Shown here one piece after another: positions 1 through 64,000 of a DNA stretch of 64,000 bases. Positions within the stretch are counted from its first letter, which is position 1; each line of letters opens with the position of its first letter. The stretch covers positions 1 to 64,000 of IMG/VR virus record IMGVR_UViG_3300008116_000014. One strand, given 5' to 3'. The position numbers were made by a program, and so were the translations under genes. A model generated the notes under the pieces. It did no database searches. It was not told the DNA's origin and saw nothing but the letters and a program-made list of their open reading frames with translations. This DNA is from a virus.

Positions 1-116
1 GGAGATTGTGTTTTTAATGATTATTCTTACAATAATGGCATTATAACCGGAGATTGTGTTTTTAATGGTTATTCTATAGGTGGTGGTACTATAACCGGAG
101 ATTGTGTTTTTAATCA
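1..116 (+). repeat. 48-bp tandem coding repeat, about three copies
   Basis: Copies begin at 1, 49 and 97, each opening with GGAGATTGTGTTTTTAAT. The period is exactly 16 codons, so the repeat is in frame with the truncated protein that ends at 288. The first 18 nt are identical in the three copies and the rest diverge. More copies probably lie left of the window. Confidence 0.9.
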
Positions 117-288
117 TAGTTCTAGTAATTATGGAACAACAATCTATGGTAATGCCACATTTAAACACGCTAGTTATAATAAGAATGATGGGGCGTATGT
201 AATAACAGGAACTGAATCTTATTCTCAAAGAGATACTTGGCCATTACCACGCGGTATTAATAGATCAAATATTTTAGGATTAATTTAA
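1..288 (+). CDS. C-terminal part of a repeat-containing tail/appendage protein (5'-truncated by window edge)
   Basis: The frame is open from base 1 to the TAA at 286-288, so this is the last 95 residues of a longer protein. It starts with three copies of a 16-residue repeat with the core ITGDCVFN, then a degenerate fourth (GNATFKHASYN), then a non-repetitive tail rich in polar residues. Short Gly/Asn/Phe repeats of this kind occur in beta-solenoid-like phage appendage proteins. It lies 1 nt before the next gene and belongs to the same operon as the tail fibre at 691-3393. A structural or adhesin role is inferred from repeats and context. No specific family was recognised. Confidence 0.7.
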   Translation, partial: GDCVFNDYSYNNGIITGDCVFNGYSIGGGTITGDCVFNHSSSNYGTTIYGNATFKHASYNKNDGAYVITGTESYSQRDTWPLPRGINRSNILGLI

Positions 289-289
289 T

Positions 290-694
290 ATGAGCGCAAA
301 ACTATATGATTTCTCTATTGAACAAGGAACATCCTTTAGATTATCTTTAATATATAAAGATAGCAATGGAGACGTTATTGATCTCACTAATTATTGTGCT
401 AGATTAACTATGAAAACTGGAAATAATGAGTATAAAACTTTTAGTAGTTTAAATACTAATTTTAGTGAGTATAAATTTACTATTGATGGACCTCAAGGAA
501 CCATAACATTACTGATCCCGGCCACAACTACTAATAACTATAATTTCAATAGTGCCAAATATGATTTAGAATTACAAAGTGATCAAGATTTATATAGTGG
601 TGGTGGCAAACTCACAATAAGAGTATTATATGGTACAATAACCATAGTTAAAAGATTTAGCCAATCATCTATTATACTAGATTGTTCATTATGA
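290..694 (+). CDS. Phage structural/baseplate-type protein, beta-rich, 134 aa
   Basis: The protein begins AKLYDFSIEQGTSFRLSL and continues with the pattern G-x-VIDLTNY-x-ARLTMK. This resembles a widespread small phage protein (EQGxxFxLxLxyKDsxGxPxdLTGYxARMxxR) found next to tail-fibre genes and often annotated as a baseplate or structural protein. It is predicted to be all-beta, with no membrane segment. It starts 1 nt after the preceding stop and ends in an ATGA overlap with the tail-fibre gene, so it is translationally coupled to it. Family assignment rests on the N-terminal pattern only. The precise role, such as a fibre adaptor, is inference. Confidence 0.6.
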   Translation: MSAKLYDFSIEQGTSFRLSLIYKDSNGDVIDLTNYCARLTMKTGNNEYKTFSSLNTNFSEYKFTIDGPQGTITLLIPATTTNNYNFNSAKYDLELQSDQDLYSGGGKLTIRVLYGTITIVKRFSQSSIILDCSL

Positions 695-3393
695 GTTGTT
701 TTGATGTTAAAATTTTAGATCCTGATATTAACACCATAACTATTGAAAGTTGTATTGGTGATCAACCAGCGTCTATAGAGGTTATCACTTATAATAATAC
801 GAATATTTTAGAAGTTAATAGTTGTGTTGCATTATTACCATCTGATATTAATGATTTAATACCGGTTAAAGATATATTACCAGGAAGCGGAATAGGTATA
901 GTATCAACTAGTGGAATTTATACTATATCATTAAATGATCCTAATTTAACATCTAGTGATATAATTGATTTTTTAGAGAGTGTTCAGGATATTATTGGGC
1001 AGAGTGGACTGTATGCGGGAAATTACATTAATTTAAGTTATAATGATACTACAGGCTTTACCACAATATCAGTCACAGGATTACAGCCGAGTGGTAATTA
1101 TAGCGTGGTCGGTCATACTCATATAAGTTCTAATATTACTGACTTTAATAGCTCCGTTAGTGGACTGTTACCAATTAAAAATATAACCGCTGGCAGTGGA
1201 ATAGGAATATCTTCAGTTTCTGGAGATTATATAGTTAGTGTAACAGGAACTTTTGGACTAACTAGTGAAGAGGTCGATGATAGGGTTAGTAAATTATTAA
1301 TAGCTGATAATTATGTTAACTTAAACTATGATGATATTGCTAATAGTTTAACAATCAGTGTAACAGGATTACAGCCAAGTGGCAATTATAGTTTAGCTGG
1401 TCATACGCACTTTAGTAGTGATATTACCGACTTTAGTAGTTCTGTAAGTGGACTATTGCCACCATCAAATTTTACATCACTAATAGGAGTTAGTGGCATA
1501 ACAGTTAGTAATAGTGGAACAAATTATACTGTTAGTTTAACTGATCCAACAATACAACTAGCAGATATCACAGATTTGTCATCTAATAGTAGAACTTTCC
1601 TATTAACTCCATCTAGTTCCAATTTAGCCACCCTCATTACTGATGAAACTGGTTCTGGATTTTTGGTTTTTAATAATAGTCCAACATTAAGTGGAATACC
1701 TACAGCACCAACCGCACCAAGTGGAACCAATAATACTCAAATTGCTAATACAGCATTTGTACGAACAGAAATTAGTAATCTCATTAACTCTGCACCGAGT
1801 ACACTAGATACACTAAATGAATTAGCCTCTGCTCTTGGTAATGATCCTAATTTTGCAACTAGTGTAACTAATAGTTTAGCATCTAAGGCCGCCCTTGCTG
1901 GAGCAATTTTTACTGGGCCAGTAACTATTCCAAGTGGAACTGGTAATTTTAATAGTTTAACTGTGAATGGAATAGGAATAAGTTTAAGTGGTCATTCTCA
2001 TACCATAGCCGATATAATAAACTTTAATAGTGGAGTAAGTGGTTTATTACCAAATATAACCGGTATCAATTATATAATATCAAACTTTTCTGATAATATT
2101 TATTCTATTGGTGTTACTGGCTTACAACCTAGTGGAAATTATAGTGTTGTTGGCCACACTCACTCTAGTTTAGATATAACAAATTTTAATTCTAGTGTTA
2201 GTGGCTTATTACCAACTGTTACTGGAATTGATCAAGTAACCTCCAAATTTACCAATAATACTTACACTATTTCTGTAACAGGACTACAGCCGAGCGGGAA
2301 TTATAGTGTGGTTGGCCACGCTCACATAACCAGCGATATAACAAACTTTAGTAGCGGTGTGAGCGGACTACTTCCCGGCGTTAGTGGCTCTGGCTATGCT
2401 GTCTCAAACTTTGCTAACAACATTTATACTATTAGTGTAACAGGACTACAGCCAAGTGGTAATTATAGTGCTGTTGGACATAATCACACTATTAGTGATA
2501 TTACTAATTTCTCTAGTGGAGTAAAAAATATAGTATCAACCACATTAGTAGCTGGTACCGGAATAGTATTTGATGAAAATTTAATTAATAATACATTTAC
2601 TATTAGTACAACTGGATTACAACCTAGCGGAAATTATAGTATTGTTGGACATGTTCATACATCTAGCGATATTACTAATTTTGATAATAGTGTAAGTGGA
2701 TTATTGCCAGTAAAAAATATATCTGCTGGAAGTGGTATAGGAGTAACCTCATTATCTGGTGATTATACAGTGAGTGTAACTGGGACATTTGGTTTAACTA
2801 GTGAAGAAGTTGACGATAGAATATCATCATTATTAATTGCTGGTAATTATATTAATCTCAATTATAATGATAATCTAAATAGTTTGACTATTAGCACAAC
2901 TGGACTACAGCCTAGCGGAAACTACAGTTTAGTTGGTCATACACACGTTAGTAGTGAAATTACAAATTTCAATAGTAGTGTTAGTGGACTATTACCAAGT
3001 ATTACTGGTTCTGGCTATATTACTTCTAACTTTAGTAATAATATCTATAATCTTAGTGTAACCGGATTACAACCTAGCGGAAACTATAGTTTAATAGGAC
3101 ATAATCATTCTAGTAGTGAAATTACTGATTTTAATACCTCTGTTAGTGGATTGTTACCAGTGACAAATATAATAGCTGGTTCTAATATTGGAGTTTCACA
3201 ATCTGGAACAGTATTTACTATTGCGGTAACCGGTCTAACGGCAGAAGATGTCGATGATAGAGTAGCAAACTTATTAATAGCTGGTACTGGTATAAGCTTA
3301 AATTATAATGATAATGCAAATACTTTGACAGTAAACACTACAACAAATATTATTAATAGTTCTAATTTATATTTATGGTCATCTTTTAGGTAA
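691..3393 (+). CDS. Tail fibre protein with eight GLQPSGNYS..GHxH repeats, 900 aa
   Basis: A long repetitive receptor-binding fibre. A module reading TGLQPSGNYS-x2-GHxH-x3-xITxF-x3-VSGLLP recurs eight times, and two copies of a TFGLTSEEVDDR module occur near residues 190 and 710. Around residue 350 is a region (PTAPSGTNNTQIANTAFV, then LDTLNELASALGNDPNFAT) common in T4-like and cyanophage fibres. GHxH motifs in trimeric phage fibres coordinate metal ions along the axis, and that is the likely role here. I chose ATG 691 (ATGA overlap with the upstream stop) over a TTG nine bases earlier. No chaperone or peptidase domain is visible at the C-terminus. Host recognition is inferred from family features. 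Confidence 0.85.
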   Translation: MSCFDVKILDPDINTITIESCIGDQPASIEVITYNNTNILEVNSCVALLPSDINDLIPVKDILPGSGIGIVSTSGIYTISLNDPNLTSSDIIDFLESVQDIIGQSGLYAGNYINLSYNDTTGFTTISVTGLQPSGNYSVVGHTHISSNITDFNSSVSGLLPIKNITAGSGIGISSVSGDYIVSVTGTFGLTSEEVDDRVSKLLIADNYVNLNYDDIANSLTISVTGLQPSGNYSLAGHTHFSSDITDFSSSVSGLLPPSNFTSLIGVSGITVSNSGTNYTVSLTDPTIQLADITDLSSNSRTFLLTPSSSNLATLITDETGSGFLVFNNSPTLSGIPTAPTAPSGTNNTQIANTAFVRTEISNLINSAPSTLDTLNELASALGNDPNFATSVTNSLASKAALAGAIFTGPVTIPSGTGNFNSLTVNGIGISLSGHSHTIADIINFNSGVSGLLPNITGINYIISNFSDNIYSIGVTGLQPSGNYSVVGHTHSSLDITNFNSSVSGLLPTVTGIDQVTSKFTNNTYTISVTGLQPSGNYSVVGHAHITSDITNFSSGVSGLLPGVSGSGYAVSNFANNIYTISVTGLQPSGNYSAVGHNHTISDITNFSSGVKNIVSTTLVAGTGIVFDENLINNTFTISTTGLQPSGNYSIVGHVHTSSDITNFDNSVSGLLPVKNISAGSGIGVTSLSGDYTVSVTGTFGLTSEEVDDRISSLLIAGNYINLNYNDNLNSLTISTTGLQPSGNYSLVGHTHVSSEITNFNSSVSGLLPSITGSGYITSNFSNNIYNLSVTGLQPSGNYSLIGHNHSSSEITDFNTSVSGLLPVTNIIAGSNIGVSQSGTVFTIAVTGLTAEDVDDRVANLLIAGTGISLNYNDNANTLTVNTTTNIINSSNLYLWSSFR
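1070..3125 (+). repeat. Degenerate in-frame fibre repeats (GLQPSGNYS-GHxH)
   Basis: Eight in-frame copies start near 1076, 1367, 2117, 2279, 2441, 2609, 2903 and 3059. Codons have diverged between copies while the peptide is held almost constant, which indicates old duplications under protein-level selection. Spacing is irregular (about 160-300 bp, with one large gap around 1400-2100 filled by the NTQIANTAFV region). Confidence 0.8.
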
Positions 3394-3403
3394 GGAGAAA
3401 TTT

Positions 3404-3793
3404 ATGGCTCTTAATCCAGCGTTTGCTGTTACACCAAGAATAGGTAGTGTTGCATTGTCATCCTCTGCTGATACATCTTATACATCTCCCACAAATACCG
3501 TAACTGTAATCACGGGAGCCTCTTCTGGTACTCGTATAGCTGAAGTAGTTGTGCAAATGACAAATACCGTGGCTAGTGCCACAATGGTTAGATTATTCTT
3601 AAATGATGGTTCTAGTAATTTTTTATTTGATGAGATTGCTATACCTGCTGCAACAGGATCTCAGAGTGTTAAGCAAACAAGGGTGGCTACTATTTACAAT
3701 AATCTAATATTACCATCATCTTCTTGGACTCTAAGGGCCACTGTTCATACTGTTAATGCAGGAGTAGTAACCGCTCTTGGCGCAGATTTATGA
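3404..3793 (+). CDS. Conserved phage structural protein, 129 aa
   Basis: The sequence (NPAFAVTPRIG near the N-terminus, then VVVQMTNTVASATMVRLFLNDGS and a Trp near the C-terminus) matches the pattern of a small beta-rich protein seen among phage tail/fibre genes, where the core reads xASGSRIxxVxVxATxxTxxGMVRLFI. A good ribosome-binding site (AAGGAGA, 7 nt before ATG) precedes it. It ends in an ATGA overlap with the LamG-like gene. The exact function is unknown; a virion component is inferred from gene order. Confidence 0.6.
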   Translation: MALNPAFAVTPRIGSVALSSSADTSYTSPTNTVTVITGASSGTRIAEVVVQMTNTVASATMVRLFLNDGSSNFLFDEIAIPAATGSQSVKQTRVATIYNNLILPSSSWTLRATVHTVNAGVVTALGADL

Positions 3794-4638
3794 ATAACGG
3801 CATATTGAGTCAATCATTAGATCAAGGTATAACTCTTCCATTTCCTATGCAGGAACAAAGATCAGTTATAGTTAATACATATGGAATTCAATCATTATCT
3901 CGTCAACCCAATCAAATATCTAATCTTTTAGCATGGTATGATGCAGCAGATTTGAAGACTCTATTTATTAATAGCAATGGTACCAATCCTGTTAGCTCTA
4001 ATAATAATCCTATTGGTTGTTGGTTAGACAAAGGACCATCAAGATTTCATATGACTCAATCTACTAATAATAATAGACCAATTTTGAATATTTCTCCACA
4101 ATCTGTTAATAGATTACCATCAGTATTATTTGATGGAATCAATGATTTTTTATTTAATTCTATACCATTTGTTCTTAATACATTATTAACAATATCTTTT
4201 GTTGTTCAAAGACAATCAGATACCGTGGCTCCTCATGTTGCGCCAATTATAACCTGTGGCCGTGCTGGATCATCAGACAATTTGCTAGAAATATCTTTAA
4301 GAAATACATACGCCACGGCTGGTACAGAAAATGATCTTAGAGGAGGCGGCATGAGACGTAATGGAAGACAATCAGTAAGTACTGGAAATGCACCAACATC
4401 TTTTATGATTGGTTCTTCAACATGGGGTATTAGAACCATAGCAAATCTATCAGATGGTACCATACTTGGAGCATTAAGAGATAGTTCTGGAGATATCGGT
4501 TTTACATGTTGCGGAAACTTTTTTTTACCAGGAAGAATATGCGAACTAATTATTCATAGTAGAATATTAACTATATCAGAAAGAATATCTTTAGAAGTTT
4601 ATTTATCCAATAAGTGGAATATAGGTATTACATTATGA
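3790..4638 (+). CDS. LamG/concanavalin-like domain protein, probable fibre-associated lectin, 282 aa
   Basis: After a ~45-residue linker the protein has LLAWYDAADLKTLF, then CWLDKGPSRFHMTQS, RPILNI and LPSVLFDGINDFL. This is the typical first half of a LamG/jellyroll domain (LWLDAxDxxTLt...WxDkSGxxxxAtQ...RPxx..NGxPvVrFDGxnDyL). The C-terminal half, with RICELIIHSRILT and EVYLSNKWNI, is the usual end of such domains. These folds bind carbohydrate or act as trimeric knobs in phage appendages. It overlaps both neighbours by ATGA and is part of the tail-fibre operon. Confidence 0.75.
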   Translation: MNNGILSQSLDQGITLPFPMQEQRSVIVNTYGIQSLSRQPNQISNLLAWYDAADLKTLFINSNGTNPVSSNNNPIGCWLDKGPSRFHMTQSTNNNRPILNISPQSVNRLPSVLFDGINDFLFNSIPFVLNTLLTISFVVQRQSDTVAPHVAPIITCGRAGSSDNLLEISLRNTYATAGTENDLRGGGMRRNGRQSVSTGNAPTSFMIGSSTWGIRTIANLSDGTILGALRDSSGDIGFTCCGNFFLPGRICELIIHSRILTISERISLEVYLSNKWNIGITL

Positions 4639-4931
4639 ATAGATTTTTCAGAGCTTATGAATCGGAATATAATAGGATGTTGTCTCTATTTAATGAGTAT
4701 TTAAGTTTGCCATCTAATGGTCAGGAAAACGCTTTTGATACAATAGAATACGCAAAAAAAGATTCTAATAATAGATATTATGTTGCTATTTCTACAGAAG
4801 ATATTTCGTATGATATTATAAAAAATATTTTAGACGATTTGTTAAATAAAAATGAAATAGAAGAAATAGATCAAACAGCTTATATATTACTAACAAGAAA
4901 TATTCCAAATAATTATGACAATACGCATTAA
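4635..4931 (+). CDS. Hypothetical 98-aa protein in the tail operon
   Basis: Start ATG 4635 forms an ATGA overlap with the LamG-like gene; an upstream in-frame GTG at 4614 is less likely. The protein is acidic and mostly helical, with two Tyr-rich N-terminal helices (FRAYESEYNRMLSLFNEYL) and a short C-terminal beta/alpha part ending in TAYILLTRNIP. The 17-nt overlap with the downstream protease suggests co-expression. No family recognised. The size and position would fit a small accessory or chaperone protein, but nothing in the sequence proves this. Confidence 0.55.
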   Translation: MNRFFRAYESEYNRMLSLFNEYLSLPSNGQENAFDTIEYAKKDSNNRYYVAISTEDISYDIIKNILDDLLNKNEIEEIDQTAYILLTRNIPNNYDNTH

Positions 4932-5922
4932 TCGTAATAAACTATTTAAAAATAAATGTTTATTAAAAATTGATAAAAGTATTATACCAAATCATATCAA
5001 TTCTTTTACAGCTAATAAATTACTTAATAAAAATCCTAACACTAGTAGTTTAATATATTCCTCGCAGGATCCTTATTTTAATGGTTTGGGTAAATTTATC
5101 AGAAATCCAAATTGTTGGCTAAATGGTGTTACAAATATTAGTTGCTTTAGTCCTGCTCAACTTAGCGGTGCTAATTGGTGGCAAAGAGCAGGAACATTAA
5201 TCACCCGTAAACATGTATTATTTGCTGCTCATTTTCAAACAAGCGTGATTCCCGGTGGTACTCCTTTGGTTTTTGTAGATGATAATAATAATGTTATACG
5301 TAGAAATATTATACAATATGGGCTTGATCGTGATAGTGGTGGTATATATGGAACCGACATATCTATAGCCCTACTAGATAGTGAGGTGCCAAGCAATATT
5401 AAAATTGCTAAAGTACTACCGACTAATTTCAAAAATTATATAAATGTAAATATTATTAATTCTATATACGATCAATATGCTCCGCCAGATACTAATACTT
5501 TTACTAATATTCCATTTTTATATGCTGTAGGATTAAATCAGAATGAAAAAGCTATTCTTAAATTATGGACAAGCTGTAATCTATGGTCTGCCGGTAGTGG
5601 AGGATTTTCAAATTTATTATGGTATTTATCAGCTAGTACCACAAATATAGATCCTAATGGATCTTATGCGCTTATGAATCCGCAGCCTCAACAATTTGCT
5701 GCGTGGAGTGATAATATAGTAATTGGAGATAGTGGTAGTCCTTTATTTATTATAATAGATAATGAATTAGTAGTTTTGACAACATGGCTAACTCCAACAT
5801 CTGGGCCCTTTATTACTAATAGATATAATCAAGTAAATAATATTATAGAAAGTTTATCCCCAGGACAAGGATATAGTTTAACTCCAATAGATCTAAGTGC
5901 AATCTATTCTAAATATGCATAA
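4915..5922 (+). CDS. Trypsin-like (S1/chymotrypsin-fold) serine protease in the tail operon, 335 aa
   Basis: The three catalytic blocks of the chymotrypsin fold are visible in the right order: His106 in GTLITRKHVLFAAHF, Asp148 in GTDISIALLD and Ser273 in GDSGSPLF. The remainder (about 60 N-terminal residues with many Lys/Asn) has no signal peptide. It is the last gene of the fibre operon and overlaps its neighbour by 17 nt, so a virion or assembly role fits better than a secreted digestive role: either maturation of a fibre/capsid protein or attack on host surface proteins. S1 proteases are unusual in phage tail operons, where S74 and S49-type enzymes are more common. The fold call is strong and the target is unknown. 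Confidence 0.8.
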   Translation: MTIRINRNKLFKNKCLLKIDKSIIPNHINSFTANKLLNKNPNTSSLIYSSQDPYFNGLGKFIRNPNCWLNGVTNISCFSPAQLSGANWWQRAGTLITRKHVLFAAHFQTSVIPGGTPLVFVDDNNNVIRRNIIQYGLDRDSGGIYGTDISIALLDSEVPSNIKIAKVLPTNFKNYINVNIINSIYDQYAPPDTNTFTNIPFLYAVGLNQNEKAILKLWTSCNLWSAGSGGFSNLLWYLSASTTNIDPNGSYALMNPQPQQFAAWSDNIVIGDSGSPLFIIIDNELVVLTTWLTPTSGPFITNRYNQVNNIIESLSPGQGYSLTPIDLSAIYSKYA

Positions 5923-6009
5923 TTGGTGTATAAGTATATTACTAAATATTAATAATGATCTTTTAGTGTAATATTAAATATTCTCTTTATAATATAACTA
6001 TATTTAATA

Positions 6010-6162
6010 ATGTTTAAAGTTTGTACTCAGTGTAAAATACCTAAAGACTTAGCAGATTTCCCAAATTATAAAATGGGAAAATATGGAAAATTATCTAAAT
6101 GCAGAACGTGTGATAAAATTAATCAAAGAATATGCAGCCATTATGGTGGGATCAGAATATAG
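6010..6162 (+). pseudogene. 50-aa zinc-finger remnant of an HNH-type endonuclease
   Basis: The ORF reads MFKVCTQCKIPKDLADF, then KCRTCDK, and stops at TAG 6160-6162. The two CxxC pairs with a Phe between them are the N-terminal zinc ribbon of phage HNH endonucleases; the intact HNH protein at 7749-8288 starts in the same way (CNKC...ICKSC). The HNH core is absent, so this looks like the stub left after deletion of a homing endonuclease. The surrounding 5923-6209 stretch is very AT-rich. A TATAAT box at 5988-5993 could drive this ORF or the downstream membrane genes, but its -35 is poor. Confidence 0.5.
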
Positions 6163-6209
6163 CAAAATCAGATTCTGTTCTGGTGTAAATATAGTCTGGA
6201 GTATTAATT

Positions 6210-6545
6210 ATGAAATATAAGCCAGGTTGGAAGACTTCAGAATTTTATTTCACACTAGTAAGTTTTTTATTTAGTGGCGCTTATTTACTAGGATTATTAG
6301 AGAGCGTCTCTCAAAAAGATGATCTTATAAGCGAAACTAATAAAGGTTTAGAAGCACTCATACTCATTATGGGACAATTAGCAGTACTATTTAGATATAT
6401 TAAGGGGCGCACAGAAATTAAAAAAGCCTGGTGGACTACTGCTAGTCCAGAAGAACGAAAAATAGTTAATGAGCGTAATATAAAAGGAGCTAAAAATGTC
6501 AAACCAAGAACTAATAAAAAACGAAGTAGAAAAACTAATAGTTAA
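6210..6545 (+). CDS. Small membrane protein, holin-like, 111 aa
   Basis: It opens with KPGWKTSEF, a pattern seen at the start of many small phage membrane proteins annotated as holin-like, followed by two hydrophobic helices (about residues 12-29 and 48-62) separated by a short charged loop. A strongly basic tail follows, ending in KKRSRKTNS. Two helices plus a positive tail are compatible with a class II holin. It overlaps the next gene by 50 nt and starts a run of short membrane-protein genes. Lysis function is inference; no endolysin of known type lies beside it, although a papain-like protease does (8291-9214). Confidence 0.55.
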   Translation: MKYKPGWKTSEFYFTLVSFLFSGAYLLGLLESVSQKDDLISETNKGLEALILIMGQLAVLFRYIKGRTEIKKAWWTTASPEERKIVNERNIKGAKNVKPRTNKKRSRKTNS

Positions 6546-6882
6546 TACTAAAGATAGTATTGGTTATGTTAAAAAATTTGCATTAAATGAAGCATGGAAA
6601 CTATTACAATTAAATACAGCAACGATTGTACAAATCATAGAAGCTATTGGTAATGATCTTAGTAGTCCCAAAAAAAAGGACTTAGCAATGGAGTTGCTTA
6701 ATAGGTTCTATGATAAAATTTTTATTGTAGTTGACATTCCCTTTGTACCGAGCATAATTGAACCTATTATACATAGGTACATCAAAAGTATTCTCATGAT
6801 CATGGTGAGTGCCACAATTGATGCTACTGTTACCATTTTTAGAAATACGGGCGTTTTCATTAAAAAAGAGGCAGGTTTATGA
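6496..6882 (+). CDS. Hypothetical helical protein, 128 aa, possibly membrane-associated
   Basis: The protein is predicted to be nearly all helical. The C-terminal half has two moderately hydrophobic stretches (KIFIVVDIPFVPSIIEPII and SILMIMVSATIDATVTIF), which could form membrane hairpins or amphipathic helices. It overlaps the holin-like gene by 50 nt in another frame and shares ATGA with the next gene, so the four genes 6210-7744 form one translational unit. Family not recognised. Confidence 0.55.
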   Translation: MSNQELIKNEVEKLIVNTKDSIGYVKKFALNEAWKLLQLNTATIVQIIEAIGNDLSSPKKKDLAMELLNRFYDKIFIVVDIPFVPSIIEPIIHRYIKSILMIMVSATIDATVTIFRNTGVFIKKEAGL

Positions 6883-7256
6883 ATTACACAGAAAGTTTCG
6901 GTGAATTTGCTAGCAAAGTAACTCCAACGGATCTTGCGTTATATGCTGGTGCTGGTTTGGTACTATGGGTATTGTTTAAAGAAAAACTTAGTCCCGTACA
7001 AGAATTTTTAGGTGGACTGGTAGAAAAAGTAAAAGGTGTACTATCATCTAATAAAACACCAACAGTACCAGTATTTCAACCAAGCGTTCCTGTTCTAGAA
7101 ACAACAGATAAAGAAGATGTCTTTTTTAAGTTGGTTGTGAGTTGGAAACAAACACGAGATTTGGCTGTTGCTAGTGGATGCGATGAGGCTGTCAAAGTGG
7201 CCGATCAAATGTTTCCATATTTAAGTCCGGTAGTTTGTGGAAAGGAAAAAGTATGA
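6879..7256 (+). CDS. Small single-pass membrane protein, 125 aa
   Basis: One transmembrane helix near the N-terminus (LALYAGAGLVLWVLF, residues 19-33) is followed by a positively charged, Pro/Val-rich linker and a soluble C-terminal domain with two cysteines (SGCDEAV and SPVVCGK). The topology suggests a membrane-anchored domain of about 50 residues. ATGA overlaps on both sides. No family recognised. The shared layout with the following gene (anchor plus small soluble domain) suggests the two act together in the envelope. Confidence 0.55.
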   Translation: MNYTESFGEFASKVTPTDLALYAGAGLVLWVLFKEKLSPVQEFLGGLVEKVKGVLSSNKTPTVPVFQPSVPVLETTDKEDVFFKLVVSWKQTRDLAVASGCDEAVKVADQMFPYLSPVVCGKEKV

Positions 7257-7744
7257 ACTCGAAAACATTACTATTGTTAATTGCGGCGTGTCTAATCGCA
7301 GTAGGATTATTTAAACCTAGTTTACCCACGCTAGATAATACTGATTATGCTGTCGGTTCTGTAAATGTTGTTAAGCCATCTAATAAAGAACTATTGGATG
7401 AGTGTGAATCTGTTACCAAAGCTCTAAAAAGTGGACCATCTAGTAGAAAGGTTGATGGTAAAAGATTAGCCTCTTTATATTTGGATCTTGCTACTCTAGT
7501 TAGTTTGGATGGTGAAGATTGTATTATTAAAAATACAGAAGAAATTCGTCAAGCTAACAGATTGGCCGGAATTATGCTTAAATTGGATATGAAAGGCAAG
7601 TATGAGAATCTCGCAGAAGCCGGAACTAATCTCATTAAAGCCGCTATAGGTGACGATAGTGTATTATTAGATGATAGCCTAAGAGAAAAAGCGGTTGAAG
7701 GTTTTAATGCTCTCGCTTGGGCATGCTATATGGGATCTCAATAA
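7253..7744 (+). CDS. Exported or membrane-anchored hypothetical protein, 163 aa
   Basis: Start ATG 7253 overlaps the previous stop (ATGA). The N-terminus MNSKTLLLLIAACLIAVGLF is a signal peptide or anchor with no lipobox at a convincing position. The mature part (from about residue 25) is helical and acidic/basic mixed, with two cysteines (DECESV and EDCIIK) that could form a disulfide. It is the last of four coupled membrane genes, followed by an HNH gene. Unknown function; a periplasmic or envelope location is inferred. Confidence 0.55.
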   Translation: MNSKTLLLLIAACLIAVGLFKPSLPTLDNTDYAVGSVNVVKPSNKELLDECESVTKALKSGPSSRKVDGKRLASLYLDLATLVSLDGEDCIIKNTEEIRQANRLAGIMLKLDMKGKYENLAEAGTNLIKAAIGDDSVLLDDSLREKAVEGFNALAWACYMGSQ

Positions 7745-7748
7745 TAAA

Positions 7749-8288
7749 ATGAAAAACTGTAATAAGTGCAAGTTATCTCAAGAAGATACTAATTTTTATA
7801 AGGATAAGACCAGACATGATGGGTTGGAATACATATGTAAATCTTGTGCTCAGAAAAAAAAACAAAAATATAAATCTCATAATTATGAAATTTTACAAAA
7901 AAAAGCACTAAATTACTCCAGAAGACCAGATATTAAAATAAAAAGCAGGCTAAGAAAAAAAGAAAGACTTAAAACAGATATAAGTTATAGAATGTCAGAA
8001 AATATTAGACGCAGAATTAATTTAGCTCTACACGGAAAAAATAAATCTAAATCTACATTAGATATGCTTGGTTGTTCAATAGATTTTCTTAAACAATATA
8101 TATCTAATAAATTTGATAAAAATATGAGTTGGGATAATTATGGATTATATGGTTGGCACATAGATCATATCATACCATTATCATCAGCAAAAAATAAAGA
8201 AGAATTAGAAAAATTATGTCACTATTCAAATCTGCAACCACTGTGGGCAAAAGACAATTTACAAAAAAGCAATAAAATAAAGGCATAA
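7749..8288 (+). CDS. HNH homing-type endonuclease, 179 aa
   Basis: An N-terminal zinc ribbon (Cys4, Cys7, Cys30, Cys33) is followed by a basic helical linker and a full HNH core: HIDHIIPLS (His137, Asp139-His140), then HYSNLQPLW (His158, Asn161) and DNLQKSNK (Asn170). This is the common free-standing phage HNH family. I prefer ATG 7749 over an upstream in-frame start because it follows the previous stop by 4 nt. It sits between the membrane genes and the papain-like protease and is probably a selfish insertion. It shares its N-terminal ribbon with the remnant at 6010-6162. Confidence 0.85.
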   Translation: MKNCNKCKLSQEDTNFYKDKTRHDGLEYICKSCAQKKKQKYKSHNYEILQKKALNYSRRPDIKIKSRLRKKERLKTDISYRMSENIRRRINLALHGKNKSKSTLDMLGCSIDFLKQYISNKFDKNMSWDNYGLYGWHIDHIIPLSSAKNKEELEKLCHYSNLQPLWAKDNLQKSNKIKA

Positions 8289-8290
8289 TT

Positions 8291-9214
8291 ATGGCTAGAT
8301 TAACATCTCAACAATTATATGAAAAATATAAAAATGGATTTAGTGGTTGTATATATGAACCCCATGTTTATGATTTATTTATGGAAAATGCTAAATATGC
8401 TTATTTTAGCGATGGTGCTAAAAAAATAAAAAATAGTGGTAAGGGATTATTAAGCAGGCCATACTTATCATATTTAAAATTTGATCAAGAAGCATTCACT
8501 GAAAGACAAACTTTAGGAGATTGTACTAGTCATAGTACAAGGAACGCGTGTGATATAAGCAGAGCCGTAGAAATCGATATTAAAAAAGAAAAAGAAGGAT
8601 GGGTTGCAAGAGGGGCAACAGAAGCTATCTATGGTCAAAGAGGTCACGGAGGAGAAGGTTCTAGTTGTGCTAGAACAGTAGAATTTGTTACTAAAATTGG
8701 TGGTATTATAGCAAGAAAAAATTATCCTGGAATTGCAGATTTTAGTAAATATAATGGGAGCATGGGGGGTAAGTGGGGATCGAGAGGGTTGCCAGATAAG
8801 GTTTTAGATTTGGCTAATGATTATCAGATGAAAACCGCTAGTCAGATTAGAACCATAGAAGAAGCACGAGATGCTCTTGCTAATGGTTATGGTATAACAG
8901 TATGTAGTGATCAAGGATTTAGTAGTGTTAGAGATAAAAAAGGATTTGCAAAACCACAAGGCTCATGGGCGCATGCGATGTGTTGGGCTGCTTGTGATGA
9001 TACTGGTAACGATATGAGTTTTTTAATATGTAATAGTTGGGGTAAGTGGAATGATGGTGGGCATCCAGAATGGGGTCAATTACCAAATGGTTCATTTTTA
9101 ATTCATAGTGATATCGCAGAAAGAATGATTAAACAAAATGGAGCATTCGCAATTAGTAACTTCGACGGTTTCCCACTGCAAAAATTACCAGATTACGGAT
9201 TCGATTACTTATAA
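8291..9214 (+). CDS. Papain-like (C1 family) cysteine protease, 307 aa
   Basis: The papain catalytic set is in order: Gln73 and Cys78 in RQTLGDCTSHS, His228 in GSWAHAMCW, and Asn248 in CNSWGKWN. Between them are the Cys-rich GGEGSSCARTVEF and a Gly-rich segment, as in other C1A-like bacterial proteins. There is no signal peptide, although the N-terminal 60 residues could be a short pro-region. Its neighbours are small membrane and exported proteins, so it may act on host envelope protein during lysis or entry, or in virion maturation. Papain-type enzymes with CHAP-like roles are known in phage lysins, but this is closer to true papain than to CHAP. The family call is strong and the role is inferred. 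Confidence 0.8.
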   Translation: MARLTSQQLYEKYKNGFSGCIYEPHVYDLFMENAKYAYFSDGAKKIKNSGKGLLSRPYLSYLKFDQEAFTERQTLGDCTSHSTRNACDISRAVEIDIKKEKEGWVARGATEAIYGQRGHGGEGSSCARTVEFVTKIGGIIARKNYPGIADFSKYNGSMGGKWGSRGLPDKVLDLANDYQMKTASQIRTIEEARDALANGYGITVCSDQGFSSVRDKKGFAKPQGSWAHAMCWAACDDTGNDMSFLICNSWGKWNDGGHPEWGQLPNGSFLIHSDIAERMIKQNGAFAISNFDGFPLQKLPDYGFDYL

Positions 9215-9223
9215 GGAGATTTT

Positions 9224-9385
9224 ATGAAACTATTAGACAGAATAGCTCTTCAAAGATTAATCTCTATGCTATTAACTTTTATACTAGCTGTACTAAAGAT
9301 GTTTGCTCCAAAAACTATTGAAGATGATTCTTCTGTAGAAGATGATAAAAGGTGGCGCCCAAGATGGAGACGTAAGAAAAAATGA
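9224..9385 (+). CDS. Small single-helix membrane protein with basic tail, 53 aa
   Basis: A short ORF starting at ATG 9224 with a good AAGGAG site 6 nt upstream and ending at TGA 9383-9385 in ATGA overlap with the next gene. It has one hydrophobic helix (residues about 13-27, LISMLLTFILAVL), an acidic stretch, and a very basic Trp/Arg/Lys tail ending RWRRKKK. The pattern suggests a small inner-membrane peptide, possibly a spanin-like, holin-like or antiholin component. No family is recognised, but the ribosome-binding site and coupling support a real gene. Confidence 0.65.
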   Translation: MKLLDRIALQRLISMLLTFILAVLKMFAPKTIEDDSSVEDDKRWRPRWRRKKK

Positions 9386-9750
9386 AAACACTATCTTTTG
9401 TACTATTAGCCTCGGTATTAATTTTTGGTAGTCAATATACCGGCTCCACACTATCCTCTGTTGTTTTGAGTGGCGGTATAATCAAAGCACAAAATAGTCC
9501 AGTAGATCACAAATATGCTAGAAAAAATTGTCCTATTTGTAAAGGTACTGGTAAGTATCTTAGTGGCGACGGTATAAAAATGGTGGATTGTGGATACTGT
9601 GAACCACCAAAAACTCAAAATATTACCCACCCACAGTCGGTTATAAAACAGATTCCACAATGTAATGATACCCAGTGTGATATTCCTAAAGCTTATCAAA
9701 CTTCTCCTCCTAGAAAAATATATTACCCACAGAGAGTTTATAAGAGATGA
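9382..9750 (+). CDS. Exported protein with DnaJ-like CxxCxGxG zinc motif, 122 aa
   Basis: A signal peptide covers about residues 1-36 (FVLLASVLIFGSQYT, with likely cleavage after IIKAQ or IKA). The mature part has one CPICKGTGKYL element and a second DCGYCEPP pair, giving four Cys in the arrangement of half a DnaJ cysteine-rich domain. A Cys pair further on (CNDTQCDI) and a Tyr/Pro/Arg-rich end follow. Such zinc elements are common in phage exported proteins of unknown job. It overlaps both neighbours by 4 nt. Function unknown. Confidence 0.6.
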   Translation: MKTLSFVLLASVLIFGSQYTGSTLSSVVLSGGIIKAQNSPVDHKYARKNCPICKGTGKYLSGDGIKMVDCGYCEPPKTQNITHPQSVIKQIPQCNDTQCDIPKAYQTSPPRKIYYPQRVYKR

Positions 9751-10139
9751 ATAATATTGAATTAAAAAATATAGCCACAAAAATACTTCATAAAACTAAT
9801 ATTTCGGAAGATCAAAAGTTTGGTAGTGTTATTGCCATATTAATGATTATTAGTATAGTATTAACTCTTGTAAGAATATTACAAGAATGTAATAAAAATA
9901 AATTAAGCTCAGATTGTTCAGCAGAACAGAAGTACGGTCTTTATGGTGAAAATATTAAGTCGTATAGTAGTCGTCGGGGATGGTTTACTAAAATGAGAAT
10001 CAAAAAAGTTCTTCGTCGTGAACTAAGTCCAGAAGACTACCAAAAATATAGTTTCCAGCTATTAAATGCTATATTAGATAGTGGAGAAAATGTAACTCAA
10101 GAAGAAGTAATAACCCTAGTGGAGAATGCCCATGTTTGA
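9747..10139 (+). CDS. Single-pass membrane protein with basic cytoplasmic domain, 130 aa
   Basis: One transmembrane helix (residues about 27-43, GSVIAILMIISIVLTLV) lies between a charged N-terminal segment and a C-terminal domain. That domain has a basic patch (SSRRGWFTKMRIKKVLRREL) and an acidic helical end. It starts with ATGA coupling and overlaps the next gene start. The family is unknown. It continues the run of envelope genes that precedes the DUF1501/DUF1552 pair. Confidence 0.5.
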   Translation: MNNIELKNIATKILHKTNISEDQKFGSVIAILMIISIVLTLVRILQECNKNKLSSDCSAEQKYGLYGENIKSYSSRRGWFTKMRIKKVLRRELSPEDYQKYSFQLLNAILDSGENVTQEEVITLVENAHV

Positions 10140-10380
10140 TATTATAGTATGGTGTGTATATGGTTTATTTGTGGGTTCCATAGCCAAGAGCATAGTACCT
10201 GGTGAAGAAAATTTTGGCTTTGTGAAAACTGTTGCTTTAGGCGTAATTGGTTCGTATACTGGTGGAGCCATACTATACCTATTAGGGTCATATAGTTCAG
10301 TATCTCCTGCTGGTATTTTTATGGGTATTGCTGGATCAATAGTATCACTAATAGTATATAATAAATTAGTGTTAAAATGA
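10132..10380 (+). CDS. GlsB/YeaQ/YmgE-like small membrane protein, 82 aa
   Basis: Three hydrophobic helices carry Gly-rich motifs: GLFVGSIAKSIVPGEENFGF, GVIGSYTGGAILYLLG and GIAGSIVSLIVY. This fits the 'transglycosylase-associated' GlsB/YeaQ/YmgE family (GxIAkxixPG...GiiGaxxGgxl). I prefer ATG 10132 because the GGAG at 10121-10124 is 7 nt upstream of it and only 1 nt from the earlier ATG 10126. Family members are stress-related membrane proteins of uncertain function. A phage copy may modulate the host envelope. It overlaps the DUF1501 gene by ATGA. Confidence 0.65.
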   Translation: MFDIIVWCVYGLFVGSIAKSIVPGEENFGFVKTVALGVIGSYTGGAILYLLGSYSSVSPAGIFMGIAGSIVSLIVYNKLVLK

Positions 10381-11762
10381 GATGCTGCGGGCCTATTGAT
10401 AGAAGATCTTTTCTAGAAATTGGTTCTTTAGGATTTGCTGGATTGACATTATCGGATATGATCCAACTACAAGCAGTAGAACCCAAACCTAGAAAGTCTT
10501 TGATTTTTATATGGTTACCCGGTGGTGTTTCTCAGTTAGAAACGTATGATCTTAAACCGCAAGCGCCAGACGAATATAGAGGTCTATTAAAACCAATTAA
10601 TACTAATATTAATGGTATACAAATAAGTGAACTATTTCCAAAGCAATCCAAGATTGCAGACAAGTTTACTATTATTCGCTCAATGAGTCATTCTTTTACC
10701 GATCATGGTGGCGGCTCTAAAAGAGTTATGATGGCTAGAAGACCAGCAACACCAACAGGAACTATTAATGACCACCCGTCAACCTGTTCAATGATAAATA
10801 GATTTACAGAAAAAAATAATACATCATCTATACCTAATAGTATTATTTTAGGAGATAGTGGAGCAACCAAACCCGATAGCATAGCTTTGGGCGCAGCATA
10901 TCTAGGACCACAGTATACCCCATTTGAAGTTGATGGGGATCCATCAAAACATAATTTTAAAGTTAATTCATTATCCCTAAGCATGGGTTTAACTTCTGAA
11001 AGACTAGATAATAGAATGAATTTACTCAAATCTATAGATAAAGTTGATCGCTCAATAGATTTAACAAAATCGATGTCTACTATGGATAAGTTTCATGATC
11101 AGGCACAAAATTTATTATTTAGTTCCTCTGTGAAAGCTGCGTTTGATGTTTCTCTAGAAAAAGAAAATATAAGATTAAAGTATGGTCAACACGCCTGGGG
11201 ACAAAGAGCTTTAATGGCAAGACGATTAATCGAAGCTGGATGCGGTAGTGTTATTGTTACTATGAGTAATCCTAGTGTATCTATTAAACCGCCGACAGAT
11301 AATACTTATTATAACTGGGATTGTCATGCTGTTAATACTCATTTATTTGATGATATGAAATTTAGAGCGCCATTATATGACGAAGCCATAGCTGCTCTAA
11401 TAGAAGATGTTTATGATAGAGGATTAGATAAGGATGTTATGATTGTAGTAATGGGTGAATTTGGACACACTCCAAAATTAGAATATAAATCTGGTAAAGG
11501 TGGAAAAATTTGGCCGGGCAGAGATCATTGGTCAAAAGCATATTCAATTCTTGTTTCTGGTGGTGGCTTTAAAATGGGTCAGGTTATTGGCAAGTCTGAT
11601 GACAAGGGAGCTTTTGTTGAAGATAGAATGATATTACCAGAAGATTTATGGACTACAATATTTTATCATATGAATATTAATCCAAAAAGTATTATCCATG
11701 ATTTTACTGGTCGACCAATACCACTTTTACCAGAAGGTAATCTTATAAAGGAATTAATATAA
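10377..11762 (+). CDS. DUF1501 family protein with twin-arginine signal, 461 aa
   Basis: The N-terminus (CCGPIDRRSFLEIGSLGFAG) is a Tat-type signal of the kind that opens planctomycete DUF1501 proteins. Family landmarks follow: FIWLPGGVSQLETYDLKP, then SHSFTDHGGGSKRVM, an LARRLIEAG-like helix (LMARRLIEAGCGSV), WDCHAVN, and the C-terminal VVMGEFGHTPK...GRDHWSKAYSILVSGGG...GQVIGKSD. DUF1501 belongs to the alkaline phosphatase/sulfatase-like superfamily; the His/Asp/Glu motifs would bind metals. The length is usual for the family. It is coupled by ATGA to the small membrane gene upstream and lies 2 nt before the DUF1552 leader. A phage-borne, Tat-exported hydrolase-like protein is unusual. Substrate unknown. 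Confidence 0.85.
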   Translation: MRCCGPIDRRSFLEIGSLGFAGLTLSDMIQLQAVEPKPRKSLIFIWLPGGVSQLETYDLKPQAPDEYRGLLKPINTNINGIQISELFPKQSKIADKFTIIRSMSHSFTDHGGGSKRVMMARRPATPTGTINDHPSTCSMINRFTEKNNTSSIPNSIILGDSGATKPDSIALGAAYLGPQYTPFEVDGDPSKHNFKVNSLSLSMGLTSERLDNRMNLLKSIDKVDRSIDLTKSMSTMDKFHDQAQNLLFSSSVKAAFDVSLEKENIRLKYGQHAWGQRALMARRLIEAGCGSVIVTMSNPSVSIKPPTDNTYYNWDCHAVNTHLFDDMKFRAPLYDEAIAALIEDVYDRGLDKDVMIVVMGEFGHTPKLEYKSGKGGKIWPGRDHWSKAYSILVSGGGFKMGQVIGKSDDKGAFVEDRMILPEDLWTTIFYHMNINPKSIIHDFTGRPIPLLPEGNLIKELI

Positions 11763-11764
11763 TC

Positions 11765-11920
11765 ATGAGTATTATTCTACCAACAATAACAAATAGAAGA
11801 AATTATATAAAAGGATTAACTCTTGGTGCAGGAGCTATTATTCTACAGCCTTTTTTAGATTCCTTAGCATCTCAAGCTAATGGAGAAAAATCTCCCCCCT
11901 CGTATAATATTTTTTATTGA
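11765..11920 (+). other. Out-of-frame Tat-like leader of the DUF1552 gene
   Basis: ATG 11765, 3 nt after the DUF1501 stop, opens a 51-codon frame whose first part is a twin-arginine-type leader: NRRNYIKGLTLGAGAIIL followed by QPFLDSLASQA. It then reads GEKSPP at a CCCCCC run (11893-11898) and meets TGA at 11918-11920. The DUF1552 body continues in the +1 frame from exactly this point (PPRIIFF). Skipping one base at CCC-CCC-T joins leader and body into one 456-residue protein of normal family architecture. This can be a programmed +1 shift, a slipping (phase-variable) tract, a real mutation or a sequencing indel. Confidence 0.75.
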
Positions 11921-13115
11921 ATCCAATGGACTATATCCCCGTCATATACAGCCAAAAGAAATAAAAACTACTAGTGAATCTAATATAATTGATAAATCTT
12001 TGAATGAATTAGAATTACCAGATGCTATAGCGCCACTTAATCCATTAAAGGAAAAAATGTGTATAATACAAAAACTATCACATAAAGTCTCTGGTGGCGG
12101 AGACCATGGAAAAGGATATGGCGGATTAGGATGTTTTCATTGGAGAAAAGATGTTGCTGGTCAAACTATAGATCATGCACTAGCTGAATCTGTTAAAAGT
12201 ATAATCCCAGTATTAGGTTTAGCTATACCTCCACAATCATCTGCAATTTTTGTTCAAAGTGTATCAGCTATTGGATATAAAAAACCGCTATCAATGATTT
12301 GTCAACCAAATGTTGCTTTTCAAACATTATTTGGTAGTGTAGCAGAGGGCGATGCGGGTAAAATATATAATGCTAGAAATAAACTACTAGACTATATTAA
12401 AACAGATATAAATAGAGTACGCAATAGTTTACCATCAATGGATAAGATTAAATTAGATAATTATTTACAATCATTTGATGAGATTTTATATAGACAAAAT
12501 GAAACTATTAAAATTCAGGATAAGATTAGACGAAACCAACCAATAACAGATAAATTTCATAGTGAATTAAATATCGATAGATTTGAATCTCAGTGTGATA
12601 TTTTAGTGTCAGCTCTTATTAGTGGACTAACAAATATAGTTACTTTAGATGCTGCTGGTGGAATTCAACAATATCATACATGGAAATCTTTAGGTATTGA
12701 TATTGATGGTCATGCTATTGGTCATATGAATGGACCAGATAATTTATCTGTACCAATTCGTAAATATCATGCTGAAAGAGTATTAGATATTGCTAATAGA
12801 CTCGATTCTATTAAAGAGGGCGATGGTACAATGCTTGATAATAGTCTTATAGTTTGGATGAGCGACTCTGGTGAGGGTCATCATGGTTTTTGTGCCGAAT
12901 GGCCTATTGTATTGATAGGTAATTTAGGCGGCAGACTAAAAACCGATGGTAGATTTTTACAATATCCAGCTTATGGTAGTACCGGCAACAGAACCATTCG
13001 CAATCTCTATCTATCGCTGCTACATGCTGTTGGAGATAACAGAGAAAAATTTGGAGAGCTTGATTTAGAAATGGCAGCAGCCGAACAGTCTGGTCCATTA
13101 ACAGAAATACTATAA
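11880..13115 (+). CDS. DUF1552 family protein body (leader in another frame)
   Basis: Starting from RIIFFIESNGLYP the protein follows the DUF1552 pattern: a beta strand and PNG-like element, LNPLKEKMCIIQKLSH, then GGGDHGKGYGG, SLPSMDKIKLDNYL, and a late block SLIVWMSDSGEGHHGFCAEWP. DUF1552 is related to DUF1501 within the alkaline-phosphatase-like fold and is normally exported by Tat. ATG 11880 is the first start in this frame but would give a protein with no signal peptide. The Tat leader sits just upstream in the other frame (11765-11920). Together with the DUF1501 gene it forms a two-gene unit. Function is unknown; export to the host envelope or attachment to the virion is possible. Confidence 0.75.
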   Translation: MEKNLPPRIIFFIESNGLYPRHIQPKEIKTTSESNIIDKSLNELELPDAIAPLNPLKEKMCIIQKLSHKVSGGGDHGKGYGGLGCFHWRKDVAGQTIDHALAESVKSIIPVLGLAIPPQSSAIFVQSVSAIGYKKPLSMICQPNVAFQTLFGSVAEGDAGKIYNARNKLLDYIKTDINRVRNSLPSMDKIKLDNYLQSFDEILYRQNETIKIQDKIRRNQPITDKFHSELNIDRFESQCDILVSALISGLTNIVTLDAAGGIQQYHTWKSLGIDIDGHAIGHMNGPDNLSVPIRKYHAERVLDIANRLDSIKEGDGTMLDNSLIVWMSDSGEGHHGFCAEWPIVLIGNLGGRLKTDGRFLQYPAYGSTGNRTIRNLYLSLLHAVGDNREKFGELDLEMAAAEQSGPLTEIL

Positions 13116-13122
13116 TTGTGTC

Positions 13123-13150
13123 TTGACTCTGTGAACTGTTGGCATATAAT
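13123..13150 (+). promoter_or_regulatory. Sigma70-type promoter, apparently giving a leaderless dCMP deaminase mRNA
   Basis: TTGACT (13123-13128) and a perfect TATAAT (13145-13150) are separated by 16 bp. Transcription would start near 13157, the A of the dCMP deaminase ATG, so there is no room for a ribosome-binding site. It is one of the cleanest sigma70-like promoters seen in the window and separates the DUF1501/1552 unit from the nucleotide-metabolism block. Confidence 0.6.
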
Positions 13151-13156
13151 AGTTGT

Positions 13157-13627
13157 ATGAACAGACCATCGTGGACAGATTATTTTTTAGGTTTAGCAAA
13201 AGTTGTTTCTCAACGTAGTCATGATGAGCAAACTCAGCATGGTTGTGTGATCACAGATTCTCATAATCGTATTCTAGGAGTAGGATACAATGGATTTCCA
13301 AGAGGATTAGATGATTCAAAACTACCCAAAACTAGACCAGAAAAATATCCTTGGATGATTCATGCCGAAAGAAATGCTCTTTCTAATTGTATAGTTAGGC
13401 CGGATAATGGCATAGCATATGTAACTGGTCAAAGCTGCAACGACTGTATAATGGCTTTATGGCAAGAAGGAGTTTCTACGGTTGTTATGACAAAAGATCA
13501 TGGAACCCATCTATTCGATCAAAAAGCAAAAGACAGATTTGATACTTTTGTCTCAATGAGCGGAATCAAAATTTTATATATCGATCCAGACCTTTCGTGG
13601 CTGAAACAATTGTGTGGTGTATTATAA
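13157..13627 (+). CDS. dCMP deaminase (ComEB-type), 156 aa
   Basis: A zinc-dependent cytidine-deaminase-fold enzyme with the catalytic HAERNAL motif (about residue 74) and the paired GQSCNDCIMAL cysteines. GVGYNGFPRGLDD, before the HAE motif, is the family's substrate-binding stretch. It converts dCMP to dUMP to feed dTTP synthesis. No thymidylate synthase is in this window. I chose ATG 13157 over an upstream in-frame TTG because the promoter TATAAT at 13145-13150 would otherwise lie inside the gene. It is joined to a small membrane ORF by TAATG and precedes the ribonucleotide reductase. Confidence 0.88.
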   Translation: MNRPSWTDYFLGLAKVVSQRSHDEQTQHGCVITDSHNRILGVGYNGFPRGLDDSKLPKTRPEKYPWMIHAERNALSNCIVRPDNGIAYVTGQSCNDCIMALWQEGVSTVVMTKDHGTHLFDQKAKDRFDTFVSMSGIKILYIDPDLSWLKQLCGVL

Positions 13628-13767
13628 TGTACAAGATAGCATTTTATATTAGCATAGGAATCTATTTTTATCAACGATGGTTCACACAAAATCCCGAAAT
13701 GATAAACTATTCTTTTCATGGCCTAGTCTTATTTGGCCTTCTTACTTTAATAGATACAGATAAATAG
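13627..13767 (+). CDS. Small membrane protein, 46 aa
   Basis: ATG 13627 overlaps the deaminase stop (TAATG) and the frame ends at TAG 13765-13767. The peptide has two short hydrophobic segments (KIAFYISIGIYFY and GLVLFGLLTLI) around a polar turn. The following AGGAG drives the reductase gene. Tight coupling supports translation, but with no recognised family its function is open. Confidence 0.5.
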   Translation: MYKIAFYISIGIYFYQRWFTQNPEMINYSFHGLVLFGLLTLIDTDK

Positions 13768-13775
13768 GAGATAAT

Positions 13776-15968
13776 ATGTCCGCTCTTCAAGAACTGCAAA
13801 ATTATACTTTCGTTAGCAAATATGCTCGTTGGCTAGAAGATAAAAATCGCAGGGAAACTTGGAAAGAAGCGGTCGAAAGAGTTAAAAACATGATGCATAC
13901 AAAGTATGCTGATTTTGGTATAACAGACCAAATCAATTGGGCATACGATATGATGTATAAAAAGAAAGTATTAGGATCTCAAAGAGCATTACAGTTTGGT
14001 GGAGATCCAATACTAAAAAGAAATAGTAAAATTTTTAATTGTACAGCAAGTTATTGTGATCGTTTAAGATTTTTCCAAGAATGTTTTTGGCTATTGTTGT
14101 GTGGTAGTGGCACAGGATTTAGTGTACAAAAGCACCATGTATCAAAACTACCTTCGCTAGAACACAATCCAGAACCAGAAACAGCCACAAAATATGTTAT
14201 CGATGACAGTATCGAAGGATGGGCTGATGCTCTAGGTGTCTTATTAAGCAGCTATTCTAGCAAGCCTGTAGAAGAATTTAAGCAATATAAGAATACTCAT
14301 GTGGTTTTTGATTATTCAAATATTAGAGCAAAAGGATCGTCGCTGGCTAGTGGGGTTGGTAAAGCCCCCGGTTATGAACCACTAGCAAACGGCCTAGAAA
14401 AAATAAGAGCACTACTAGATCGTTGTATTAGAAATGGTCAGAAAAAATTAAGACCAATTGATGCTTATGATATTGTTATGCACAGTAGTGATGCTGTATT
14501 AAGTGGCGGTGTTAGAAGATCTGCTAGTTTAGCATTATTTAGTCCAGAAGATGAAGAGATGGCTAAGGCAAAAACGGGTAACTGGTTTATAGAGAATCCT
14601 CAAAGAGCCCGAAGTAATAATTCTGCATTATTATTAAAAGAACAAACAACATTTGAAGAGTTCCAAATTTTAATGGAAAGCGTTAAAGAGTTTGGTGAGC
14701 CAGGATTTATTTGGGCAGAATCAACAGAAATGGTATTCAATCCGTGTGTCGAGGTTAACCTATATCCTGTTGATATTGATAGTGGCGCTAGTGGATGGCA
14801 AGGATGTAATTTGAGCACTATCAACTGTTCTTCATTAGAAGATGAAAATGATTTTTATGAAAGATGCAAAGCCGCTGCTATAATAGGTACTTTACAAGCC
14901 GGGTTTACAAATTTAGATTATCTTGGTAAAATATCAGAAAAGATTTTTTGTAAAGAATCATTATTGGGAGTATCAATGACAGGTATTATGGAGAAACATG
15001 ATTTGATATTGTCAGAAAAGGTACTCAAAACTGGTGCTAAAGTTGCAGTAGAAACTAATAAAGAAATAGCTAAAAAAATTGGCATAAACCAAGCAGCACG
15101 GGTGACTTGCTTGAAGCCAGAAGGAACCGCAAGTTCTATGCTAGGTACTTCATCCGGTATCCACCCACACCATGCTAAACGATATATACGCCATGTACAG
15201 GCCAATATTTTAGAGGCGCCCTACCAGCACTTTAAGAAAATAAATCCGCAGTCATGCGAAAAATCATCGTGGTCTGCCAATAATACCGATGAGGTTATAA
15301 AATTTCCCATAGAGGTTCCAGATGGGGCTAAACTTAAAAATCAATTACCAGCTATAGAGATGTTATCTGTAGTTAAGGATACTCAAAAGCATTGGGTGCA
15401 AAGTGGTAAAAATACTCATTTATGTACTCAAAAATATTTATGTCACAATGTTAGTAATACTGTAACAGTAAAACCAGATGAATGGGATGATGTTACAAAG
15501 TATATTTATGACAATAGAAAGTATTTTGCTGGTATTAGTCTAATTCCTCAAAGCGGAGATAAAGACTATCCACAAGCCCCATTTACTACTGTTTATACTA
15601 GTAGAGAAATAGTTAAAGAGTACGGAGATGCTGCGCTATGGTGTTCTGGATTAATAGAGCTTGCACTAAACGCATTCAATAATAATCTTTGGGCCGCTTG
15701 TGATTATGTAGTATTAAATCAAGCTAATAAAGACCATCATGAATCTAAATTAATGTTTGTAACCAAAATGAAAAACTTTGCTGGTAAATACTTTAATGGA
15801 GACACCAGAAGATTAACATACTGTATGAAGGATGTTTATAACTGGAAGATTTATTGTGATTTGTTTAATAGTTTCAAGAAGGTTGATTATACACAACTAT
15901 TGGAAACTGAAGATAATACTGTCGGGATCGAGGAAATTAGTTGTGCCGGTGGCGCTTGTCTAATTTAA
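13776..15968 (+). CDS. nrdJ: Adenosylcobalamin-dependent (class II) ribonucleotide reductase, 730 aa
   Basis: It reduces ribonucleotides to deoxyribonucleotides using vitamin B12. The length (about 730 aa) and the motifs fit the monomeric RTPR-type enzyme: FNCTASYC with the first active-site Cys, a Gly-rich CGSGTGFSVQ loop, GGVRRSASLALF, NPCVEVNL holding the catalytic Cys/Glu pair, CLKPEGTASSMLGTSSGIHP (split here only for description), and a C-terminal redox pair in SCAGGACLI. There is no NrdB-like small subunit nearby, as expected for class II. The enzyme is independent of oxygen, so it works in both oxic and anoxic hosts but needs cobalamin. RBS AGGAG is 7 nt before ATG. Confidence 0.9.
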   Translation: MSALQELQNYTFVSKYARWLEDKNRRETWKEAVERVKNMMHTKYADFGITDQINWAYDMMYKKKVLGSQRALQFGGDPILKRNSKIFNCTASYCDRLRFFQECFWLLLCGSGTGFSVQKHHVSKLPSLEHNPEPETATKYVIDDSIEGWADALGVLLSSYSSKPVEEFKQYKNTHVVFDYSNIRAKGSSLASGVGKAPGYEPLANGLEKIRALLDRCIRNGQKKLRPIDAYDIVMHSSDAVLSGGVRRSASLALFSPEDEEMAKAKTGNWFIENPQRARSNNSALLLKEQTTFEEFQILMESVKEFGEPGFIWAESTEMVFNPCVEVNLYPVDIDSGASGWQGCNLSTINCSSLEDENDFYERCKAAAIIGTLQAGFTNLDYLGKISEKIFCKESLLGVSMTGIMEKHDLILSEKVLKTGAKVAVETNKEIAKKIGINQAARVTCLKPEGTASSMLGTSSGIHPHHAKRYIRHVQANILEAPYQHFKKINPQSCEKSSWSANNTDEVIKFPIEVPDGAKLKNQLPAIEMLSVVKDTQKHWVQSGKNTHLCTQKYLCHNVSNTVTVKPDEWDDVTKYIYDNRKYFAGISLIPQSGDKDYPQAPFTTVYTSREIVKEYGDAALWCSGLIELALNAFNNNLWAACDYVVLNQANKDHHESKLMFVTKMKNFAGKYFNGDTRRLTYCMKDVYNWKIYCDLFNSFKKVDYTQLLETEDNTVGIEEISCAGGACLI

Positions 15969-15991
15969 CTCTATCCGCGAAAGGTTAACCA

Positions 15992-16729
15992 TTGAGAAAA
16001 AAAACTAAAAACTCACAGAAAAAATCCGCAGTTATTGATTTAACTAATGAAATTAGTAGTCCGGCAGAAACCAAATATCGCAATAGATTAAAACCACGCA
16101 CAGATAATCAAAAAGAATATATCCGCACAGTGGCGGAAAATCACATCACCTTTTGTCAAGGTGTTGCTGGTAGTGGTAAAACACATATTGCCATAGGTAT
16201 GGCTTTAGAATATCTGTTAGAGAACAAGGTTAAAAAAATTGTTATAACAAGACCAGTAGTAGAAAGTGGAGAAAAGATAGGTTATCTTCCAGGCACAGCA
16301 GAAGAAAAGCTACATCCTTATCTACTACCTCTTCTAGACGAGGTAAATCACTTTATCTCTCCCGCCCAATATAATAGTTTAAAAAGTAATAACAGAATAG
16401 AGATAGTGCCATTAGGCTTAATGAGAGGACGCAATTTTCATGATTCATTTATTGTGGCCGACGAATGCCAGAACGCATCGTATGATCAATTAAAAATGCT
16501 CTTGACAAGGCTTGGTAACAACAGTAAAATGGTACTAACTGGAGATATTAGTCAATCAGATTTACGAAGACATTTACAGGGCGGTTTTTACGTTTTAACT
16601 CAACTTTTAAATAACATTGACGGTATCGGCATATCATATCTTGATATGAAAGATATTGTGCGTCATCCAATCATAGGTACTATTTTAACCAAACTTGACT
16701 CTTACGAAAATGGAAACCAAACACTCTAG
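15992..16729 (+). CDS. phoH: PhoH-like ATPase, 245 aa
   Basis: A P-loop ATPase of the PhoH family, with Walker A GVAGSGKT (residues 57-64), the family strand ITRPVVESGEKIGYLPG, and Walker B-type VADECQNA (Asp157, Glu158), then MVLTGDISQSDL. PhoH proteins are common in phages, probably as RNA helicase or RNA-processing factors. The start is TTG 15992, preceded by AAAGG at good distance; the next ATG is past the P-loop, so TTG is required. A Lys-rich N-terminus of about 35 residues precedes the core. The end overlaps the HNH gene by 20 nt. Confidence 0.88.
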   Translation: MRKKTKNSQKKSAVIDLTNEISSPAETKYRNRLKPRTDNQKEYIRTVAENHITFCQGVAGSGKTHIAIGMALEYLLENKVKKIVITRPVVESGEKIGYLPGTAEEKLHPYLLPLLDEVNHFISPAQYNSLKSNNRIEIVPLGLMRGRNFHDSFIVADECQNASYDQLKMLLTRLGNNSKMVLTGDISQSDLRRHLQGGFYVLTQLLNNIDGIGISYLDMKDIVRHPIIGTILTKLDSYENGNQTL

Positions 16730-17288
16730 ATGCTTAGTGCTTAATGCTGATTATACTCCATTAACTATTATTGGTTGGCAAAAGGCTTTGTTATGGTCTA
16801 TTAAACATTCATATGATGTTCGTATTGGTGTGGAGATAATAGATTTCTATAAAGATGATTTTATTTGTGGAGTTAATAAAAAATATCCTATCCCTGCTGT
16901 TGTAAAAACAGCAAAATATTTTAGAATAAATAACTACAAAGTAAAATTTTCTAGAAAAAACTTATTCATAAGAGATAATTATACCTGTCAATATTGTAAT
17001 AAAAGATTTGATATTGGTACATTAACATATGATCATGTTATTCCAAAGTCGGTTTGGGATTATAATATAGGATCTCCAACATCTTGGACCAATATTGTTA
17101 CAGCATGTAGAGAGTGCAACAGAAGAAAAGGTAGTAGAACACCTAAACAAGCCAATATGCCGTTACAGAATTTGCCAAATAAACCTCAAAAAAATGTAAA
17201 GTACTTGCCTATAACCACCTATCTATCTAAGATAAGATCAGAGATCCCATCTGAATGGATTGGCTATTTACCAGAATCATATTTATAA
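16710..17288 (+). CDS. HNH endonuclease (McrA/HNH_5-type), 192 aa
   Basis: It begins CLVLNADYTPLTIIGWQKAL, the signature start of a large HNH family, then carries LFIRDNYTCQYC (Cys93, Cys96), LTYDHVIPKS (Asp108, His109), WTNIVTACRECNRRKGSRTP (Asn128, Cys133, Cys136, Asn137). All zinc and catalytic positions are present. ATG 16710 is the natural start, since the upstream TTG lies deeper in phoH. Members occur as free-standing genes in phages and bacteria; some are homing, others act in DNA packaging or repair. Because it is tightly overlapped with its neighbours, it may be a resident enzyme rather than a recent insertion. Confidence 0.85.
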   Translation: METKHSRCLVLNADYTPLTIIGWQKALLWSIKHSYDVRIGVEIIDFYKDDFICGVNKKYPIPAVVKTAKYFRINNYKVKFSRKNLFIRDNYTCQYCNKRFDIGTLTYDHVIPKSVWDYNIGSPTSWTNIVTACRECNRRKGSRTPKQANMPLQNLPNKPQKNVKYLPITTYLSKIRSEIPSEWIGYLPESYL

Positions 17289-17635
17289 TGCCTACTTATT
17301 CTTATTATTGCGAAAATTGTGAATCAGAGTTTGAGTTGTTTTTCTATATCAAAGACTATGTAGAAAAACCCAAATGTTCTTGTTGTAAAAGTAAAAAAAC
17401 AATTAGGGAATATACTAAGGATATTATCACCCAAAATACATCTGTAAAAAAATCAGATAGCGAGTTGAAAACCATAGGTGATCTGGCTAATAGAAATAGA
17501 GATCGAATGAGCGAGGATCAAAAGGCTGATCTATATAGAAAGCACAATTCATACAAAGAAACAACAGAAGAAAAACCACTACCCAAAGGAATGTCACGCA
17601 TGAAGAAAGGAACAAAAACCATATGGCCCAGTTAA
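17288..17635 (+). CDS. FmdB-type zinc-ribbon protein, 115 aa
   Basis: The first 45 residues, starting MPTYSYYCENCESEFELFF and with a second pair KCSCCKSK, match the FmdB/CxxC_CxxC zinc-ribbon domain (MPtYeYxCxxCgxxFE). The remainder is a charged helical tail ending near KPLPKGMSRMKKG. FmdB-like ribbons are found in small regulatory or nucleic-acid-binding proteins, and many phages carry one close to replication genes. ATG 17288 overlaps the HNH stop (TAATG). Confidence 0.75.
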   Translation: MPTYSYYCENCESEFELFFYIKDYVEKPKCSCCKSKKTIREYTKDIITQNTSVKKSDSELKTIGDLANRNRDRMSEDQKADLYRKHNSYKETTEEKPLPKGMSRMKKGTKTIWPS

Positions 17636-18015
17636 ATGACGAAACCATGTTTTTTCAAAAGAATGTAACTCCATCTACTAAGTCTTATGCCTATTATACT
17701 ATATTAGGCGATCATGACTATTTAGATGATAATGGTAAACCACGATCTAACGAAGAGAATAATAAGGTTGCAGCCAAGTCTGTGGTTACAGACAATAAAC
17801 CCGCAAGATATTATATCAAGGTTGGAACTTATGGTAAAATCTATAATCCTATTGGATTATTTAGCGAAGGTAAAAATACCAAGTTTCTATCCAAAATAGG
17901 TCGTAAACAATTCGAATTCAAAGAAGTTAATGCTAAAGTATTCGATCTATATATTAATTTTCTTGCTACCAAAAATACCGCATGGTTAAATAATGCTGAA
18001 AGGGAACTAAACTAA
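17623..18015 (+). CDS. Hypothetical protein, 130 aa
   Basis: A soluble alpha/beta protein, starting AQLNDETMFFQKNVTPST and with a conserved-looking centre PARYYIKVGTYGKIYNPIGLF. It overlaps the zinc-ribbon gene by 13 nt and the next gene by 1 nt. No cysteines or catalytic motifs are evident and no family was recognised. Its position between PhoH/HNH and the RecA-like gene suggests a DNA-metabolism accessory, but this is context only. Confidence 0.5.
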   Translation: MAQLNDETMFFQKNVTPSTKSYAYYTILGDHDYLDDNGKPRSNEENNKVAAKSVVTDNKPARYYIKVGTYGKIYNPIGLFSEGKNTKFLSKIGRKQFEFKEVNAKVFDLYINFLATKNTAWLNNAERELN

Positions 18016-18329
18016 TGGCTAAAATTTCTAAAACCAAAGAGTATGCTATCAAATATTTATCTGATTATGCTAAGAAAAGTCCAGAAGAAATCTCTAATGA
18101 ATTAAAGCTACCATTAGCAGAAGTAACCAAGGTTCTTGGTGATTCACAACCAAAACCAAAAAACAAAGACAAAACAGCAGATTTAATGATTCGTCATACT
18201 TCTGGTAAGAAAAACAATACCGTTAGTATCATGACAGAAAGTGCTGCTCAGTTGTCTGATGAGTTTATCAAGAATATGAATACCAAGAAAACGAACGTAA
18301 ACTATATTCATAGGCCAAAGACTGATTGA
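18015..18329 (+). CDS. Small helical, possibly HTH-containing protein, 104 aa
   Basis: The N-terminal half (EYAIKYLSDYAKKSPEEISNE, then LKLPLAEVTKVLG) looks like a two- or three-helix DNA-binding unit of the helix-turn-helix kind; the remainder is Lys/Asn-rich and probably disordered. A TAATG junction links it to the previous gene, and its stop is directly followed by the next ATG. The function is unknown. A small transcription or recombination accessory factor is a reasonable guess only. Confidence 0.5.
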   Translation: MAKISKTKEYAIKYLSDYAKKSPEEISNELKLPLAEVTKVLGDSQPKPKNKDKTADLMIRHTSGKKNNTVSIMTESAAQLSDEFIKNMNTKKTNVNYIHRPKTD

Positions 18330-18758
18330 ATGTCTGATAAACTTTATCCTTCAAAGTATTCTAACGGTAAACAAGTTACCGCAGCCCAGTATATCACAGA
18401 GATAATCTGTGAAAGAAAAGCTAAGAATAGTAAAAAAGATTTACATTATAGATTTTGGACCAATAAATTATGGGAAAAATTCTATAAGGATCAAATTGCT
18501 TCTGCGCATAAGTTGTTAAAAAAATACTCTGATACTGCTATTATAAGAGCCCTAAATAGCGATAAGGCTCAAAAAATATACTCTCTGCGAGCACCTTTTT
18601 TAACTCCTATCATAGAGCAAGAAGAACAAAAACTACAGAGTCAAAACCAAGAACTGTCACTAAAATTAAGTAGACCAAGCACAGTTAATTTTGATCGTAA
18701 TTCAGTCAAACAGTCAAATATTATTTCCAAGTTAAAGGATCTAGATAATGAGTCTTAA
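18330..18758 (+). CDS. Hypothetical protein upstream of the RecA-like gene, 142 aa
   Basis: A basic N-terminal domain (SDKLYPSKYSNGKQVTAAQY, then a Trp-rich LHYRFWTNKLWEKFYKDQI) is followed by a Gln/Ser-rich tail. The pattern 'Y-xNGKxVTAAQYIxExICERxA' is shared with phage proteins found beside UvsX/RecA-like genes, as I recall them, but I cannot name the family. It overlaps the recombinase gene by 11 nt, which suggests a coupled role in recombination or repair. Confidence 0.55.
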   Translation: MSDKLYPSKYSNGKQVTAAQYITEIICERKAKNSKKDLHYRFWTNKLWEKFYKDQIASAHKLLKKYSDTAIIRALNSDKAQKIYSLRAPFLTPIIEQEEQKLQSQNQELSLKLSRPSTVNFDRNSVKQSNIISKLKDLDNES

Positions 18759-19758
18759 AGATGATGTGGTTAAAAGCTTCGGTGATAATGTTATATTAAA
18801 TGGTAATGCTATTATAGACCAAAAAGTATTAACCATTCCAGTAAGTCCATCTATAGACTATGCTCTTAATGGAGGTATTCCAGAAGGCAGTTTTGTTATT
18901 TTAACTGGACATCCTAAATGTGGAAAAACGCTAACTTCGTTAGACTTTGCTGCTACGGCACAAAAAGAAATTTATCAAGGAGATTTAAAAAAACCAAGAG
19001 AGGTTTATTATTTGAATGTTGAGGGTAGGCTAAGAAAAAGAGACTTAGAAGGTATAGCTAATTTAGATTTATCCAGATTTAATGTTATTGGTAGTCAACA
19101 GGGTAAAATATTACATGCCGAGGAATATCTAACCATAGCAGAAAAAATTATTAATGAGATCCCTGGGTCTATTCTTATTATAGACTCGTATTCATCGTTA
19201 TGTACAGAAGCAGAAATCACCAGTGAAATGGATAAAATGCAAAGAGCAGATGGTGCTAAATTATTGAAAAAGTTTTGCAGAAAGGTCGGCAATGTTATTC
19301 CGGTTAATAAAAATATTGTAATTGGTATCACTCATTTAATAGGTAATCCAACCGGATATGGTGCAGAATTTAAAGAGGGCGGTGGTACCGGTATTGCTTA
19401 TCAGGTAGATGTTAAGTTAAGAGCCAAATCGAGTAAGCCATGGCTATTAGGTGCTGAAAATACACAAATAGGACAAGAAATAGAGTGGATAGTTGGTTCT
19501 TCTCCATTAGGACCACCAGGACGCCAAGTTCTAGGTTATATTAGATATGGACAGGGTATAGATAAACAAATGGAAGCTATTGTAATGGCTTCTGATCTTG
19601 GATTAATACATAAGGGTGGGGCATGGTATACCTTTACAAGCTTGCCTGATAAGCCTAAGTTTCAAGGAACAGAAAAGGCTAGACAGTACTTAGTTGAAAA
19701 TGATCTTATATATCAAGATCTTGTAAAAACTATAAAAATAACTTTAGGCATAGAATGA
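18748..19758 (+). CDS. RecA/UvsX-like strand-exchange recombinase, 336 aa
   Basis: A RecA-fold ATPase with Walker A GHPKCGKT (residues 54-61), an LNVEGRL block after the first conserved strand, Walker B-like GSILIIDSYSSL (about 140-151) and IVIGITHLIGNPTGYG, the L1/L2-type region followed by EFKEGGGTGIAYQVDVKLR. This matches phage RecA-like recombinases more closely than bacterial RecA. The C-terminal extension ends with a helix near LVENDLIYQDLVKTI. It would pair ssDNA with homologous duplex DNA in recombination-dependent replication and repair. It is followed immediately by a Vsr-like nuclease gene with 4-nt overlap. Confidence 0.85.
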   Translation: MSLKDDVVKSFGDNVILNGNAIIDQKVLTIPVSPSIDYALNGGIPEGSFVILTGHPKCGKTLTSLDFAATAQKEIYQGDLKKPREVYYLNVEGRLRKRDLEGIANLDLSRFNVIGSQQGKILHAEEYLTIAEKIINEIPGSILIIDSYSSLCTEAEITSEMDKMQRADGAKLLKKFCRKVGNVIPVNKNIVIGITHLIGNPTGYGAEFKEGGGTGIAYQVDVKLRAKSSKPWLLGAENTQIGQEIEWIVGSSPLGPPGRQVLGYIRYGQGIDKQMEAIVMASDLGLIHKGGAWYTFTSLPDKPKFQGTEKARQYLVENDLIYQDLVKTIKITLGIE

Positions 19759-20165
19759 TAATTAAAGCTTTAGATGGTCAATCACATAATTGGCTATTAA
19801 CCGGCAATATGGCTAAAGGTAAAGTTAGCAATAGGTCTTCTTTGCATCTGTCTGCAAGAAAACTGATTACTGGCCACTTCCCCACTCTGCAACTACTAGA
19901 AGAAGTGCCGATACCATTGAGGAAGGGCGAGGTATTATATTTAGATTTTTATATACCATTAAAGAAAATTTGCATAGAAGTTCATGGTGAACAACATTTT
20001 AAATTTGTACCATTCTACCATTCTACTATGCTTAATTTTTTAAAAGCACAAAAAAGAGATAGAGAAAAACAAGAGTGGTGTGAAATAAATGGAATCAAGT
20101 ATATTGGTCTTAGATTTGATCAAAAAGAAAATGAATGGAGCGAGTTAATCCAAAATGAGTGCTAA
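19755..20165 (+). CDS. Vsr-like PD-(D/E)XK endonuclease, 136 aa
   Basis: It has the restriction-enzyme-like core VLYLDFYIPLKKICIEVHGEQHF: Asp64, Glu75 and His77/His81, with an upstream Glu50. This arrangement resembles the very-short-patch-repair/EDxHD nuclease group, some of which are free-standing phage homing endonucleases. The second Vsr-like enzyme at 36084-36878 has the same IDLFLP...IAIEVDGPSH core. A C-terminal KRDREKQEWCEINGIKYIGL completes the fold. Coupled by overlap to both neighbours, it may nick DNA in recombination, or it may be mobile. Confidence 0.75.
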   Translation: MIIKALDGQSHNWLLTGNMAKGKVSNRSSLHLSARKLITGHFPTLQLLEEVPIPLRKGEVLYLDFYIPLKKICIEVHGEQHFKFVPFYHSTMLNFLKAQKRDREKQEWCEINGIKYIGLRFDQKENEWSELIQNEC

Positions 20166-20649
20166 AACATCCAAAGAGGAACTAAAGTATTGGGACGATA
20201 TACTTGACGAATATGAGAATTCTATAGGACTAGGTATATATTCAGATGTTCATGGATTCACAGAAAGTGAACTAAATACATACTTCACCATGAATAGAGA
20301 TGCTATAGAGAAATTAGATCCGGAAGATTGTGCTCAAATATCTTATAGATTAGCACAGTACGCATTCTTCTTACAGAGAACTCTTAATAGAGAAATTGCC
20401 AGACACAACTGGGCAGAAGAAAATATTAAAGAGACCATAGCAGATGAAATAAATAATTATAAAGGATACGGCTTTGTAGAAAAATCTATACAAGCCATTA
20501 AACATAATGATAAAGCCATCTCATTGAATAAGATTAAAAAGTATGCTCAACAGCGCATGGATAGACTATCATATTTAGCTAATAGCGTTAAAAATCTTTC
20601 AGATATTATGCTTTCTGTACAAAGGACAAAGGTGAAACATGGGTCTTGA
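20155..20649 (+). CDS. Helical protein in UvsY-like position, 164 aa
   Basis: An all-helical, charged protein, with YWDDILDEYENSIGLG, FTMNRDAIEKLDPEDCAQI, then RLAQYAFFLQRTLNREIARHNW and a Lys/Tyr-rich second half. The pattern of a central RLAQYAFFLQRxLNREIARHNW helix is shared by phage proteins near RecA/UvsX-like recombinases. By size, charge and position it could be the recombination mediator (UvsY-type) that loads the recombinase on SSB-coated DNA. That assignment is inference; no sequence identity to T4 UvsY is claimed. It overlaps both neighbours by 11 nt. Confidence 0.6.
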   Translation: MSAKTSKEELKYWDDILDEYENSIGLGIYSDVHGFTESELNTYFTMNRDAIEKLDPEDCAQISYRLAQYAFFLQRTLNREIARHNWAEENIKETIADEINNYKGYGFVEKSIQAIKHNDKAISLNKIKKYAQQRMDRLSYLANSVKNLSDIMLSVQRTKVKHGS

Positions 20650-21004
20650 TAATGATGATATCAAAGCATTAATAGCAATATTACAAAAGGGTTTAACTAA
20701 TGATGATGAAAATGAGGTAGAGACACCAAAGCGTAAAACTCAGCGATCATCCAAACCACGACAAACCAAAAAGAAAAGCACAAACAAATTTGATAACATG
20801 CCAGAATTTGGTATGTGTAAAGAGGATGTGGAGATAGATCGTAAGATCAAAAAACCACCACCATCACTAAGAAATAGGCCGTTTGAACTTGTTAAGGTTC
20901 AATGTAGAATTTGTGGTAAAAAAGATAAGGTTGCACCAAGTATTCTTGAGTCTATGGAAATAGAGAGATACAAGTGTAACAAGTGCGCAACAGGAGCAGG
21001 CTGA
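20639..21004 (+). CDS. Zinc-ribbon protein with basic linker, 121 aa
   Basis: The N-terminal 25 residues form an acidic helix (DDIKALIAILQKGLTNDDE), followed by a very basic disordered linker (KRKTQRSSKPRQTKKKS) and a C-terminal zinc ribbon with VQCRICGKKDKV and RYKCNKCAT. The shape suggests a DNA- or RNA-binding protein. It sits between the UvsY-position gene and dnaB and shares one base with the dnaB start, so it may act in helicase loading or recombination. Function unproven. Confidence 0.6.
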   Translation: MGLDNDDIKALIAILQKGLTNDDENEVETPKRKTQRSSKPRQTKKKSTNKFDNMPEFGMCKEDVEIDRKIKKPPPSLRNRPFELVKVQCRICGKKDKVAPSILESMEIERYKCNKCATGAG

Positions 21005-22461
21005 TGATTTTGTGTGATCCCGCCGCAGAAAGAGCGGTATTGGCTGGTATTTGTTCGTATGGTGAAAATGCTTATTTGGACATTGCTGATATATTACAGG
21101 AATCATCTTTTACTGTAGATAGCAATACCATTATCTTCAAATGCTTAAAGCATCTTTGCGAGAATAATCACGGAACTATTGATATAGCCTCCATCTATTC
21201 TGTGGCTCAGGATTTGGGAGTTTCTCATGTTCTTTCAAAGAAAGAGGAAACCCAGCATCTTAAGGCTATTATGGATTTTCCTGTTAGTCTTGATAATGTT
21301 AGAAAATTTGCGGCCAAGATAAGAAAGCTAGAAATAGCTAGACTATTAAGAAAGCAGCTAGAACTAGCTCAGGATAAAATCTTAGAGATAACAGGATCAG
21401 AACCAATATCTTCGATTATAGGATTGGCCGAAGATAGTATTTTTAATTTCACTTCGCTGCTAAATGATAGTGATAGTGGTCCAGAACAAATATCTTCTTC
21501 TATTGATGATTATATTAAACATCTAGAAGAAACTAAATTGGATCAGGTGGGTATTCCAACAGGATTTCCAATATACGATCAGGCTATTGGTGGTGGACTA
21601 AGACGAGGAACAATCAATGTAATTGGTGCTAGACCAAAAGTTGGTAAAACTCTTATGTCTGATAATATGAGTAAAAACATAGCAGCATTAGGTATTCCCA
21701 TATTAAATATGGATACCGAAATGAATAAAGAAGATCATATTCATAGACTATTGGCTATGATGAGCGAAGTTGATATTAACTCTATCGAAACTGGTAAATT
21801 TTCTGAATCTGTTGACAAAAAGAATAAGATACTATCCTCAGCAGAAAAACTAAAAGGTATGAATATATACCACAAAAGTATTGCTGGTATGCCTTTTGAG
21901 GATCAATTAGCTATAATGAGAAGATGGCTAGTTAAAGAGGTAGGACTAAATGATGATGGTACAGCCAAAGAGTGTGTGATATTTTATGATTATCTAAAGC
22001 TTATGGATAGTGCTGGTATAAGCCAAGATCTTAAAGAATATCAGGTTTTAGGATTTATGATGACCAGTTTGCATAATTTTGCTGTTAGATACAAAGTGCC
22101 AATCGTAGCTTTTATACAGTTGAATAGAGATGGTATTTCAAAAGAAAGTACCGACTCTGCTAGTGGTTCAGATCGAATCATTTGGTTGTGTAGCAATTTC
22201 TCAATTTTTAAACGCAAGAGCGATGAAGAAATAGCAGAAGATGGGCCAGATGGTGGTAATCGTAAACTAATACCATTAGTATGCAGACACGGTGGCGGTC
22301 TGGACGATAACGATTATATCAACTGTCATATGAAGGGATGGTGTGCCCAAATTAAAGAGGGAAGAACGCACTTGGAAATTAAGAATAATGTCAAATCTAA
22401 TGAAGAAGGTTTTATTGTAGATGAAAACGATAGCGATGAAGACCAAATCCCATTTGAATGA
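21004..22461 (+). CDS. dnaB: Replicative DNA helicase, DnaB-type, 485 aa
   Basis: The N-terminal DnaB domain starts with PAAERAVLAGICSYG (residues 6-20). After a helical linker comes the RecA-like motor: VGIPTGFPIYDQAIGGGLRRG, Walker A ARPKVGKT (209-216), Walker B CVIFYDYLKLM, and VPIVAFIQLNRDG with SGSDRIIWLCS late in the motor. The ring helicase unwinds DNA 5'-3' at the phage fork. ATG 21004 overlaps the previous stop (TGATG) and is preferred over starts inside the zinc-ribbon gene. No intein interrupts the P-loop, unlike the polymerase gene. Overlaps the primase by 41 nt. Confidence 0.9.
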   Translation: MILCDPAAERAVLAGICSYGENAYLDIADILQESSFTVDSNTIIFKCLKHLCENNHGTIDIASIYSVAQDLGVSHVLSKKEETQHLKAIMDFPVSLDNVRKFAAKIRKLEIARLLRKQLELAQDKILEITGSEPISSIIGLAEDSIFNFTSLLNDSDSGPEQISSSIDDYIKHLEETKLDQVGIPTGFPIYDQAIGGGLRRGTINVIGARPKVGKTLMSDNMSKNIAALGIPILNMDTEMNKEDHIHRLLAMMSEVDINSIETGKFSESVDKKNKILSSAEKLKGMNIYHKSIAGMPFEDQLAIMRRWLVKEVGLNDDGTAKECVIFYDYLKLMDSAGISQDLKEYQVLGFMMTSLHNFAVRYKVPIVAFIQLNRDGISKESTDSASGSDRIIWLCSNFSIFKRKSDEEIAEDGPDGGNRKLIPLVCRHGGGLDDNDYINCHMKGWCAQIKEGRTHLEIKNNVKSNEEGFIVDENDSDEDQIPFE

Positions 22462-23581
22462 TCAATTAAAACTAAAGCTGATTTGTGATCAGGTTTGTGA
22501 CAATATTGAGCCACTATTAGATTCTTTTGGAATTGATTATAGAACTCAATCCAAGATGATCGTTATGGCCTGTCCCATACATGGTGGAGATAATGCGTCC
22601 GCACTTAACTTGTATCCAGAAGGAGACAGTTATAGAGGAAACTGGAAGTGTAGAACGCACAATTGTGAAAAAACATTCAAAGGATCAGTACTAGGATTTA
22701 TTAGAGGCATATTATCTCGTCATCATCATGGATGGAATAAAGATGGTGATAAGATGTGCTCTTTTAATGAGGCTGTTGATTATGCCCTAAAATTTATTAA
22801 ACAAGACCTATCCGATCTAAAAATATCCAAAACAGAAAGAGAAAAGAAACAATTCACGAATGTTGTTAACTATCTCAACAAGACAGAAGAAAAAAGCACA
22901 AGCAGAGTAACCAGAAGTCAGATAGTCAAATCTTTAATTATTCCTGCTCAATACTATTTAGATCGAAAATATTCACCAGAAATACTAACCAAATATGATG
23001 TTGGTTTATGTAGTAAATCTGGTAAAGAGATGAGTGATAGAATTGTTGTGCCAATATATGACAATAACTATAGTTATATGGTAGGATGTACCGGACGAAG
23101 CATCCACGAAAAATGTCCAAATTGCAAAGGATTTCATAATCCCAATGGTGGGTGTCCATTACCCGACGATGTTTGGAAATTTTGTAAATGGAAACATAAC
23201 ACAGACTTTAAAAGCCAGAATCATCTTTACAACTTCTGGTTTGCTAAAGAACATATTCTTAAAACATCAACAGTTATTGTGGTAGAAAGTCCTGGTAATG
23301 TTTGGAGATTAGAAGAAAACGGTATTCATAATAGTGTAGCTATTTTTGGATCATCCTTGAGCGATAGACAAAAGATCATATTAGATTCATCTGGAGCTAT
23401 GAATATTGTGATACTAACAGACAACGATGAAGCAGGAATAAAGGCCGCTGAACAAATTAAGAATAAGTGCCAGAATACTTATAGAATTTTTATACCCAAA
23501 ATATCAAAGAGCGATGTGGGAGAAATGAATAGTGAAGAAATTAATGATCAAATTAAGAATTATCTAGGAAAAATAGTATGA
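22421..23581 (+). CDS. dnaG: DNA primase, DnaG-type, 386 aa
   Basis: An N-terminal zinc-binding domain has Cys51 and His54 in CPIHGGDNASALNLYP and Cys77/Cys82 in WKCRTHNCEKTF. A TOPRIM domain follows in the C-terminal half: IVVESPGNVWRL with the catalytic Glu, and VILTDNDEAGIKAA with the DxD metal ligands. There is an extra Cys-rich insertion (CPNCKGFHNPNGGC) in the middle of the catalytic part. It makes RNA primers for the helicase-polymerase complex. The protein lacks the C-terminal helicase-binding domain of bacterial DnaG, which is usual in phage. Start 22421 or 22436; neither has a strong RBS, suggesting coupling with dnaB. Confidence 0.87.
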   Translation: MKTIAMKTKSHLNDQLKLKLICDQVCDNIEPLLDSFGIDYRTQSKMIVMACPIHGGDNASALNLYPEGDSYRGNWKCRTHNCEKTFKGSVLGFIRGILSRHHHGWNKDGDKMCSFNEAVDYALKFIKQDLSDLKISKTEREKKQFTNVVNYLNKTEEKSTSRVTRSQIVKSLIIPAQYYLDRKYSPEILTKYDVGLCSKSGKEMSDRIVVPIYDNNYSYMVGCTGRSIHEKCPNCKGFHNPNGGCPLPDDVWKFCKWKHNTDFKSQNHLYNFWFAKEHILKTSTVIVVESPGNVWRLEENGIHNSVAIFGSSLSDRQKIILDSSGAMNIVILTDNDEAGIKAAEQIKNKCQNTYRIFIPKISKSDVGEMNSEEINDQIKNYLGKIV

Positions 23582-24216
23582 CAACAATTTTAGCATTCTC
23601 TGGACGAAAACAATCTGGTAAAAGTACATCTGGAGAATATGTACAGGATCTTATCCGTTCTATAAATCCAAAAATCAGCATTAAAACCTATAGCTTTGCT
23701 GATCCTCTAAAAAGAAATATTTGTATAGACTTATTAGGATTAACTGAGCAGCAGTGCTATGGTAGTGATGAAGATAAGAATAGTCTGACCAATATTCGCT
23801 GGAAAGATATGCCAGACTATGATATATCATGGACTTATGATTCTGAATATGATTCTAGCGGATTTATGACAGCAAGACAAGTTATGGAATTTGTGGGTAC
23901 AAGAATTTTTAGAAAAATGAAAAATAATATATGGGTAGATGCTACTATTAAACAAATCCATAAAGACAATATCGATATGGCTCTACTATTAGATAATAGA
24001 TTTCCAAATGAAGTTGATGCTGTTTTAGACTCTGGTGGATTTGTGGTTAGATTAGCGAGAGATCCTTTTCATTCTTGGTCAGAACCTGAGATTGCTCTGG
24101 ATCCAGTTAAGTACGATTGGTCGAAATTTAGTTGTGTAATAGACAACACAAACTGCTCAATAGACGAAAAGAATAATCTTATCAAACAATTTCTTATTAA
24201 TCAAGGAATACTTTAG
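23578..24216 (+). CDS. Deoxynucleoside monophosphate kinase (T4 gp1-like), 212 aa
   Basis: P-loop GRKQSGKST (residues 9-17), followed by YSFADPLKRN, GTRIFRKM and ALLLDNRFPNEVDAV, is the arrangement in phage dNMP kinases. VRLARDP is the second substrate/nucleotide motif. It phosphorylates dNMPs, supporting dNTP supply along with dCMP deaminase and NrdJ. ATG overlaps the primase stop (4 nt). It is followed by a 56-nt AT-rich gap and a homing-type gene. Confidence 0.82.
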   Translation: MTTILAFSGRKQSGKSTSGEYVQDLIRSINPKISIKTYSFADPLKRNICIDLLGLTEQQCYGSDEDKNSLTNIRWKDMPDYDISWTYDSEYDSSGFMTARQVMEFVGTRIFRKMKNNIWVDATIKQIHKDNIDMALLLDNRFPNEVDAVLDSGGFVVRLARDPFHSWSEPEIALDPVKYDWSKFSCVIDNTNCSIDEKNNLIKQFLINQGIL

Positions 24217-24272
24217 TGTGTCTTAAATAATATTCGGTGTATCTAAGATTAGACATATAAGGAGAAAAATTT

Positions 24273-24800
24273 ATGCCAGCTAAAAAATATTTTATAACTA
24301 AAGAATATTTAGAAGAACATTATACCAAACAAAAAAAGAGCACAACCACCATAGCAAAAGAATTAGGACTTAAATCCACAAATACGCTTAAAAGATTATT
24401 AAAAAAATACGATATACCCAACAATAATAATAGGGCTGGTAGGCCAGTAAAAACCACACAAAAATTTGGTGAAATACACAAATCATATATCTGTACATTA
24501 AGATTACGAGCAAAAAGATTAGATTATGAATTCAATTTAAATGGAAAATTTTTATGGGAATTATTTCTAAAACAAAATAGAAAATGTGCTTTATCTGGCA
24601 TAGAAATAGGATTTCCTCAAGCCTGGGGCGTTAAAAGTAAAACAGATATTACTGCGTCTCTAGATAGAATAGATAGTAATAAAGGATATACAAAAGATAA
24701 TGTGCAATGGGTACACAAGCATATAAACACTATGAAAATGCATATGACAGATATGGAGTTTATAAGTATCTGTAAGAAAGTAGCGGAATACAACAAGTGA
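24273..24800 (+). CDS. HNH-type homing endonuclease with N-terminal HTH, 175 aa
   Basis: The N-terminus is a helix-turn-helix (TTTIAKELGLKSTNTLKRLL) in the style of the NUMOD/HTH DNA-binding units of homing endonucleases. A nuclease core follows: KCALSGIEIGF and ASLDRIDSNKGYTKDNVQWVHK. The SLDRIDSxKGYxxxNxxWVxxxIN pattern is shared with the second enzyme at 25928-26647, so the two are paralogous mobile genes on either side of the RecB/Cas4-like nuclease. RBS AAGGAG is 8 nt before ATG. It overlaps the downstream GTG start by 4 nt. Confidence 0.8.
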   Translation: MPAKKYFITKEYLEEHYTKQKKSTTTIAKELGLKSTNTLKRLLKKYDIPNNNNRAGRPVKTTQKFGEIHKSYICTLRLRAKRLDYEFNLNGKFLWELFLKQNRKCALSGIEIGFPQAWGVKSKTDITASLDRIDSNKGYTKDNVQWVHKHINTMKMHMTDMEFISICKKVAEYNK

Positions 24801-25840
24801 TTATAACCTATCTTCGAAGTTCAAGTTTTAACACACACTGTTTCTGTGCTCAACAGTATTTTCTTGAATATGTACTAGGCATTAGATCCCCATCAGGAAT
24901 TAAGGCCGATAAGGGCACTATAGTACATAAAGCTTTAGAGATTTTAGCCTATATTAAGCTAACATTACAAAATAAAGAAAATATTTATACTGATGATATT
25001 GTTGGTCCTATTAATGTTCATGACTATGATTTAGACCGAATTATTGATGCTGTTTATCAATACTATACGTCTCAGTTTAAACATCACTCATGGTCGGCCA
25101 AAGATTTAAAAGATTGTCGTCTATGGGTCAACAAAGCGATCACAGATCACAACGGAACCTTCGATCCACGCAATAGAAACATACTTCAACCAGAGCAACA
25201 TTTTGATATAGTTATAGATAAACCTTGGGCCTATTATTCGTACAAAACACAATCAGGAATTTTAGATGGTAATTTGGCGATAAAAGGAACTATTGATCTT
25301 ATTACGGAAGTGGACGAAAATACCATAGAAATTGTTGACTGGAAAACTGGCCGCAGACTAGACTGGGCAACTGGTCAAGAAAAAACTTTGGAAAAACTTC
25401 AAAATGATCCTCAGTTAAGAATATACCACTATGCTGTGCAAAAATTGTATCCGAAAATGGATCATATTATTTTTACCATCAATTTTATTAATGATGGCGG
25501 AGCATTTAGTGTTTGTTATGATAAGAGCGATTTGCCAAAAACAGAAAATATGATTAGACAAAAGTTTGAAACCATACGAGATACCACAAGACCATCACTT
25601 AACAAAAGTTGGAAATGCACCAAATTATGTCATTTTGGAAAAACCACTTTTGAGAATAGTCATATTCTACCCATCATAGAATATAGAGATAATCAAATAT
25701 GTGCCAAAGATACTTTCATGACCAAGTGTGAACAAATCAAACACGATATTGATCTGAAAGGCATTAACAATGTGATTGACCAACACACTTTTCCTGGATA
25801 TACTGTTGGTAAGTACAAAGCACCCGGAAGCGCAGAATGA
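24797..25840 (+). CDS. RecB/Cas4-like PD-(D/E)XK exonuclease, 347 aa
   Basis: The RecB-family nuclease motifs are in order: GTIVHKALE (His44), KGTIDLI (Asp167), EIVDWKTGR (Asp181, Lys183) and QLRIYHYAV. Cys15 and Cys17 at the N-terminus plus a late cluster (KCTKLCHFGK) could hold an Fe-S cluster as in Cas4 and AddB nucleases. It probably processes DNA ends for recombination with the RecA-like protein. The only start is GTG 24797, overlapping the stop of the homing endonuclease gene; the original start may have been replaced when that gene inserted. Confidence 0.8.
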   Translation: MIITYLRSSSFNTHCFCAQQYFLEYVLGIRSPSGIKADKGTIVHKALEILAYIKLTLQNKENIYTDDIVGPINVHDYDLDRIIDAVYQYYTSQFKHHSWSAKDLKDCRLWVNKAITDHNGTFDPRNRNILQPEQHFDIVIDKPWAYYSYKTQSGILDGNLAIKGTIDLITEVDENTIEIVDWKTGRRLDWATGQEKTLEKLQNDPQLRIYHYAVQKLYPKMDHIIFTINFINDGGAFSVCYDKSDLPKTENMIRQKFETIRDTTRPSLNKSWKCTKLCHFGKTTFENSHILPIIEYRDNQICAKDTFMTKCEQIKHDIDLKGINNVIDQHTFPGYTVGKYKAPGSAE

Positions 25841-25927
25841 ACACAACCCATTTCTTTTTCACCTCTTTTTTATTATCTGTGTATTCATACTATGAGTGAT
25901 AATGCAAATTGAGTATAAGGAAATTTT

Positions 25928-26647
25928 ATGAGAGGCAGAAAAGTAGACAATGGTCGTTTTGTAAAATGTTACGATAATAAATTAACAAAAAAATATCTAG
26001 AAAAAGAATATCCAAAACAAGGAGCCTATAAAATAGCTAAAAGTTTGGGGATTCACGTTAAAACCGTATATAATTATTTAGGATATTACAAAATACCAAG
26101 AACTAGACAAGAAAATAATAAAATTAAAAAAGGCCAAATTTTTGGATTGTTAACTTTAGTAGAACCTGTTGGAAAATTAAAAAACGGCACAATTACATGG
26201 AAGTGTATGTGTGACTGCGGAAGCGAGACAATAGTACCATCCTCTAGGATAAAAATAGGCAAGGTTAAAAGTTGTGGCTGTTTGAACAAAATTAGTGGCT
26301 CAAAAAGATGGAATTGGAAGGGGTATTGTGGTATTAGTGGAAGCAGATTTTGTGAGATTAGATTAAGAGCCAAAAAGAAAAAATGGGATTTCAACCTAAC
26401 TCCAAAATTCTTATGGGAACTATTTCAACAACAAAACAAGAGATGTGCTATAACTAATGAAATTATAGATTTGAATATTGATGGATCATTAGATAGGATA
26501 GACAGTTCAAAAGGATATGTAAAAAATAACGTTTGGTGGGTTAAAAAAGATATAAATAAGATGAAACTAGACTTTCCATTAAATTTGTTTATCGAATTAT
26601 GTGAGAAGGTTGTAGCCAATAAGGAGAATATAAGAAATGGGCGTTGA
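25928..26647 (+). CDS. HNH-type homing endonuclease with HTH and zinc module, 239 aa
   Basis: An N-terminal HTH (KIAKSLGIHVKTVYNYLG) is followed by a zinc module, WKCMCDCGSETIV and KSCGCL. This module is common in phage AP2/HNH mobile endonucleases. The nuclease core RCAITNEIIDL and SLDRIDSSKGYVKNNVWWVKK is paralogous to the enzyme at 24273-24800. The gene ends inside the first codons of dnaE: the polymerase RBS (AAGGAG, 26621-26626) and ATG 26637 lie within it. This means insertion right at the polymerase start. An 87-nt AT-rich gap precedes it. Confidence 0.82.
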   Translation: MRGRKVDNGRFVKCYDNKLTKKYLEKEYPKQGAYKIAKSLGIHVKTVYNYLGYYKIPRTRQENNKIKKGQIFGLLTLVEPVGKLKNGTITWKCMCDCGSETIVPSSRIKIGKVKSCGCLNKISGSKRWNWKGYCGISGSRFCEIRLRAKKKKWDFNLTPKFLWELFQQQNKRCAITNEIIDLNIDGSLDRIDSSKGYVKNNVWWVKKDINKMKLDFPLNLFIELCEKVVANKENIRNGR

Positions 26648-26681
26648 GCAACGATATGTGCCGCTACACGTCCATTCCTAA
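26637..26681 (+). pseudogene. dnaE: Detached 14-codon N-terminus of DNA polymerase III alpha (PHP HxH motif)
   Basis: From ATG 26637, with a good AAGGAG upstream, the frame reads MGVEQRYVPLHVHS and stops at TAA 26679-26681. In intact DnaE proteins YVxLHVHS continues as (E/H)(Y/F)SLLDGLS; here FSLLDGLS resumes in another frame after TAAGTGAACTATG. Both frames are closed by stops (TAA 26679, TGA 26683), so a simple one-base shift cannot join them. The piece carries the first metal-binding HxH of the PHP domain. Confidence 0.7.
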
Positions 26682-26688
26682 GTGAACT

Positions 26689-28074
26689 ATGTTTTCACTT
26701 TTGGATGGACTATCCAAACCAGAGCAAATAGCAGAAAGATGCAAAGAGATCGGAGCATCTGCTTGTGCGTTAACAGATCATGGTAACATAGCAGGAACCA
26801 TCAAGTTTTATACTGCTATGAAAAAAGCTGGACTAAAGCCTATACTTGGATGTGAACTTTACATTTGTAGTCAAAACCCAAAAATCAAAGAAAAAGATAA
26901 CAAAAAACTAAGTCATTTTCTGGTATTGGCTAAGAATTATTCAGGATGGAGAAATCTTATCAAGATAGTTTCATCATCCAATAATCCAGAATATTATTAT
27001 CATAAGCCGAGATTGGATTTACCAACACTAAAAGATCTTCATTCAGGGGATTTGATCGGAATAACTGGTCATCTTGGATCAACACTAGCAGATCAAATAC
27101 TAGACGGGGATGCTCTTAGAGATGATTGGCAAAATATAGGAGTACAACATATATCTTATCTTAAGACTATATTTGGTGATCATTTGTTTTTGGAAGCTCA
27201 ATTAATAGATAAAGATAATCTGCCAATCCAAGAAATCCTCACAAACTGCATCAGAAAATTGGGACAATTAACCAATACTAAAGTTATATGTACTCCTGAT
27301 GCTCATTATTGTCGCAAAGAGGATGCTGTTGATCAGCGAGTATTATTGTGCAACAATCTTAAGATTACATTCTCTGATATTAGTCGTAAAATCATAAACG
27401 ATCAAGATATTCCTATGGGGTGCTTTTTTACATCAGATAATTATCATATTCCATCTCAGGAGGAAATGAAGAACATACACACAGAAGAAGAAATCAATAA
27501 TACAAATTTTGTGTGTGATTTAGTGGAAGAATATAACATACTAAGTAAACCTAAATTACCATTATTTAAATGTCCACCAAATTTCTCTCAGGATGAATAT
27601 TTAAGAGAACTGTGTAGAAACGGATGGAGAGATAAAATAGCAAATGTTGTACCTAAAGAAGATCAACAACCATACTTGGATCGTATCAAATACGAACTAG
27701 AGGTTTTACAGGGTGCTGGGCTGAGTAGTTATTTTTTAATAGTACAAGATATTGTGAACTATGTTAAAAGAGAAGGATGGCTTCCGGGACCGGGACGAGG
27801 TTGTTTTATACCAGAAACAAGAGTTAAAATGGCTTCTGGTGAATTGATGCCTATCTATAATATAGAAATAGGAGATCAAGTAATAGATGCTTTTGGAAAT
27901 AAACAAAGAGTCTATGATATAATGAGATATGAAATAGATGAAGAAATACTGGAAATAGAATTAGAAAATGGTAAAATCATAAGATGTACAAAAGATCATA
28001 GATTTTTAACACTAAATAGGGGTTGGGTTGAAGCCCAGTATCTATCAGAAAATGATGATTTGGCCAAAATATAA
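26689..28074 (+). CDS. dnaE: DNA polymerase III alpha, N-terminal part fused to split-intein N-half, 461 aa
   Basis: Residues 1-371 are the PHP and early polymerase domain of DnaE: FSLLDGLSKPEQIAERC, ALTDHGNIAG, KPILGCELYI, YHKPRLDLPTL, then YELEVLQGAGLSSYFLIVQD and WLPGPGRG. At the conserved GPGRG/SAAG site the frame changes to an intein (Cys372 onward, 27802-28071) and ends with tandem TAATAA. ATG 26689 is the first start in frame, 8 nt after the stop of the N-terminal fragment, so reinitiation is likely; the product would lack the HVHS motif. By itself it lacks the palm aspartates, which lie in 28916-29749. Confidence 0.9.
   Translation: MFSLLDGLSKPEQIAERCKEIGASACALTDHGNIAGTIKFYTAMKKAGLKPILGCELYICSQNPKIKEKDNKKLSHFLVLAKNYSGWRNLIKIVSSSNNPEYYYHKPRLDLPTLKDLHSGDLIGITGHLGSTLADQILDGDALRDDWQNIGVQHISYLKTIFGDHLFLEAQLIDKDNLPIQEILTNCIRKLGQLTNTKVICTPDAHYCRKEDAVDQRVLLCNNLKITFSDISRKIINDQDIPMGCFFTSDNYHIPSQEEMKNIHTEEEINNTNFVCDLVEEYNILSKPKLPLFKCPPNFSQDEYLRELCRNGWRDKIANVVPKEDQQPYLDRIKYELEVLQGAGLSSYFLIVQDIVNYVKREGWLPGPGRGCFIPETRVKMASGELMPIYNIEIGDQVIDAFGNKQRVYDIMRYEIDEEILEIELENGKIIRCTKDHRFLTLNRGWVEAQYLSENDDLAKI
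27802..28071 (+). other. Split intein N-half (IntN), 90 aa
   Basis: It starts with the nucleophile Cys1 in CFIPETRVKMASGELMPI, block A of Hint domains. Next comes EIGDQVIDAFG, then block B in IIRCTKDHRFLTLNRGWVEA with the TxxH pair (Thr63, His66). It ends at LSENDDLAKI. The length of 90 residues is normal for natural split IntN. The matching C-half is at 28916-29020. Confidence 0.92.
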
Positions 28075-28113
28075 TAAGAACCTCTTCCTGGACCACTTTT
28101 GGTGTATCCTACT

Positions 28114-28950
28114 ATGAAAGGACAATCTTGTATGGAATATATAGCATTTAAATCTTTACAAGACAATAATTTTGAATACAGGGGATTAAGCAATAAACCT
28201 ATTAAAGACATATGTATAAAATGCAATAAAACTTTTGAATACGCTAAACTTAAGAAATTTATTAGGAGCAGAGTAAACATCCCAAAAATATATTGGTGTC
28301 AATGTCAGAAATGTTTTTTGCGATATAGAACTATTGATAATTCAGACTGGATAGAAAAAAATAGGAAAGCACAACTTATAGCGCAAAATAAAGAAGAACA
28401 AAAGAAAAAGAACGCGGAGGCAGTATCAAAATCTTGGACAAGAACAAGAAAAAATAAAGCTTCTGAATATCTTAAAGAAAGATGGGTTAATGATGAGGCT
28501 TTTAAAAATAAGGCTACTCTTAATTTAACCAATAATAGAAGATATAATTTTACAAACGGAATTGCTACTGGGGGTCTTAGAGGATTATATAACGATATAT
28601 ACTATGATAGTGCGCTAGAACTATCTTTTATATTGTGGTGTGAATACAATAGTATGCCGATTAAAAGATATGATCAAGATTCTATTAAGTATGTAGATGA
28701 AAATACTATCGAAAGAGAATATTTTCCTGATTTTATTATCAATAACACAACTATTGTCGAAATAAAAGGAAAAGGAATTTGGTATAATCGACACTTTGAA
28801 CGCAATAAATTAAAAATGATAGCAGCAAAGACCAAATTTAATGCAAAGTATTGCATATATTACGACTGGGATGAACAAACAAAATTATTTTATCGAAAGG
28901 CTAGAAAATTACATCATGAAAATAAAAAGAAAAACGTCGCTATCATATAA
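28114..28950 (+). CDS. Free-standing PD-(D/E)XK homing endonuclease inside the split intein, 278 aa
   Basis: A zinc ribbon (Cys34, Cys37, then CQCQKC at 62-67) is followed by a Lys-rich helical linker like NUMOD repeats (KSWTRTRKNKASEYLKERW) and a nuclease core: YDSALELSF (Glu169), EYFPDFIINN (Asp206) and TIVEIKGKG (Glu216, Lys218). The frame is the same as IntN but separated by TAATAA, and its end overlaps the IntC start by 35 nt in another frame. So it may descend from the endonuclease domain of a once-continuous intein. Separate endonucleases between split-intein halves are known from metagenomic 'fractured genes'. Start ATG 28114; RBS weak. Confidence 0.85.
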   Translation: MKGQSCMEYIAFKSLQDNNFEYRGLSNKPIKDICIKCNKTFEYAKLKKFIRSRVNIPKIYWCQCQKCFLRYRTIDNSDWIEKNRKAQLIAQNKEEQKKKNAEAVSKSWTRTRKNKASEYLKERWVNDEAFKNKATLNLTNNRRYNFTNGIATGGLRGLYNDIYYDSALELSFILWCEYNSMPIKRYDQDSIKYVDENTIEREYFPDFIINNTTIVEIKGKGIWYNRHFERNKLKMIAAKTKFNAKYCIYYDWDEQTKLFYRKARKLHHENKKKNVAII

Positions 28951-29020
28951 GGGTACTGTGTGCGATTTGTCTGTAACCAATACAGCATCTTATAATGTTG
29001 AAGGGATTGGAGTACACAAT
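28916..29020 (+). other. Split intein C-half (IntC), 35 aa
   Basis: From Met1 the C-half has block F VCDLSVTNTASYNVEG and block G GIGVHN, with penultimate His34 and terminal Asn35. The first extein residue is Ser (AGT 29021), a valid +1 nucleophile. The size is typical of natural IntC peptides. It should splice in trans with IntN at 27802-28071. Confidence 0.92.
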
Positions 29021-29749
29021 AGTGCGGCGGGGTGTTTGGTATCCTATCTCATCGGCATAACTAATATTGATCCTATAAAATATAGTCTGCTTTTTGAAAG
29101 ATTCTATAATGAGGGTCGTAACACAGCAGACAATATTTCCATGCCAGATATTGATGTAGATATACCTATCGAAAAGCGAGAAATGGTTATTCAATATATC
29201 AAAGACAAATATGGTTCGGACAAAGTTTCTCAAATGGTTACTTTCAATACGATCAAGGGTAGGGGCGCACTAAAAGACGTATTAAGAGTATATGGTAATA
29301 TTACATTTGAAGAAATGAATAAGATAACCAAAAATATCCCCGATGAGTCTAAGATTGCCGATGATCTTCAAGAGATGAAAGAAGAAACTGGCGAAGCATC
29401 CATCGTTCGATGGGCTTTGGAAAACGATAATGATAAGCTTAAAGAATGGTGCTTTATTGATGAAAAAGGACAACTACAAGGCCTCTTGTCAAAAAGGTTT
29501 GAACAGGCTATTAGACTAGAGGGCACCAAGTCAAATCAGTCCAAACATGCTGCTGGTATTGCTATCAGTAGTGAACCATTAAATGAATTATGTCCTATGG
29601 TTTATGATAGTAAGAATGATCAGTTAATAGCAGGAATGGAGATGCAAGACTTGGAAAGCATAGGAATTATTAAGTTTGATATTCTTGGTGTTGCTCTTCT
29701 TGATAAAGTGATGACAATCAGAGACCTTTTAAATGAAGGAGTTCAATAA
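28916..29749 (+). CDS. dnaE: Split-intein C-half fused to DNA polymerase III alpha catalytic middle part, 277 aa
   Basis: Residues 1-35 are the intein C-half. From Ser36 (29021) the DnaE sequence resumes as SAAGCLVSYLIGITNIDP, then LLFERFYNEG and SMPDIDVDIP with the two palm aspartates, VSQMVTFNTIKGRGALKDV, SKHAAGIAI and IIKFDILGVALLDKV with the third catalytic Asp. So all polymerase active-site acids are on this fragment. It ends at TAA 29747-29749, before the beta-clamp/OB part found at 30613-32220. ATG 28916 gives the usual IntC length; an upstream in-frame ATG at 28841 lies deeper in the endonuclease gene. TAATG couples it to the next ORF. Confidence 0.9.
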   Translation: MKIKRKTSLSYKGTVCDLSVTNTASYNVEGIGVHNSAAGCLVSYLIGITNIDPIKYSLLFERFYNEGRNTADNISMPDIDVDIPIEKREMVIQYIKDKYGSDKVSQMVTFNTIKGRGALKDVLRVYGNITFEEMNKITKNIPDESKIADDLQEMKEETGEASIVRWALENDNDKLKEWCFIDEKGQLQGLLSKRFEQAIRLEGTKSNQSKHAAGIAISSEPLNELCPMVYDSKNDQLIAGMEMQDLESIGIIKFDILGVALLDKVMTIRDLLNEGVQ

Positions 29750-29934
29750 TGATGGTTAAGTTTAAAGATGTGGCTGAAAATACATTATTTAGCAAAGATG
29801 GTGTGGAATTCAAAAAAATACAACTAGTAAAAATTAGTTGTTGTAAAACAATAAATGCTATACAAGTATTAGATCCTAGAAATAGAGTGCTTTTTAATCA
29901 AGAAGATGAAGTAGAAGTGAATGATCAACTATAA
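29749..29934 (+). CDS. Small conserved-type phage protein between polymerase pieces, 61 aa
   Basis: It begins MMVKFKDVAENTLFSKDGVEFKKI and has NAIQVLDPRNRVLFNQEDEVEV, a beta-rich pattern seen in many small phage proteins (FxDLxxGxxFxxxGxxYxKI...NAxxL..G....F.DxxxV). The start overlaps the previous stop (TAATG) and the end overlaps the exonuclease gene by 14 nt, so it is part of the polymerase operon. Function unknown; it could be a small replisome adaptor or a host-interaction protein. Confidence 0.6.
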   Translation: MMVKFKDVAENTLFSKDGVEFKKIQLVKISCCKTINAIQVLDPRNRVLFNQEDEVEVNDQL

Positions 29935-30616
29935 TAAGATTTGTGTTTTTGATTTTGAGACAGACGGATCGGATCCATCAGAATGCAGTCCTGTACAGAT
30001 TGCTGCTATTATGATAGATCCATTAAATTTGGACATTATACCCGGCTCAGAGTTCAATATAAACTTTAGGCCAGAAGTTTTGGAAAACAACGAAAACTAC
30101 AAATACGAAACAGATATATTAGATTTTCATTCAAAGGTTAAAGGGTGTTCTCAAGACGAGGTTTTAGCCTCGTGGTATAAATATCCTAAACAGGATCATT
30201 CTTGGAAATTATTCACAGCCTATTTGGATAAATACCATTCACGAGCAACTAAAAAAAGTCAATTTTCTGCACCTATTGCTGCTGGTTATAATATACATAG
30301 ATTTGATCTACATATCATAGACAGATTAAGCAAAAAGTATGGTAATTTGAACAAAGAAAAAAGAACAGATTTATTTTATCCTAGAGACACTATAGATGCT
30401 ATGCAATTAATGTTTTATTGGTTTGAGCATAGTAGTGATCTTAAAAGTTATTCGTTAGATACTGTGAGAGATTATCTGGGAATTAGCAAAGATGGTGCTC
30501 ACGATGCTCTAAAAGATGTTCAGGATACAGCAGCAATAATAATTAGGTTTTTAAAGTTACATCGTAATTTGGGACAAAAGGTAAAGTTTAAGAATTCTTT
30601 TGCAAATCAGGCATGA
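29921..30616 (+). CDS. DEDDh 3'-5' proofreading exonuclease (DnaQ-like), 231 aa
   Basis: The exonuclease motifs are all present: CVFDFETDG (first Asp/Glu), GYNIHRFDL (second Asp) and KDGAHDALKDVQDT with the His-x4-Asp of the DEDDh class. The size and architecture match the editing subunit of a DnaE-type replicase. It lies between the middle and C-terminal pieces of the polymerase and overlaps the C-terminal piece by 4 nt, so it will be made with them in stoichiometric coupling. A separate insertion region of about 60 residues (RPEVLENNENYKYETDIL and onwards) is longer than in bacterial DnaQ. Confidence 0.88.
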   Translation: MINYNKICVFDFETDGSDPSECSPVQIAAIMIDPLNLDIIPGSEFNINFRPEVLENNENYKYETDILDFHSKVKGCSQDEVLASWYKYPKQDHSWKLFTAYLDKYHSRATKKSQFSAPIAAGYNIHRFDLHIIDRLSKKYGNLNKEKRTDLFYPRDTIDAMQLMFYWFEHSSDLKSYSLDTVRDYLGISKDGAHDALKDVQDTAAIIIRFLKLHRNLGQKVKFKNSFANQA

Positions 30617-32220
30617 CTAAAAAATATCAATATCCTTGTGGATGTTCTTTTGAGTTAAATGATAACAATGGATTAGTTTTTGATCCAGATATTAACTCTA
30701 TAAATTTGGACTGTTCCAGAACATGGGGTCTAATTTCGGATGGTAATACTAAGGGTTGTTTTCAATTAGAATCTCGTCTAGGACGATCCATAGCCAAAAA
30801 ACTTAAGCCAGAAAATATAGAGCAGCTTTCTGCACTAATTGCTGTGTTAAGACCCGGCTCATTAGAGGCTATTAGAGATGGTAAAAGTGTAACCAATCAT
30901 TATATCGATAAAAAGAATGGTCAAGAAACACTAGATAACTTTCATCCCGTTCTTGAGCCAATCCTAAATTCAACATACGGAGAGATGATATATCAAGAAC
31001 AAGCAATGGAAATTGCTAAGATAGTTGCTGGTTTTAATTTGCGAGAAGCAGATATGTTAAGAAAAGCTATTGGTAAGAAAAAACCAGAAGAAATGGCAAA
31101 GGTTAAGTCAAAGTTTTTAGAAGGATCATCAAAACTGAATATCTTAAGCACAAATGAGGCAGAACAGGTGTTTGGTTGGATTGAAAAAAGTCAAAGATAT
31201 TCTTTCAATAAGTCCCATTCTGTTAGTTATGCTATTAATGCGTACTTATCAGCATATGCCAAAGCACATTTTCCAAAAATATTTTTTGCATCATATCTCA
31301 GATTTGCCAAAGATAAAAAAGATCCTCAAGCAGAGATAAAAGAATTGGTACAAAATGCTAATGAAATGGATATTACTGTTCATACTCCTGATATTAGAAA
31401 TCTTAATGAGTTCTTTATATTGAAGAACGATAAGATATATTTTGGTTTAACAGATATTAAGGGTGTGGGCAAATCGGTATTTGATAAGCTTAGAGGAATA
31501 TCTTTGAATGTTAAATTTGATTCATCTAATTGGCTTCAGTTTTTATTCTTAGTTTTGAATAGAATTAATTCTACAGCAGCCAAAGCTTTGATCCAAAGCG
31601 GGGCGCTTAGTTTTATACCAATAACCAGAAGTAAGATGTTGTATGAATATAATCTTGTTAGCACTTTAACAGCCAAAGAGATTGAGCATATTTGTAATAA
31701 CTTGACCAAATTCACCACACTAAAGGAATGTTTGGGATTTGTGATGGGTTTACCTAGAGTTAATAAGAATAGACAAAATTCTATCAGAGATTCTTTGTAT
31801 GCTTTAGATTTTCCACCACATTCATTGGATGATAGTCCGGAGTGGATAGCAGACTGCGAAGATGCCTTACTTGGATGCTCTATTACTTGTTCCAAGCTGG
31901 ATATGTATGATATTAGTATGACCAATATAACATGTAGAGAATTAAAGAATACGTCTATGAAAGATAATCTTATTCTTGGCGGAGAAATAGATAATATCAA
32001 TATTGTAAAGACCAAAAGTGGTAAAAATCCCGGTCAAGAAATGGCTTTTGTTACAATGACAGATCAAACTGGTTGTGTTGACTCTATAGTATTTTTTCCT
32101 GAACAATACAAAACTTTCAAGAATTTACTATTTTTGGGCAATATTGTTATTGTGAAAGGATCTAAGTCCAAGAACGGAGATGGTATCATAGTAGAAAAGG
32201 GTTATATAGCAAAAACTTGA
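30613..32220 (+). CDS. dnaE: DNA polymerase III alpha, C-terminal part, 535 aa
   Basis: It starts with a Cys-rich segment (KYQYPCGCSFEL, then LDCSRTWGL) and then the DnaE finger region: GNTKGCFQLESRLGRSIA, ALIAVLRPGSLEA, YGEMIYQEQAMEIAKIVAG, ADMLRKAIGKKKPEEM, FNKSHSVSYAINAYLSAYAKAHFP. HhH-like FGLTDIKGVGKSV and an OB-fold, MAFVTMTDQTGCVDSIVFFPE, close the protein. It supplies fingers, tandem HhH and OB domains, but no palm acids. The break after KFDILGVALLDKV falls between palm and finger sections. There are no intein blocks at this break, so the pieces must associate non-covalently. Confidence 0.88.
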   Translation: MTKKYQYPCGCSFELNDNNGLVFDPDINSINLDCSRTWGLISDGNTKGCFQLESRLGRSIAKKLKPENIEQLSALIAVLRPGSLEAIRDGKSVTNHYIDKKNGQETLDNFHPVLEPILNSTYGEMIYQEQAMEIAKIVAGFNLREADMLRKAIGKKKPEEMAKVKSKFLEGSSKLNILSTNEAEQVFGWIEKSQRYSFNKSHSVSYAINAYLSAYAKAHFPKIFFASYLRFAKDKKDPQAEIKELVQNANEMDITVHTPDIRNLNEFFILKNDKIYFGLTDIKGVGKSVFDKLRGISLNVKFDSSNWLQFLFLVLNRINSTAAKALIQSGALSFIPITRSKMLYEYNLVSTLTAKEIEHICNNLTKFTTLKECLGFVMGLPRVNKNRQNSIRDSLYALDFPPHSLDDSPEWIADCEDALLGCSITCSKLDMYDISMTNITCRELKNTSMKDNLILGGEIDNINIVKTKSGKNPGQEMAFVTMTDQTGCVDSIVFFPEQYKTFKNLLFLGNIVIVKGSKSKNGDGIIVEKGYIAKT

Positions 32221-32245
32221 CCTGTCGCCGTGGTCAATATACTAT
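32217..32245 (+). promoter_or_regulatory. Probable sigma70-type promoter for ssb
   Basis: TTGACC (32217-32222), overlapping the dnaE stop, and TACTAT (32240-32245) are spaced by 17 bp. An alternative -10 TATACT is at 32243-32248. The start would lie about 38 nt upstream of the ssb ATG, leaving a leader with a good AAGGAG. ssb would then be transcribed alone up to the terminator at 32669. Confidence 0.45.
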
Positions 32246-32290
32246 ACTGTTAGTTGGCGTTGGTTCGTTTTATTTTTCAAAGGAGAATTT

Positions 32291-32653
32291 ATGAATATTG
32301 TTATGTTGCGTGGTAATCTTGCTAGGGATCCTGAGATCAGAGTTGTTGGTGATAAGCAAACTTCGGTTGCTAACTTTACAATTGCTGTATCTCGTGAGTT
32401 TGTAAAAGCAAACGGAGAGCAGGACAAGATTACATCGTTTATTCAGTGTGAAGCATGGGATAGTGGTGCCGAGGCTATTGGATCATCTTTTAAGAAGGGT
32501 GATCTCGTGATGGTCGAAGGATCGTTACGAAATGATAGTTGGGAGAAGGATGGTGTTAAGCATAGTACTCTTAAGGTAAGAGTTAACAACTTTGCTAAAA
32601 TTACCAAAACCAAGAAAGTTGAGAAGTCCGCCGAAACAACGGTAGCTTTCTGA
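32291..32653 (+). CDS. ssb: Single-stranded DNA-binding protein, 120 aa
   Basis: An OB-fold SSB with the usual start NIVMLRGNLARDPEIR, ANFTIAVSRE, FIQCEAWDSGAEAI, KKGDLVMVEGSLRNDSW and a final strand TLKVRVNNFAKI. It coats ssDNA at forks and recombination sites. The tail after the OB-fold is very short (KTKKVEKSAETTVAF) and lacks the acidic DDDIPF-type tip used by bacterial SSB to dock partner proteins, so phage partners may recognise it differently. RBS AAAGGAGA 6 nt before ATG; flanked by its own promoter and terminator. Confidence 0.9.
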   Translation: MNIVMLRGNLARDPEIRVVGDKQTSVANFTIAVSREFVKANGEQDKITSFIQCEAWDSGAEAIGSSFKKGDLVMVEGSLRNDSWEKDGVKHSTLKVRVNNFAKITKTKKVEKSAETTVAF

Positions 32654-32668
32654 ACATTAATCTAAGAG

Positions 32669-32700
32669 AATCTCTAGCAGCTTTTGTTGCTAGAGATTTT
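32669..32700 (+). terminator. Rho-independent terminator after ssb
   Basis: A perfect 11-bp stem: AATCTCTAGCA (32669-32679) pairs with TGCTAGAGATT (32688-32698) around an 8-nt loop. TTT A then T-rich sequence follows. It ends the replication block before the glycosyltransferase gene. The stem is nearly symmetric, with A/T at its base, but the trailing T run is short. Confidence 0.75.
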
Positions 32701-32718
32701 ACTTAGGTCTATTAAATT

Positions 32719-34371
32719 ATGAATAAAAAAAGAATTTTAATTGCCAATGATGCTAGTTTTCTCGATACCGGATACGGAGTATACGGTAAAGAAATCATTT
32801 CACGCATTCATAACAGCGACAAATATGAAGTAGCAGAATTAGGATGTTATGCTGGTATAGGTGATTCAAGAATAAAAAATATTCCTTGGAAATTCTATCC
32901 AAATGCTGTTAAAACTGATGATCCTAGGTTTCAGCAGTATTCATCTAATAATCTCAATCAATTTGGATTATGGAGATTCAATAGATGCTTGGTGGATTTC
33001 AAACCACATATTGTTTTTGATGTTAGAGACTATTGGATGTACTCTTATCAAGATACTAGTCCATATAGATCATATTTTAGTTGGGTTATAATGCCAACTA
33101 CCGATTCTGATCCTCCAAAGATAGAATGGCTATATACCTATCAAAATGCTGAATTAGTAGTACCATATACTAATTTTGCTAAAAATGTCTTACAGCGATC
33201 TTGTGGAAATAAAATAAATCTATTTCCAAAAATAGCTAATGCTGGTATTAATCCTAATGAATTTTATCCTATAGAAAATAAATTAGCACATAAGATTAAA
33301 TATCTAGGAAGAGATCTAAATATAGTAGGTGTTGTTATGCGTAATCAAAAACGCAAATTAATAGCTGAACTATTGCTAGCATTTAAAATGTTTCTGGAAC
33401 AATTGAAGACTTCCAAGCAAGACGATATATATAATAAAACATATCTTTATTTGCATACATCTTATCCTGAAGAAAATGGGTGGGATATTCCATCTTTACT
33501 ATTAGAATATGGTTTATTAGATAAAGTATACTTTACATACAAATGTAGATTTTGTAATAATGTTTCTGTAGGAAAATTTCATCCATCATTAAAAATATGT
33601 TCTAAATGCAATAATAGATCAGTATCATTAGCTGCGTCAAACAATGGTATTACAACCAGTGAACTAAATGAGATATATAATTTATTTGATATTTTCATAC
33701 AGTATGCTATTTGTGAAGGATTTGGTATGCCACAGGTAGAAGCGGCAGCATGCGGCTTACAAATAGCTTCTGTTGATTATAGTGCTATGAGTGAAATCGC
33801 AGAAAATTTAAATGGTATAAAAATACCTGTTCAAAAGATGTTTAGAGAAATGGAAATTAATGCTAATAGGGCATATCCAGATAATAATTTTACTGCTAAT
33901 ATGTTATATAACTTTTTTGTAAACACATCAGATGATATTAAAGCAACTAATAGTGATCTTATTAGAGAAAAATGTTTATTAACTTATACTTGGGATAATG
34001 TTTATAGAGTTTGGGAAGAAGCATTTGATACTATAGATATTAATAGTAAATTACCATGGTATCATAAGAATATGTCAAATATAGAAAATACATCAATTAA
34101 AGTACCAATCAATATAAGTGGAAAAGAGTTTATAGAGTTTATTTGCTTAAAAGTTATTAATGATCCACATTTATTAAAAACAGCAAATATACAATCTCTA
34201 ATAAAAGACATTACCAATACTTTAATTACTAGATCTGGTTCTATAGGAATTTTTGATAAAAAAGAAGCATTAGAAATACTAGAGGGATTTTTCAATAATA
34301 AAATTATATGTGAAAAAATGAGAACTAATCCAGAACTTATAACTAAAGAAGACTTTATCAATGCTCAATGA
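32719..34371 (+). CDS. GT4-type glycosyltransferase with internal zinc ribbon, 550 aa
   Basis: The N-terminal Rossmann half (KRILIANDASFLDTGYGVYGKEI) and the C-terminal donor-binding half (FDIFIQYAICEGFGMPQVEAAACGLQI in pieces) identify a GT-B, family-4-like glycosyltransferase. The E-GFGMPQVEA motif is the nucleotide-sugar clamp. Between them is an unusual insertion, YKCRFCNNVSVG and LKICSKCNNRS, which reads as a zinc ribbon. After the GT core, about 130 extra residues (LPWYHKN onward) form a helical tail. It is the first gene of a cluster concerned with sugar transfer. It may decorate phage DNA, the virion or host surface. Confidence 0.75.
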   Translation: MNKKRILIANDASFLDTGYGVYGKEIISRIHNSDKYEVAELGCYAGIGDSRIKNIPWKFYPNAVKTDDPRFQQYSSNNLNQFGLWRFNRCLVDFKPHIVFDVRDYWMYSYQDTSPYRSYFSWVIMPTTDSDPPKIEWLYTYQNAELVVPYTNFAKNVLQRSCGNKINLFPKIANAGINPNEFYPIENKLAHKIKYLGRDLNIVGVVMRNQKRKLIAELLLAFKMFLEQLKTSKQDDIYNKTYLYLHTSYPEENGWDIPSLLLEYGLLDKVYFTYKCRFCNNVSVGKFHPSLKICSKCNNRSVSLAASNNGITTSELNEIYNLFDIFIQYAICEGFGMPQVEAAACGLQIASVDYSAMSEIAENLNGIKIPVQKMFREMEINANRAYPDNNFTANMLYNFFVNTSDDIKATNSDLIREKCLLTYTWDNVYRVWEEAFDTIDINSKLPWYHKNMSNIENTSIKVPINISGKEFIEFICLKVINDPHLLKTANIQSLIKDITNTLITRSGSIGIFDKKEALEILEGFFNNKIICEKMRTNPELITKEDFINAQ

Positions 34372-35113
34372 AAATATAAATAAAATCCATACTCCGTGTA
34401 AAGATTGTGTATTTGCAAAATATGAAAATAATACCCAGATAGATTGTGAACTAGACTATATATCCAAATACAAAACTAAAAATATAGAGATACTAGAAGC
34501 CTATGATAATAGTAAAGAATTCTACATTATTAATGGGAAAAAATGTATTGGATACAGAGAAGATAAGTGGTTCGATAGGTTTGATTTGAAAGATAGTTCT
34601 ATAAAGGATAAGATTGATAAATATAATGAGCTTAATAATCTTGATTATTTATTAGTAGTTGATCTTAAAAAGATAAGTATAAATCAATTAGAGGATATTC
34701 TAGAACAAGTTGATACACTGGATATCAAGCCTAAAAAATTAGTTATTATTAGATATGCTGATAATATGGGTTTTCCATATGAAATGTTAAAAAACCTACT
34801 GGATAAATATGCTAAGAATTATGTGTGGCGTATTCAAACTATATTGGATCCATTATTAACATTTGATAATATACTAAAAAATATTGTGTCATTAAATTCT
34901 AATCGATTTATTGTATCTCTTACTAACTATAATACAGACCTAAAGAAACTTATTGATCACACAAACAAAGTTGTCCATTATGACCTGGATCAATTCAATA
35001 TTGTTTCCAATCAAAATAAAGACTGCTTAGTATTTAGTCGTGGCATTTATGCTTTTGAAATTTTTAATGGTCAAAACCTACTGGATAATGAATCTAATTA
35101 TACAATCATATGA
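34361..35113 (+). CDS. Hypothetical protein in glycosyltransferase cluster, 250 aa
   Basis: The N-terminus has a Cys pattern, CKDCVFAKYE and DCELD, then KKCIGYRE, like small zinc modules. The central part (LLVVDLKKISINQLEDILEQV, KKLVIIRYADNMGFPYEML) is alpha/beta and resembles half of a GT-A fold, with no DxD visible. It overlaps both neighbours by 4-11 nt. Its role beside a GT4 enzyme and a nucleotidyltransferase-like protein suggests glycan metabolism, but I do not recognise the family. Confidence 0.5.
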   Translation: MLNENINKIHTPCKDCVFAKYENNTQIDCELDYISKYKTKNIEILEAYDNSKEFYIINGKKCIGYREDKWFDRFDLKDSSIKDKIDKYNELNNLDYLLVVDLKKISINQLEDILEQVDTLDIKPKKLVIIRYADNMGFPYEMLKNLLDKYAKNYVWRIQTILDPLLTFDNILKNIVSLNSNRFIVSLTNYNTDLKKLIDHTNKVVHYDLDQFNIVSNQNKDCLVFSRGIYAFEIFNGQNLLDNESNYTII

Positions 35114-35742
35114 ATATTATTATTCTTGGCGATAAATATCAGAAAAGAATGAAATCACGAGGCTGTGTTGGTTTAATAAAGTTACAAAATAAGAACATAT
35201 TACATCACCAATATAAAATACTTACCAATAAGTTTGCACTATCAAAAATAGTATATATCTACGGGTTTGATAATAAGAGATTACTATCTTATCTTGAAAA
35301 AAATAATCAAGCATATAGTCAACTTGAATTTGTTCATAATAACAGATATGATCAATATAATAATGCTTACAGTCTTTCTTTAGTTAAGGAATATCTAGAC
35401 GATGATCTTTTAATAATGTTTGGAGATAAAATTCTAACCGCTAATACCTTTAGTAAGTTTGATAGTAGTAAGTTTTCACAAATTTTTATAGATCATAATT
35501 CGCAGTCTAAACTAGGATGTATTATTCATAATAATAAAGTAGAGAATATTTGTTATGATCTTGACAATAACCTATCTGAAATTTACTTTATTTCACGGGA
35601 TCAAGCACAAGATCTAAAAAAAATAGTATCTAATCCATCATTTTACAATTACTTTGTATTTGAGCTATTAAATAAAATGATTGATTCAAATCAAACCATA
35701 GTTCCACATTTCATTAACAAAAAGACCTCTAATGCGATATAG
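35110..35742 (+). CDS. Nucleotidyltransferase-like protein, 210 aa
   Basis: The start, IIILGDKYQKRMKSRGCVGLI, followed by QNKNILHHQYKIL, has the layout of sugar-phosphate nucleotidyltransferases (ILAAGxGxRMxxxxPKxLxxxxgkxxLxxxixxL). NNAYSLSLVKEYLDDDLLIMFGDKIL corresponds to the xNxySLxlaxxxLxdDxlixxGDxxx block with the metal-binding Asp. The Gly-rich loop is altered (GDKYQKR), so activity is uncertain. It could make an activated sugar or phosphocholine-type donor for the nearby transferases. Confidence 0.55.
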   Translation: MNIIILGDKYQKRMKSRGCVGLIKLQNKNILHHQYKILTNKFALSKIVYIYGFDNKRLLSYLEKNNQAYSQLEFVHNNRYDQYNNAYSLSLVKEYLDDDLLIMFGDKILTANTFSKFDSSKFSQIFIDHNSQSKLGCIIHNNKVENICYDLDNNLSEIYFISRDQAQDLKKIVSNPSFYNYFVFELLNKMIDSNQTIVPHFINKKTSNAI

Positions 35743-36094
35743 TATATTTTCAACAGATATAGCAAAAGATATTGATCTAATAGAAAGAATAAAAACTTTT
35801 CTTTACAATAATACTGATATAGAAGACTTTTTTATTTTTAGTGATGAGACTATGTGTTTATTGCATGATCATAGTTCATTGCCAACTTTTTATACTGTAG
35901 GATATAATGGCACTATAATATTTTTGACGGTTCAAGACTATCTGTTATTCAGAGATAAGGCGAATGGGGATATAGCAGTATTTCTAAATAAAGAAGACCT
36001 ATCAAATATTGATCGTAGTACGATAAAAAATCACAAAATCATTATTGAGGATGTTGATTCGACTTTAAAATGGGTGCCGAGCTATGGATTATAA
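35732..36094 (+). CDS. Hypothetical protein, 120 aa
   Basis: An acidic alpha/beta protein (SIFSTDIAKDIDLIERIKTFL, then VGYNGTIIFLTVQDYLLF and a long acidic loop). The sequence GYNGTIIFLTVQDYL followed by AVFLNKEDL suggests a small Rossmann-like unit that could accompany the glycosyltransferases. It overlaps the preceding gene by 11 nt and the PD-(D/E)XK gene by 11 nt. Family not recognised. Confidence 0.45.
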   Translation: MRYSIFSTDIAKDIDLIERIKTFLYNNTDIEDFFIFSDETMCLLHDHSSLPTFYTVGYNGTIIFLTVQDYLLFRDKANGDIAVFLNKEDLSNIDRSTIKNHKIIIEDVDSTLKWVPSYGL

Positions 36095-36878
36095 CAAACT
36101 GTCTGATAAACAAAAAAGAGAGCTGCTTAGTAAAGAATATGAAACCAATAATAAAAGCTTTAAAGATATAGCCGATAGTGTTGGTACATACGCTAATAAG
36201 ATAAGACGAGATGCTATTAAATTAGGAATAAAAATCAGAGATAAAAGCGAGGCCCAAAAGAATGCTCTTCAACGTGGAAAAGCAGTTCATCCAACAAAAG
36301 GAACAACAAGACCAGAAAGCATAAAAACTAAGATAGGGCTTGGTGTTATGCAATCATGGGAGGATATGGATGATCAAACACTGAATGATAGAAAAAATAA
36401 AGCCAGAATAAATTGGGAAAGTTTATCGCAGGATAAAAAAGATAATATTCTAAGAGAAGCTAATAGCGCTGTAAGAGAAGCTAGTAAACAAGGATCAAAA
36501 CTTGAAAAGTTTCTACTGCAACAGTTGATTCAAGACGGATACAAGGTTGAATTTCATAAAGAGCAATCATTATTAAATACCAAATTGCAGATTGATCTAT
36601 TTCTACCTACTCTGAATATAGCCATAGAGGTTGATGGACCATCGCACTTTAAGCCCGTATGGGGTGATGATAATCTTAAGCGTAATAAGGGTTATGATAA
36701 TAAAAAGACAGGATTAATTCTTGGTAAAGGACTCGTGCTAATAAGAATCAAACAAACCAAAGATTTTTCTAAAGCGCGAGGAATAACAATCTATAATGAA
36801 CTAAAAATCCATATAGAGTCTATCAAAAACAAATTTCCGGATAAAGATAATAGGAACTTAGAAATAGGAGACAATTAA
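36084..36878 (+). CDS. Vsr/EDxHD-like homing endonuclease with HTH, 264 aa
   Basis: An N-terminal HTH (KSFKDIADSVGTYANKIRRD) and a basic linker precede a PD-(D/E)XK core: Glu141 (KLEKFLL), Asp171 in LQIDLFLP, and Glu182, Asp184, His188 in IAIEVDGPSHF. This is the set found in EDxHD phage homing nucleases related to Vsr. The C-terminus completes the fold with GLVLIRIKQTKDFS. It shares the core with the small nuclease at 19755-20165. It sits between glycosyltransferase and recombination genes and is probably mobile. Confidence 0.75.
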   Translation: MDYNKLSDKQKRELLSKEYETNNKSFKDIADSVGTYANKIRRDAIKLGIKIRDKSEAQKNALQRGKAVHPTKGTTRPESIKTKIGLGVMQSWEDMDDQTLNDRKNKARINWESLSQDKKDNILREANSAVREASKQGSKLEKFLLQQLIQDGYKVEFHKEQSLLNTKLQIDLFLPTLNIAIEVDGPSHFKPVWGDDNLKRNKGYDNKKTGLILGKGLVLIRIKQTKDFSKARGITIYNELKIHIESIKNKFPDKDNRNLEIGDN

Positions 36879-37612
36879 TGGCCAGACCCAAAAAAGAAGT
36901 TACACAAACCGTTAACGATGGCATATCTTTTGAGGTTGAGGTCAATGCAAAAACTGTATCACCTAATGATTTGGAATGGACTGATCATGTATTGGGATTA
37001 TTAAATGAAGATGAAAAAATTAGTGGTAATCCTACCACAGATGGATTAAGGCGTATATTTGAAAAGGTCTTAAATTGTACAGTTATAGAAGCCAGACCAG
37101 AAGTTGTTCAATCACCAGATTTGGCAAATGAACGTCGAGCCACCGTAGTTTATAGTATAGGCTATGTTTTAAATGATCCTGATCTACCAGAGTCACTTAA
37201 ATATCGGTCTGTTAGTGCCGCAGCAGACGTTTACTGGGGCAACTGTGATAAGATTTATCGTAATCATCCTGTTGCTGTTGCAGAAACGCGTGCAGAAGGA
37301 CGAGCATTAAGAAAAGCTCTTAAATTACGAAAAGTTGTTACCGCTGACGAAATTGCTAAGGAAGTTGTGGATCATAGTAGCGAAAGTAGTAATAACACCA
37401 TAAATACTAGCCAATTAAATTTCTTTGATGTTTTTGGTAAACGGCTAAACGTAAACATCAAAAAACTGCTAGATCACCTTGCTATTAATAGTTCTAATGT
37501 TTATAATATCTCATACGATGATGCTGTAAAAACTATAGCCACATTGTCAGGATATCAACAAAGTAATGATATTCCAACAGAAGTTCTTGGATATGACTCC
37601 AACTGGAAGTAG
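36878..37612 (+). CDS. Probable Rad52-like ssDNA-annealing/recombination protein, 244 aa
   Basis: The core (NPTTDGLRRIFEKVLNC, a beta segment RRATVVYSIGYVL, AAADVYWGNC, then PVAVAETRAEGRALRKAL) has the PxAxAETRAxGRALR motif of Rad52-type and related phage annealing proteins. The C-terminal third (SSESSNNTIN linker, then KKLLDHLAI) is a separate small domain. It may anneal complementary ssDNA during recombination-based replication with the RecA-like protein and SSB. RBS TAGGAG 8 nt upstream. Assignment rests on one motif and size. Confidence 0.5.
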   Translation: MARPKKEVTQTVNDGISFEVEVNAKTVSPNDLEWTDHVLGLLNEDEKISGNPTTDGLRRIFEKVLNCTVIEARPEVVQSPDLANERRATVVYSIGYVLNDPDLPESLKYRSVSAAADVYWGNCDKIYRNHPVAVAETRAEGRALRKALKLRKVVTADEIAKEVVDHSSESSNNTINTSQLNFFDVFGKRLNVNIKKLLDHLAINSSNVYNISYDDAVKTIATLSGYQQSNDIPTEVLGYDSNWK

Positions 37613-37619
37613 GTGAATT

Positions 37620-37949
37620 ATGAAAGTTAAATATAAAGTTAGCGATAAACTAGAATTTGAATTAGAGGGAAGTGGACAAAAAGAAGTTTTTAAGGAATTA
37701 GCATTAATTCAGGAAATCTTTGGTGAGGAATATTGTGGACTTTGTAAAAGTCATAATCTAAAGTTTGTGGTTCGTAATGTGGAAGGTAATGACTATTATG
37801 AATTAAGATGTTCAGAATGTGGAGCATTATTAGCTTTTGGTCAACACAAAAAAGGAGGCACATTATTTCCAAAACGTAAAGATGATGATGGAAACTACTT
37901 ACCAAATAAAGGTTGGCACAAATGGAGCAAAGACTCTAAGGATAAATAA
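37620..37949 (+). CDS. Zinc-ribbon protein often next to annealing proteins, 109 aa
   Basis: An N-terminal beta segment (VKYKVSDKLEFELEGSGQKEV) leads to a zinc ribbon, YCGLCKSHNLKFVV and LRCSECGALLAFGQHK, and a basic GWHKWSKDSKDK end. It is separated by 7 nt from the Rad52-like gene. This combination of annealing protein and ribbon is common in phage recombination cassettes. It is translationally coupled (TAATG) to the large downstream gene, though that protein belongs to another module. Confidence 0.6.
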   Translation: MKVKYKVSDKLEFELEGSGQKEVFKELALIQEIFGEEYCGLCKSHNLKFVVRNVEGNDYYELRCSECGALLAFGQHKKGGTLFPKRKDDDGNYLPNKGWHKWSKDSKDK

Positions 37950-40900
37950 TGAGCCCGCTTTATCTGTTGAATGGTAAATTGCTTATCAAAGACTCTAAAT
38001 TGGCAACTAATGCTAATTGTTGTTGCTATATATGTAAACAACGTGGAACTTGCTCATGTGCAGGCGGACTAGAGATTACATATCAACAATTGTGGACAGA
38101 GGTTCAAAAATGGATAACTCTTGTAGGATCACTATGTGAACATAGTGGTATAGTAACTCCGATAGTATGCGGAGAATGGAAACCAAATGATGCCTATCTA
38201 TCTAGAGGATGTTGTACACAACAGTGTTATGATATTTGGTATCGTCTATTAACGGATATTGGGTATGACGAACAAACTATCAACAGCACATCCCCTGCTC
38301 AATTTGATATTTTGTGTAGTGGAACGACTTTAGACCCGGCTCAGGTTCCTGGATTGCCTATTGGAATAGGCTCATGTTCGGGTTTTGCTGGCATTCCATT
38401 CGACCGGGACTATGACTATGAGTACGGAGGGTATACTGACTCATGTATCATGGATAAATATAAGCTGTTCATGCTAAGTATTGATCCAAAATTATCTGGA
38501 CTACCAGTACCAAGAGCACGTATACACCCAACACTATTCTATTTTAGTGATGGTTTTTCTAGGGAGGATAGACCAGTCACTTCATATAATGATATAGAAT
38601 TTGCACATATAAAAATAGATCCTTTAGCTTTTGATGGTAACTTATGTTTTTCTAATACAGAACAAAATGTAGTTACACAATTATTTAGTTCAGGATCATA
38701 TGCGCCATATTCTGGTACTACATATTATGAAAATCGGGGTGATTGTATAAGATGTTTTGGTTCTTTATATAAATTAGGTACACCTGATTTTCTAGATAGA
38801 GATACTACTGAATCATTCATGAGCGGATGCTTAATGAATCAAACTAGCGGAGATATGGTAGGTTACACAGAATTTTTTATTGGTACAAATATTATGTTAT
38901 CAGGATCAGAATGTACTCAATCAAGATTTAAAGATGATATTCCTATCAAACCATATGGCATATTATTAAATGAATTAGGAAATCCAGATAATGTATTTCC
39001 AGAAGAAAATAGGGGGGAGCTTAATAATCAAGATGATAGTGAATATAAACCTGGATATATGAACCCAGCATTTACACCATCAGATATTGGAAATTTTTAT
39101 TATGAAATAAATACGATAAAAAGCTCAACATCGGGCGCAATTGTTGATGATCAACTATTTAGTGATAATCCTTATGATTATTTTTATGAATTTGAAGTAT
39201 CCTATAAATATGCTATTACTTGGGATAATCCTGATAGCCTTGATCCTCCTCCGGTTTACTATCCATTTACTAATAAATGGAATATAAAATACGGTCCAAT
39301 TTATCCTAATCCTAATTATACTCCAAGACATATTATAACATCACACAACGCTAATTATGAAAATGATCCTAGAATTCCACGACCAAGCGAATGGTGGACA
39401 AGTTCAAAATATTATCAATCTGATTCTGTATTAGTTAGTGATTATAATTTTAAGGATATTTTATTAGAATCGGGGGTTCATTGGGGAACCACAATGACTT
39501 TAAAATGGGATAGTCCTATATTCGTAGGAAATAATAATTATGACTATGAAGATATTCCTTTTAGATCAATCAGCGGAACAACGTTTCCTCCTGTGATAAC
39601 ACTTAGTACAACAGGATTAGATACTGGAGCCACATTTAGTCCCATACTAATCGAAAAATTAGGGGTATGGAGCATATCGGGTGTTGAAATATCTGGTAAT
39701 GCCAATAACTATGAAAATAATCAGAAGTTAAAAATAGAAGTATCAGATGGTGATACTATTGAAGAAAATGCTATTATAAAACTATTAACACAACCTTCTG
39801 GTACAATATCAGATGAGCAACCCTCATTAATTGCTAAAATTAGTGGCTCAAATCAATCGGCTAATATTACTACTACATGGAGTAAATTAGAAAATAACCA
39901 TTGGCAACCATCTTTCGAGTTGACTAATAAAGGAGCTAATTATAGCGATTTAATCATACCAATAGTATTTCATACTGGCATAGCAACACAAACAGTAATT
40001 CCATCAGTTGGAAGTGCGGTACTAAATACTGTAGTTCCTACATTTACTATAAATATAATTACTAGTACCGGATCTGGGGCACAGTTAAATATAAATAATA
40101 TACTAAAAAACATACCGGAGGGCCCGTATCGTAATCCTTGGGACCCGGCGGATCAATGGAAATTACGCCCAAAATCATGGTTTTTTGAATTTAGAAGTTA
40201 TGCTTACCCTGGAGAAGGTCCATGGATTAGTACTGGTTCTGGTTATACTAATCAAGATTATATAGAAATTATTGTGCAGCCAGAGTCAACCATACTAGGC
40301 AATAATGTTGGATCTACGATTCAAAGATCTGCTCCTAATATATGGAGAATAAATTTAGATGTAAATAATAATGGAAGTATTAAAACCGTATTTCCAGGAT
40401 TACCCATCAACCCATATACAGAAAATTTTTGTCTCAAAACACAACAAATAAATAGTATATATTTTATAGATACAATAGGCTATTATGATTATTATGAACC
40501 CCCCAGAACAACTTATGGGGAATATTATAGAGAATCATTAGGTGAAATTCCTGCTACGATACTAATTGAAAATAGTGGGAAATATTATAGAGAGATGGTT
40601 GATAAAAATTTCTCTATAAAACCTATTAGCGGTCCATGTATTAAAAATATTAAGATGGATATATGGCATCCTGGACCATGTGGGATAAATGAAGAACTCA
40701 AAGCAGAAACTAGTATTGGAACTCCATGGGAATCACCTCATAGTGGAATGAATATTACTATACAAAATTCTGAATTAATAGATCCTAACGCCAATTTTTT
40801 AAATACAAAATGGTTAAAAAATCATACATTTATAGATCCACAAAGAAGTGTATCATCATCTGGCTATGATTTGGATAATCAATATCTATTACTATTCAAG

Positions 40901-41794
40901 GAAGATACGACACTAAAATATAGAGTAAAACAAGTATTAAGTAATACTAGACTTAAACTAGAAACCTTGGCGGGCGAACCAGCATATGATGAGATAAATA
41001 GTAATAATTCTTACTATATTGGCGGTAAATATTATGGTAATTTAGAACAATTTTATTATTTTAAAACTTGGCAAAATGATCTCGGAGTAGACCAGTGCCC
41101 CGCTTTTGTGGGTAGCTATGGGTACAATTATATAATAAATCCTGGTGGTAGTGAGCTATATAATGGCGCTACTTTCGAACCAATGTATTGGGAATATGCA
41201 TGTCCTTGTGGTTTCTTAACAAATATGGTTCTAAGAGTGATTAAAACTGAGGCGTGTAATGCTGCATATTATGATAATGATAAGTATTTCTTTCCTAGAG
41301 AGTGGTGGACCATATATGTTCAACACGATGGAACAAATTTGCTAACCAATAATTCTTTTCCCCTTAAGATATTTAAAACTAGTTGTCAAGAATCTACTAA
41401 TAGTAATACTTTTTTCTGTAGTATGGCTACTGATTTTACATTAACTGGTGCGGCTCCGGATAATAAAGTGATACCGTGGGGAACTTTTGAAAATTATGGT
41501 GTAAATCCTTGTAGATATGACCTGGAAAACGATCCCTATTTTTGGGAAGATGATACTTACATTAGCATACTACCATCAACAAATATTGAACTTATTGATG
41601 ATCAGTTAGCTTGTATCGATCTGGAAGATTGTATTGCGAATGGGTACGGCTATTATCATCACCCAACGGTCCCGGATTATGCCGACATGGAAGATCTTTT
41701 TATCAGATGTGATCAAACAGAACCAACAGGCGTATGGGCATCTGGCTATTATATCACAAGCTACTCACTCTTCCCATGTTCTGGAGGATATTAG
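37949..41794 (+). CDS. Large unrecognised protein with Cys-rich N-terminus, 1281 aa, probably structural
   Basis: The first 80 residues are rich in Cys (ATNANCCCYICKQRGTCSCAG, with more in CTQQCYD), then the protein becomes beta-rich with many Tyr, Pro, Gly and Asn, and with Ig-like strands such as YEFEVSYKYAITWD. A middle section has spaced repeats of 'xITxxxGSGxxL'. The end is again Cys-rich (CPCGFLTNMVL, YGYYHHPTVPD). No signal peptide, hydrolase motif or known domain is visible. It precedes the glycosyltransferase block, so it may be the glycosylated appendage or virion decoration. Confidence 0.6.
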   Translation: MSPLYLLNGKLLIKDSKLATNANCCCYICKQRGTCSCAGGLEITYQQLWTEVQKWITLVGSLCEHSGIVTPIVCGEWKPNDAYLSRGCCTQQCYDIWYRLLTDIGYDEQTINSTSPAQFDILCSGTTLDPAQVPGLPIGIGSCSGFAGIPFDRDYDYEYGGYTDSCIMDKYKLFMLSIDPKLSGLPVPRARIHPTLFYFSDGFSREDRPVTSYNDIEFAHIKIDPLAFDGNLCFSNTEQNVVTQLFSSGSYAPYSGTTYYENRGDCIRCFGSLYKLGTPDFLDRDTTESFMSGCLMNQTSGDMVGYTEFFIGTNIMLSGSECTQSRFKDDIPIKPYGILLNELGNPDNVFPEENRGELNNQDDSEYKPGYMNPAFTPSDIGNFYYEINTIKSSTSGAIVDDQLFSDNPYDYFYEFEVSYKYAITWDNPDSLDPPPVYYPFTNKWNIKYGPIYPNPNYTPRHIITSHNANYENDPRIPRPSEWWTSSKYYQSDSVLVSDYNFKDILLESGVHWGTTMTLKWDSPIFVGNNNYDYEDIPFRSISGTTFPPVITLSTTGLDTGATFSPILIEKLGVWSISGVEISGNANNYENNQKLKIEVSDGDTIEENAIIKLLTQPSGTISDEQPSLIAKISGSNQSANITTTWSKLENNHWQPSFELTNKGANYSDLIIPIVFHTGIATQTVIPSVGSAVLNTVVPTFTINIITSTGSGAQLNINNILKNIPEGPYRNPWDPADQWKLRPKSWFFEFRSYAYPGEGPWISTGSGYTNQDYIEIIVQPESTILGNNVGSTIQRSAPNIWRINLDVNNNGSIKTVFPGLPINPYTENFCLKTQQINSIYFIDTIGYYDYYEPPRTTYGEYYRESLGEIPATILIENSGKYYREMVDKNFSIKPISGPCIKNIKMDIWHPGPCGINEELKAETSIGTPWESPHSGMNITIQNSELIDPNANFLNTKWLKNHTFIDPQRSVSSSGYDLDNQYLLLFKEDTTLKYRVKQVLSNTRLKLETLAGEPAYDEINSNNSYYIGGKYYGNLEQFYYFKTWQNDLGVDQCPAFVGSYGYNYIINPGGSELYNGATFEPMYWEYACPCGFLTNMVLRVIKTEACNAAYYDNDKYFFPREWWTIYVQHDGTNLLTNNSFPLKIFKTSCQESTNSNTFFCSMATDFTLTGAAPDNKVIPWGTFENYGVNPCRYDLENDPYFWEDDTYISILPSTNIELIDDQLACIDLEDCIANGYGYYHHPTVPDYADMEDLFIRCDQTEPTGVWASGYYITSYSLFPCSGGY

Positions 41795-41857
41795 TTATTT
41801 ATATTTCGCAAGATGTTGTATTGATCCATCTTAACCACAAATGAAATAGAAAATAAA

Positions 41858-43498
41858 ATGAATAAAAACAATAATAGAATAGTATTCATAACAGGTATCT
41901 GGGATCTAAATAGAGATACTAGCAAACCTGAATGGCAGAGATCCTTTGATCATTATGTAACTAATTTTATTAGATTATTATCTGAAATGAAAGATCATAA
42001 TTTAATTATTTTTATAGATCCATCATTAGAAGATTTGATATGGAAATATAGAGAAAAAAATAATACAAAAATCTATTATCATTCTAAGGACCAGTTTAAA
42101 GGATCTTTTTTTCCATTTTTTGATCAAGTTCAAGAGATTAGAAATAATCCAGAGTGGTATAATCAAGTTGGCTGGTTAAAAGATAGTACTCAAGCCTCAC
42201 TGGAATATTATAATCCCATGGTAATGAGTAAGATGTTTTTATTACACAATGCTAAACTATTTAATCCATTTGATAGTGAATATTTTTATTGGATAGATGG
42301 TGGAATAACCAATACTCTGAGTTTGGGTTATTTTCATAATCAAACAGTATTAAATAATCTAATTAGTCTTAGTTCTAAATTTTTATTCATATGTTTTCCA
42401 TATGAAACAAATAGCGAGATTCATGGATTTAATATTGACGGAATGAGAAAATATGCCAACAATGAAAATGTTAATAGAGTAGCTCGTGGTGGATTTTTTG
42501 GAGGTCACAAAAGCCATATTAGTGAAGCAAATAACCTATACTACAATTTACTAAATTCTACTCTTAATGACGGATATATGGGAACTGAAGAAAGTATCTT
42601 TACGTTGATGACATATTTAGATCCGTATACCTATAATTTTGAAACTATTAATGATGATGGATTAATATATACTTTCTTTGAGAAGTTACAAAATAATAGT
42701 TATAGTAATAGAATTAAAAATAGAGTTAATCTATATATCAATACATTTAACTCTCCTGATCAATTACAGCTATTATTAGACTCTTTTGAAAAATATACTC
42801 CGGAATTTCTAAATAATTCTGTAGAAAAAATACTAATAAATAATAGTACACATACTGATCTATTTGAACAATATGATACTATATCAGCAAAATATAATTT
42901 AGCAGAAAAAAGGATGGGGAATTTAGGAATTTGTGGGGCCAGACAATGGGCCGCAGAACATTTTGATCAATCATCCTCTGACTTTATGGTGTTTTTTGAG
43001 GATGATATGCTTATGGACCTGAATGGTTTTTGTGCATTTGGATTCAATAAGAACACGAATAGATTGTATAGTACCGTTATAGATATTATGAATAAAGAAA
43101 ATTATGACTTTCTGAAATTCAGTTTTAGTGAATTTTATGGTCATAATGGAGATCAGTGGAGTTGGCATAATGTTCCAGAAACTAGAAAAAATGAATATTT
43201 TGGCAACAATTTAACAAAAAAACCACCAACACTATTTCATAATATTAAGAGCTTAAATGGAATACCATATGCTGCTGGAGAGATTTACTATAGTAACTGG
43301 CCTCTTATAATAAATAAAGAAGGTAATAGGAAATGTTTTTTGGATACAAAATGGGCTCGGCCATATGAACAAACATGGATGAGTCATATTTATACTTTAA
43401 CTAAAGAGAAAAGAGTAAAACCAGCAATACTATTAGCTAGTCCCATAACACATAATAGAGTATATCATTATCATGGATCAGAACGAAAAGAAAATTGA
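41858..43498 (+). CDS. Two-domain glycosyltransferase: HtrL/WlaTC-like plus GT2-like, 546 aa
   Basis: Residues 1-260 follow the HtrL/WlaTC family: FITGIWDLNRDTS, NLIIFIDPS, YYNPMVMSKMFLLHNA, NPFDSEYFYWIDGGI. From about residue 285 a GT-A type domain begins: RVNLYINTFNSPDQLQLLL, ILINNSTHTDL, GICGARQWAAEHF and FMVFFEDDMLMD, with the metal-binding EDD. Both domains transfer sugars, so one polypeptide may add two residues in turn. A 63-nt AT-rich gap separates it from the preceding gene, and it overlaps the GT60 gene by 26 nt. Confidence 0.78.
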   Translation: MNKNNNRIVFITGIWDLNRDTSKPEWQRSFDHYVTNFIRLLSEMKDHNLIIFIDPSLEDLIWKYREKNNTKIYYHSKDQFKGSFFPFFDQVQEIRNNPEWYNQVGWLKDSTQASLEYYNPMVMSKMFLLHNAKLFNPFDSEYFYWIDGGITNTLSLGYFHNQTVLNNLISLSSKFLFICFPYETNSEIHGFNIDGMRKYANNENVNRVARGGFFGGHKSHISEANNLYYNLLNSTLNDGYMGTEESIFTLMTYLDPYTYNFETINDDGLIYTFFEKLQNNSYSNRIKNRVNLYINTFNSPDQLQLLLDSFEKYTPEFLNNSVEKILINNSTHTDLFEQYDTISAKYNLAEKRMGNLGICGARQWAAEHFDQSSSDFMVFFEDDMLMDLNGFCAFGFNKNTNRLYSTVIDIMNKENYDFLKFSFSEFYGHNGDQWSWHNVPETRKNEYFGNNLTKKPPTLFHNIKSLNGIPYAAGEIYYSNWPLIINKEGNRKCFLDTKWARPYEQTWMSHIYTLTKEKRVKPAILLASPITHNRVYHYHGSERKEN

Positions 43499-44747
43499 TA
43501 CAATCTTTATTCAGATAGCCTCCTACAGAGATCCTCAATTATTATACACAATTAAAGATTGTTTAGATAAAGCACAATATCCAGAAAATTTAAGATTTGC
43601 TATTTGTTGGCAGCATTGTGATAATGATACTTGGGATCATCTTAATGACTATATTTATGATAGTAGATTTAAAATTATAGATATAGACTACAAAGACAGT
43701 AAAGGAGTTTGTTGGGCTAGAAATTTGGTTCAAAACTTATACCAGGGAGAAACCTATACGCTACAAATAGATAGTCATCATAGGTTTGCACAAAATTGGG
43801 ATACAACACTAATAGAGATGTTGAAATCACTACAGGATAAAGGATATCACAAACCACTTATTACTGCCTATATTCCAAGTTTTGATCCAGATAATGATCC
43901 TGCGGCCAGAGTTCAGGAACCTTGGAAGATGACCTTTGATAGATTTATACCAGAAGGAGCAGTATTCTTCCTTCCTGCGTCATTTAATCCAACAATCGAT
44001 AAATTAGATGAACCATTAATGGGACGGTTCTATAGTGCTCATTTTGCGTTTACTCTTGGAATATTTTCTAAAGAAGTAAAACATGATCCAGAATACTATT
44101 TTCATGGTGAAGAAATTAGCATAGCAGCAAGAGCATTTACTCATGGTTATGATATCTTTTATCCTCATAAAGTAGTTTGCTGGCATGAATATACCAGAAA
44201 AGGACGAAGCAAACAGTGGGATGATGATAAATATTGGGTAGATCGTAATAATCATTGTCACCTAAGAAATAGAAAACTATTTGGTATGGATGGATTAGTT
44301 AACGATATTGATTTTGGTAAATATGGATTTGGCGATATACGATCATTAAGAGATTATGAAAAATATGCTGGATTAAATTTTAGTACCAGATCAATTACTC
44401 AAGATGTGGTTGATCATAAACCTCCCAAATTGGACAATATGCTTATTGATGATTCCACCTTTAAGGGTAGTCTATTAAATATTTTTAAACATTGTATTGA
44501 TATAGGATATAATCAAGTTCCACTAGAAGACTATGATTTTTGGGCTGTTGCTTTTAAGGATGAAAATGGACACGATATGTATAGACACGATGCTGATAAA
44601 GATGAAATTATAAGAATGAAAAATGATCCTGATGGATATTGTAAAGTATGGAGAACCTTTGAAACCTCTAAAAGACCATCTAGTTGGTTAGTTTGGCCTC
44701 ATAGTGCTAGCCAAGGATGGAGTGAACCAATAATAGGAAATATATAA
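43473..44747 (+). CDS. GT60-like polypeptide N-acetylglucosaminyltransferase, 424 aa
   Basis: It opens with DTIFIQIASYRDPQLLYTI, followed by RFAICWQ, GVCWARNLVQNLYQGETYTLQIDSHHRF (DSH metal site), YHKPLITAYIPSF and HGEEISIAARAFTHGYD. These are the landmarks of GlcNAc transferases that glycosylate Ser, Thr or hydroxyproline in proteins (GT60, Skp1-type). The C-terminal third has a second conserved-looking part ending SSWLVWPHSASQGW. Its family target, protein hydroxyls, is notable because Thr/Ser-rich proteins lie at 47200-50589. Confidence 0.82.
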   Translation: MDQNEKKIDTIFIQIASYRDPQLLYTIKDCLDKAQYPENLRFAICWQHCDNDTWDHLNDYIYDSRFKIIDIDYKDSKGVCWARNLVQNLYQGETYTLQIDSHHRFAQNWDTTLIEMLKSLQDKGYHKPLITAYIPSFDPDNDPAARVQEPWKMTFDRFIPEGAVFFLPASFNPTIDKLDEPLMGRFYSAHFAFTLGIFSKEVKHDPEYYFHGEEISIAARAFTHGYDIFYPHKVVCWHEYTRKGRSKQWDDDKYWVDRNNHCHLRNRKLFGMDGLVNDIDFGKYGFGDIRSLRDYEKYAGLNFSTRSITQDVVDHKPPKLDNMLIDDSTFKGSLLNIFKHCIDIGYNQVPLEDYDFWAVAFKDENGHDMYRHDADKDEIIRMKNDPDGYCKVWRTFETSKRPSSWLVWPHSASQGWSEPIIGNI

Positions 44748-45358
44748 TGAATGGTGGATTTGTATATAATAACCTTTATATTAGTCAGCATCCTGATACT
44801 CCAAAGGTTTTTAAAACTTTTTTGAATACTGTTAGACCAAATAGAATATTAGAAATTGGTACTTTTCATGGAGGATTAACAATATTATTAAGAGATATTC
44901 TAGATGAGTTAGGTTTACAAGACAACACAATAAGAACCTATGATATTAATGAACAAATTTTTCTAAAGCCATTAATACAAGATAGAAATATTGATATTTT
45001 TACCAAAAATTTATTTACTGTGAATTATGCTGATTGGTATAACGAATCTAGTAAACAGGAAATATACGATTACTTAATTCAAGATGGAGTTTCTTTGATT
45101 TTATGTGATGGTGGTTGTAAAAGGTGCGAATTTAATCTAATTTCTCCGCTCCTTAAAAGTGGAGATATTATTATGGCACACGATTATGCTCCAAATAGTG
45201 AATATTTTGAAAAATATATAAAAGATAAGATATGGAATTGGCATGAGATACAAGATAAAGATATAATAGAAGTAAGTGAACAATATGGCTTAGAGCCCTT
45301 TTGTCAAGAACTAATGCAAAATATAGCGTGGTGCAGTAGAAGGAGGGAAAATGGATGA
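44747..45358 (+). CDS. SAM-dependent methyltransferase, 203 aa
   Basis: Motif I RILEIGTFHGGLTILLRD, then TYDINEQI, SLILCDGGCKRCEF and SGDIIMAHDYAP fit the class I methyltransferase fold, in the style of the CmcI/macrocin O-methyltransferase group, with the metal-binding DG and HDY pattern. It would methylate a sugar or protein, probably as a cap on the glycans made by its neighbours. It overlaps GT60 by 1 nt and the GT4 gene by 8 nt. Confidence 0.72.
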   Translation: MNGGFVYNNLYISQHPDTPKVFKTFLNTVRPNRILEIGTFHGGLTILLRDILDELGLQDNTIRTYDINEQIFLKPLIQDRNIDIFTKNLFTVNYADWYNESSKQEIYDYLIQDGVSLILCDGGCKRCEFNLISPLLKSGDIIMAHDYAPNSEYFEKYIKDKIWNWHEIQDKDIIEVSEQYGLEPFCQELMQNIAWCSRRRENG

Positions 45359-46382
45359 GATATGGGTGGCCGGGTATCCTTCATTTGTTGGCGGTGCAGA
45401 TACTGAGCTTGATCATAATATAGACTTATGGAGAATGCACAACATCGATGTTAATCTTGTGCCTATGTTTGGTTGTGATAAAAAAATGAAATCTTTATGT
45501 GATAAAAGAGGGTGCAAAACTATCGAATATAGTAAAGATATCTTTAGGGATAAAGTTGTAGTATCTTTTTGTAATGGAGAGTTCTTAAAAAAATTACCAG
45601 AAATAATGGAGTATGGAAAACCTAAAAGGGTCATATGGTTCAACTGTATGACATGGTTATTTGATAATGAAATAATAGCAATTAATAATAATTGGATAGA
45701 TTTTCATGGGTTTGTTTCAGAATATCAAAAAAATATGCTATTAGAACAAATTCAACAAAAGACTGATAAAAATATCAATATTCTTGAAGGATATAAACCA
45801 TACTTTAATCCTAATAATTTAAGTCAAAATTTAGTATTTTCTTATCGAAAACCAAGTGATTATTTTTGTATGGGTAGGGTTTCAAGGGATGATGCGTCAA
45901 AATTTTCTTCAGATATGTGGAATATATTTTATAAGGTTAATTCTCCGTTACCTACAAAAACTTTTATATTGGGTTTTGGAGAGAATGCATTTAAAAAATG
46001 TGGTCAGGCACCAAACGGATTAGATTGGCAAACATGGAGTCCCGGAGCGATACCAGTTAAAGAACTATATAATAAATTGCATTGTTTGATTCATAAAACA
46101 GGCGGCAGTAGAGAAAGTTATTGTAGGATTGTGCCTGAATGTTATGCTGCTGGAGTTCCTATTATAGCAGAGAATAACTATGCATTTAAAGAATTGGTAA
46201 TAAATGAAGAAACCGGATTTCTCTGTGAAAGTTCAGACGAAATGAGTTATAGAGCAAGCGAACTAGCATTTGATGAAAAATTAAGAAAAAAAATAATTTA
46301 TAATGCTTATAATTATCTGATGGATTGTATATCTAACAAAAAACAATGCATAAGATGTTGGATGAATATATTTAATCAATAA
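45351..46382 (+). CDS. GT4-like glycosyltransferase, 343 aa
   Basis: A GT-B fold enzyme: EIWVAGYPSFVGGADTEL resembles the acceptor-binding start, and GRVSRDDASKF, KTFILGFGE, IHKTGGSRESYCRIVPECYAAGVPIIAENNYAF (in parts), ELVINEETGFLCE give the donor half, with ESYCRIVPECYA in place of EGxGxxxxEA. A very good AAGGAGG precedes ATG 45351. It is the fourth gene of the sugar block and likely adds one of the glycan residues. Confidence 0.75.
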   Translation: MDEIWVAGYPSFVGGADTELDHNIDLWRMHNIDVNLVPMFGCDKKMKSLCDKRGCKTIEYSKDIFRDKVVVSFCNGEFLKKLPEIMEYGKPKRVIWFNCMTWLFDNEIIAINNNWIDFHGFVSEYQKNMLLEQIQQKTDKNINILEGYKPYFNPNNLSQNLVFSYRKPSDYFCMGRVSRDDASKFSSDMWNIFYKVNSPLPTKTFILGFGENAFKKCGQAPNGLDWQTWSPGAIPVKELYNKLHCLIHKTGGSRESYCRIVPECYAAGVPIIAENNYAFKELVINEETGFLCESSDEMSYRASELAFDEKLRKKIIYNAYNYLMDCISNKKQCIRCWMNIFNQ

Positions 46383-46393
46383 AGGAGAAATAA

Positions 46394-47149
46394 ATGAATG
46401 AATTACCAAGCATATCATGTAAATGTATAACTTATGGTAGAGTAGATCTTTTGGAAGAAAGCATTCAGTCTTTTTTAAGACAGAAATATAGTGGAAAAAA
46501 AGAATTAGTTATTATTAATGATTATCCATTACAAAAGCTTTACTATGATCATCCTGAGATTCGAATTATTAATTTAGATACCACGTTTCCAACAATTGGA
46601 CATAAAGAAAATTTTGCTGTTAATAGTTGTCAATACGATATCATAGCTGTATGGGATGATGACGATATAGCACTACCTAATCATTTATCAAATATAGCTC
46701 AATATTTTAAAGATGGTAGTGATCTGTTACACTGGGGTAGGGGTGTATTTTTTAATGAGCCAGATAATCTAGTAATTACAGGCTTAGGAAATTCTGGGAT
46801 CGTATATAGCAAAAAAATTTGGAAAAAAATTGGTGGACATTTTCTAGAAAATGCTGGATACGATATGAGTTTTGTTATTAAGATTAAAGAAATATCAGAT
46901 AAAATTATTATAGCTAATCCACCAGATAACGAAGTAAGTTGGTTTTATATGTGGGGAGATAGATGCTATCATATGAGTGGTCAAGGCGCTGATACAGGTC
47001 AGGGCCCGTCTGCATTAGAAAGACACATGGAATATATAGAAAAACTTAGACTAGAGGATAAAATTCAAATAGGTGATATAGTACTTAACCCACACTGGAA
47101 AAAAGATTATATTGAATTATTAAAATTAAAATTAACTATAAAATACTAG
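46394..47149 (+). CDS. GT2 family glycosyltransferase, 251 aa
   Basis: A GT-A fold: SISCKCITYGRVDLLEESIQSFLRQKY, ELVIINDYP, then the nucleotide-sugar metal site AVWDDDDIALPNHL, and GIVYSKKIWKKIGGHF. AAAGGAGAAA lies just upstream. It ends the rightward transcription unit. A convergent gene starts 50 nt further on. Confidence 0.8.
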   Translation: MNELPSISCKCITYGRVDLLEESIQSFLRQKYSGKKELVIINDYPLQKLYYDHPEIRIINLDTTFPTIGHKENFAVNSCQYDIIAVWDDDDIALPNHLSNIAQYFKDGSDLLHWGRGVFFNEPDNLVITGLGNSGIVYSKKIWKKIGGHFLENAGYDMSFVIKIKEISDKIIIANPPDNEVSWFYMWGDRCYHMSGQGADTGQGPSALERHMEYIEKLRLEDKIQIGDIVLNPHWKKDYIELLKLKLTIKY

Positions 47150-47199
47150 ATGGAACAGTATATGATATAATCAATATTTTTGTTTATTAACAAGCCATT
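47150..47199. other. Convergent intergenic gap
   Basis: The 50 nt between the GT2 gene (+) and the mucin-like gene (-) are AT-rich. I see no strong GC stem, so any terminator here must be weak or must use the T-rich TATTTTTGTTTA stretch. Confidence 0.5.
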
Positions 47200-47889
47200 T
47201 TAAGGACAAGGAGAGCTAGATACCGAAGGTGTTACTGTTGGTGTTGTTGTTGGAGAAACAAGGGGTGTGCCCGTAACACTATTTGTTGGGGTTTGGCTTA
47301 ATGTTGGTAATGGCGTGCTAGTTATCGTTGGAGACATAGCTGGTGTTGCTGGAGGAGTTGCTGTTGGAGTTTTTGTAAATCCTTTACTAGAATCAGGAGT
47401 GCCCGATAATGATACTGTTGGTGTTGCTGTATTAGAAGCAGAAATACTTATTGTTGGAGTACTTGTTACTGTCAAAGAAACTGTTCCTGTTTTTGTAAAA
47501 CTAATAGTAGGAGTACCAGTAAAAGATCTAGAAGGCGTAGGAGTTAAGGTAATAGTTGATGATGGTGTTCTAGTAGGAGTTAATGTTGGCTGTGGCGTTT
47601 TAGTACGTGTAGGTGTAGGTGTTCCACTATTTGGTGGAGACGATGTTGGCGTACTAGAAGACGCTGGACTAGAACCCGCCGAAACCACTGGCACAGCAGT
47701 TCCAGCAACAGGAGTTGTATAAGAACAATTAGCAGCAGCACTCTGAGATAGTGATGGAGTTGTAGTAGGTGTGGATGTAGGGGTTTTAGCTAATGATTTA
47801 GATGGAGTGGCTGTTCTTGTTAAGGTCACAGATGGTGTAACACTGTTTGTTGGGGTTCTAGTTATTGTTGGTGTTGGACAAGTAGCCAT
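47200..47889 (-). CDS. Mucin-like Thr/Pro/Ser-rich protein, 229 aa
   Basis: About three quarters of the residues are Thr, Ser or Pro, in irregular repeats such as TPTSTPTTTPS, TRTPSSTITLTPTPS and SGTPDSSKGFTKTPT. Only three Cys are present (MATCPT, NCSYT and the terminal SPCP). No hydrophobic signal is seen. This is the composition of an O-glycosylated stalk or mucin. Encoded 12 nt after the poly-Ser tail protein, it likely belongs to the virion; the adjacent (+) strand encodes a GT60-like enzyme that uses Thr/Ser hydroxyls. The codons are constrained by a repetitive DNA pattern (GTTGGTGTT on the + strand), which produces long antisense frames. Confidence 0.75.
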   Translation of the reverse strand: MATCPTPTITRTPTNSVTPSVTLTRTATPSKSLAKTPTSTPTTTPSLSQSAAANCSYTTPVAGTAVPVVSAGSSPASSSTPTSSPPNSGTPTPTRTKTPQPTLTPTRTPSSTITLTPTPSRSFTGTPTISFTKTGTVSLTVTSTPTISISASNTATPTVSLSGTPDSSKGFTKTPTATPPATPAMSPTITSTPLPTLSQTPTNSVTGTPLVSPTTTPTVTPSVSSSPCP

Positions 47890-47901
47890 ATTAATCTCGC
47901 T

Positions 47902-50589
<2,688 letters not shown>

Positions 50590-50604
50590 ATTTATCTTTC
50601 TATA

Positions 50605-52314
50605 TTATTGTGGAGGTGTAATTGGTGTATCTGATACGGAGCCTTCGCCCTCAGCATGAACTTTATTTTCTAGCTTTCCTGCCGCTCCACCTTCTGGAAT
50701 ATCAAATTTACCAGCAACATTGAATATAGCAAAAGCATTAATTCTATTATCATCTGATCTAAAAAATCCGAGTTCTGGATCTCTAAGACCCAAAACTGGA
50801 ACATCTCCATCTACCCATCCACCCTCGTTTGTTGGAACATCCGTAAAGATTTTTTCTTGAAATTTTTCACCCTGATGATAACATATGGTTTGATTTAATG
50901 GAACTAACCATTGTTTGCCATAATAGGTTGTGCCTAGATTTTGTACAAATCTATGAATAGCCTCTAAGTCCATTAGTTGTTTTGGTTTGCCCATTTCTGC
51001 TCCACCTTGTCTTGGATTAAGATACATATCCACTAATTTTTTATATTGTTCAGCGTTATTGATATTACCATTAGCCCTAAAAGCTTCTAGAGCTTTTTTT
51101 ATTTCTTGTTGACACTCTAAATATGTTTGTTTAATAGCGTTATTTAGTGTATTAGCTGGTGGCTGACCCTCATCAACTTTATCAGTTTCTGGATCTAATG
51201 CTCTCTTATGCCATAAGTCAAAAGAGGCCATTGCTGATCTTATATCTAATTCTGATATTTCATATGGTCCGTTGGGACCAACCTGAAGTGGTCCTGGTGT
51301 TGGATCCCCATCCTCTTCTTCTGGTGGAATATCAGCACCTCTTACGCCACTTAATGGTTGGAATAAACTAGCATTTAGAGCATCTATTCTTTTTCTAATC
51401 CAAAATCCAGTTACTCCTTTTTTTGCATAGGCGACAACTGGTATTAGTTGATCTCCAGAGATATCTTCGCCAAAAAAGAACTTAAAATTATTTACATAAC
51501 TAAGATAGTGTTGTTTTTCTCCAAAAATTAATGTTTTAGTTTTTTCATTTCTTAATTCTTGTCCATAACTTAATTCTGTAGCCTGTCCATTAAACTCAGT
51601 AATAATAGAAGCAAAACTGGGTGGAGGTTGTCTTAAGTCTATTAATCCAACAGAAATAATAGCTCCAGGATTTAGTGTAACATAAAATTCAAAACCTAAA
51701 ATATCACAAACATCTTGCAATAGCTGTAAAATAGTGACAGACGGTCCAGAAACTCGATAGTAGTCTGGTACGTTTTGTGGAAAAGAATTAAAATCTATAC
51801 TAAACAAAAATCCTGTGGGACTACATACTATTGGAGACATCTCTTTTAATTTATCGATAATTTTATTATATGGCATACCTCTTTCAGACGAACCAGAATC
51901 ACCAAATACACTGCATTGTTCGCTCAATACCTTTCCCTCATATGCCGCATAAACATTAAAGTAATTTACGGAAGTAACCGGAGAACCTAAATAAGAATCA
52001 ACTATTACTATGCAATTTTCTAATAATTGTCTAGGATCAGATACCTTCACATTATATGTTTTACCAGAACCACCCTGACTAACTGTCCAATTGGTCAATA
52101 TTCCGCCAAAACTAAAACCATAACCAGTATCAAAATAAACGGGCGCGCCAACATCTATTAATCCTGCTATTGGTGAAAAAGCATCTCCTTCTTCGCAGTC
52201 GTCTACTAGATCCACATTAAGAGTGCTTTCTGTAGCTCCTACTCCTAAACTAGTATTGAATGATAATACAGTAGAGTTCAAAAATTTAATCGGTGATGTT
52301 ATAATATCAGCCAT
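50605..52314 (-). CDS. Baseplate hub/gpD-like tail protein, 569 aa
   Basis: The N-terminal part (LNSTVLSFNTSLGVGATESTL, GAPVYFDTGYGFSFGGILTNW, KVSDPRQLLENC) has the swivel-domain pattern of late-control D/gp27-type hub proteins. ILQLLQDVCDILGFEFYVTL continues the second domain. The C-terminal half has a linker with EEEDGDPTPGPLQVGPNGPYEI and a helical end. It joins the tail tube to the spike. It overlaps the next gene (upstream on this strand) by 8 nt and belongs to the minus-strand tail module. Confidence 0.6.
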   Translation of the reverse strand: MADIITSPIKFLNSTVLSFNTSLGVGATESTLNVDLVDDCEEGDAFSPIAGLIDVGAPVYFDTGYGFSFGGILTNWTVSQGGSGKTYNVKVSDPRQLLENCIVIVDSYLGSPVTSVNYFNVYAAYEGKVLSEQCSVFGDSGSSERGMPYNKIIDKLKEMSPIVCSPTGFLFSIDFNSFPQNVPDYYRVSGPSVTILQLLQDVCDILGFEFYVTLNPGAIISVGLIDLRQPPPSFASIITEFNGQATELSYGQELRNEKTKTLIFGEKQHYLSYVNNFKFFFGEDISGDQLIPVVAYAKKGVTGFWIRKRIDALNASLFQPLSGVRGADIPPEEEDGDPTPGPLQVGPNGPYEISELDIRSAMASFDLWHKRALDPETDKVDEGQPPANTLNNAIKQTYLECQQEIKKALEAFRANGNINNAEQYKKLVDMYLNPRQGGAEMGKPKQLMDLEAIHRFVQNLGTTYYGKQWLVPLNQTICYHQGEKFQEKIFTDVPTNEGGWVDGDVPVLGLRDPELGFFRSDDNRINAFAIFNVAGKFDIPEGGAAGKLENKVHAEGEGSVSDTPITPPQ

Positions 52315-54130
52315 TATTTTTATCCTCGTATAATGTACAAGCTGGATTGCATGTATAACTCAAATTAATAGTAAAAGACCCATTTAATGGATTTGAGGTA
52401 TATTGTTTTTGTGTTATAGTATATGTTCCTGGTGGTGGCAAGGTGATTGGTAAGTATCCAGCATCATAACAATTTACATCAAAATTATCTAATATATAAT
52501 CCATATCAATTTTTGAGGGTTTTCCTTTTGGACTTTTATCTATTCCTTGGATGGTAATTGTTACCTTTTTCGATGTGTATGTACCAAGTTCTTGAATAAT
52601 CGCACAACTGTTACTGTTTGGTATATTAAATACAGCAGTAACTTTTGTAGGATTAGTTATTTGTATCGATATATCTTGAAATTTGGATGAACAATACTTG
52701 CTATTAGTATATTCTATACTATAATTAATAGTACCAGCATTATAATCGTGTGTCAAGTTAAAAGTACTAGGATGTGGTGGATCCGGTATGCAATCCTGAA
52801 TTTGTGGTGTTGTACCTAGTTTATCTGCGGTTATTCCTAAATTATCTTTATATTGCTTCTTTAAGTCTCTTTTATCGCATTCTCCAGTATTATTCCCATA
52901 AACTTGTATCAGCTTATCTAATAAATTTTTAGCATTATTATACTTATTACTATTGGCCTCTCTGTGTATAAATAGATTTCCTTTATTTGGTAATTCTATT
53001 GGAGTTGGATTATTAATAATTCCACCTTCTATTAATCCTTCAATAGTGCCATTAAGACTTATACTAATATTTTTCTTATTAGATTCCATTGTATTTTTAA
53101 TAGACTTATTAATTGTGTGTTTAGTTTCCGGCGAACTCCAAGCTCCGTGAGTATTGGTTGTTTTTACAATAGCTGTATATGTTGCAGAAAAGGAGCCCTC
53201 GGATTCTGAAATATCACATGAAATTTTTTCATTAAATACCTTATATTCCGCTAATCCGCCCATAAGTCCTGATCCACTAGGGACTATGTTATTGGATAGG
53301 GTTTGCAAGCCACTACATGCTGAAATACTGTTATCTTTCAGTACATTCTGAATCAGTCCTTTTACTTGTGTGAATAATCTTTCTTGCACAAAATTTTTAG
53401 CTTGTTCATATGCTGGTAATAATTTAGCATCGTGATTTGTTGTAGAATCTTCTGTTTCATTATAATCCCAATGATGTTTGCCAGTAGCAGAAATAGTGTA
53501 CTGAATATTAAATGCACTATTATTAATATTCATATCTATATTTTCATCATTTTTTCGTAATTTATTAAATGCTTCATTTTCATCAAAAGTAAAAGACCAA
53601 CTATCACTAAATATCTTTAATTTATATTTATCTAATAAGAAACTATAGCTAGAATTATCTAGAAAAACAGAACAGTTATCCGAAGAAGGAGTGTCTCCAA
53701 AATCAATGTGGTTGAACTCTATAGAAGCACTATATTCAGCATAGTGTATCCAGTTATTACTCGATGGTTCTATACTAAAAGATCTAAGTATACCACCCCT
53801 GGCTCTAAGAATATGTGTTGAATTAGTATCGTTTTTAATAACATGTAAAACACTACCATTTTGACTAAGTATTTTTCTAAGAGTATGTATATGATCAATC
53901 ACAGCACCAATGCCGTAAGTTTCACTTTCTACCACAGCATTGTCTGTATGATTTCTTAGATCAAGTCCAGTAATAACACCTTTTAAATTAATAATATATG
54001 TATATCCTATAATAGTTTCATTACTATAGTTGAATTCTACAGAAATATCCATATCTGGCGCTGGAATTAGCCTATTCTCATTTTTTATAGGCCCATAATA
54101 TATTTTGATATCTGGTTTATATGTACTCAT
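52307..54130 (-). CDS. Tail protein, paralogue of the neighbouring gene, 607 aa
   Basis: It shares its plan with the adjacent 581-aa protein: an N-terminal YYGPIKNENRLIPAPDMDISVEFNYSNETIIGYTY-type start (IIGYTY is common to both), HIHTLRKILSQNG, CDISESEGSFSATY and KQYT-like ends. Both have ISATGKHHWD/ISATGKQYYV. A tandem duplication is therefore clear, with sequences now quite diverged. Beta-rich, no membrane segment. Probably a tail-tube or baseplate wedge/ring component; family not recognised. Confidence 0.65.
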   Translation of the reverse strand: MSTYKPDIKIYYGPIKNENRLIPAPDMDISVEFNYSNETIIGYTYIINLKGVITGLDLRNHTDNAVVESETYGIGAVIDHIHTLRKILSQNGSVLHVIKNDTNSTHILRARGGILRSFSIEPSSNNWIHYAEYSASIEFNHIDFGDTPSSDNCSVFLDNSSYSFLLDKYKLKIFSDSWSFTFDENEAFNKLRKNDENIDMNINNSAFNIQYTISATGKHHWDYNETEDSTTNHDAKLLPAYEQAKNFVQERLFTQVKGLIQNVLKDNSISACSGLQTLSNNIVPSGSGLMGGLAEYKVFNEKISCDISESEGSFSATYTAIVKTTNTHGAWSSPETKHTINKSIKNTMESNKKNISISLNGTIEGLIEGGIINNPTPIELPNKGNLFIHREANSNKYNNAKNLLDKLIQVYGNNTGECDKRDLKKQYKDNLGITADKLGTTPQIQDCIPDPPHPSTFNLTHDYNAGTINYSIEYTNSKYCSSKFQDISIQITNPTKVTAVFNIPNSNSCAIIQELGTYTSKKVTITIQGIDKSPKGKPSKIDMDYILDNFDVNCYDAGYLPITLPPPGTYTITQKQYTSNPLNGSFTINLSYTCNPACTLYEDKNNG

Positions 54131-54136
54131 ATACGT

Positions 54137-55882
54137 TTACCTTGACACATATTCTAAGGAAATACTATACGAACCGTCGAGCATATTATGATTGTAATCT
54201 TCTTTGGTTTTGATCCAATTATTATTATTTAGATTAATTAGATCATCTATGTTAGACATTGGAATTTCAAAAGGACTATTACAAAAATCATCAATATTGC
54301 ATCTTCTATTAGATGGTGATGCTCCTTCTATTGATATGGATATGGTTCTTGATGTTTTCATGCCTAAATTTTGGATTATTGGTCCGCCAATACGACCAGG
54401 AACCACAAACTCCTGTATAATATCAACAGGATCGTTTCTAACTATACTTATATTATTAAATCCCGAATCTATCGATAATGTATTAGCTCTATCATAAGTA
54501 GCATTGTATGTAATAGTACCATTATGATAATTATGATCTAGACTAAAATTAGATGGTTTTGGATATTCTCCTGTGGCATTAGGAACATCTATAAATAATG
54601 CTGCTTTATTTATACCTAATTTATTTTTAATATCATCTCTAAGATCAGAAGTGTCACCAACATTATCTATATAGTAACTATAAGCATTGCTGTATTTACT
54701 TTCTAATCCACTAACGCTAGTGATTAAAGTGCCAGTTTGTGGTAATATAAAATCACTAACATTATAATATATAAATCCTCCTCTAACTAATCCTGTTATG
54801 GTCCCTTGTATGGCCAAGGATGCAGTTTTACCACCTCCATCATTTCCTTCATTATCTGTTTTACTAAAAGTGTGCAATGCCGCATTAGACAGTGGATTCT
54901 TGGTTTTATCATATCTCTTTATTAAAGCTTCATACTGAATAGAGAATGTTCCATCTGACTCCGAAGTATTACATGTAATTTTTTCATTATATACATCATA
55001 TAAAGGATTAGTTCCACAGTCCTTTATAGTTTCAAAGGTGTTAGCATCCATAGAGTCAAACATTCCAGATTCTCGTGGAAGAACACCAGATGCTGAAAGT
55101 TTGTGCAAAATAGATATATTTCTGGTGGCATCACAACTAGAAATAATATCTTTTTCAATAGGCAGAATGCCCTGAATAAGATTATTTATTTGTTTATATA
55201 GCTTATCTTGTACAAACAGTCTGGCTTGTTGCCATGCTGGTACTATTTTATCATTCACATAATACTGTTTACCTGTGGCAGATATGTCATAATTTACTCT
55301 AAAAGTATTGTTATAAAATCCCAGCGATTGATTATAGATATCATCTTCTATATTAATAGTCCATTGATCATTAAATGCTTTTATTTTAAATTTTTTGAAG
55401 TCTACTAAATGATCTGAAACCACATTATAGTTTTGCAGTTGGTGAAAAATACTAGTATCACAAGAAATATTTGGGTTGCCAGAACATCCTGTAAGATTGA
55501 CCTCATTAAATTCTAATTCTATGGTAAAGGGAGAGTAATTGATCCACTTATCATCAGATTGATTAAACTGAATAGTTTTTATACTAGCGCCACTAGCGGC
55601 GAATATAGTACTATCTCCATCTTTTACTAATAAATTTTTACCATTAAGATTAAATATCTCGGTAATCGTTTTGATATGATCAACAGTATATTCTGGCCCG
55701 TACTGTAAATTACTATTCTCTGATGGTATACCTGTAGCCGCAATAGCATTTGCATATCCGTTTAATGTAACATTATATGTATATCCTATGATATTATCAT
55801 TAGCATAATAAATTTCAGGATTAATTGAAATCGACGGTGCGGGTTTTATAATTTTATTATTATAACTAACTATAATAGACAT
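54137..55882 (-). CDS. Tail protein, second paralogue, 581 aa
   Basis: Start ATG at 55882 (MSIIVSYNNKIIKPAPSISIN) lies 1 nt after the tape-measure stop; a longer frame upstream would overlap that gene. The protein shows the shared elements IIGYTYNVTLNGY, VDHIKTITEIFNLNG, INISATGKQYY-like and CNTSESDGTFSIQYEALIKR with the next gene. Its C-terminus ends SYSISLEYVSR. Being directly downstream of the tape measure, it is expected to encode a distal-tail or baseplate component. Confidence 0.68.
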   Translation of the reverse strand: MSIIVSYNNKIIKPAPSISINPEIYYANDNIIGYTYNVTLNGYANAIAATGIPSENSNLQYGPEYTVDHIKTITEIFNLNGKNLLVKDGDSTIFAASGASIKTIQFNQSDDKWINYSPFTIELEFNEVNLTGCSGNPNISCDTSIFHQLQNYNVVSDHLVDFKKFKIKAFNDQWTINIEDDIYNQSLGFYNNTFRVNYDISATGKQYYVNDKIVPAWQQARLFVQDKLYKQINNLIQGILPIEKDIISSCDATRNISILHKLSASGVLPRESGMFDSMDANTFETIKDCGTNPLYDVYNEKITCNTSESDGTFSIQYEALIKRYDKTKNPLSNAALHTFSKTDNEGNDGGGKTASLAIQGTITGLVRGGFIYYNVSDFILPQTGTLITSVSGLESKYSNAYSYYIDNVGDTSDLRDDIKNKLGINKAALFIDVPNATGEYPKPSNFSLDHNYHNGTITYNATYDRANTLSIDSGFNNISIVRNDPVDIIQEFVVPGRIGGPIIQNLGMKTSRTISISIEGASPSNRRCNIDDFCNSPFEIPMSNIDDLINLNNNNWIKTKEDYNHNMLDGSYSISLEYVSR

Positions 55883-55883
55883 T

Positions 55884-58800
55884 TTATTTATTTCCCTTGG
55901 ATGATGGTTTTGATCCTGGTCTAACTCCCAATGCACCACCAGTAGTATTCCAGAGAGATGCCATTTTTTCACTAACAACGGTATTAATCATATCTTTGAT
56001 ACCTTGTTGTAGAGCTTCAAAAGCTGCTGCTCCACTAACTCGAACATCAACCACATGATTACCTTCCATCTTAATAGATTCTGGTATAGTTGGGAATTGA
56101 AAACTAACTAATTGATTAACATATTCACCAAATTTAGCATTGAACTCATTCAATCCTTTTAGCGATGCTGGATCTAGAGTTAGTAATTGACCAGTTTGTT
56201 CTGTGGGCTGAGTTGTTGTGAAGGCTGTTTGTCTTCTAACTTGATTATCGTTTTGTACAGTTTGTGGTAAACTTGAGGGGACTGGTGGTGATGAAACTGG
56301 ACTACCATAACGAGAAACAGATTCGGTTGCTGGTTGAACTGCATTGTCTACAGATAGTGCATTTTGTTCTTGACTAGTTAGTGTTTCTCCTGCTGCTTTT
56401 CTACGTCTCAATTCATCCATATCTTTTTGGTGTTGTTGTGCAATAACACCGGCTCTATTCATAGCTTCTTGTTGCTGTGGTGTTAATTGGGATAATGCGG
56501 TTTGAGAAACTTGAACTTCTGGTTTAGTTCCACTAACTGTTGCGGATATCTGGCCTTCTTGTTGTGGTTTTAATATTTGTTCTTGTTCTGAAATTAGCAT
56601 ATTTTGTTTTTCTAATGTTTTTTTATCAAGATCTACTTGTCTTTGGGCTTCTTCAACATTCTTATTGCCCTTTAGAGTTCCAGCGCCCATAGCAGCAATT
56701 CTAGCATATTTTAAGCGTTTTTCATTTTTTGCTAATTGTTTTTTTCTATCATCTCTAATTTTGCTAATTCTTGATATTTCAGATTTTGCTATCTTTTCTA
56801 GTTCTTGTTTCGCTTTCGCTTTTCGTTGCTCGCTTGGAGATAATTGAGCTGTTGTTGTTGATGGTGTGGTACTAGTTGTTGTTTGTGGTTTTTGTTGAGC
56901 GGAAGTCTGTTGTAGTCTTTTTCTAATTTCTTCTTTTCTCTTGTTTAACTCATCTAGAGTTGCTGGTGGATTTTGTCTAGCTTGCGCACTTTGAGCTGTT
57001 GCTGTGGATACTCTTTGTGCTCTGGTTGCATCTTCTTGTTTTTTCTGTTCAGCCTTGGTTTTTTCTTTTTCTTGCTTCTCTTGCTGTATCATAGTATCAG
57101 CAGCAGCAGATTCGGCTTCAGCTTGTTGCTTAATTGTTTTTTGTGTATCTCTCTTGCGTTTTAGATCTTTAAGTTCACGTTCTTTAATAGCAACTTCTGT
57201 TGATGCTCCTTGTTCCCATCCTAATTTACTTTTTGCTTTTGTAACCTCTGTTTCTTTATCTTTAATTTTTTGATCTAATTTAGCTGTCTGTTTTTCAGCA
57301 TCTTGTTTTTTCTTTTCCGCTTCTGCTTTGGCACTTTCTGCTTTGGATGTTGGTTTAGTCTCTGGTTTAGTCTCTGCATCAGTTCTTGCATCTTTAACAG
57401 CTTCTGTTAATATTCTGGGAAATTCTGTGGCTAAAAATGTTTGTAAGCCGATCATGGCTTCTTGAATATGTAGTGCTTGTAATTCATTAAGCATAGCAAG
57501 CTCTTCATTCGCCTTGACTTGAGTTGCAACAGCTTCTCTATAAGCTTTAACATTTGGGTCCTCTTCACTAACACCACCTTCGATACGTTTGATAAAATCA
57601 TCCACGGTCATGCTAATTCCGCCCTTTTGAATCATACTTTGTCCAGTAAGACCTTGGGCTTCTAAACTTTTTCTCATCAACATACCACGTTGTTTACGAT
57701 ATTCCTCTGTGCTAAGGAACTCTTTATCTTGTTCTAGTCCGGCAAAAGCATCTTGCCTGAAAGTTCTACTCTTAAATTGTTCTGCTCCAGCAGTTTTAGC
57801 CAATTCAAGCGCTGCTGATTGTCTATTCATCTTGAACAGTTCTTCTGGACCAGAAGTAAATATTTTTTCGAATCTATTTCCTATGCCCTCTATTTGACGT
57901 TGTTGTTCCTGAATTTTAGATAATGCATTAGCCGCTTTAGTACCATCATTAGCTAATTTTTCCAGTGCTTGTCTACCTTCATTTATAGCTACGTTATTAG
58001 CTCCAATAGCAGCAATATTTTTTTGTTGTTCTGCTAAGAGCTGCGCGCCAGCATCAGGTCCACCACCAGCCATACCCACATTACCCAGCGTTACATTAGC
58101 AGCTTGTAATTGTTGATTTTGTGCTGTTGCGGCTACTATACCATTAGCTATTGCTGTTGGATCAGTTGTTCCGCCAGGCACAAGACCCTGTGTGAGATTT
58201 CTAACCTCAAAATCAAACGGTTCATTCAGCTGTTGTAATGTTGGACTATTACCTAGCGCTTTGGCCAAATCTAGCTCTGCATTAATTCTAATTGATCCGG
58301 CTTTACGCATATACTCGTTACTTTGCATTATAACCTGATTATATTGATTTTGTAGATCAATACTCTGTTGTAAAGCATCATTATAAGTTTTAGATAGATT
58401 TTGTAAAGTTTTAGCCGCTTCAGCTGCTGTTGATGATAATTTGTCTATACCACCCTGAGCTATTTCATCTGCTAATGTTCCTAATCCTCCCTCTCTTTCT
58501 TTACCCATTTGAATTTCTAGATCTTTTAGCATCTGATTAACAGCATCTCCACCTATGCCCATTGTACCCATTTGATCTCGTAAACTCTTAATAATATCTC
58601 CAGCATCAGCTCCAGGGGCCCTTAGCATTGCTGGTAATTTATCTTGTAAAAATTTTGCGGCTTGGGCTTGTTGTCCAAGATTTTTAGCTTCTTCAGTGCC
58701 TCCAAGTTTGCCTACCATCTCATCTGTAGCCATCTTAACTTGATCAGACGAATAAGCGGCCATATTACCAAGGATTCTTTCTGATCCACTACGATCAACT

Positions 58801-61800
58801 TTCTGAACACTGGCTTTACCTCCCAAACTATCAATTGTTGATTGGGTTTTATCCATCATATCAGAAATTTCATCGCCAAATTTTTGAGCTCTGGCTCCAA
58901 CTCGTCTATAAACATCTAATAAGCTTTCGGTAGCTAGTGCTATTTCTTTTGTTGAACGAGCTAATAATTGTTGTTTAGCAAAAAGTTCTCCTTGAACTCT
59001 TACTGCTTCTTGGCCTTCTTTAATCGCAGCAGATCTATTTGATGAAATTTCCTTAGTTATTTGCTCATCTGTTGCTCCGGACTCTTTTCTCTTTTTCATA
59101 TAGGCATCAAGAGCCGCTCTTTCTTTTGCTTGAGCTGTAATAGCTTTTTCTTGTGCTGCTGTAAGTTGTTTTGTTCCATTTGCTGCTTCTGCTGCTTTGA
59201 GAGCTCCTTGAACATATTGATCAACAATAGGATTAAGTTCTCCGGTACCATTTTTAAGACTATCAAATATTTTTCCAAGTTCCTCAGTTGACTTGCCTTT
59301 CATCTGAGTTTCTGCAAGTTTAACTGCGGATTCTTGTCGTTGTCCTGCTCCACTAACCATTACTCCCATAGCTTCAGTGCGTTGAGCTTCTGATGGAGTA
59401 GATAAATAGTCCATTAGCATTCCACCGGGACTAAGACCAAAACCAGTTTGTAATCCGCCCATAAGTATTTTACCAATATCGCCTTCTTTAATTCCAGATG
59501 ATAGTTGATCGGTACCACTAGATAAGGTAGAACCGATATTTTCAAAACCAACTTTACTGAATGCTATAGACTCAATATCTTTGCTTGCATCTAGTACTGA
59601 ACCAAATGCTTTTTGAGCATTTTGGAAATTAACATCACTAGCATCAGCATCTAATTTCTTAAATGCTTCATCTAGATTTCCAGTACTTTTAGCCATATTT
59701 TCTAAAGCATTAGTGAATATAGCTTGATTTTTAGCACTAAACCAACCATTAATACCACCAATAAGAGCGCCTCCTATACCACCAATCAAAGTACCTATTG
59801 GTCCAGCAAAAGATCCTAACTGAGCACCCATAGCAGCTCCAGCACCGGCTCCACCAAGTGCGCCCAAAGCTCCAGCAGTATTAGGGTCCGATGTTACTGA
59901 TTTTGGTAAAAGTTGTTTAAGACCTTCTGCCCCAACAGCAACAGCGCTTCCTATACCACCAAATCCACCCATCTTAGCAAAAAGTTGACTACCAGCCCCT
60001 CCTTTGCCACTGATAAAATCTGCCCCAGTTCCAAGTGCTTTACCAACACGAGTTCCAGCAAATGATTTGGTTAATCCTGGAGCAAACTGAGCAAAAGCGC
60101 CAAATCTTTGACCCTCTCTACTTTGAACAAATTCTTGAGTCTTAGCCATTCTAGCATTAACGCCACGCTCACCAAATTGTCTTTCTAATAACCCAATATC
60201 TGTGCCAGTTTCTTTAGATACTTGGGCTCTGGCCGCAGCTTGTGCTTCTGTTCGTGAAAGTCCTCCATTTTTTCCTGTGCCTTGTACCGCTTTATTCAAA
60301 GCTTCTTGAGCTGATTGTAAATTACCAGTTGATAATTCTTGTGCTACTTCTTTAGCTCCTGCTGCTAATTTATCCATACCATCTTTAGTAGCAGCTAAAT
60401 CTGGTCTTAATTCAATCATTTGTTGTAATACCGCTTCACTCTCAGCAGCCAATCTACTTTGAGCATCTGCTAAACGAGTAGCCGCAGCTGCTGCTTCTGC
60501 TGAACCTTTTGGTGCTGATTCTAGTTGTTTTTGTGCCTCAGTTATGGTTTGACCAATTTTCATTGCCGATTCTCTTCTAGCAACTAGTCCAGTTTGTGCT
60601 TCTGAAACTTTACCCTTGAAGAAAGTTTGATTTTCATATGTCTTTTTACCTAATTTTTGAGCTAAATCTAGTTTAATAGCAGATTCGGAGGTTCCAGTCT
60701 GTTGAGCTTTATATTTGAAAAATTCTTCGTCCGCATACGATTGTTGAGCAGCTTTGCTGTTGGTGAAGTCGAATTCATCTGGTGGGCCGCCACCGCCGCC
60801 CCCACCACTCTTAAATAAAGACTTTTCTCCTGTTTGGAGAGTTGATTGAACATATTCTGAGGCTACTGATTTTTGTGTTCTAGCTTGTTTAATCAAATTA
60901 GTTTTATCTTTTTGAGCTTGATTTAAAGACTCTTCTGTTTGTAGAGACTGTAGTATAATGCTTTCTTGCTGTTGTACTAATTCCTTTTGTCTTTTATGTG
61001 CTTCTCTCAATTCTCCTGATACTTTTTGACCAGCAGAATTTTGTGCTTGTAGTTGTTTAATCGAATTTGTCTCTTTGAGTATTTCAGCACTTAGTCTGCT
61101 TGTTTCAGCTTTTAATCCAATAAGCGTGGAGGTTATTTCTTTTATAACTTGTGACATTTTTTTGATATTATTCTGTAAATCTGGATCACCAGATGTGGCA
61201 GATATAGACGCAACATTGGCAGCAACACTTTTACGAGTAACAGACGCAGCCTTCTGTTGTGGAGCCATAGATTTTTTTACATCAATGAAAGGATCTATAT
61301 CAGATGCTTCTAGTCCTCCAACAGTATGAGTTCCTAACTCATGTAAATGATCGGCTAATAAAGCCATGCCTTTTTTAGAATCAGTTGTTGAAGTTATGAT
61401 AGCTCTTACTTCGGGGCTTGCTTTGGCAAAAAATTCTGCAAATAGTTCTTTACCAGTACTCAAATATCCTGCAATATCCGAAGAACTTTTACCCGCTGCT
61501 TTCCATTCATCTTCCATATCTTTTCTAATTTTATCAACCAAGGCAAACTGAAATGTTCCTTCCATTTCACTTGCAAATGCTTCACCTCCACCAAGCGCAA
61601 CATCAGCAAGATGTCCAGTTTCGTGAGCAACTGTTTCTGTTGTTGCTCCTCCTTTTTCACCAGTAATTTGCAAACCAATAGCAGAGGCTTTAACGTTTTG
61701 GATAGCCTGACCTCTGGTAGTTTTTTCAAATGCTTTATTAGACCTAACATCGGGTGCAGATAGGGTTTCTCCAGCTTTTATGTCTTTTATACCTTTGAAT

Positions 61801-64000
61801 TTACTACGAATAATATTTGCTATATTTTCAGACATATCGCCAAGAACATTTTCTAAAACAGCTTCAGCTTCTTGTACGCTTTCTAAAACTTTACCTTGTC
61901 CTCTTACTATATCTTTTTTTGCTTGTCCGCCAACTTTAAATCCCCTTATTGCACTAATTATACCACCACTATTATATTTAGAATTCAAAGCATCAACAGC
62001 TTTTTTTCTAATAACATAACCACCAACCGGTAAATCAATTGGTCCAATACTATCGCTAGTTCCACTACCTGGACCTTTGAATATTCCTCCCCCAACAGCA
62101 AAACCATTCATTCCGTTACGATCAGCCTGATTTATCTTATTAAGTTTAGAGTATCCAATTTTCTTGGCTTGAGACGGAGGAATAAATGCCTCTCCATTAC
62201 TAACCATAGCTGGTATAGTACCACCAGATGCAAAACTAGATAAAGGACCGCCAGCAGCCATTCTAACTCCAGATAATCTAGCAGCAATACCCTCTATAGC
62301 ATGACCTACATTATCTGAGTTGAGAGTTCTTTTAGCCTGTGTGAATACGCCCGATGGAACACCAAATAAAGCAGCAAGATCTGGTGGTAATCCTCCTTCA
62401 AAATCTACTGCTCTATTTCTTTCATTGTATTCTCCTCCGGCAGCCCCTAATAGTGCTAATATAGCTTCTAATTGATATCCTTCGGCATTGGATCTACCGA
62501 GTCTATTAAGATCCTGATCTGTTAAATTAACCAAAAGTCTGTCCGGTAATAGTTCGCTAGCTGCTTCTTGTAAATTAGCAAAATCTTTTGTTCTAAGTTT
62601 AGCTAATACTTCTTCGGATTTAGCTCCACTTAAAGAGCCTATAGATACACTAAAAGGAACACCCCCTACCTTTTTATAAACTTGTCTAGAAGCAGCCTTA
62701 TAGTCAGAAGCTATGCCAACAACAGCTATAGATCGAGCAAGTCTTTTTTCTTCTTCTGTTAGATTAAATGGGTCTGCCTCGTCTACTTCTTGTCGTCCAG
62801 ATAAATATTCTTTTATGATATTTTCTCTCAACGATGCTAATGTTTTGATTGTTGTTTCATTATTTCCAACAGCTTTACCAACTATAGTACCAGCTCTTAA
62901 TTGAGTTGGTGTTAAAGCTTTTGATAAACTAATTGTTCTACCGCCTATTACTAAGCTACCACTATCAATTGCTAAATCTAATTCTCTAGCCCTTTTTGTA
63001 AGAATTTGAGACCATGTTTCTCCTTGTGAAGATGTTCTGCCTTTGGGGAATGGCCCTCCAACTAATTGTTGAGGGGTTAGTGATCCACCTCCGGCGAATC
63101 CTTGAACTAGACCACCTTTTAATATTTGATTAATTGTCTCTGCAAAATGTGTGGCGTGGGCGGGTTTAGCTGCTGTTCCACCATTAATAAAATCATCAAA
63201 GTATTTTAGTGCGGTTTGAGCTTTTCCAGCTTTTTGAGTTTCGTTTTCTTTCTTCAACGATTCAATATATGCTGGAATAGCCGCTTTTATCTTCTCTGCT
63301 GCTGCTGGTGGTATAACTCCAGCCAAACTAGTTTGACCTCCGCTTTTTCTAAATTCGGACAGAGGATCTTTTATGGATGCTAATAGTGTGGAAGATGCTG
63401 AAGCAACTGGAGCCTCCTCTGATTTAAGTCTAGGAGTACCAGATAATCCTAAAGCATAGTCACCTGTTACCATCTTTAAGAAAGGAGATATAGCATCTTG
63501 TTTAGCTTTTGGCAAAGCGCTACCGGGTGCCATAATCCCTTGCATAGACGCTGTTAATAGGTCTCTACTAGTTCTAAAGAATTTTTCTCTTCTTTGTTGT
63601 TGTTCTGATTTTTTAGATTTTGCAACTTTTTCAGAGCCAAACGCAGCAATTTTTTCTCTATAAAATCCTCTTCTACCATCCGGGAGGGTTACTAAGTCTT
63701 GTTCAAGTTCTGACGTTATTCTTGATTCTGGTACTTCCACAAATTCTTTGCCAAGAGATATACCGCTGCCACCGGTGGTCATAATATGATACATTTGTCT
63801 GTTAGCATAATCAATCAGTTCATCGGTAGAAAGAGACTCAAGTTGACTTGAAGTTAGATGTTCAAATTTTCCTCGTGCTCCTTTTTTAACCTTTTTGCCT
63901 CGTCCTTTACCGCTGGGAACATTAATGCCTCCGGGAGATCCGGCCATAAATTTTTGAATTATTTCACCACTATATAGTTGCTCAATACCAAGTTGTCTTT
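55884..64000 (-). CDS. Tape-measure protein, >2680 aa, N-terminus beyond window
   Basis: It sets tail length and forms the tail core. Several features are typical: Gly-rich N-terminal motifs (SSFASGGTIPAMVSNGEAFIPP, GPGSGTSDSIGPIDLPVGGYVI in parts), long coiled coils rich in Glu, Lys, Gln and Ala (many after residue 900), and a hydrophobic Gly/Ala segment (about 1360-1410, GALGALGGAGAGAAMGAQLG). A metallopeptidase-like HETGHLAD occurs at about residues 775-782 from ATG 63947, with a Glu further downstream. That ATG has no RBS, and the frame stays open to the window edge (IEQLYSGEIIQKF precedes it), so the true start is probably outside. Gly-rich GGGGPPDE occurs near residue 1050. Confidence 0.9.
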   Translation of the reverse strand, partial: RQLGIEQLYSGEIIQKFMAGSPGGINVPSGKGRGKKVKKGARGKFEHLTSSQLESLSTDELIDYANRQMYHIMTTGGSGISLGKEFVEVPESRITSELEQDLVTLPDGRRGFYREKIAAFGSEKVAKSKKSEQQQRREKFFRTSRDLLTASMQGIMAPGSALPKAKQDAISPFLKMVTGDYALGLSGTPRLKSEEAPVASASSTLLASIKDPLSEFRKSGGQTSLAGVIPPAAAEKIKAAIPAYIESLKKENETQKAGKAQTALKYFDDFINGGTAAKPAHATHFAETINQILKGGLVQGFAGGGSLTPQQLVGGPFPKGRTSSQGETWSQILTKRARELDLAIDSGSLVIGGRTISLSKALTPTQLRAGTIVGKAVGNNETTIKTLASLRENIIKEYLSGRQEVDEADPFNLTEEEKRLARSIAVVGIASDYKAASRQVYKKVGGVPFSVSIGSLSGAKSEEVLAKLRTKDFANLQEAASELLPDRLLVNLTDQDLNRLGRSNAEGYQLEAILALLGAAGGEYNERNRAVDFEGGLPPDLAALFGVPSGVFTQAKRTLNSDNVGHAIEGIAARLSGVRMAAGGPLSSFASGGTIPAMVSNGEAFIPPSQAKKIGYSKLNKINQADRNGMNGFAVGGGIFKGPGSGTSDSIGPIDLPVGGYVIRKKAVDALNSKYNSGGIISAIRGFKVGGQAKKDIVRGQGKVLESVQEAEAVLENVLGDMSENIANIIRSKFKGIKDIKAGETLSAPDVRSNKAFEKTTRGQAIQNVKASAIGLQITGEKGGATTETVAHETGHLADVALGGGEAFASEMEGTFQFALVDKIRKDMEDEWKAAGKSSSDIAGYLSTGKELFAEFFAKASPEVRAIITSTTDSKKGMALLADHLHELGTHTVGGLEASDIDPFIDVKKSMAPQQKAASVTRKSVAANVASISATSGDPDLQNNIKKMSQVIKEITSTLIGLKAETSRLSAEILKETNSIKQLQAQNSAGQKVSGELREAHKRQKELVQQQESIILQSLQTEESLNQAQKDKTNLIKQARTQKSVASEYVQSTLQTGEKSLFKSGGGGGGGPPDEFDFTNSKAAQQSYADEEFFKYKAQQTGTSESAIKLDLAQKLGKKTYENQTFFKGKVSEAQTGLVARRESAMKIGQTITEAQKQLESAPKGSAEAAAAATRLADAQSRLAAESEAVLQQMIELRPDLAATKDGMDKLAAGAKEVAQELSTGNLQSAQEALNKAVQGTGKNGGLSRTEAQAAARAQVSKETGTDIGLLERQFGERGVNARMAKTQEFVQSREGQRFGAFAQFAPGLTKSFAGTRVGKALGTGADFISGKGGAGSQLFAKMGGFGGIGSAVAVGAEGLKQLLPKSVTSDPNTAGALGALGGAGAGAAMGAQLGSFAGPIGTLIGGIGGALIGGINGWFSAKNQAIFTNALENMAKSTGNLDEAFKKLDADASDVNFQNAQKAFGSVLDASKDIESIAFSKVGFENIGSTLSSGTDQLSSGIKEGDIGKILMGGLQTGFGLSPGGMLMDYLSTPSEAQRTEAMGVMVSGAGQRQESAVKLAETQMKGKSTEELGKIFDSLKNGTGELNPIVDQYVQGALKAAEAANGTKQLTAAQEKAITAQAKERAALDAYMKKRKESGATDEQITKEISSNRSAAIKEGQEAVRVQGELFAKQQLLARSTKEIALATESLLDVYRRVGARAQKFGDEISDMMDKTQSTIDSLGGKASVQKVDRSGSERILGNMAAYSSDQVKMATDEMVGKLGGTEEAKNLGQQAQAAKFLQDKLPAMLRAPGADAGDIIKSLRDQMGTMGIGGDAVNQMLKDLEIQMGKEREGGLGTLADEIAQGGIDKLSSTAAEAAKTLQNLSKTYNDALQQSIDLQNQYNQVIMQSNEYMRKAGSIRINAELDLAKALGNSPTLQQLNEPFDFEVRNLTQGLVPGGTTDPTAIANGIVAATAQNQQLQAANVTLGNVGMAGGGPDAGAQLLAEQQKNIAAIGANNVAINEGRQALEKLANDGTKAANALSKIQEQQRQIEGIGNRFEKIFTSGPEELFKMNRQSAALELAKTAGAEQFKSRTFRQDAFAGLEQDKEFLSTEEYRKQRGMLMRKSLEAQGLTGQSMIQKGGISMTVDDFIKRIEGGVSEEDPNVKAYREAVATQVKANEELAMLNELQALHIQEAMIGLQTFLATEFPRILTEAVKDARTDAETKPETKPTSKAESAKAEAEKKKQDAEKQTAKLDQKIKDKETEVTKAKSKLGWEQGASTEVAIKERELKDLKRKRDTQKTIKQQAEAESAAADTMIQQEKQEKEKTKAEQKKQEDATRAQRVSTATAQSAQARQNPPATLDELNKRKEEIRKRLQQTSAQQKPQTTTSTTPSTTTAQLSPSEQRKAKAKQELEKIAKSEISRISKIRDDRKKQLAKNEKRLKYARIAAMGAGTLKGNKNVEEAQRQVDLDKKTLEKQNMLISEQEQILKPQQEGQISATVSGTKPEVQVSQTALSQLTPQQQEAMNRAGVIAQQHQKDMDELRRRKAAGETLTSQEQNALSVDNAVQPATESVSRYGSPVSSPPVPSSLPQTVQNDNQVRRQTAFTTTQPTEQTGQLLTLDPASLKGLNEFNAKFGEYVNQLVSFQFPTIPESIKMEGNHVVDVRVSGAAAFEALQQGIKDMINTVVSEKMASLWNTTGGALGVRPGSKPSSKGNK

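Follow-up and report, generated by a model that had tools for sequence, protein, structure and literature searches.

What two exported proteins of bacterial families do in a phage genome is the question raised by the DNA analysed here, the first 64,000 bases (called the window) of the 90,658-base (90.7 kb) virus record IMGVR_UViG_3300008116_000014. A first-pass annotation had read in it an adjacent pair of DUF1501 and DUF1552 genes with Tat leaders. The source is a large freshwater virus of bacteria and a real tailed phage: portal, capsid-like and tail-region genes are located at about 66-80 kb of the record, with the portal gene (a phrog_2739 match) past the end of the window and, after it, a putative major capsid protein that was called from this place and from its conservation, without a PHROG match. 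Phage genes surround the pair, as the annotation had claimed; the upstream run is common to another phage, and dCMP deaminase, ribonucleotide reductase, PhoH, DnaB and primase genes lie downstream. Another contig, IMGVR_UViG_3300005525_000101, matches the region at 100% identity and spans both junctions, the two assemblies being not fully independent since they may share reads. The GC and GC3 of both genes match the rest of the phage, and the composition is even. Chimerism at 10.4 or 13.1 kb, a risk raised together with the first reading, is therefore ruled out. A search for tRNA genes as host hints found none. The capsid-like protein had no match in 392 planctomycete genomes; this empty host-link search is expected for a lytic phage, yet it gives no support either.

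Profile searches placed both proteins in the families first proposed for them (Table 1). The DUF1501 match is full-length, covering residues 39-461 of the protein and positions 1-390 of the model. Its Tat-type leader (DRRSFLEIGSLGFAGLTL) is in frame and, by reading, has the RR motif with a moderately hydrophobic stretch behind it; the NCBIfam TAT model gave no match to it. The H110, WDxH, GEFG and GRDH residues of the family are all present. Across 23 viral and 29 cellular DUF1501 sequences, R9, R10, H110, D315, H317, E361 and H384 are invariant and D383 is kept in all but one. In 23/23 aligned viral proteins, both the RR motif and the residues of the putative active site are kept. Only two viral rows, the window and contig L096, have His instead of R in GEFGRTP. 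The DUF1501 model (AF2 pLDDT 89.2, pTM 0.88) resembled sulfatases, LtaS/LtaP and phosphonate monoester hydrolases (Foldseek prob 1.00, E about 1e-6); because TM was about 0.4, this assignment is at the superfamily level only. Sequence searches of solved structures returned nothing significant. Judging from residue order, the invariant residues may be metal sites. No catalytic nucleophile was identifiable by sequence, with no conserved Ser/Thr/Cys at the expected position, where the invariant H110 would stand. The DUF1552 model was weak (pLDDT 71; Foldseek E 5e-3). Both proteins belong to a kind of exported, probably metal-dependent enzymes that is typical of planctomycete bacteria.

Table 1. 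Features around the DUF1501/DUF1552 pair (positions in the window)
Position	Strand	Feature	Evidence
6210, 6496, 6879, 7235	+	Four small proteins, three with hydrophobic stretches	Hydrophobicity and family scans; 6210..9214 collinear in L282, 56-79% identity
7695	+	Inserted HNH/endonuclease VII-like gene	Absent from the L282 collinear block
8291-9214	+	Protein resembling papain-type protease	By reading only, no Pfam match; collinear in L282
9382..9750	+	Small protein, signal-like N-terminus, CxxC repeats	51% identity in L282; weak phrog_12574 match
9747..10139	+	Small protein, one transmembrane stretch	65% identity in L282
10126..10380	+	84-aa membrane protein, Transgly_assoc family	PF04226 26.1 bits (cut-off 25.3); 85% identity in L282
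10377..11762	+	DUF1501 protein, 461 aa, RR at 9-10, alkaline-phosphatase/sulfatase-type fold	PF07394 252.5 bits (curated cut-off 27); AF2; Foldseek
11765..11920	+	Short ORF with Tat-like DUF1552 leader, out of frame with body	Leader in frame in L265, L266, L281, L282
11873..11900	+	Frame break between DUF1552 leader and body; A5 (11886-11890) and C6 (11894-11899) runs	Same letters in second assembly
11880..13115	+	DUF1552 (HXXSHH) body, 411 aa, open frame	PF07586 133.4 bits (curated cut-off 30); 60% identity to planctomycete protein
13139..16729	+	dCMP deaminase, B12-type ribonucleotide reductase, PhoH	Pfam and PHROGs

Tat leaders had been claimed for both proteins. This holds for DUF1501, but the DUF1552 leader lies in a different frame from its body. 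The leader (NRRNYIKGLTLGAGAIILQPFLDSLA / MSIILPTITNRRNYIKGLTLGAGAIILQPFLDSLASQA) begins at ATG 11765, directly after the DUF1501 stop and with AAGGA upstream, and ends at a stop at 11918-11920. The ATG of the body ORF (11880) falls inside the mature domain and has no Shine-Dalgarno-like site before it, and no internal start with a ribosome-binding site was found either. At the HxxSHH position the body has H278AIGH282M; the closest cellular subfamily likewise has HxxGHM. In cellular and phage relatives, leader and body share one frame. Two other phage or phage-like contigs, L281 and L282, carry DUF1552 with an intact leader (TIGR01409 17.3 bits in L281; Tat-like by reading in L282), that of L282 in the same gene island. 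The window DUF1552 may be broken; probably its export or the protein itself is lost, or it is made only by frameshifting. The break may come from real loss, assembly error or +1 frameshifting. For DUF1552 only, a recently inactivated gene remnant stands at even odds. The separate frames and the lack of an internal start with a ribosome-binding site favor it, as does the fact that this is the sole frame break in the 41 kb of the genome comparable with relatives, identical in the second assembly. However, the two assemblies may share reads, the 411 codons are otherwise open in spite of a full GC change, and the homopolymer runs at the break allow sequencing error or programmed +1 frameshifting.

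The coupling of the pair to a small membrane gene was confirmed: the stop of the PF04226 gene and the start of DUF1501 overlap in the letters ATGA. Phage contig L282 (149.5 kb), which has the same capsid-like protein as the window phage (735.7 bits), holds the window genes 6210-10380, except the HNH-like gene at 7695, in the same order and with 51-85% identity. It contains no DUF1501, and its DUF1552 gene lies at the other end of the island block. The DUF1552 proteins of L282 and the window are only 38% identical to each other, and that of the window is 60% identical to a cellular protein, which suggests that the two genes probably entered separately. The DUF1552 of L281 is 47% identical to that of the window and has 60% GC in a 39% GC locus; the gene would be either recently captured or misassembled, and L281 is a putative phage contig, confirmed by neither a terminase nor a capsid test.

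The origin of the pair was traced through its cellular relatives. Those nearest to the window DUF1501 (46-48% identity) come from MAGs of Gemmataceae, Planctomycetaceae and Chthoniobacteraceae, and those nearest to the DUF1552 (60% and 55-56%) from two freshwater planctomycete MAGs (Lake Fargette, Baikal). In one of these two, DUF1501 adjoins DUF1552 in the same order, with a DUF1501 of a different subfamily. The phylogeny that had been proposed as a check places the viral DUF1501 proteins repeatedly among planctomycete and verrucomicrobial sequences: in a 126-sequence tree (quick search, SH-aLRT support only) they fall into several clades, and the starred branches force at least 8 virus/cell label changes. 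An AU test (46 rows, LG+G4) rejected a single viral clade (p-AU 9e-46), which rules out one origin for all viral DUF1501. The relatives and the tree support the expectation that the genes would give a clue to the host, here a likely member of the Planctomycetota/Verrucomicrobiota. The annotation had also suggested that they might be host genes recently captured. Capture from hosts is supported, but not its recency, since GC3 is 15-20% in the phage genes but reaches 66-83% in their closest cellular counterparts, and both frames are otherwise open. Among viral DUF1501 pairs, the median dN/dS is 0.076 (range 0.025-0.175; 35 pairs with defined dS), single values being rough as dS is >1 in many pairs. 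The window DUF1501 and DUF1552 are true phage genes that descend from genes of the hosts (PVC bacteria). Phages have acquired DUF1501 on several occasions, and purifying selection keeps their Tat-type leader and active-site-like residues. Host-derived, selected and set in a confirmed phage genome, the genes resemble auxiliary metabolic genes in these respects; a metabolic function during infection would be a prediction.

The annotation knew of no phage role for either family. None was found in the literature covered, but the case is not unique: a profile-guided scan detected DUF1501 relatives in at least 260 IMG/VR viral contigs, of which L096-L100 are closest (55-56% identity). In named isolate phage records, tblastn found no relative of the DUF1501 or DUF1552 protein. 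Among 50 records tested, several of them near-copies of one another, DUF1501 was found in 50/50, with two to four copies in 33/50 and four copies in 7; 10/50 strongly matched the capsid-like protein of the window phage. A clear terminase match (>70 bits) was found in 10/37 tested DUF1501 records; weaker phrog_2 matches appear to be PhoH, as the one in the window's own record is. Within the capsid group only 2/46 records carry DUF1501, namely G030 (232 kb) and the other assembly of the window phage, so DUF1501 is an accessory gene there. Its neighbors in phages include DnaB, primase, RecA, DNA polymerase III alpha-like protein, PhoH, dCMP deaminase and DNA ligase (names partly by reading), with ThyX and UvdE in L291. 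For DUF1552, a first scan with a three-row alignment returned only the second assembly of the window phage, and a better alignment returned more; weak matches in DUF1501-bearing records were, by coordinates and where compared, DUF1501 genes. One viral record (G079) also encodes a DUF1559 pseudopilin, another planctomycete hallmark.

In cells, DUF1501 is often found beside PSCyt1-DUF1549-DUF1553 proteins, and one planctomycete genome gave 50 scored PF07587 matches. This partner family was detected in three viral records (G054, G055 and G086) and was absent from 37/40 virus records tested, the window's included. G055 (46 kb) encodes a 992-aa PSCyt1-PSCyt2-PSD1 protein with CxxCH motifs and phage-like GC3, directly after ThyX and near a DUF1501 gene. 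In G086 (21 kb), a similar PSCyt1-type protein lies between DUF1501 genes, and the cluster adjoins the same DNA ligase and glycosylase genes as are found with DUF1501 in G030/L096-type phages. Neither contig gave a capsid or terminase match; by gene content, both appear to be phage-like contigs that carry the cellular cytochrome partner of DUF1501.

Our preferred reading is that the pair encodes host-derived, Tat-exported hydrolases of the alkaline-phosphatase/sulfatase fold that would act in the envelope of a PVC host, most likely as auxiliary metabolic genes; we give it a probability of roughly 0.5, with substrate and role inferred. The DUF1501 protein would be made early or in mid-infection, fold around metal ions in the cytoplasm, be exported in folded form by the host Tat pathway, and hydrolyze a phosphate or sulfate ester in the periplasm or envelope of the host. 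Most likely it would be an enzyme of auxiliary metabolism that works together with the PSCyt/DUF1553 cytochrome partner of the host, a protein that a few phages encode themselves. DUF1552 would add another exported protein of broadly the same fold type. Repeated capture, seen in hundreds of viral sequences, points to a real use during infection and suggests that the products matter for it. Counted against this reading were the low TM-scores and the absence of an identifiable nucleophile, the rarity of the PSCyt partner in the virus records, the out-of-frame leader of the window DUF1552 and the empty host-link search. A broader proposal, that large phages of Planctomycetota/Verrucomicrobiota repeatedly take over the DUF1501/DUF1552/PSCyt system to rework the host periplasm or envelope in infection, is tentative and less likely than not.

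The main rival is that the exported hydrolases alter surface glycans or lipids, leading to superinfection exclusion or receptor change. Export itself is consistent with this, as are the patchy accessory distribution in the capsid group, the several different DUF1501 subfamilies per phage, and the place of the window pair at the end of a run of small membrane and exported proteins conserved in L282. However, in most other phages DUF1501 sits among replication and nucleotide genes, and a cytochrome partner in a few phages fits metabolism better; envelope modification is possible, with the odds against it. A rather unlikely variant, which narrows the auxiliary-metabolic reading, is phosphate or sulfate scavenging: an exported phage phosphatase would supply viral DNA synthesis with phosphorus, much as cyanophage PhoA/PstS do. 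The fold type and the nucleotide-metabolism neighborhood agree with it, and PhoH is a near neighbor of DUF1501 in the window and at five further non-redundant loci; but PhoH is common in phages and hence weak evidence, and the literature found reports phosphatase activity for no DUF1501 protein. A virion or adsorption component, decorating the particle or acting on the surface at entry, is improbable: in L135 the gene immediately upstream of a DUF1501 is tail-tube-like, and in L291 a fibre-like repeat protein is encoded near one, whereas Tat-type leaders in all aligned viral proteins imply export from the infected cell and, as a milder argument, the window genes are far from the capsid/tail block and beside replication and nucleotide genes. 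Contamination of IMG/VR by cellular fragments or chimeric contigs, suggested by the shortness of some DUF1501 contigs and the GC-rich DUF1552 of L281, can be dismissed almost entirely, as at least 11 DUF1501 contigs have terminase or capsid-like genes, the same gene neighbors recur in different phages, and for the window it is refuted by the identical second assembly and phage-like GC and GC3.

Comparative genomics has linked DUF1501 to those PVC bacteria that have intracellular membranes (Kamneva et al. 2012, cited through PMC4452313), and a role in carbohydrate use has been proposed for PSCyt genes (PMC5615132). In the literature found, of incomplete coverage, neither source gave a biochemical role for DUF1501/PSCyt (PMC4452313, PMC5615132), and phage DUF1501 appeared only as a weak match for a 61-aa protein (PMC5418858). 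Planctomycetes have DUF1501 and PSCyt genes in many copies, and little is understood about them; the phage genes offer small versions that can be tested away from the dozens of paralogues in the host. Carriage of DUF1501/DUF1552 also makes PVC bacteria the likely hosts of a large set of phages about which little has been described. If the broader proposal is true, phages take over a PVC-typical exported system that comparative genomics links to the unusual intracellular membranes of these bacteria.

Comparison with known systems places the phage genes between several precedents. One phage DUF1501 is already deposited in UniProt/BFVD (A0A6J5M742, 'DUF1501 domain-containing protein [uncultured Caudovirales phage]'); it is distant from that of the window (11% identity, TM about 0.35); no paper discussing it was found in the incompletely covered literature. 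The DUF1501-PSCyt modules of PVC cells (DUF1501; DUF1553/PSD1-DUF1549/PSCyt2-PSCyt1) comprise the same families, with Tat-type or signal-peptide proteins; tandem DUF1501 genes occur there as in phages, and the PSCyt partner is present in G055 and G086 as in cells. Unlike these modules, the phage DUF1501 genes are AT-rich, lie among replication genes and usually have no cytochrome partner. With the alkaline phosphatase/sulfatase superfamily (sulfatases, LtaS, phosphonate monoester hydrolases), DUF1501 shares conserved Asp, His and Glu residues whose order is plausible, but it would differ in having the invariant H110 where a Ser/Thr/Cys nucleophile is expected. Phages are known to carry auxiliary metabolic genes for nutrient acquisition, such as cyanophage PhoA and PstS. 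Like these, phage DUF1501 is host-derived, patchy in distribution, under purifying selection and near nucleotide genes; unlike them, it belongs to a host family without a known function, was captured several times, and is present in several copies per phage.

Neighbours of DUF1501 genes in other phage or phage-like contigs are listed in the table. In stretch L133, two tandem DUF1501 genes are flanked by a DUF1559 pseudopilin and a trypsin-like protein; in viral records G055 and G086, the neighbour resembles the cytochrome protein that partners DUF1501 in cells. A DUF1501 of cellular label, at 5947-7269 of L247 (a stretch of a Verrucomicrobiaceae MAG), groups within a viral clade, and its source is probably a phage contig binned into that MAG. 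Small viral contigs (L283-L288) contain a distant DUF1552-like stretch (21% identity) close to a dCMP deaminase-like gene.

Coordinates of the features discussed
Feature	Location	Remarks
DUF1559 pseudopilin (171.6 bits) and trypsin-like protein	L133 5233-6213 and 9269-9922	phage contig
PSCyt1-type cytochrome protein, CxxCH motif	L291 12844-15822 (G055)	adjoins DUF1501; contig phage-like
PSCyt1-type cytochrome protein, CxxCH motif	L292 3362-5749 (G086)	adjoins DUF1501; contig phage-like
Capsid-like protein	L004 9842-10870	
DNA polymerase, two ORFs	window 26689-28074 and 30613-32220	match consecutive portions of a single PHROG, phrog_405
Two glycosyltransferases	window 32719-34371 and 43473-44747	phage families phrog_2170 and phrog_24687

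The window's DNA polymerase is split, and three ORFs separate its two parts. At the far end of the full record (G000 84,800-90,658; about 5800-11659 in L005), GC content rises from 33% to 41-49%, convincing ORFs are scarce, and there are internal repeats of 70% (85491-85704 and 86731-86961); this is possibly a foreign or misjoined end. Going by coordinates, a second contig, 3300005527_000103, extends to this end as well. The phage's capsid-like protein has at least 599 matching stretches among viral contigs, the best 80 with 85-100% identity; it marks a large, little-described phage group.

What the first reader, a model, noticed from the sequence alone, without database searches (positions are those of the whole stretch)
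26637..32220. DNA polymerase III alpha split by a trans-splicing intein with an endonuclease gene in between
Seen: the GPGRG/SAAG site carries Cys1 of a 90-residue intein N-half (27802-28071), and a separate ORF begins with a 35-residue C-half ending GVHN then Ser (28916-29020). A PD-(D/E)XK gene lies between. Known: split-intein halves flanking free-standing endonucleases were described as 'fractured genes' in metagenomic phage data. Inference: the phage replicase must be made by protein trans-splicing, and this polymerase site in a phage with an endonuclease may be a new allele. The active-site acids are all on the C-extein, so no active enzyme exists before splicing or association.
Basis: partly seen in the sequence, partly recalled or inferred. 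Interest (0 to 1): 0.9.

Follow-up and report, generated by a model that had tools for sequence, protein, structure and literature searches.

The report
Phage replicase gene broken by mobile intein
The main DNA-copying enzyme of this uncultured phage is encoded in separate pieces, two of which carry the halves of a self-splicing protein with a DNA-cutting gene parked between them, and the same broken arrangement recurs in related phages with signs of selection and of jumping between genomes.

Summary
Confirmed. The phage DNA polymerase III alpha gene is interrupted at GPGRG|SAAG by a split intein: IntN 27802-28071, stop codons, a free-standing PD-(D/E)XK endonuclease gene (28132-28950), IntC 28916-29020, then Ser+1. 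Nineteen IMG/VR contigs (one identical to the window) share this; 18 of 19 keep the endonuclease gene. Splicing residues are invariant in 14 of 14 aligned inteins, both halves are under purifying selection even where the endonuclease is lost, and one phage pair shows recent transfer of intein plus endonuclease. Trans-splicing itself is inferred.

Corrections: alpha is also split between palm and fingers, so splicing yields only a half-polymerase; the site is known, with contiguous inteins, in phages 949 and G; and the alpha start (26637-26689) is broken too, by an HNH cassette: mini-ORF MGVEQRYVPLHVHS, stop plus 7 nt, then alpha in another frame. That break recurs in 80 contigs with a covarying hairpin, often with similar Ser codons around the gap and no nearby alpha start codon, recalling T4 gene 60 ribosome bypassing. 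This is the most novel reading; in the window itself re-initiation at ATG 26689 is simpler.

The parts
25928..26647 (+). HNH endonuclease gene directly upstream of alpha (break 1 cassette)
   Evidence: PHROG endonuclease families 3322 (2e-20) and 374 (8e-17); a related HNH gene or remnant ends within 150 nt upstream in 11 of 59 distinct interrupted alpha starts and 0 of 69 distinct intact ones
26621..26626 (+). AAGGAG, Shine-Dalgarno-like, 10 nt before the mini-ORF start
   Evidence: sequence; similar purine runs in relatives
26637..26678 (+). mini-ORF MGVEQRYVPLHVHS: first residues of the alpha PHP domain (HxH), ending in Ser TCC
   Evidence: Pro-Leu before HVHS varies only between synonymous codons in 31 of 31 distinct relatives fetched without regard to the N-terminus
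26637..26675 (+). hairpin: ATGGGCGTT (26637-26645) pairs with CACGTCCAT (26667-26675), just 5' of the Ser codon
   Evidence: 8 of 9 pairs here; 8 or 9 of 9 in 59 of 59 distinct sequences; 9 of 9 in 3 of 2,950 shuffles of the upstream bases; folds
26679..26688 (+). 10-nt insert TAAGTGAACT beginning with the stop codon; alpha continues at ATG 26689 in another frame
26689..27801 (+). alpha N-extein (PHP domain to GPGRG, 371 aa counted from ATG 26689)
   Evidence: Pfam PHP 3e-31, DNA_pol3_alpha 2.5e-12
27802..28071 (+). IntN, 90 aa, Cys1, block B TKDH
28072..28077 (+). two stop codons ending the IntN ORF
   Evidence: IntN also ends at a stop in the other loci
28077..28094 (+). element whose reverse complement resembles the empty homing site (G-P-G-R-G-S)
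28132..28950 (+). PD-(D/E)XK endonuclease gene: Cys-rich (possibly zinc-binding) and helical N-part, nuclease domain at the C-end
   Evidence: E163, P199-D200, E210-I-K212 invariant in 9 of 9; AF2 pLDDT 81.8; Foldseek TnsA
28916..29020 (+). IntC, 35 aa, ends GVHN; its start lies inside the 3' end of the endonuclease gene
29021..29749 (+). alpha C-extein: Ser+1 to the end of the palm (PDIDVD, KFDILG)
   Evidence: Pfam DNA_pol3_alpha 7e-55
29921..30616 (+). DnaQ-like exonuclease gene between palm and fingers
   Evidence: Pfam RNase_T 4e-10; PHROG 192
30613..32220 (+). alpha fingers, HHH and OB part (separate ORF)
   Evidence: Pfam DNA_pol3_finger 2e-44, HHH_6 9.5e-9; same break in relatives

Best explanation
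The phage alpha subunit gene carries a mobile 'fractured gene' cassette: a naturally split intein whose N- and C-halves are fused to two extein pieces, with a free-standing homing-type endonuclease gene between them. Shown: the anatomy, its recurrence at the same codon, conserved catalytic residues, selection on both intein halves, and a divergence pattern that indicates transfer between phages. Inferred: IntN and IntC associate and splice in trans, joining PHP-...-GPGRG to SAAG-...-palm (371 + 242 = 613 aa, without the mini-ORF); the PD-(D/E)XK protein cuts intein-free alleles at or near GRG|S so that repair copies the cassette in; the spliced N-palm protein then associates with the separately encoded fingers-HHH-OB protein, since alpha is split at palm/fingers in nearly all relatives examined. 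The intein sits between Gly and Ser of the motif that, from recalled structures of this polymerase superfamily, binds the incoming nucleotide, so an unspliced pair should be inactive.
For: Sequence and families. Recurrence: 19 IMG/VR contigs, each with IntN ending at a stop and IntC in a separate ORF; all 18 relatives of the endonuclease found lie at this alpha site. C1, T63, H66, D107, H124, N125 invariant in 14 of 14. Selection (seven loci): pN < pS in 21 of 21 pairs for IntN and 21 of 21 for IntC; L090-L092 IntN 0.16/0.74, IntC 0.07/0.75, although L092 has lost all but about the last 33 codons of the endonuclease (end read by eye). Mobility: L085-L088 pS is 0.32 (IntN), 0.13 (IntC), 0.25 (endonuclease) against 0.67 and 0.64 in the exteins; intein presence needs at least 5 changes on an alpha tree of 128 rows. 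Nuclease.
Against: No splicing or cleavage was measured. IntC alone has no PDB match. One relative (L089) has an in-frame stop in the endonuclease. No relative of the endonuclease was confirmed in genome contigs; in cultured phages tblastn gave none for the window protein and three partial ones for that of L090. Association of the extein pieces without splicing is not excluded.
Confidence: 0.88

Rival explanations
1. The two alpha pieces work as non-covalent subunits and the intein halves are decaying relics that no longer splice, as split polymerases and reductases of other phages work without splicing.
For: Split genes that reassemble without splicing are known in phages (nrdA of Aeh1, genes 43A/43B of phage 25; passages of PMC2988022), and this same alpha is split at palm/fingers without an intein.
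Against: All splicing residues invariant in 14 of 14; pN well below pS in IntN and IntC, also for L092 without an endonuclease; relics would be expected to lose C1, TxxH or HN somewhere.
Confidence: 0.07
2. Assembly or sequencing error in a contiguous intein-endonuclease ORF.
For: The window is an uncultured-virus contig; the second record with the same sequence may come from related reads.
Against: 18 further contigs show a stop after IntN and a separate IntC frame, 13 of them aligned at 31-66% intein identity; the distance from Cys1 to Ser+1 falls in all three frames.
Confidence: 0.02
3. Concerning break 1 in the window: alpha is simply re-initiated at ATG 26689 after the mini-ORF stops at TAA 26679; the mini-ORF serves as a translated leader, or its peptide binds alpha non-covalently. 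No ribosome bypassing occurs here.
For: The window has an ATG exactly at the resume codon, and the codon before it (ACT) does not match the Ser codon TCC. Over 59 distinct sequences, 22 of 25 without a TCN codon there have an alpha-frame start right after the stop, against 8 of 34 with TCN.
Against: The mini-ORF peptide is also kept where a start codon exists: Pro-Leu in 19 of 19 such sequences of the N-terminus-blind set, over two Pro and five Leu codons, which a mere leader would not need. In 12 of 31 distinct sequences of that set no ATG, GTG or TTG lies in the alpha frame within the 60 nt searched upstream of F/Y-S-L-L-D-G.
Confidence: 0.55

Closest known systems
Fractured genes with split inteins (Dassa et al. 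2009; recalled, the paper is not held)
   Same: Split intein halves on two pieces of a DNA-metabolism gene with a free-standing endonuclease gene between, mainly in phages
   Different: Here the host gene is DnaE at GRG|S and the endonuclease has a PD-(D/E)XK pattern with a TnsA-like fold rather than the EDxHD/Vsr-like family that the paper named; whether this DnaE locus was among its loci could not be checked
Cyanobacterial split DnaE inteins (PDB chains such as 2keq, 1zde)
   Same: Intein in the alpha subunit, Cys1, similar block B
   Different: Different insertion site (the cyanobacterial site, recalled, is near YCFNKSHS) and no endonuclease gene between the halves there (recalled)
NrdJ-1 split intein (PDB 8ubs)
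   Same: Among the nearest solved inteins by sequence (IntN 3e-5; profile of joined halves 3e-10)
   Different: Host gene is a ribonucleotide reductase
Contiguous inteins of Lactococcus phage 949 ORF116 and Bacillus phage G gp329
   Same: Same alpha insertion site
   Different: Not split; phage G has a separate endonuclease gene (gp330) after a further break
Pseudomonas phage MIJ3 PolB split intein with HNH gene (PMC6892783, passages)
   Same: Phage replicase split by intein halves around a nuclease gene
   Different: B-family polymerase, HNH nuclease
T4 gene 60 with its homing endonuclease and 50-nt ribosome bypass (PMC5009743 and PMC11194080, passages), for break 1
   Same: Endonuclease insertion just upstream, in-frame stop right after the take-off codon, hairpin upstream, often similar flanking codons, resume in another frame
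   Different: Insert of 6-12 nt, mini-ORF of about 14 codons, many phages instead of one; in the window the flanking codons do not match and an ATG is present

Membership tests
Naturally split intein | Cys1 or Ser1 and block B TxxH in IntN | tested here: met
   C1, T63, H66 invariant in 14 of 14
Naturally split intein | IntC ending His-Asn, then Cys/Ser/Thr+1 | tested here: met
   GVHN|S in the window; HN in 14 of 14
Naturally split intein | Halves on separate ORFs | tested here: met
   19 contigs
Naturally split intein | Trans-splicing activity | not testable with these tools
   needs expression; selection on both halves is indirect support
Fractured gene (Dassa 2009 type) | Free-standing endonuclease gene between the halves | tested here: met
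   window, and 18 of 19 contigs
Fractured gene (Dassa 2009 type) | EDxHD/Vsr-like endonuclease (recalled: about half of the published loci, so not obligatory) | tested here: not met
   E..PD..EIK pattern; nearest solved fold TnsA, I-Bth0305I weaker
Cyanobacterial DnaE split intein | Insertion near YCFNKSHS (recalled) | tested here: not met
   window has RYSFNKSHS uninterrupted in ORF 30613-32220
Homing endonuclease | Dedicated to one site and transferred with it | tested here: met
   18 of 18 relatives at this site; L085-L088 divergence contrast
Homing endonuclease | Cuts the intein-free site | not testable with these tools
   no assay
T4 gene 60-type bypass (break 1) | Stop codon directly after the take-off codon | tested here: met
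   window and 80 contigs. The pattern searches required it; in loci fetched without regard to the N-terminus it holds for 40 interrupted of 156 loci and 15 interrupted of 80 loci
[quoted passage not shown]
   window TCC and ACT; [quoted passage not shown]
T4 gene 60-type bypass (break 1) | No own start codon for the downstream frame | tested here: not met
   window has ATG 26689; none within 60 nt in 25 of 59 distinct sequences and 12 of 31 of the blind set
T4 gene 60-type bypass (break 1) | Fused translation product | not testable with these tools
   needs in vitro translation or proteomics

The most novel reading that the evidence does not exclude
The alpha N-terminus of part of this phage clade is expressed through a mobile, T4 gene 60-like short ribosome bypass: an HNH endonuclease cassette leaves a mini-ORF (M..YVPLHVHS), a covarying hairpin ending at the Ser take-off codon, an in-frame stop and 3-9 further nt, and ribosomes slide over it to resume after a Ser-like codon at (H/M)-(F/Y)-S-L-L-D-G. 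One replicase would then be rejoined by two unrelated processes, ribosome sliding at break 1 and protein trans-splicing at break 2, each tied to a different homing endonuclease. In the window itself the system may have switched, wholly or partly, to re-initiation at ATG 26689.
Probability: 0.4. Interest if true: 0.95.

Novelty: new variant of a known kind. Interest (0 to 1): 0.8.

Why it matters
It places a split intein and a dedicated endonuclease inside the nucleotide-binding motif (recalled) of a bacterial-type replicase and shows, across 19 contigs, stages from cassette with endonuclease, through an endonuclease with a stop, to endonuclease lost with the split kept, which bears on how split inteins arise and persist. 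It supplies new compact split inteins (about 90 + 35 aa) that could serve in protein ligation. If break 1 is translational bypassing, a process with very few documented natural cases (PMC5009743, passages) would become a family of some 80 natural alleles with differing gaps, landing codons and hairpins, so its rules could be tested directly.

Tried and rejected
Assembly error or frameshifted contiguous intein: rejected by homologues. Break 3 as another intein: no intein motif seen; the palm/fingers break is shared by 158 of 159 loci with a palm motif (several loci per contig); L170 reads through, as do L267 and L268 fetched later. -1 or +1 frameshifting or stop readthrough as the single explanation of break 1: rejected because the insert is 6-12 nt and falls in all three frames (23, 22 and 13 of 58 tree rows), and in the window, L201 and L209 an alpha-frame TGA follows the take-off codon.

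A bias found on checking: the two pattern searches and the script expressions required H-V-H-S, the stop and roughly F/Y-S-L-L-D-G, so the low pN at those codons (PLHVHS 0.008, F/Y-S-L 0.054 in 25 distinct no-start sequences) is partly built in. I therefore fetched alpha loci by a stretch beyond the first 25 codons. Of 80 loci, 64 are uninterrupted, 15 have mini-ORF plus stop, and one (L299) was sorted as 'other' but reads HTYS in frame. Pooled with the loci this gives 31 distinct interrupted sequences, 12 without a start: Pro-Leu pS 0.65, pN 0.02 in the 12; F/Y-S-L pS 0.57, pN 0.14, with one Tyr-to-Asp change (L349); S-L-L/M-D/E-G was still needed as anchor. This weakens the evidence that the codons before the first TTG are constrained, so I lowered the probability of the bypass reading slightly (0.42 to 0.40).

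Other results against or neutral: the contrast 'no start with TCN landing' versus 'start with other landing' (26, 3, 6 and 23 of 58 tree rows; Fisher 1.6e-7 without kinship) is not significant in kinship-corrected pairs, nor is hairpin pair 7. TTG of SLLDG remains a possible weak start in 24 of the 25 no-start sequences; L239 has none in the 41 codons shown. Starts further than 60 nt upstream were not looked for. The window hairpin fold is only modestly better than shuffles (z -1.87). The sigma-70 promoter scan near the endonuclease found no excess (8 found, 8.0 expected). Rfam and tRNA scans of the window were empty. The inverted-repeat finder did not list the inverted homing-site element; it was seen by eye and then tested: at most 5% of 300 shuffles reach the match in 10 of 15 loci, not in L260, L167, L170, L172, L268; no test separates an RNA stem from an operator. 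Rows dropped before counts: L211 (chance match); in the tree, rows under 330 aa, duplicates, L159, L160, L172-L174. In one search only the best HNH hit per locus was kept, so 11 of 59 may be low.

Literature: no paper seen on a DnaE GRG|S split intein or on bypassing in a phage alpha gene; of the listings, nine papers were opened, passages only (on ten papers in all). Dassa 2009 is not held, so novelty of the locus cannot be claimed against it.
Full report
What is there. The window is part of a 90,658-base virus record. Its DNA polymerase III alpha gene is in pieces. ORF 26689-28074 encodes PHP and the start of the DnaE core, runs to GPGRG and goes on into a 90-residue intein N-half with Cys1; two stop codons follow. 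A 35-residue C-half from ATG 28916 ends GVHN, then Ser and the rest of the palm up to 29749. Between them, and overlapping the IntC start by 35 nt, lies an endonuclease gene. The fingers, HHH and OB parts are on ORF 30613-32220, behind a DnaQ-like exonuclease gene.

Same arrangement elsewhere. Scans of IMG/VR gave 19 contigs with the intein at this codon, one of them identical to the window over the 13,383 bp compared. In all 19 IntN ends at a stop and IntC opens a new ORF; three (L085, L086, L087) are nearly identical, and L260 and L266 show the same reading frames. Of the 158 loci (several loci per contig), 14 show the intein, 141 an uninterrupted site and 3 no readable site. Eighteen of the 19 contigs carry the endonuclease gene; in L089 it has an in-frame stop; L092 keeps only about its last 33 codons, which overlap the IntC start. 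All 18 endonuclease relatives lie at this site.

Intein. In 14 joined inteins C1, T63, H66, D107, H124 and N125 are invariant. The profile matches solved inteins, best a bacterial intein-like domain (1.2e-11), NrdJ-1 (2.8e-10), and with others cyanobacterial DnaE chains. Nei-Gojobori counts on seven loci give pN below pS in 21 of 21 pairs for IntN and for IntC. L090-L092 remain constrained although L092 lacks the endonuclease. L085-L088 have pS 0.32, 0.13 and 0.25 in IntN, IntC and endonuclease but 0.67 and 0.64 in the exteins, as expected if the cassette moved recently between diverged phages. On a tree of 128 alpha sequences intein presence needs at least 5 changes.

Endonuclease. The second AF2 model (nine sequences, pLDDT 81.8, pTM 0.45) has an N-terminal Cys-rich region, helices, and a C-terminal alpha-beta nuclease domain; E163, P199-D200 and E210-I-K212 are invariant in 9 of 9. 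The best solved match is TnsA (probability 0.99, E 0.035); the EDxHD homing enzyme I-Bth0305I is weaker (0.47). Predicted viral proteins matched include NUMOD3-type and endonuclease I proteins. Pfam gives weak Phage_endo_I and, for L170, TnsA-like matches below the cut-offs; PHROG 33911, of unknown function, matches the L090 protein over residues 5-253. I call it a PD-(D/E)XK, TnsA-like homing endonuclease; cleavage is not shown.

Element after IntN. Just after the IntN stop lies a stretch whose reverse complement resembles the empty homing site (in several loci GGN-MGN-GGT-TCT, Gly-Arg-Gly-Ser). The best inverted 16-mer match to the own site is reached by at most 5% of shuffles in 10 of 15 loci. 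I-TevI, which both homes and represses transcription (passages of PMC10448857), suggests an operator for the endonuclease; this is a lead only.

Mechanism. Shown: anatomy, recurrence, conserved residues, selection, pattern of transfer. Inferred: trans-splicing joins 371 + 242 residues, endonuclease cutting drives homing, and the N-palm product pairs with the fingers protein. The palm/fingers break is old: 158 of 159 loci with a palm motif stop there; L170, L267 and L268 read through.

Break 1. Among 156 loci with a readable S-L-L/M-D-G anchor, fetched by alpha or endonuclease similarity, 116 run H-x-H-S straight into X-(F/Y)-S-L-L-D-G, 40 have a stop codon and some bases after the Ser, and none lacks the peptide. 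In 80 loci fetched by a stretch beyond the first 25 codons, 64 are uninterrupted, 15 have the mini-ORF plus stop, and L299 is in frame with HTYS. Pattern scans brought the interrupted set to 80 contigs, 59 distinct sequences. The interrupted allele needs at least 21 changes on the tree. L005 against its near twin L068 shows the insert, an HNH remnant and some 45 bases of donor-like sequence (by eye) before identity resumes, a co-conversion tract. An HNH gene or remnant ends within 150 nt upstream in 11 of 59 distinct interrupted and 0 of 69 distinct intact starts. The insert is 6-12 nt, in all three frames.

Why bypassing is considered. In 25 of 59 distinct sequences, and in 12 of 31 of the set fetched without regard to the N-terminus, no ATG, GTG or TTG lies in the alpha frame within 60 nt upstream of F/Y-S-L. 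In that blind set Pro-Leu of the mini-ORF varies only between synonymous codons (two for Pro, five for Leu, 31 of 31), and F/Y is kept in 30 of 31, with one Asp. H-V-H-S and S-L were needed to find or place the sequences and prove nothing alone. The codon before the resume codon is TCN, like the take-off Ser codon, in 34 of 59; where it is not, an alpha-frame ATG or GTG is present in 22 of 25. In 59 of 59 a hairpin pairs the mini-ORF start (ATGGACGTG and variants) with the nine bases before the take-off codon: nine pairs in 52, eight in 7, loop 21 or 18; pair 7 is G-C in 31, A-U in 25, G-U in 3; the same search in 68 intact starts reaches 5-8 pairs, and shuffled upstream bases reach nine in 3 of 2,950 trials. 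The 3' arm was largely fixed by the search; the 5' arm was not. With pair-7 letters shuffled at most 42 of 58 rows kept Watson-Crick pairing against 56 observed, without kinship correction; corrected pairs are too few to test. The T4 gene 60 bypass has a stop after the take-off codon, a 5' stem-loop that refolds behind the ribosome, matched codons and a homing-endonuclease origin (passages of PMC5009743 and PMC11194080). The window itself has ACT before ATG 26689, so re-initiation is the simpler reading there and I do not file it as a gene 60-type bypass.

Known and new. Split inteins with free-standing endonucleases are a known kind (Dassa 2009, recalled). The gene site is known from phages 949 and G with contiguous inteins. 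Not seen in the searches are the split form at this site with a dedicated TnsA-like nuclease and its stages of decay. Break 1 is the larger surprise if its mechanism is confirmed.

Noticed in passing
window 26637-26691; L005, L034, L175-L253 without L211 (80 contigs): Alpha N-terminus broken by an HNH cassette with a mini-ORF, covarying hairpin, stop and 6-12 nt insert; gene 60-like bypass candidate.
   Followed up: yes
window 29749-30613: Alpha is split between palm and fingers with a DnaQ-like exonuclease gene between, in 158 of 159 loci examined: apparently a two-part C-family polymerase.
   Followed up: partly
window 28077-28094: Inverted, degenerate copy of the empty homing site just before the endonuclease gene, conserved in close relatives; possible operator.
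   Followed up: partly
L167:4982-7824: A second split intein in the same alpha at FNK|SHAV, with a different endonuclease gene (EDxHD-like by eye; no Pfam match) between its halves.
   Followed up: partly
L160:4893-8862: Bacillus phage G alpha: contiguous intein at the same site and a further break shortly after, with the endonuclease gene gp330 and more alpha sequence beyond.
   Followed up: no
window 10377-13115: Two phage genes with Pfam DUF1501 and DUF1552, unusual cargo; the resemblance of the first to planctomycete proteins is recalled.
   Followed up: partly
window 7695-8288, 16695-17288, 24273-24800, 36084-36878: Further candidate endonuclease genes; Pfam HNH for the first (below cut-off) and second only, the others judged by eye.
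   Followed up: partly
L270 (Cellulophaga phage phi13:1): Alpha annotated as two adjacent genes, gp038 and gp039.
   Followed up: no
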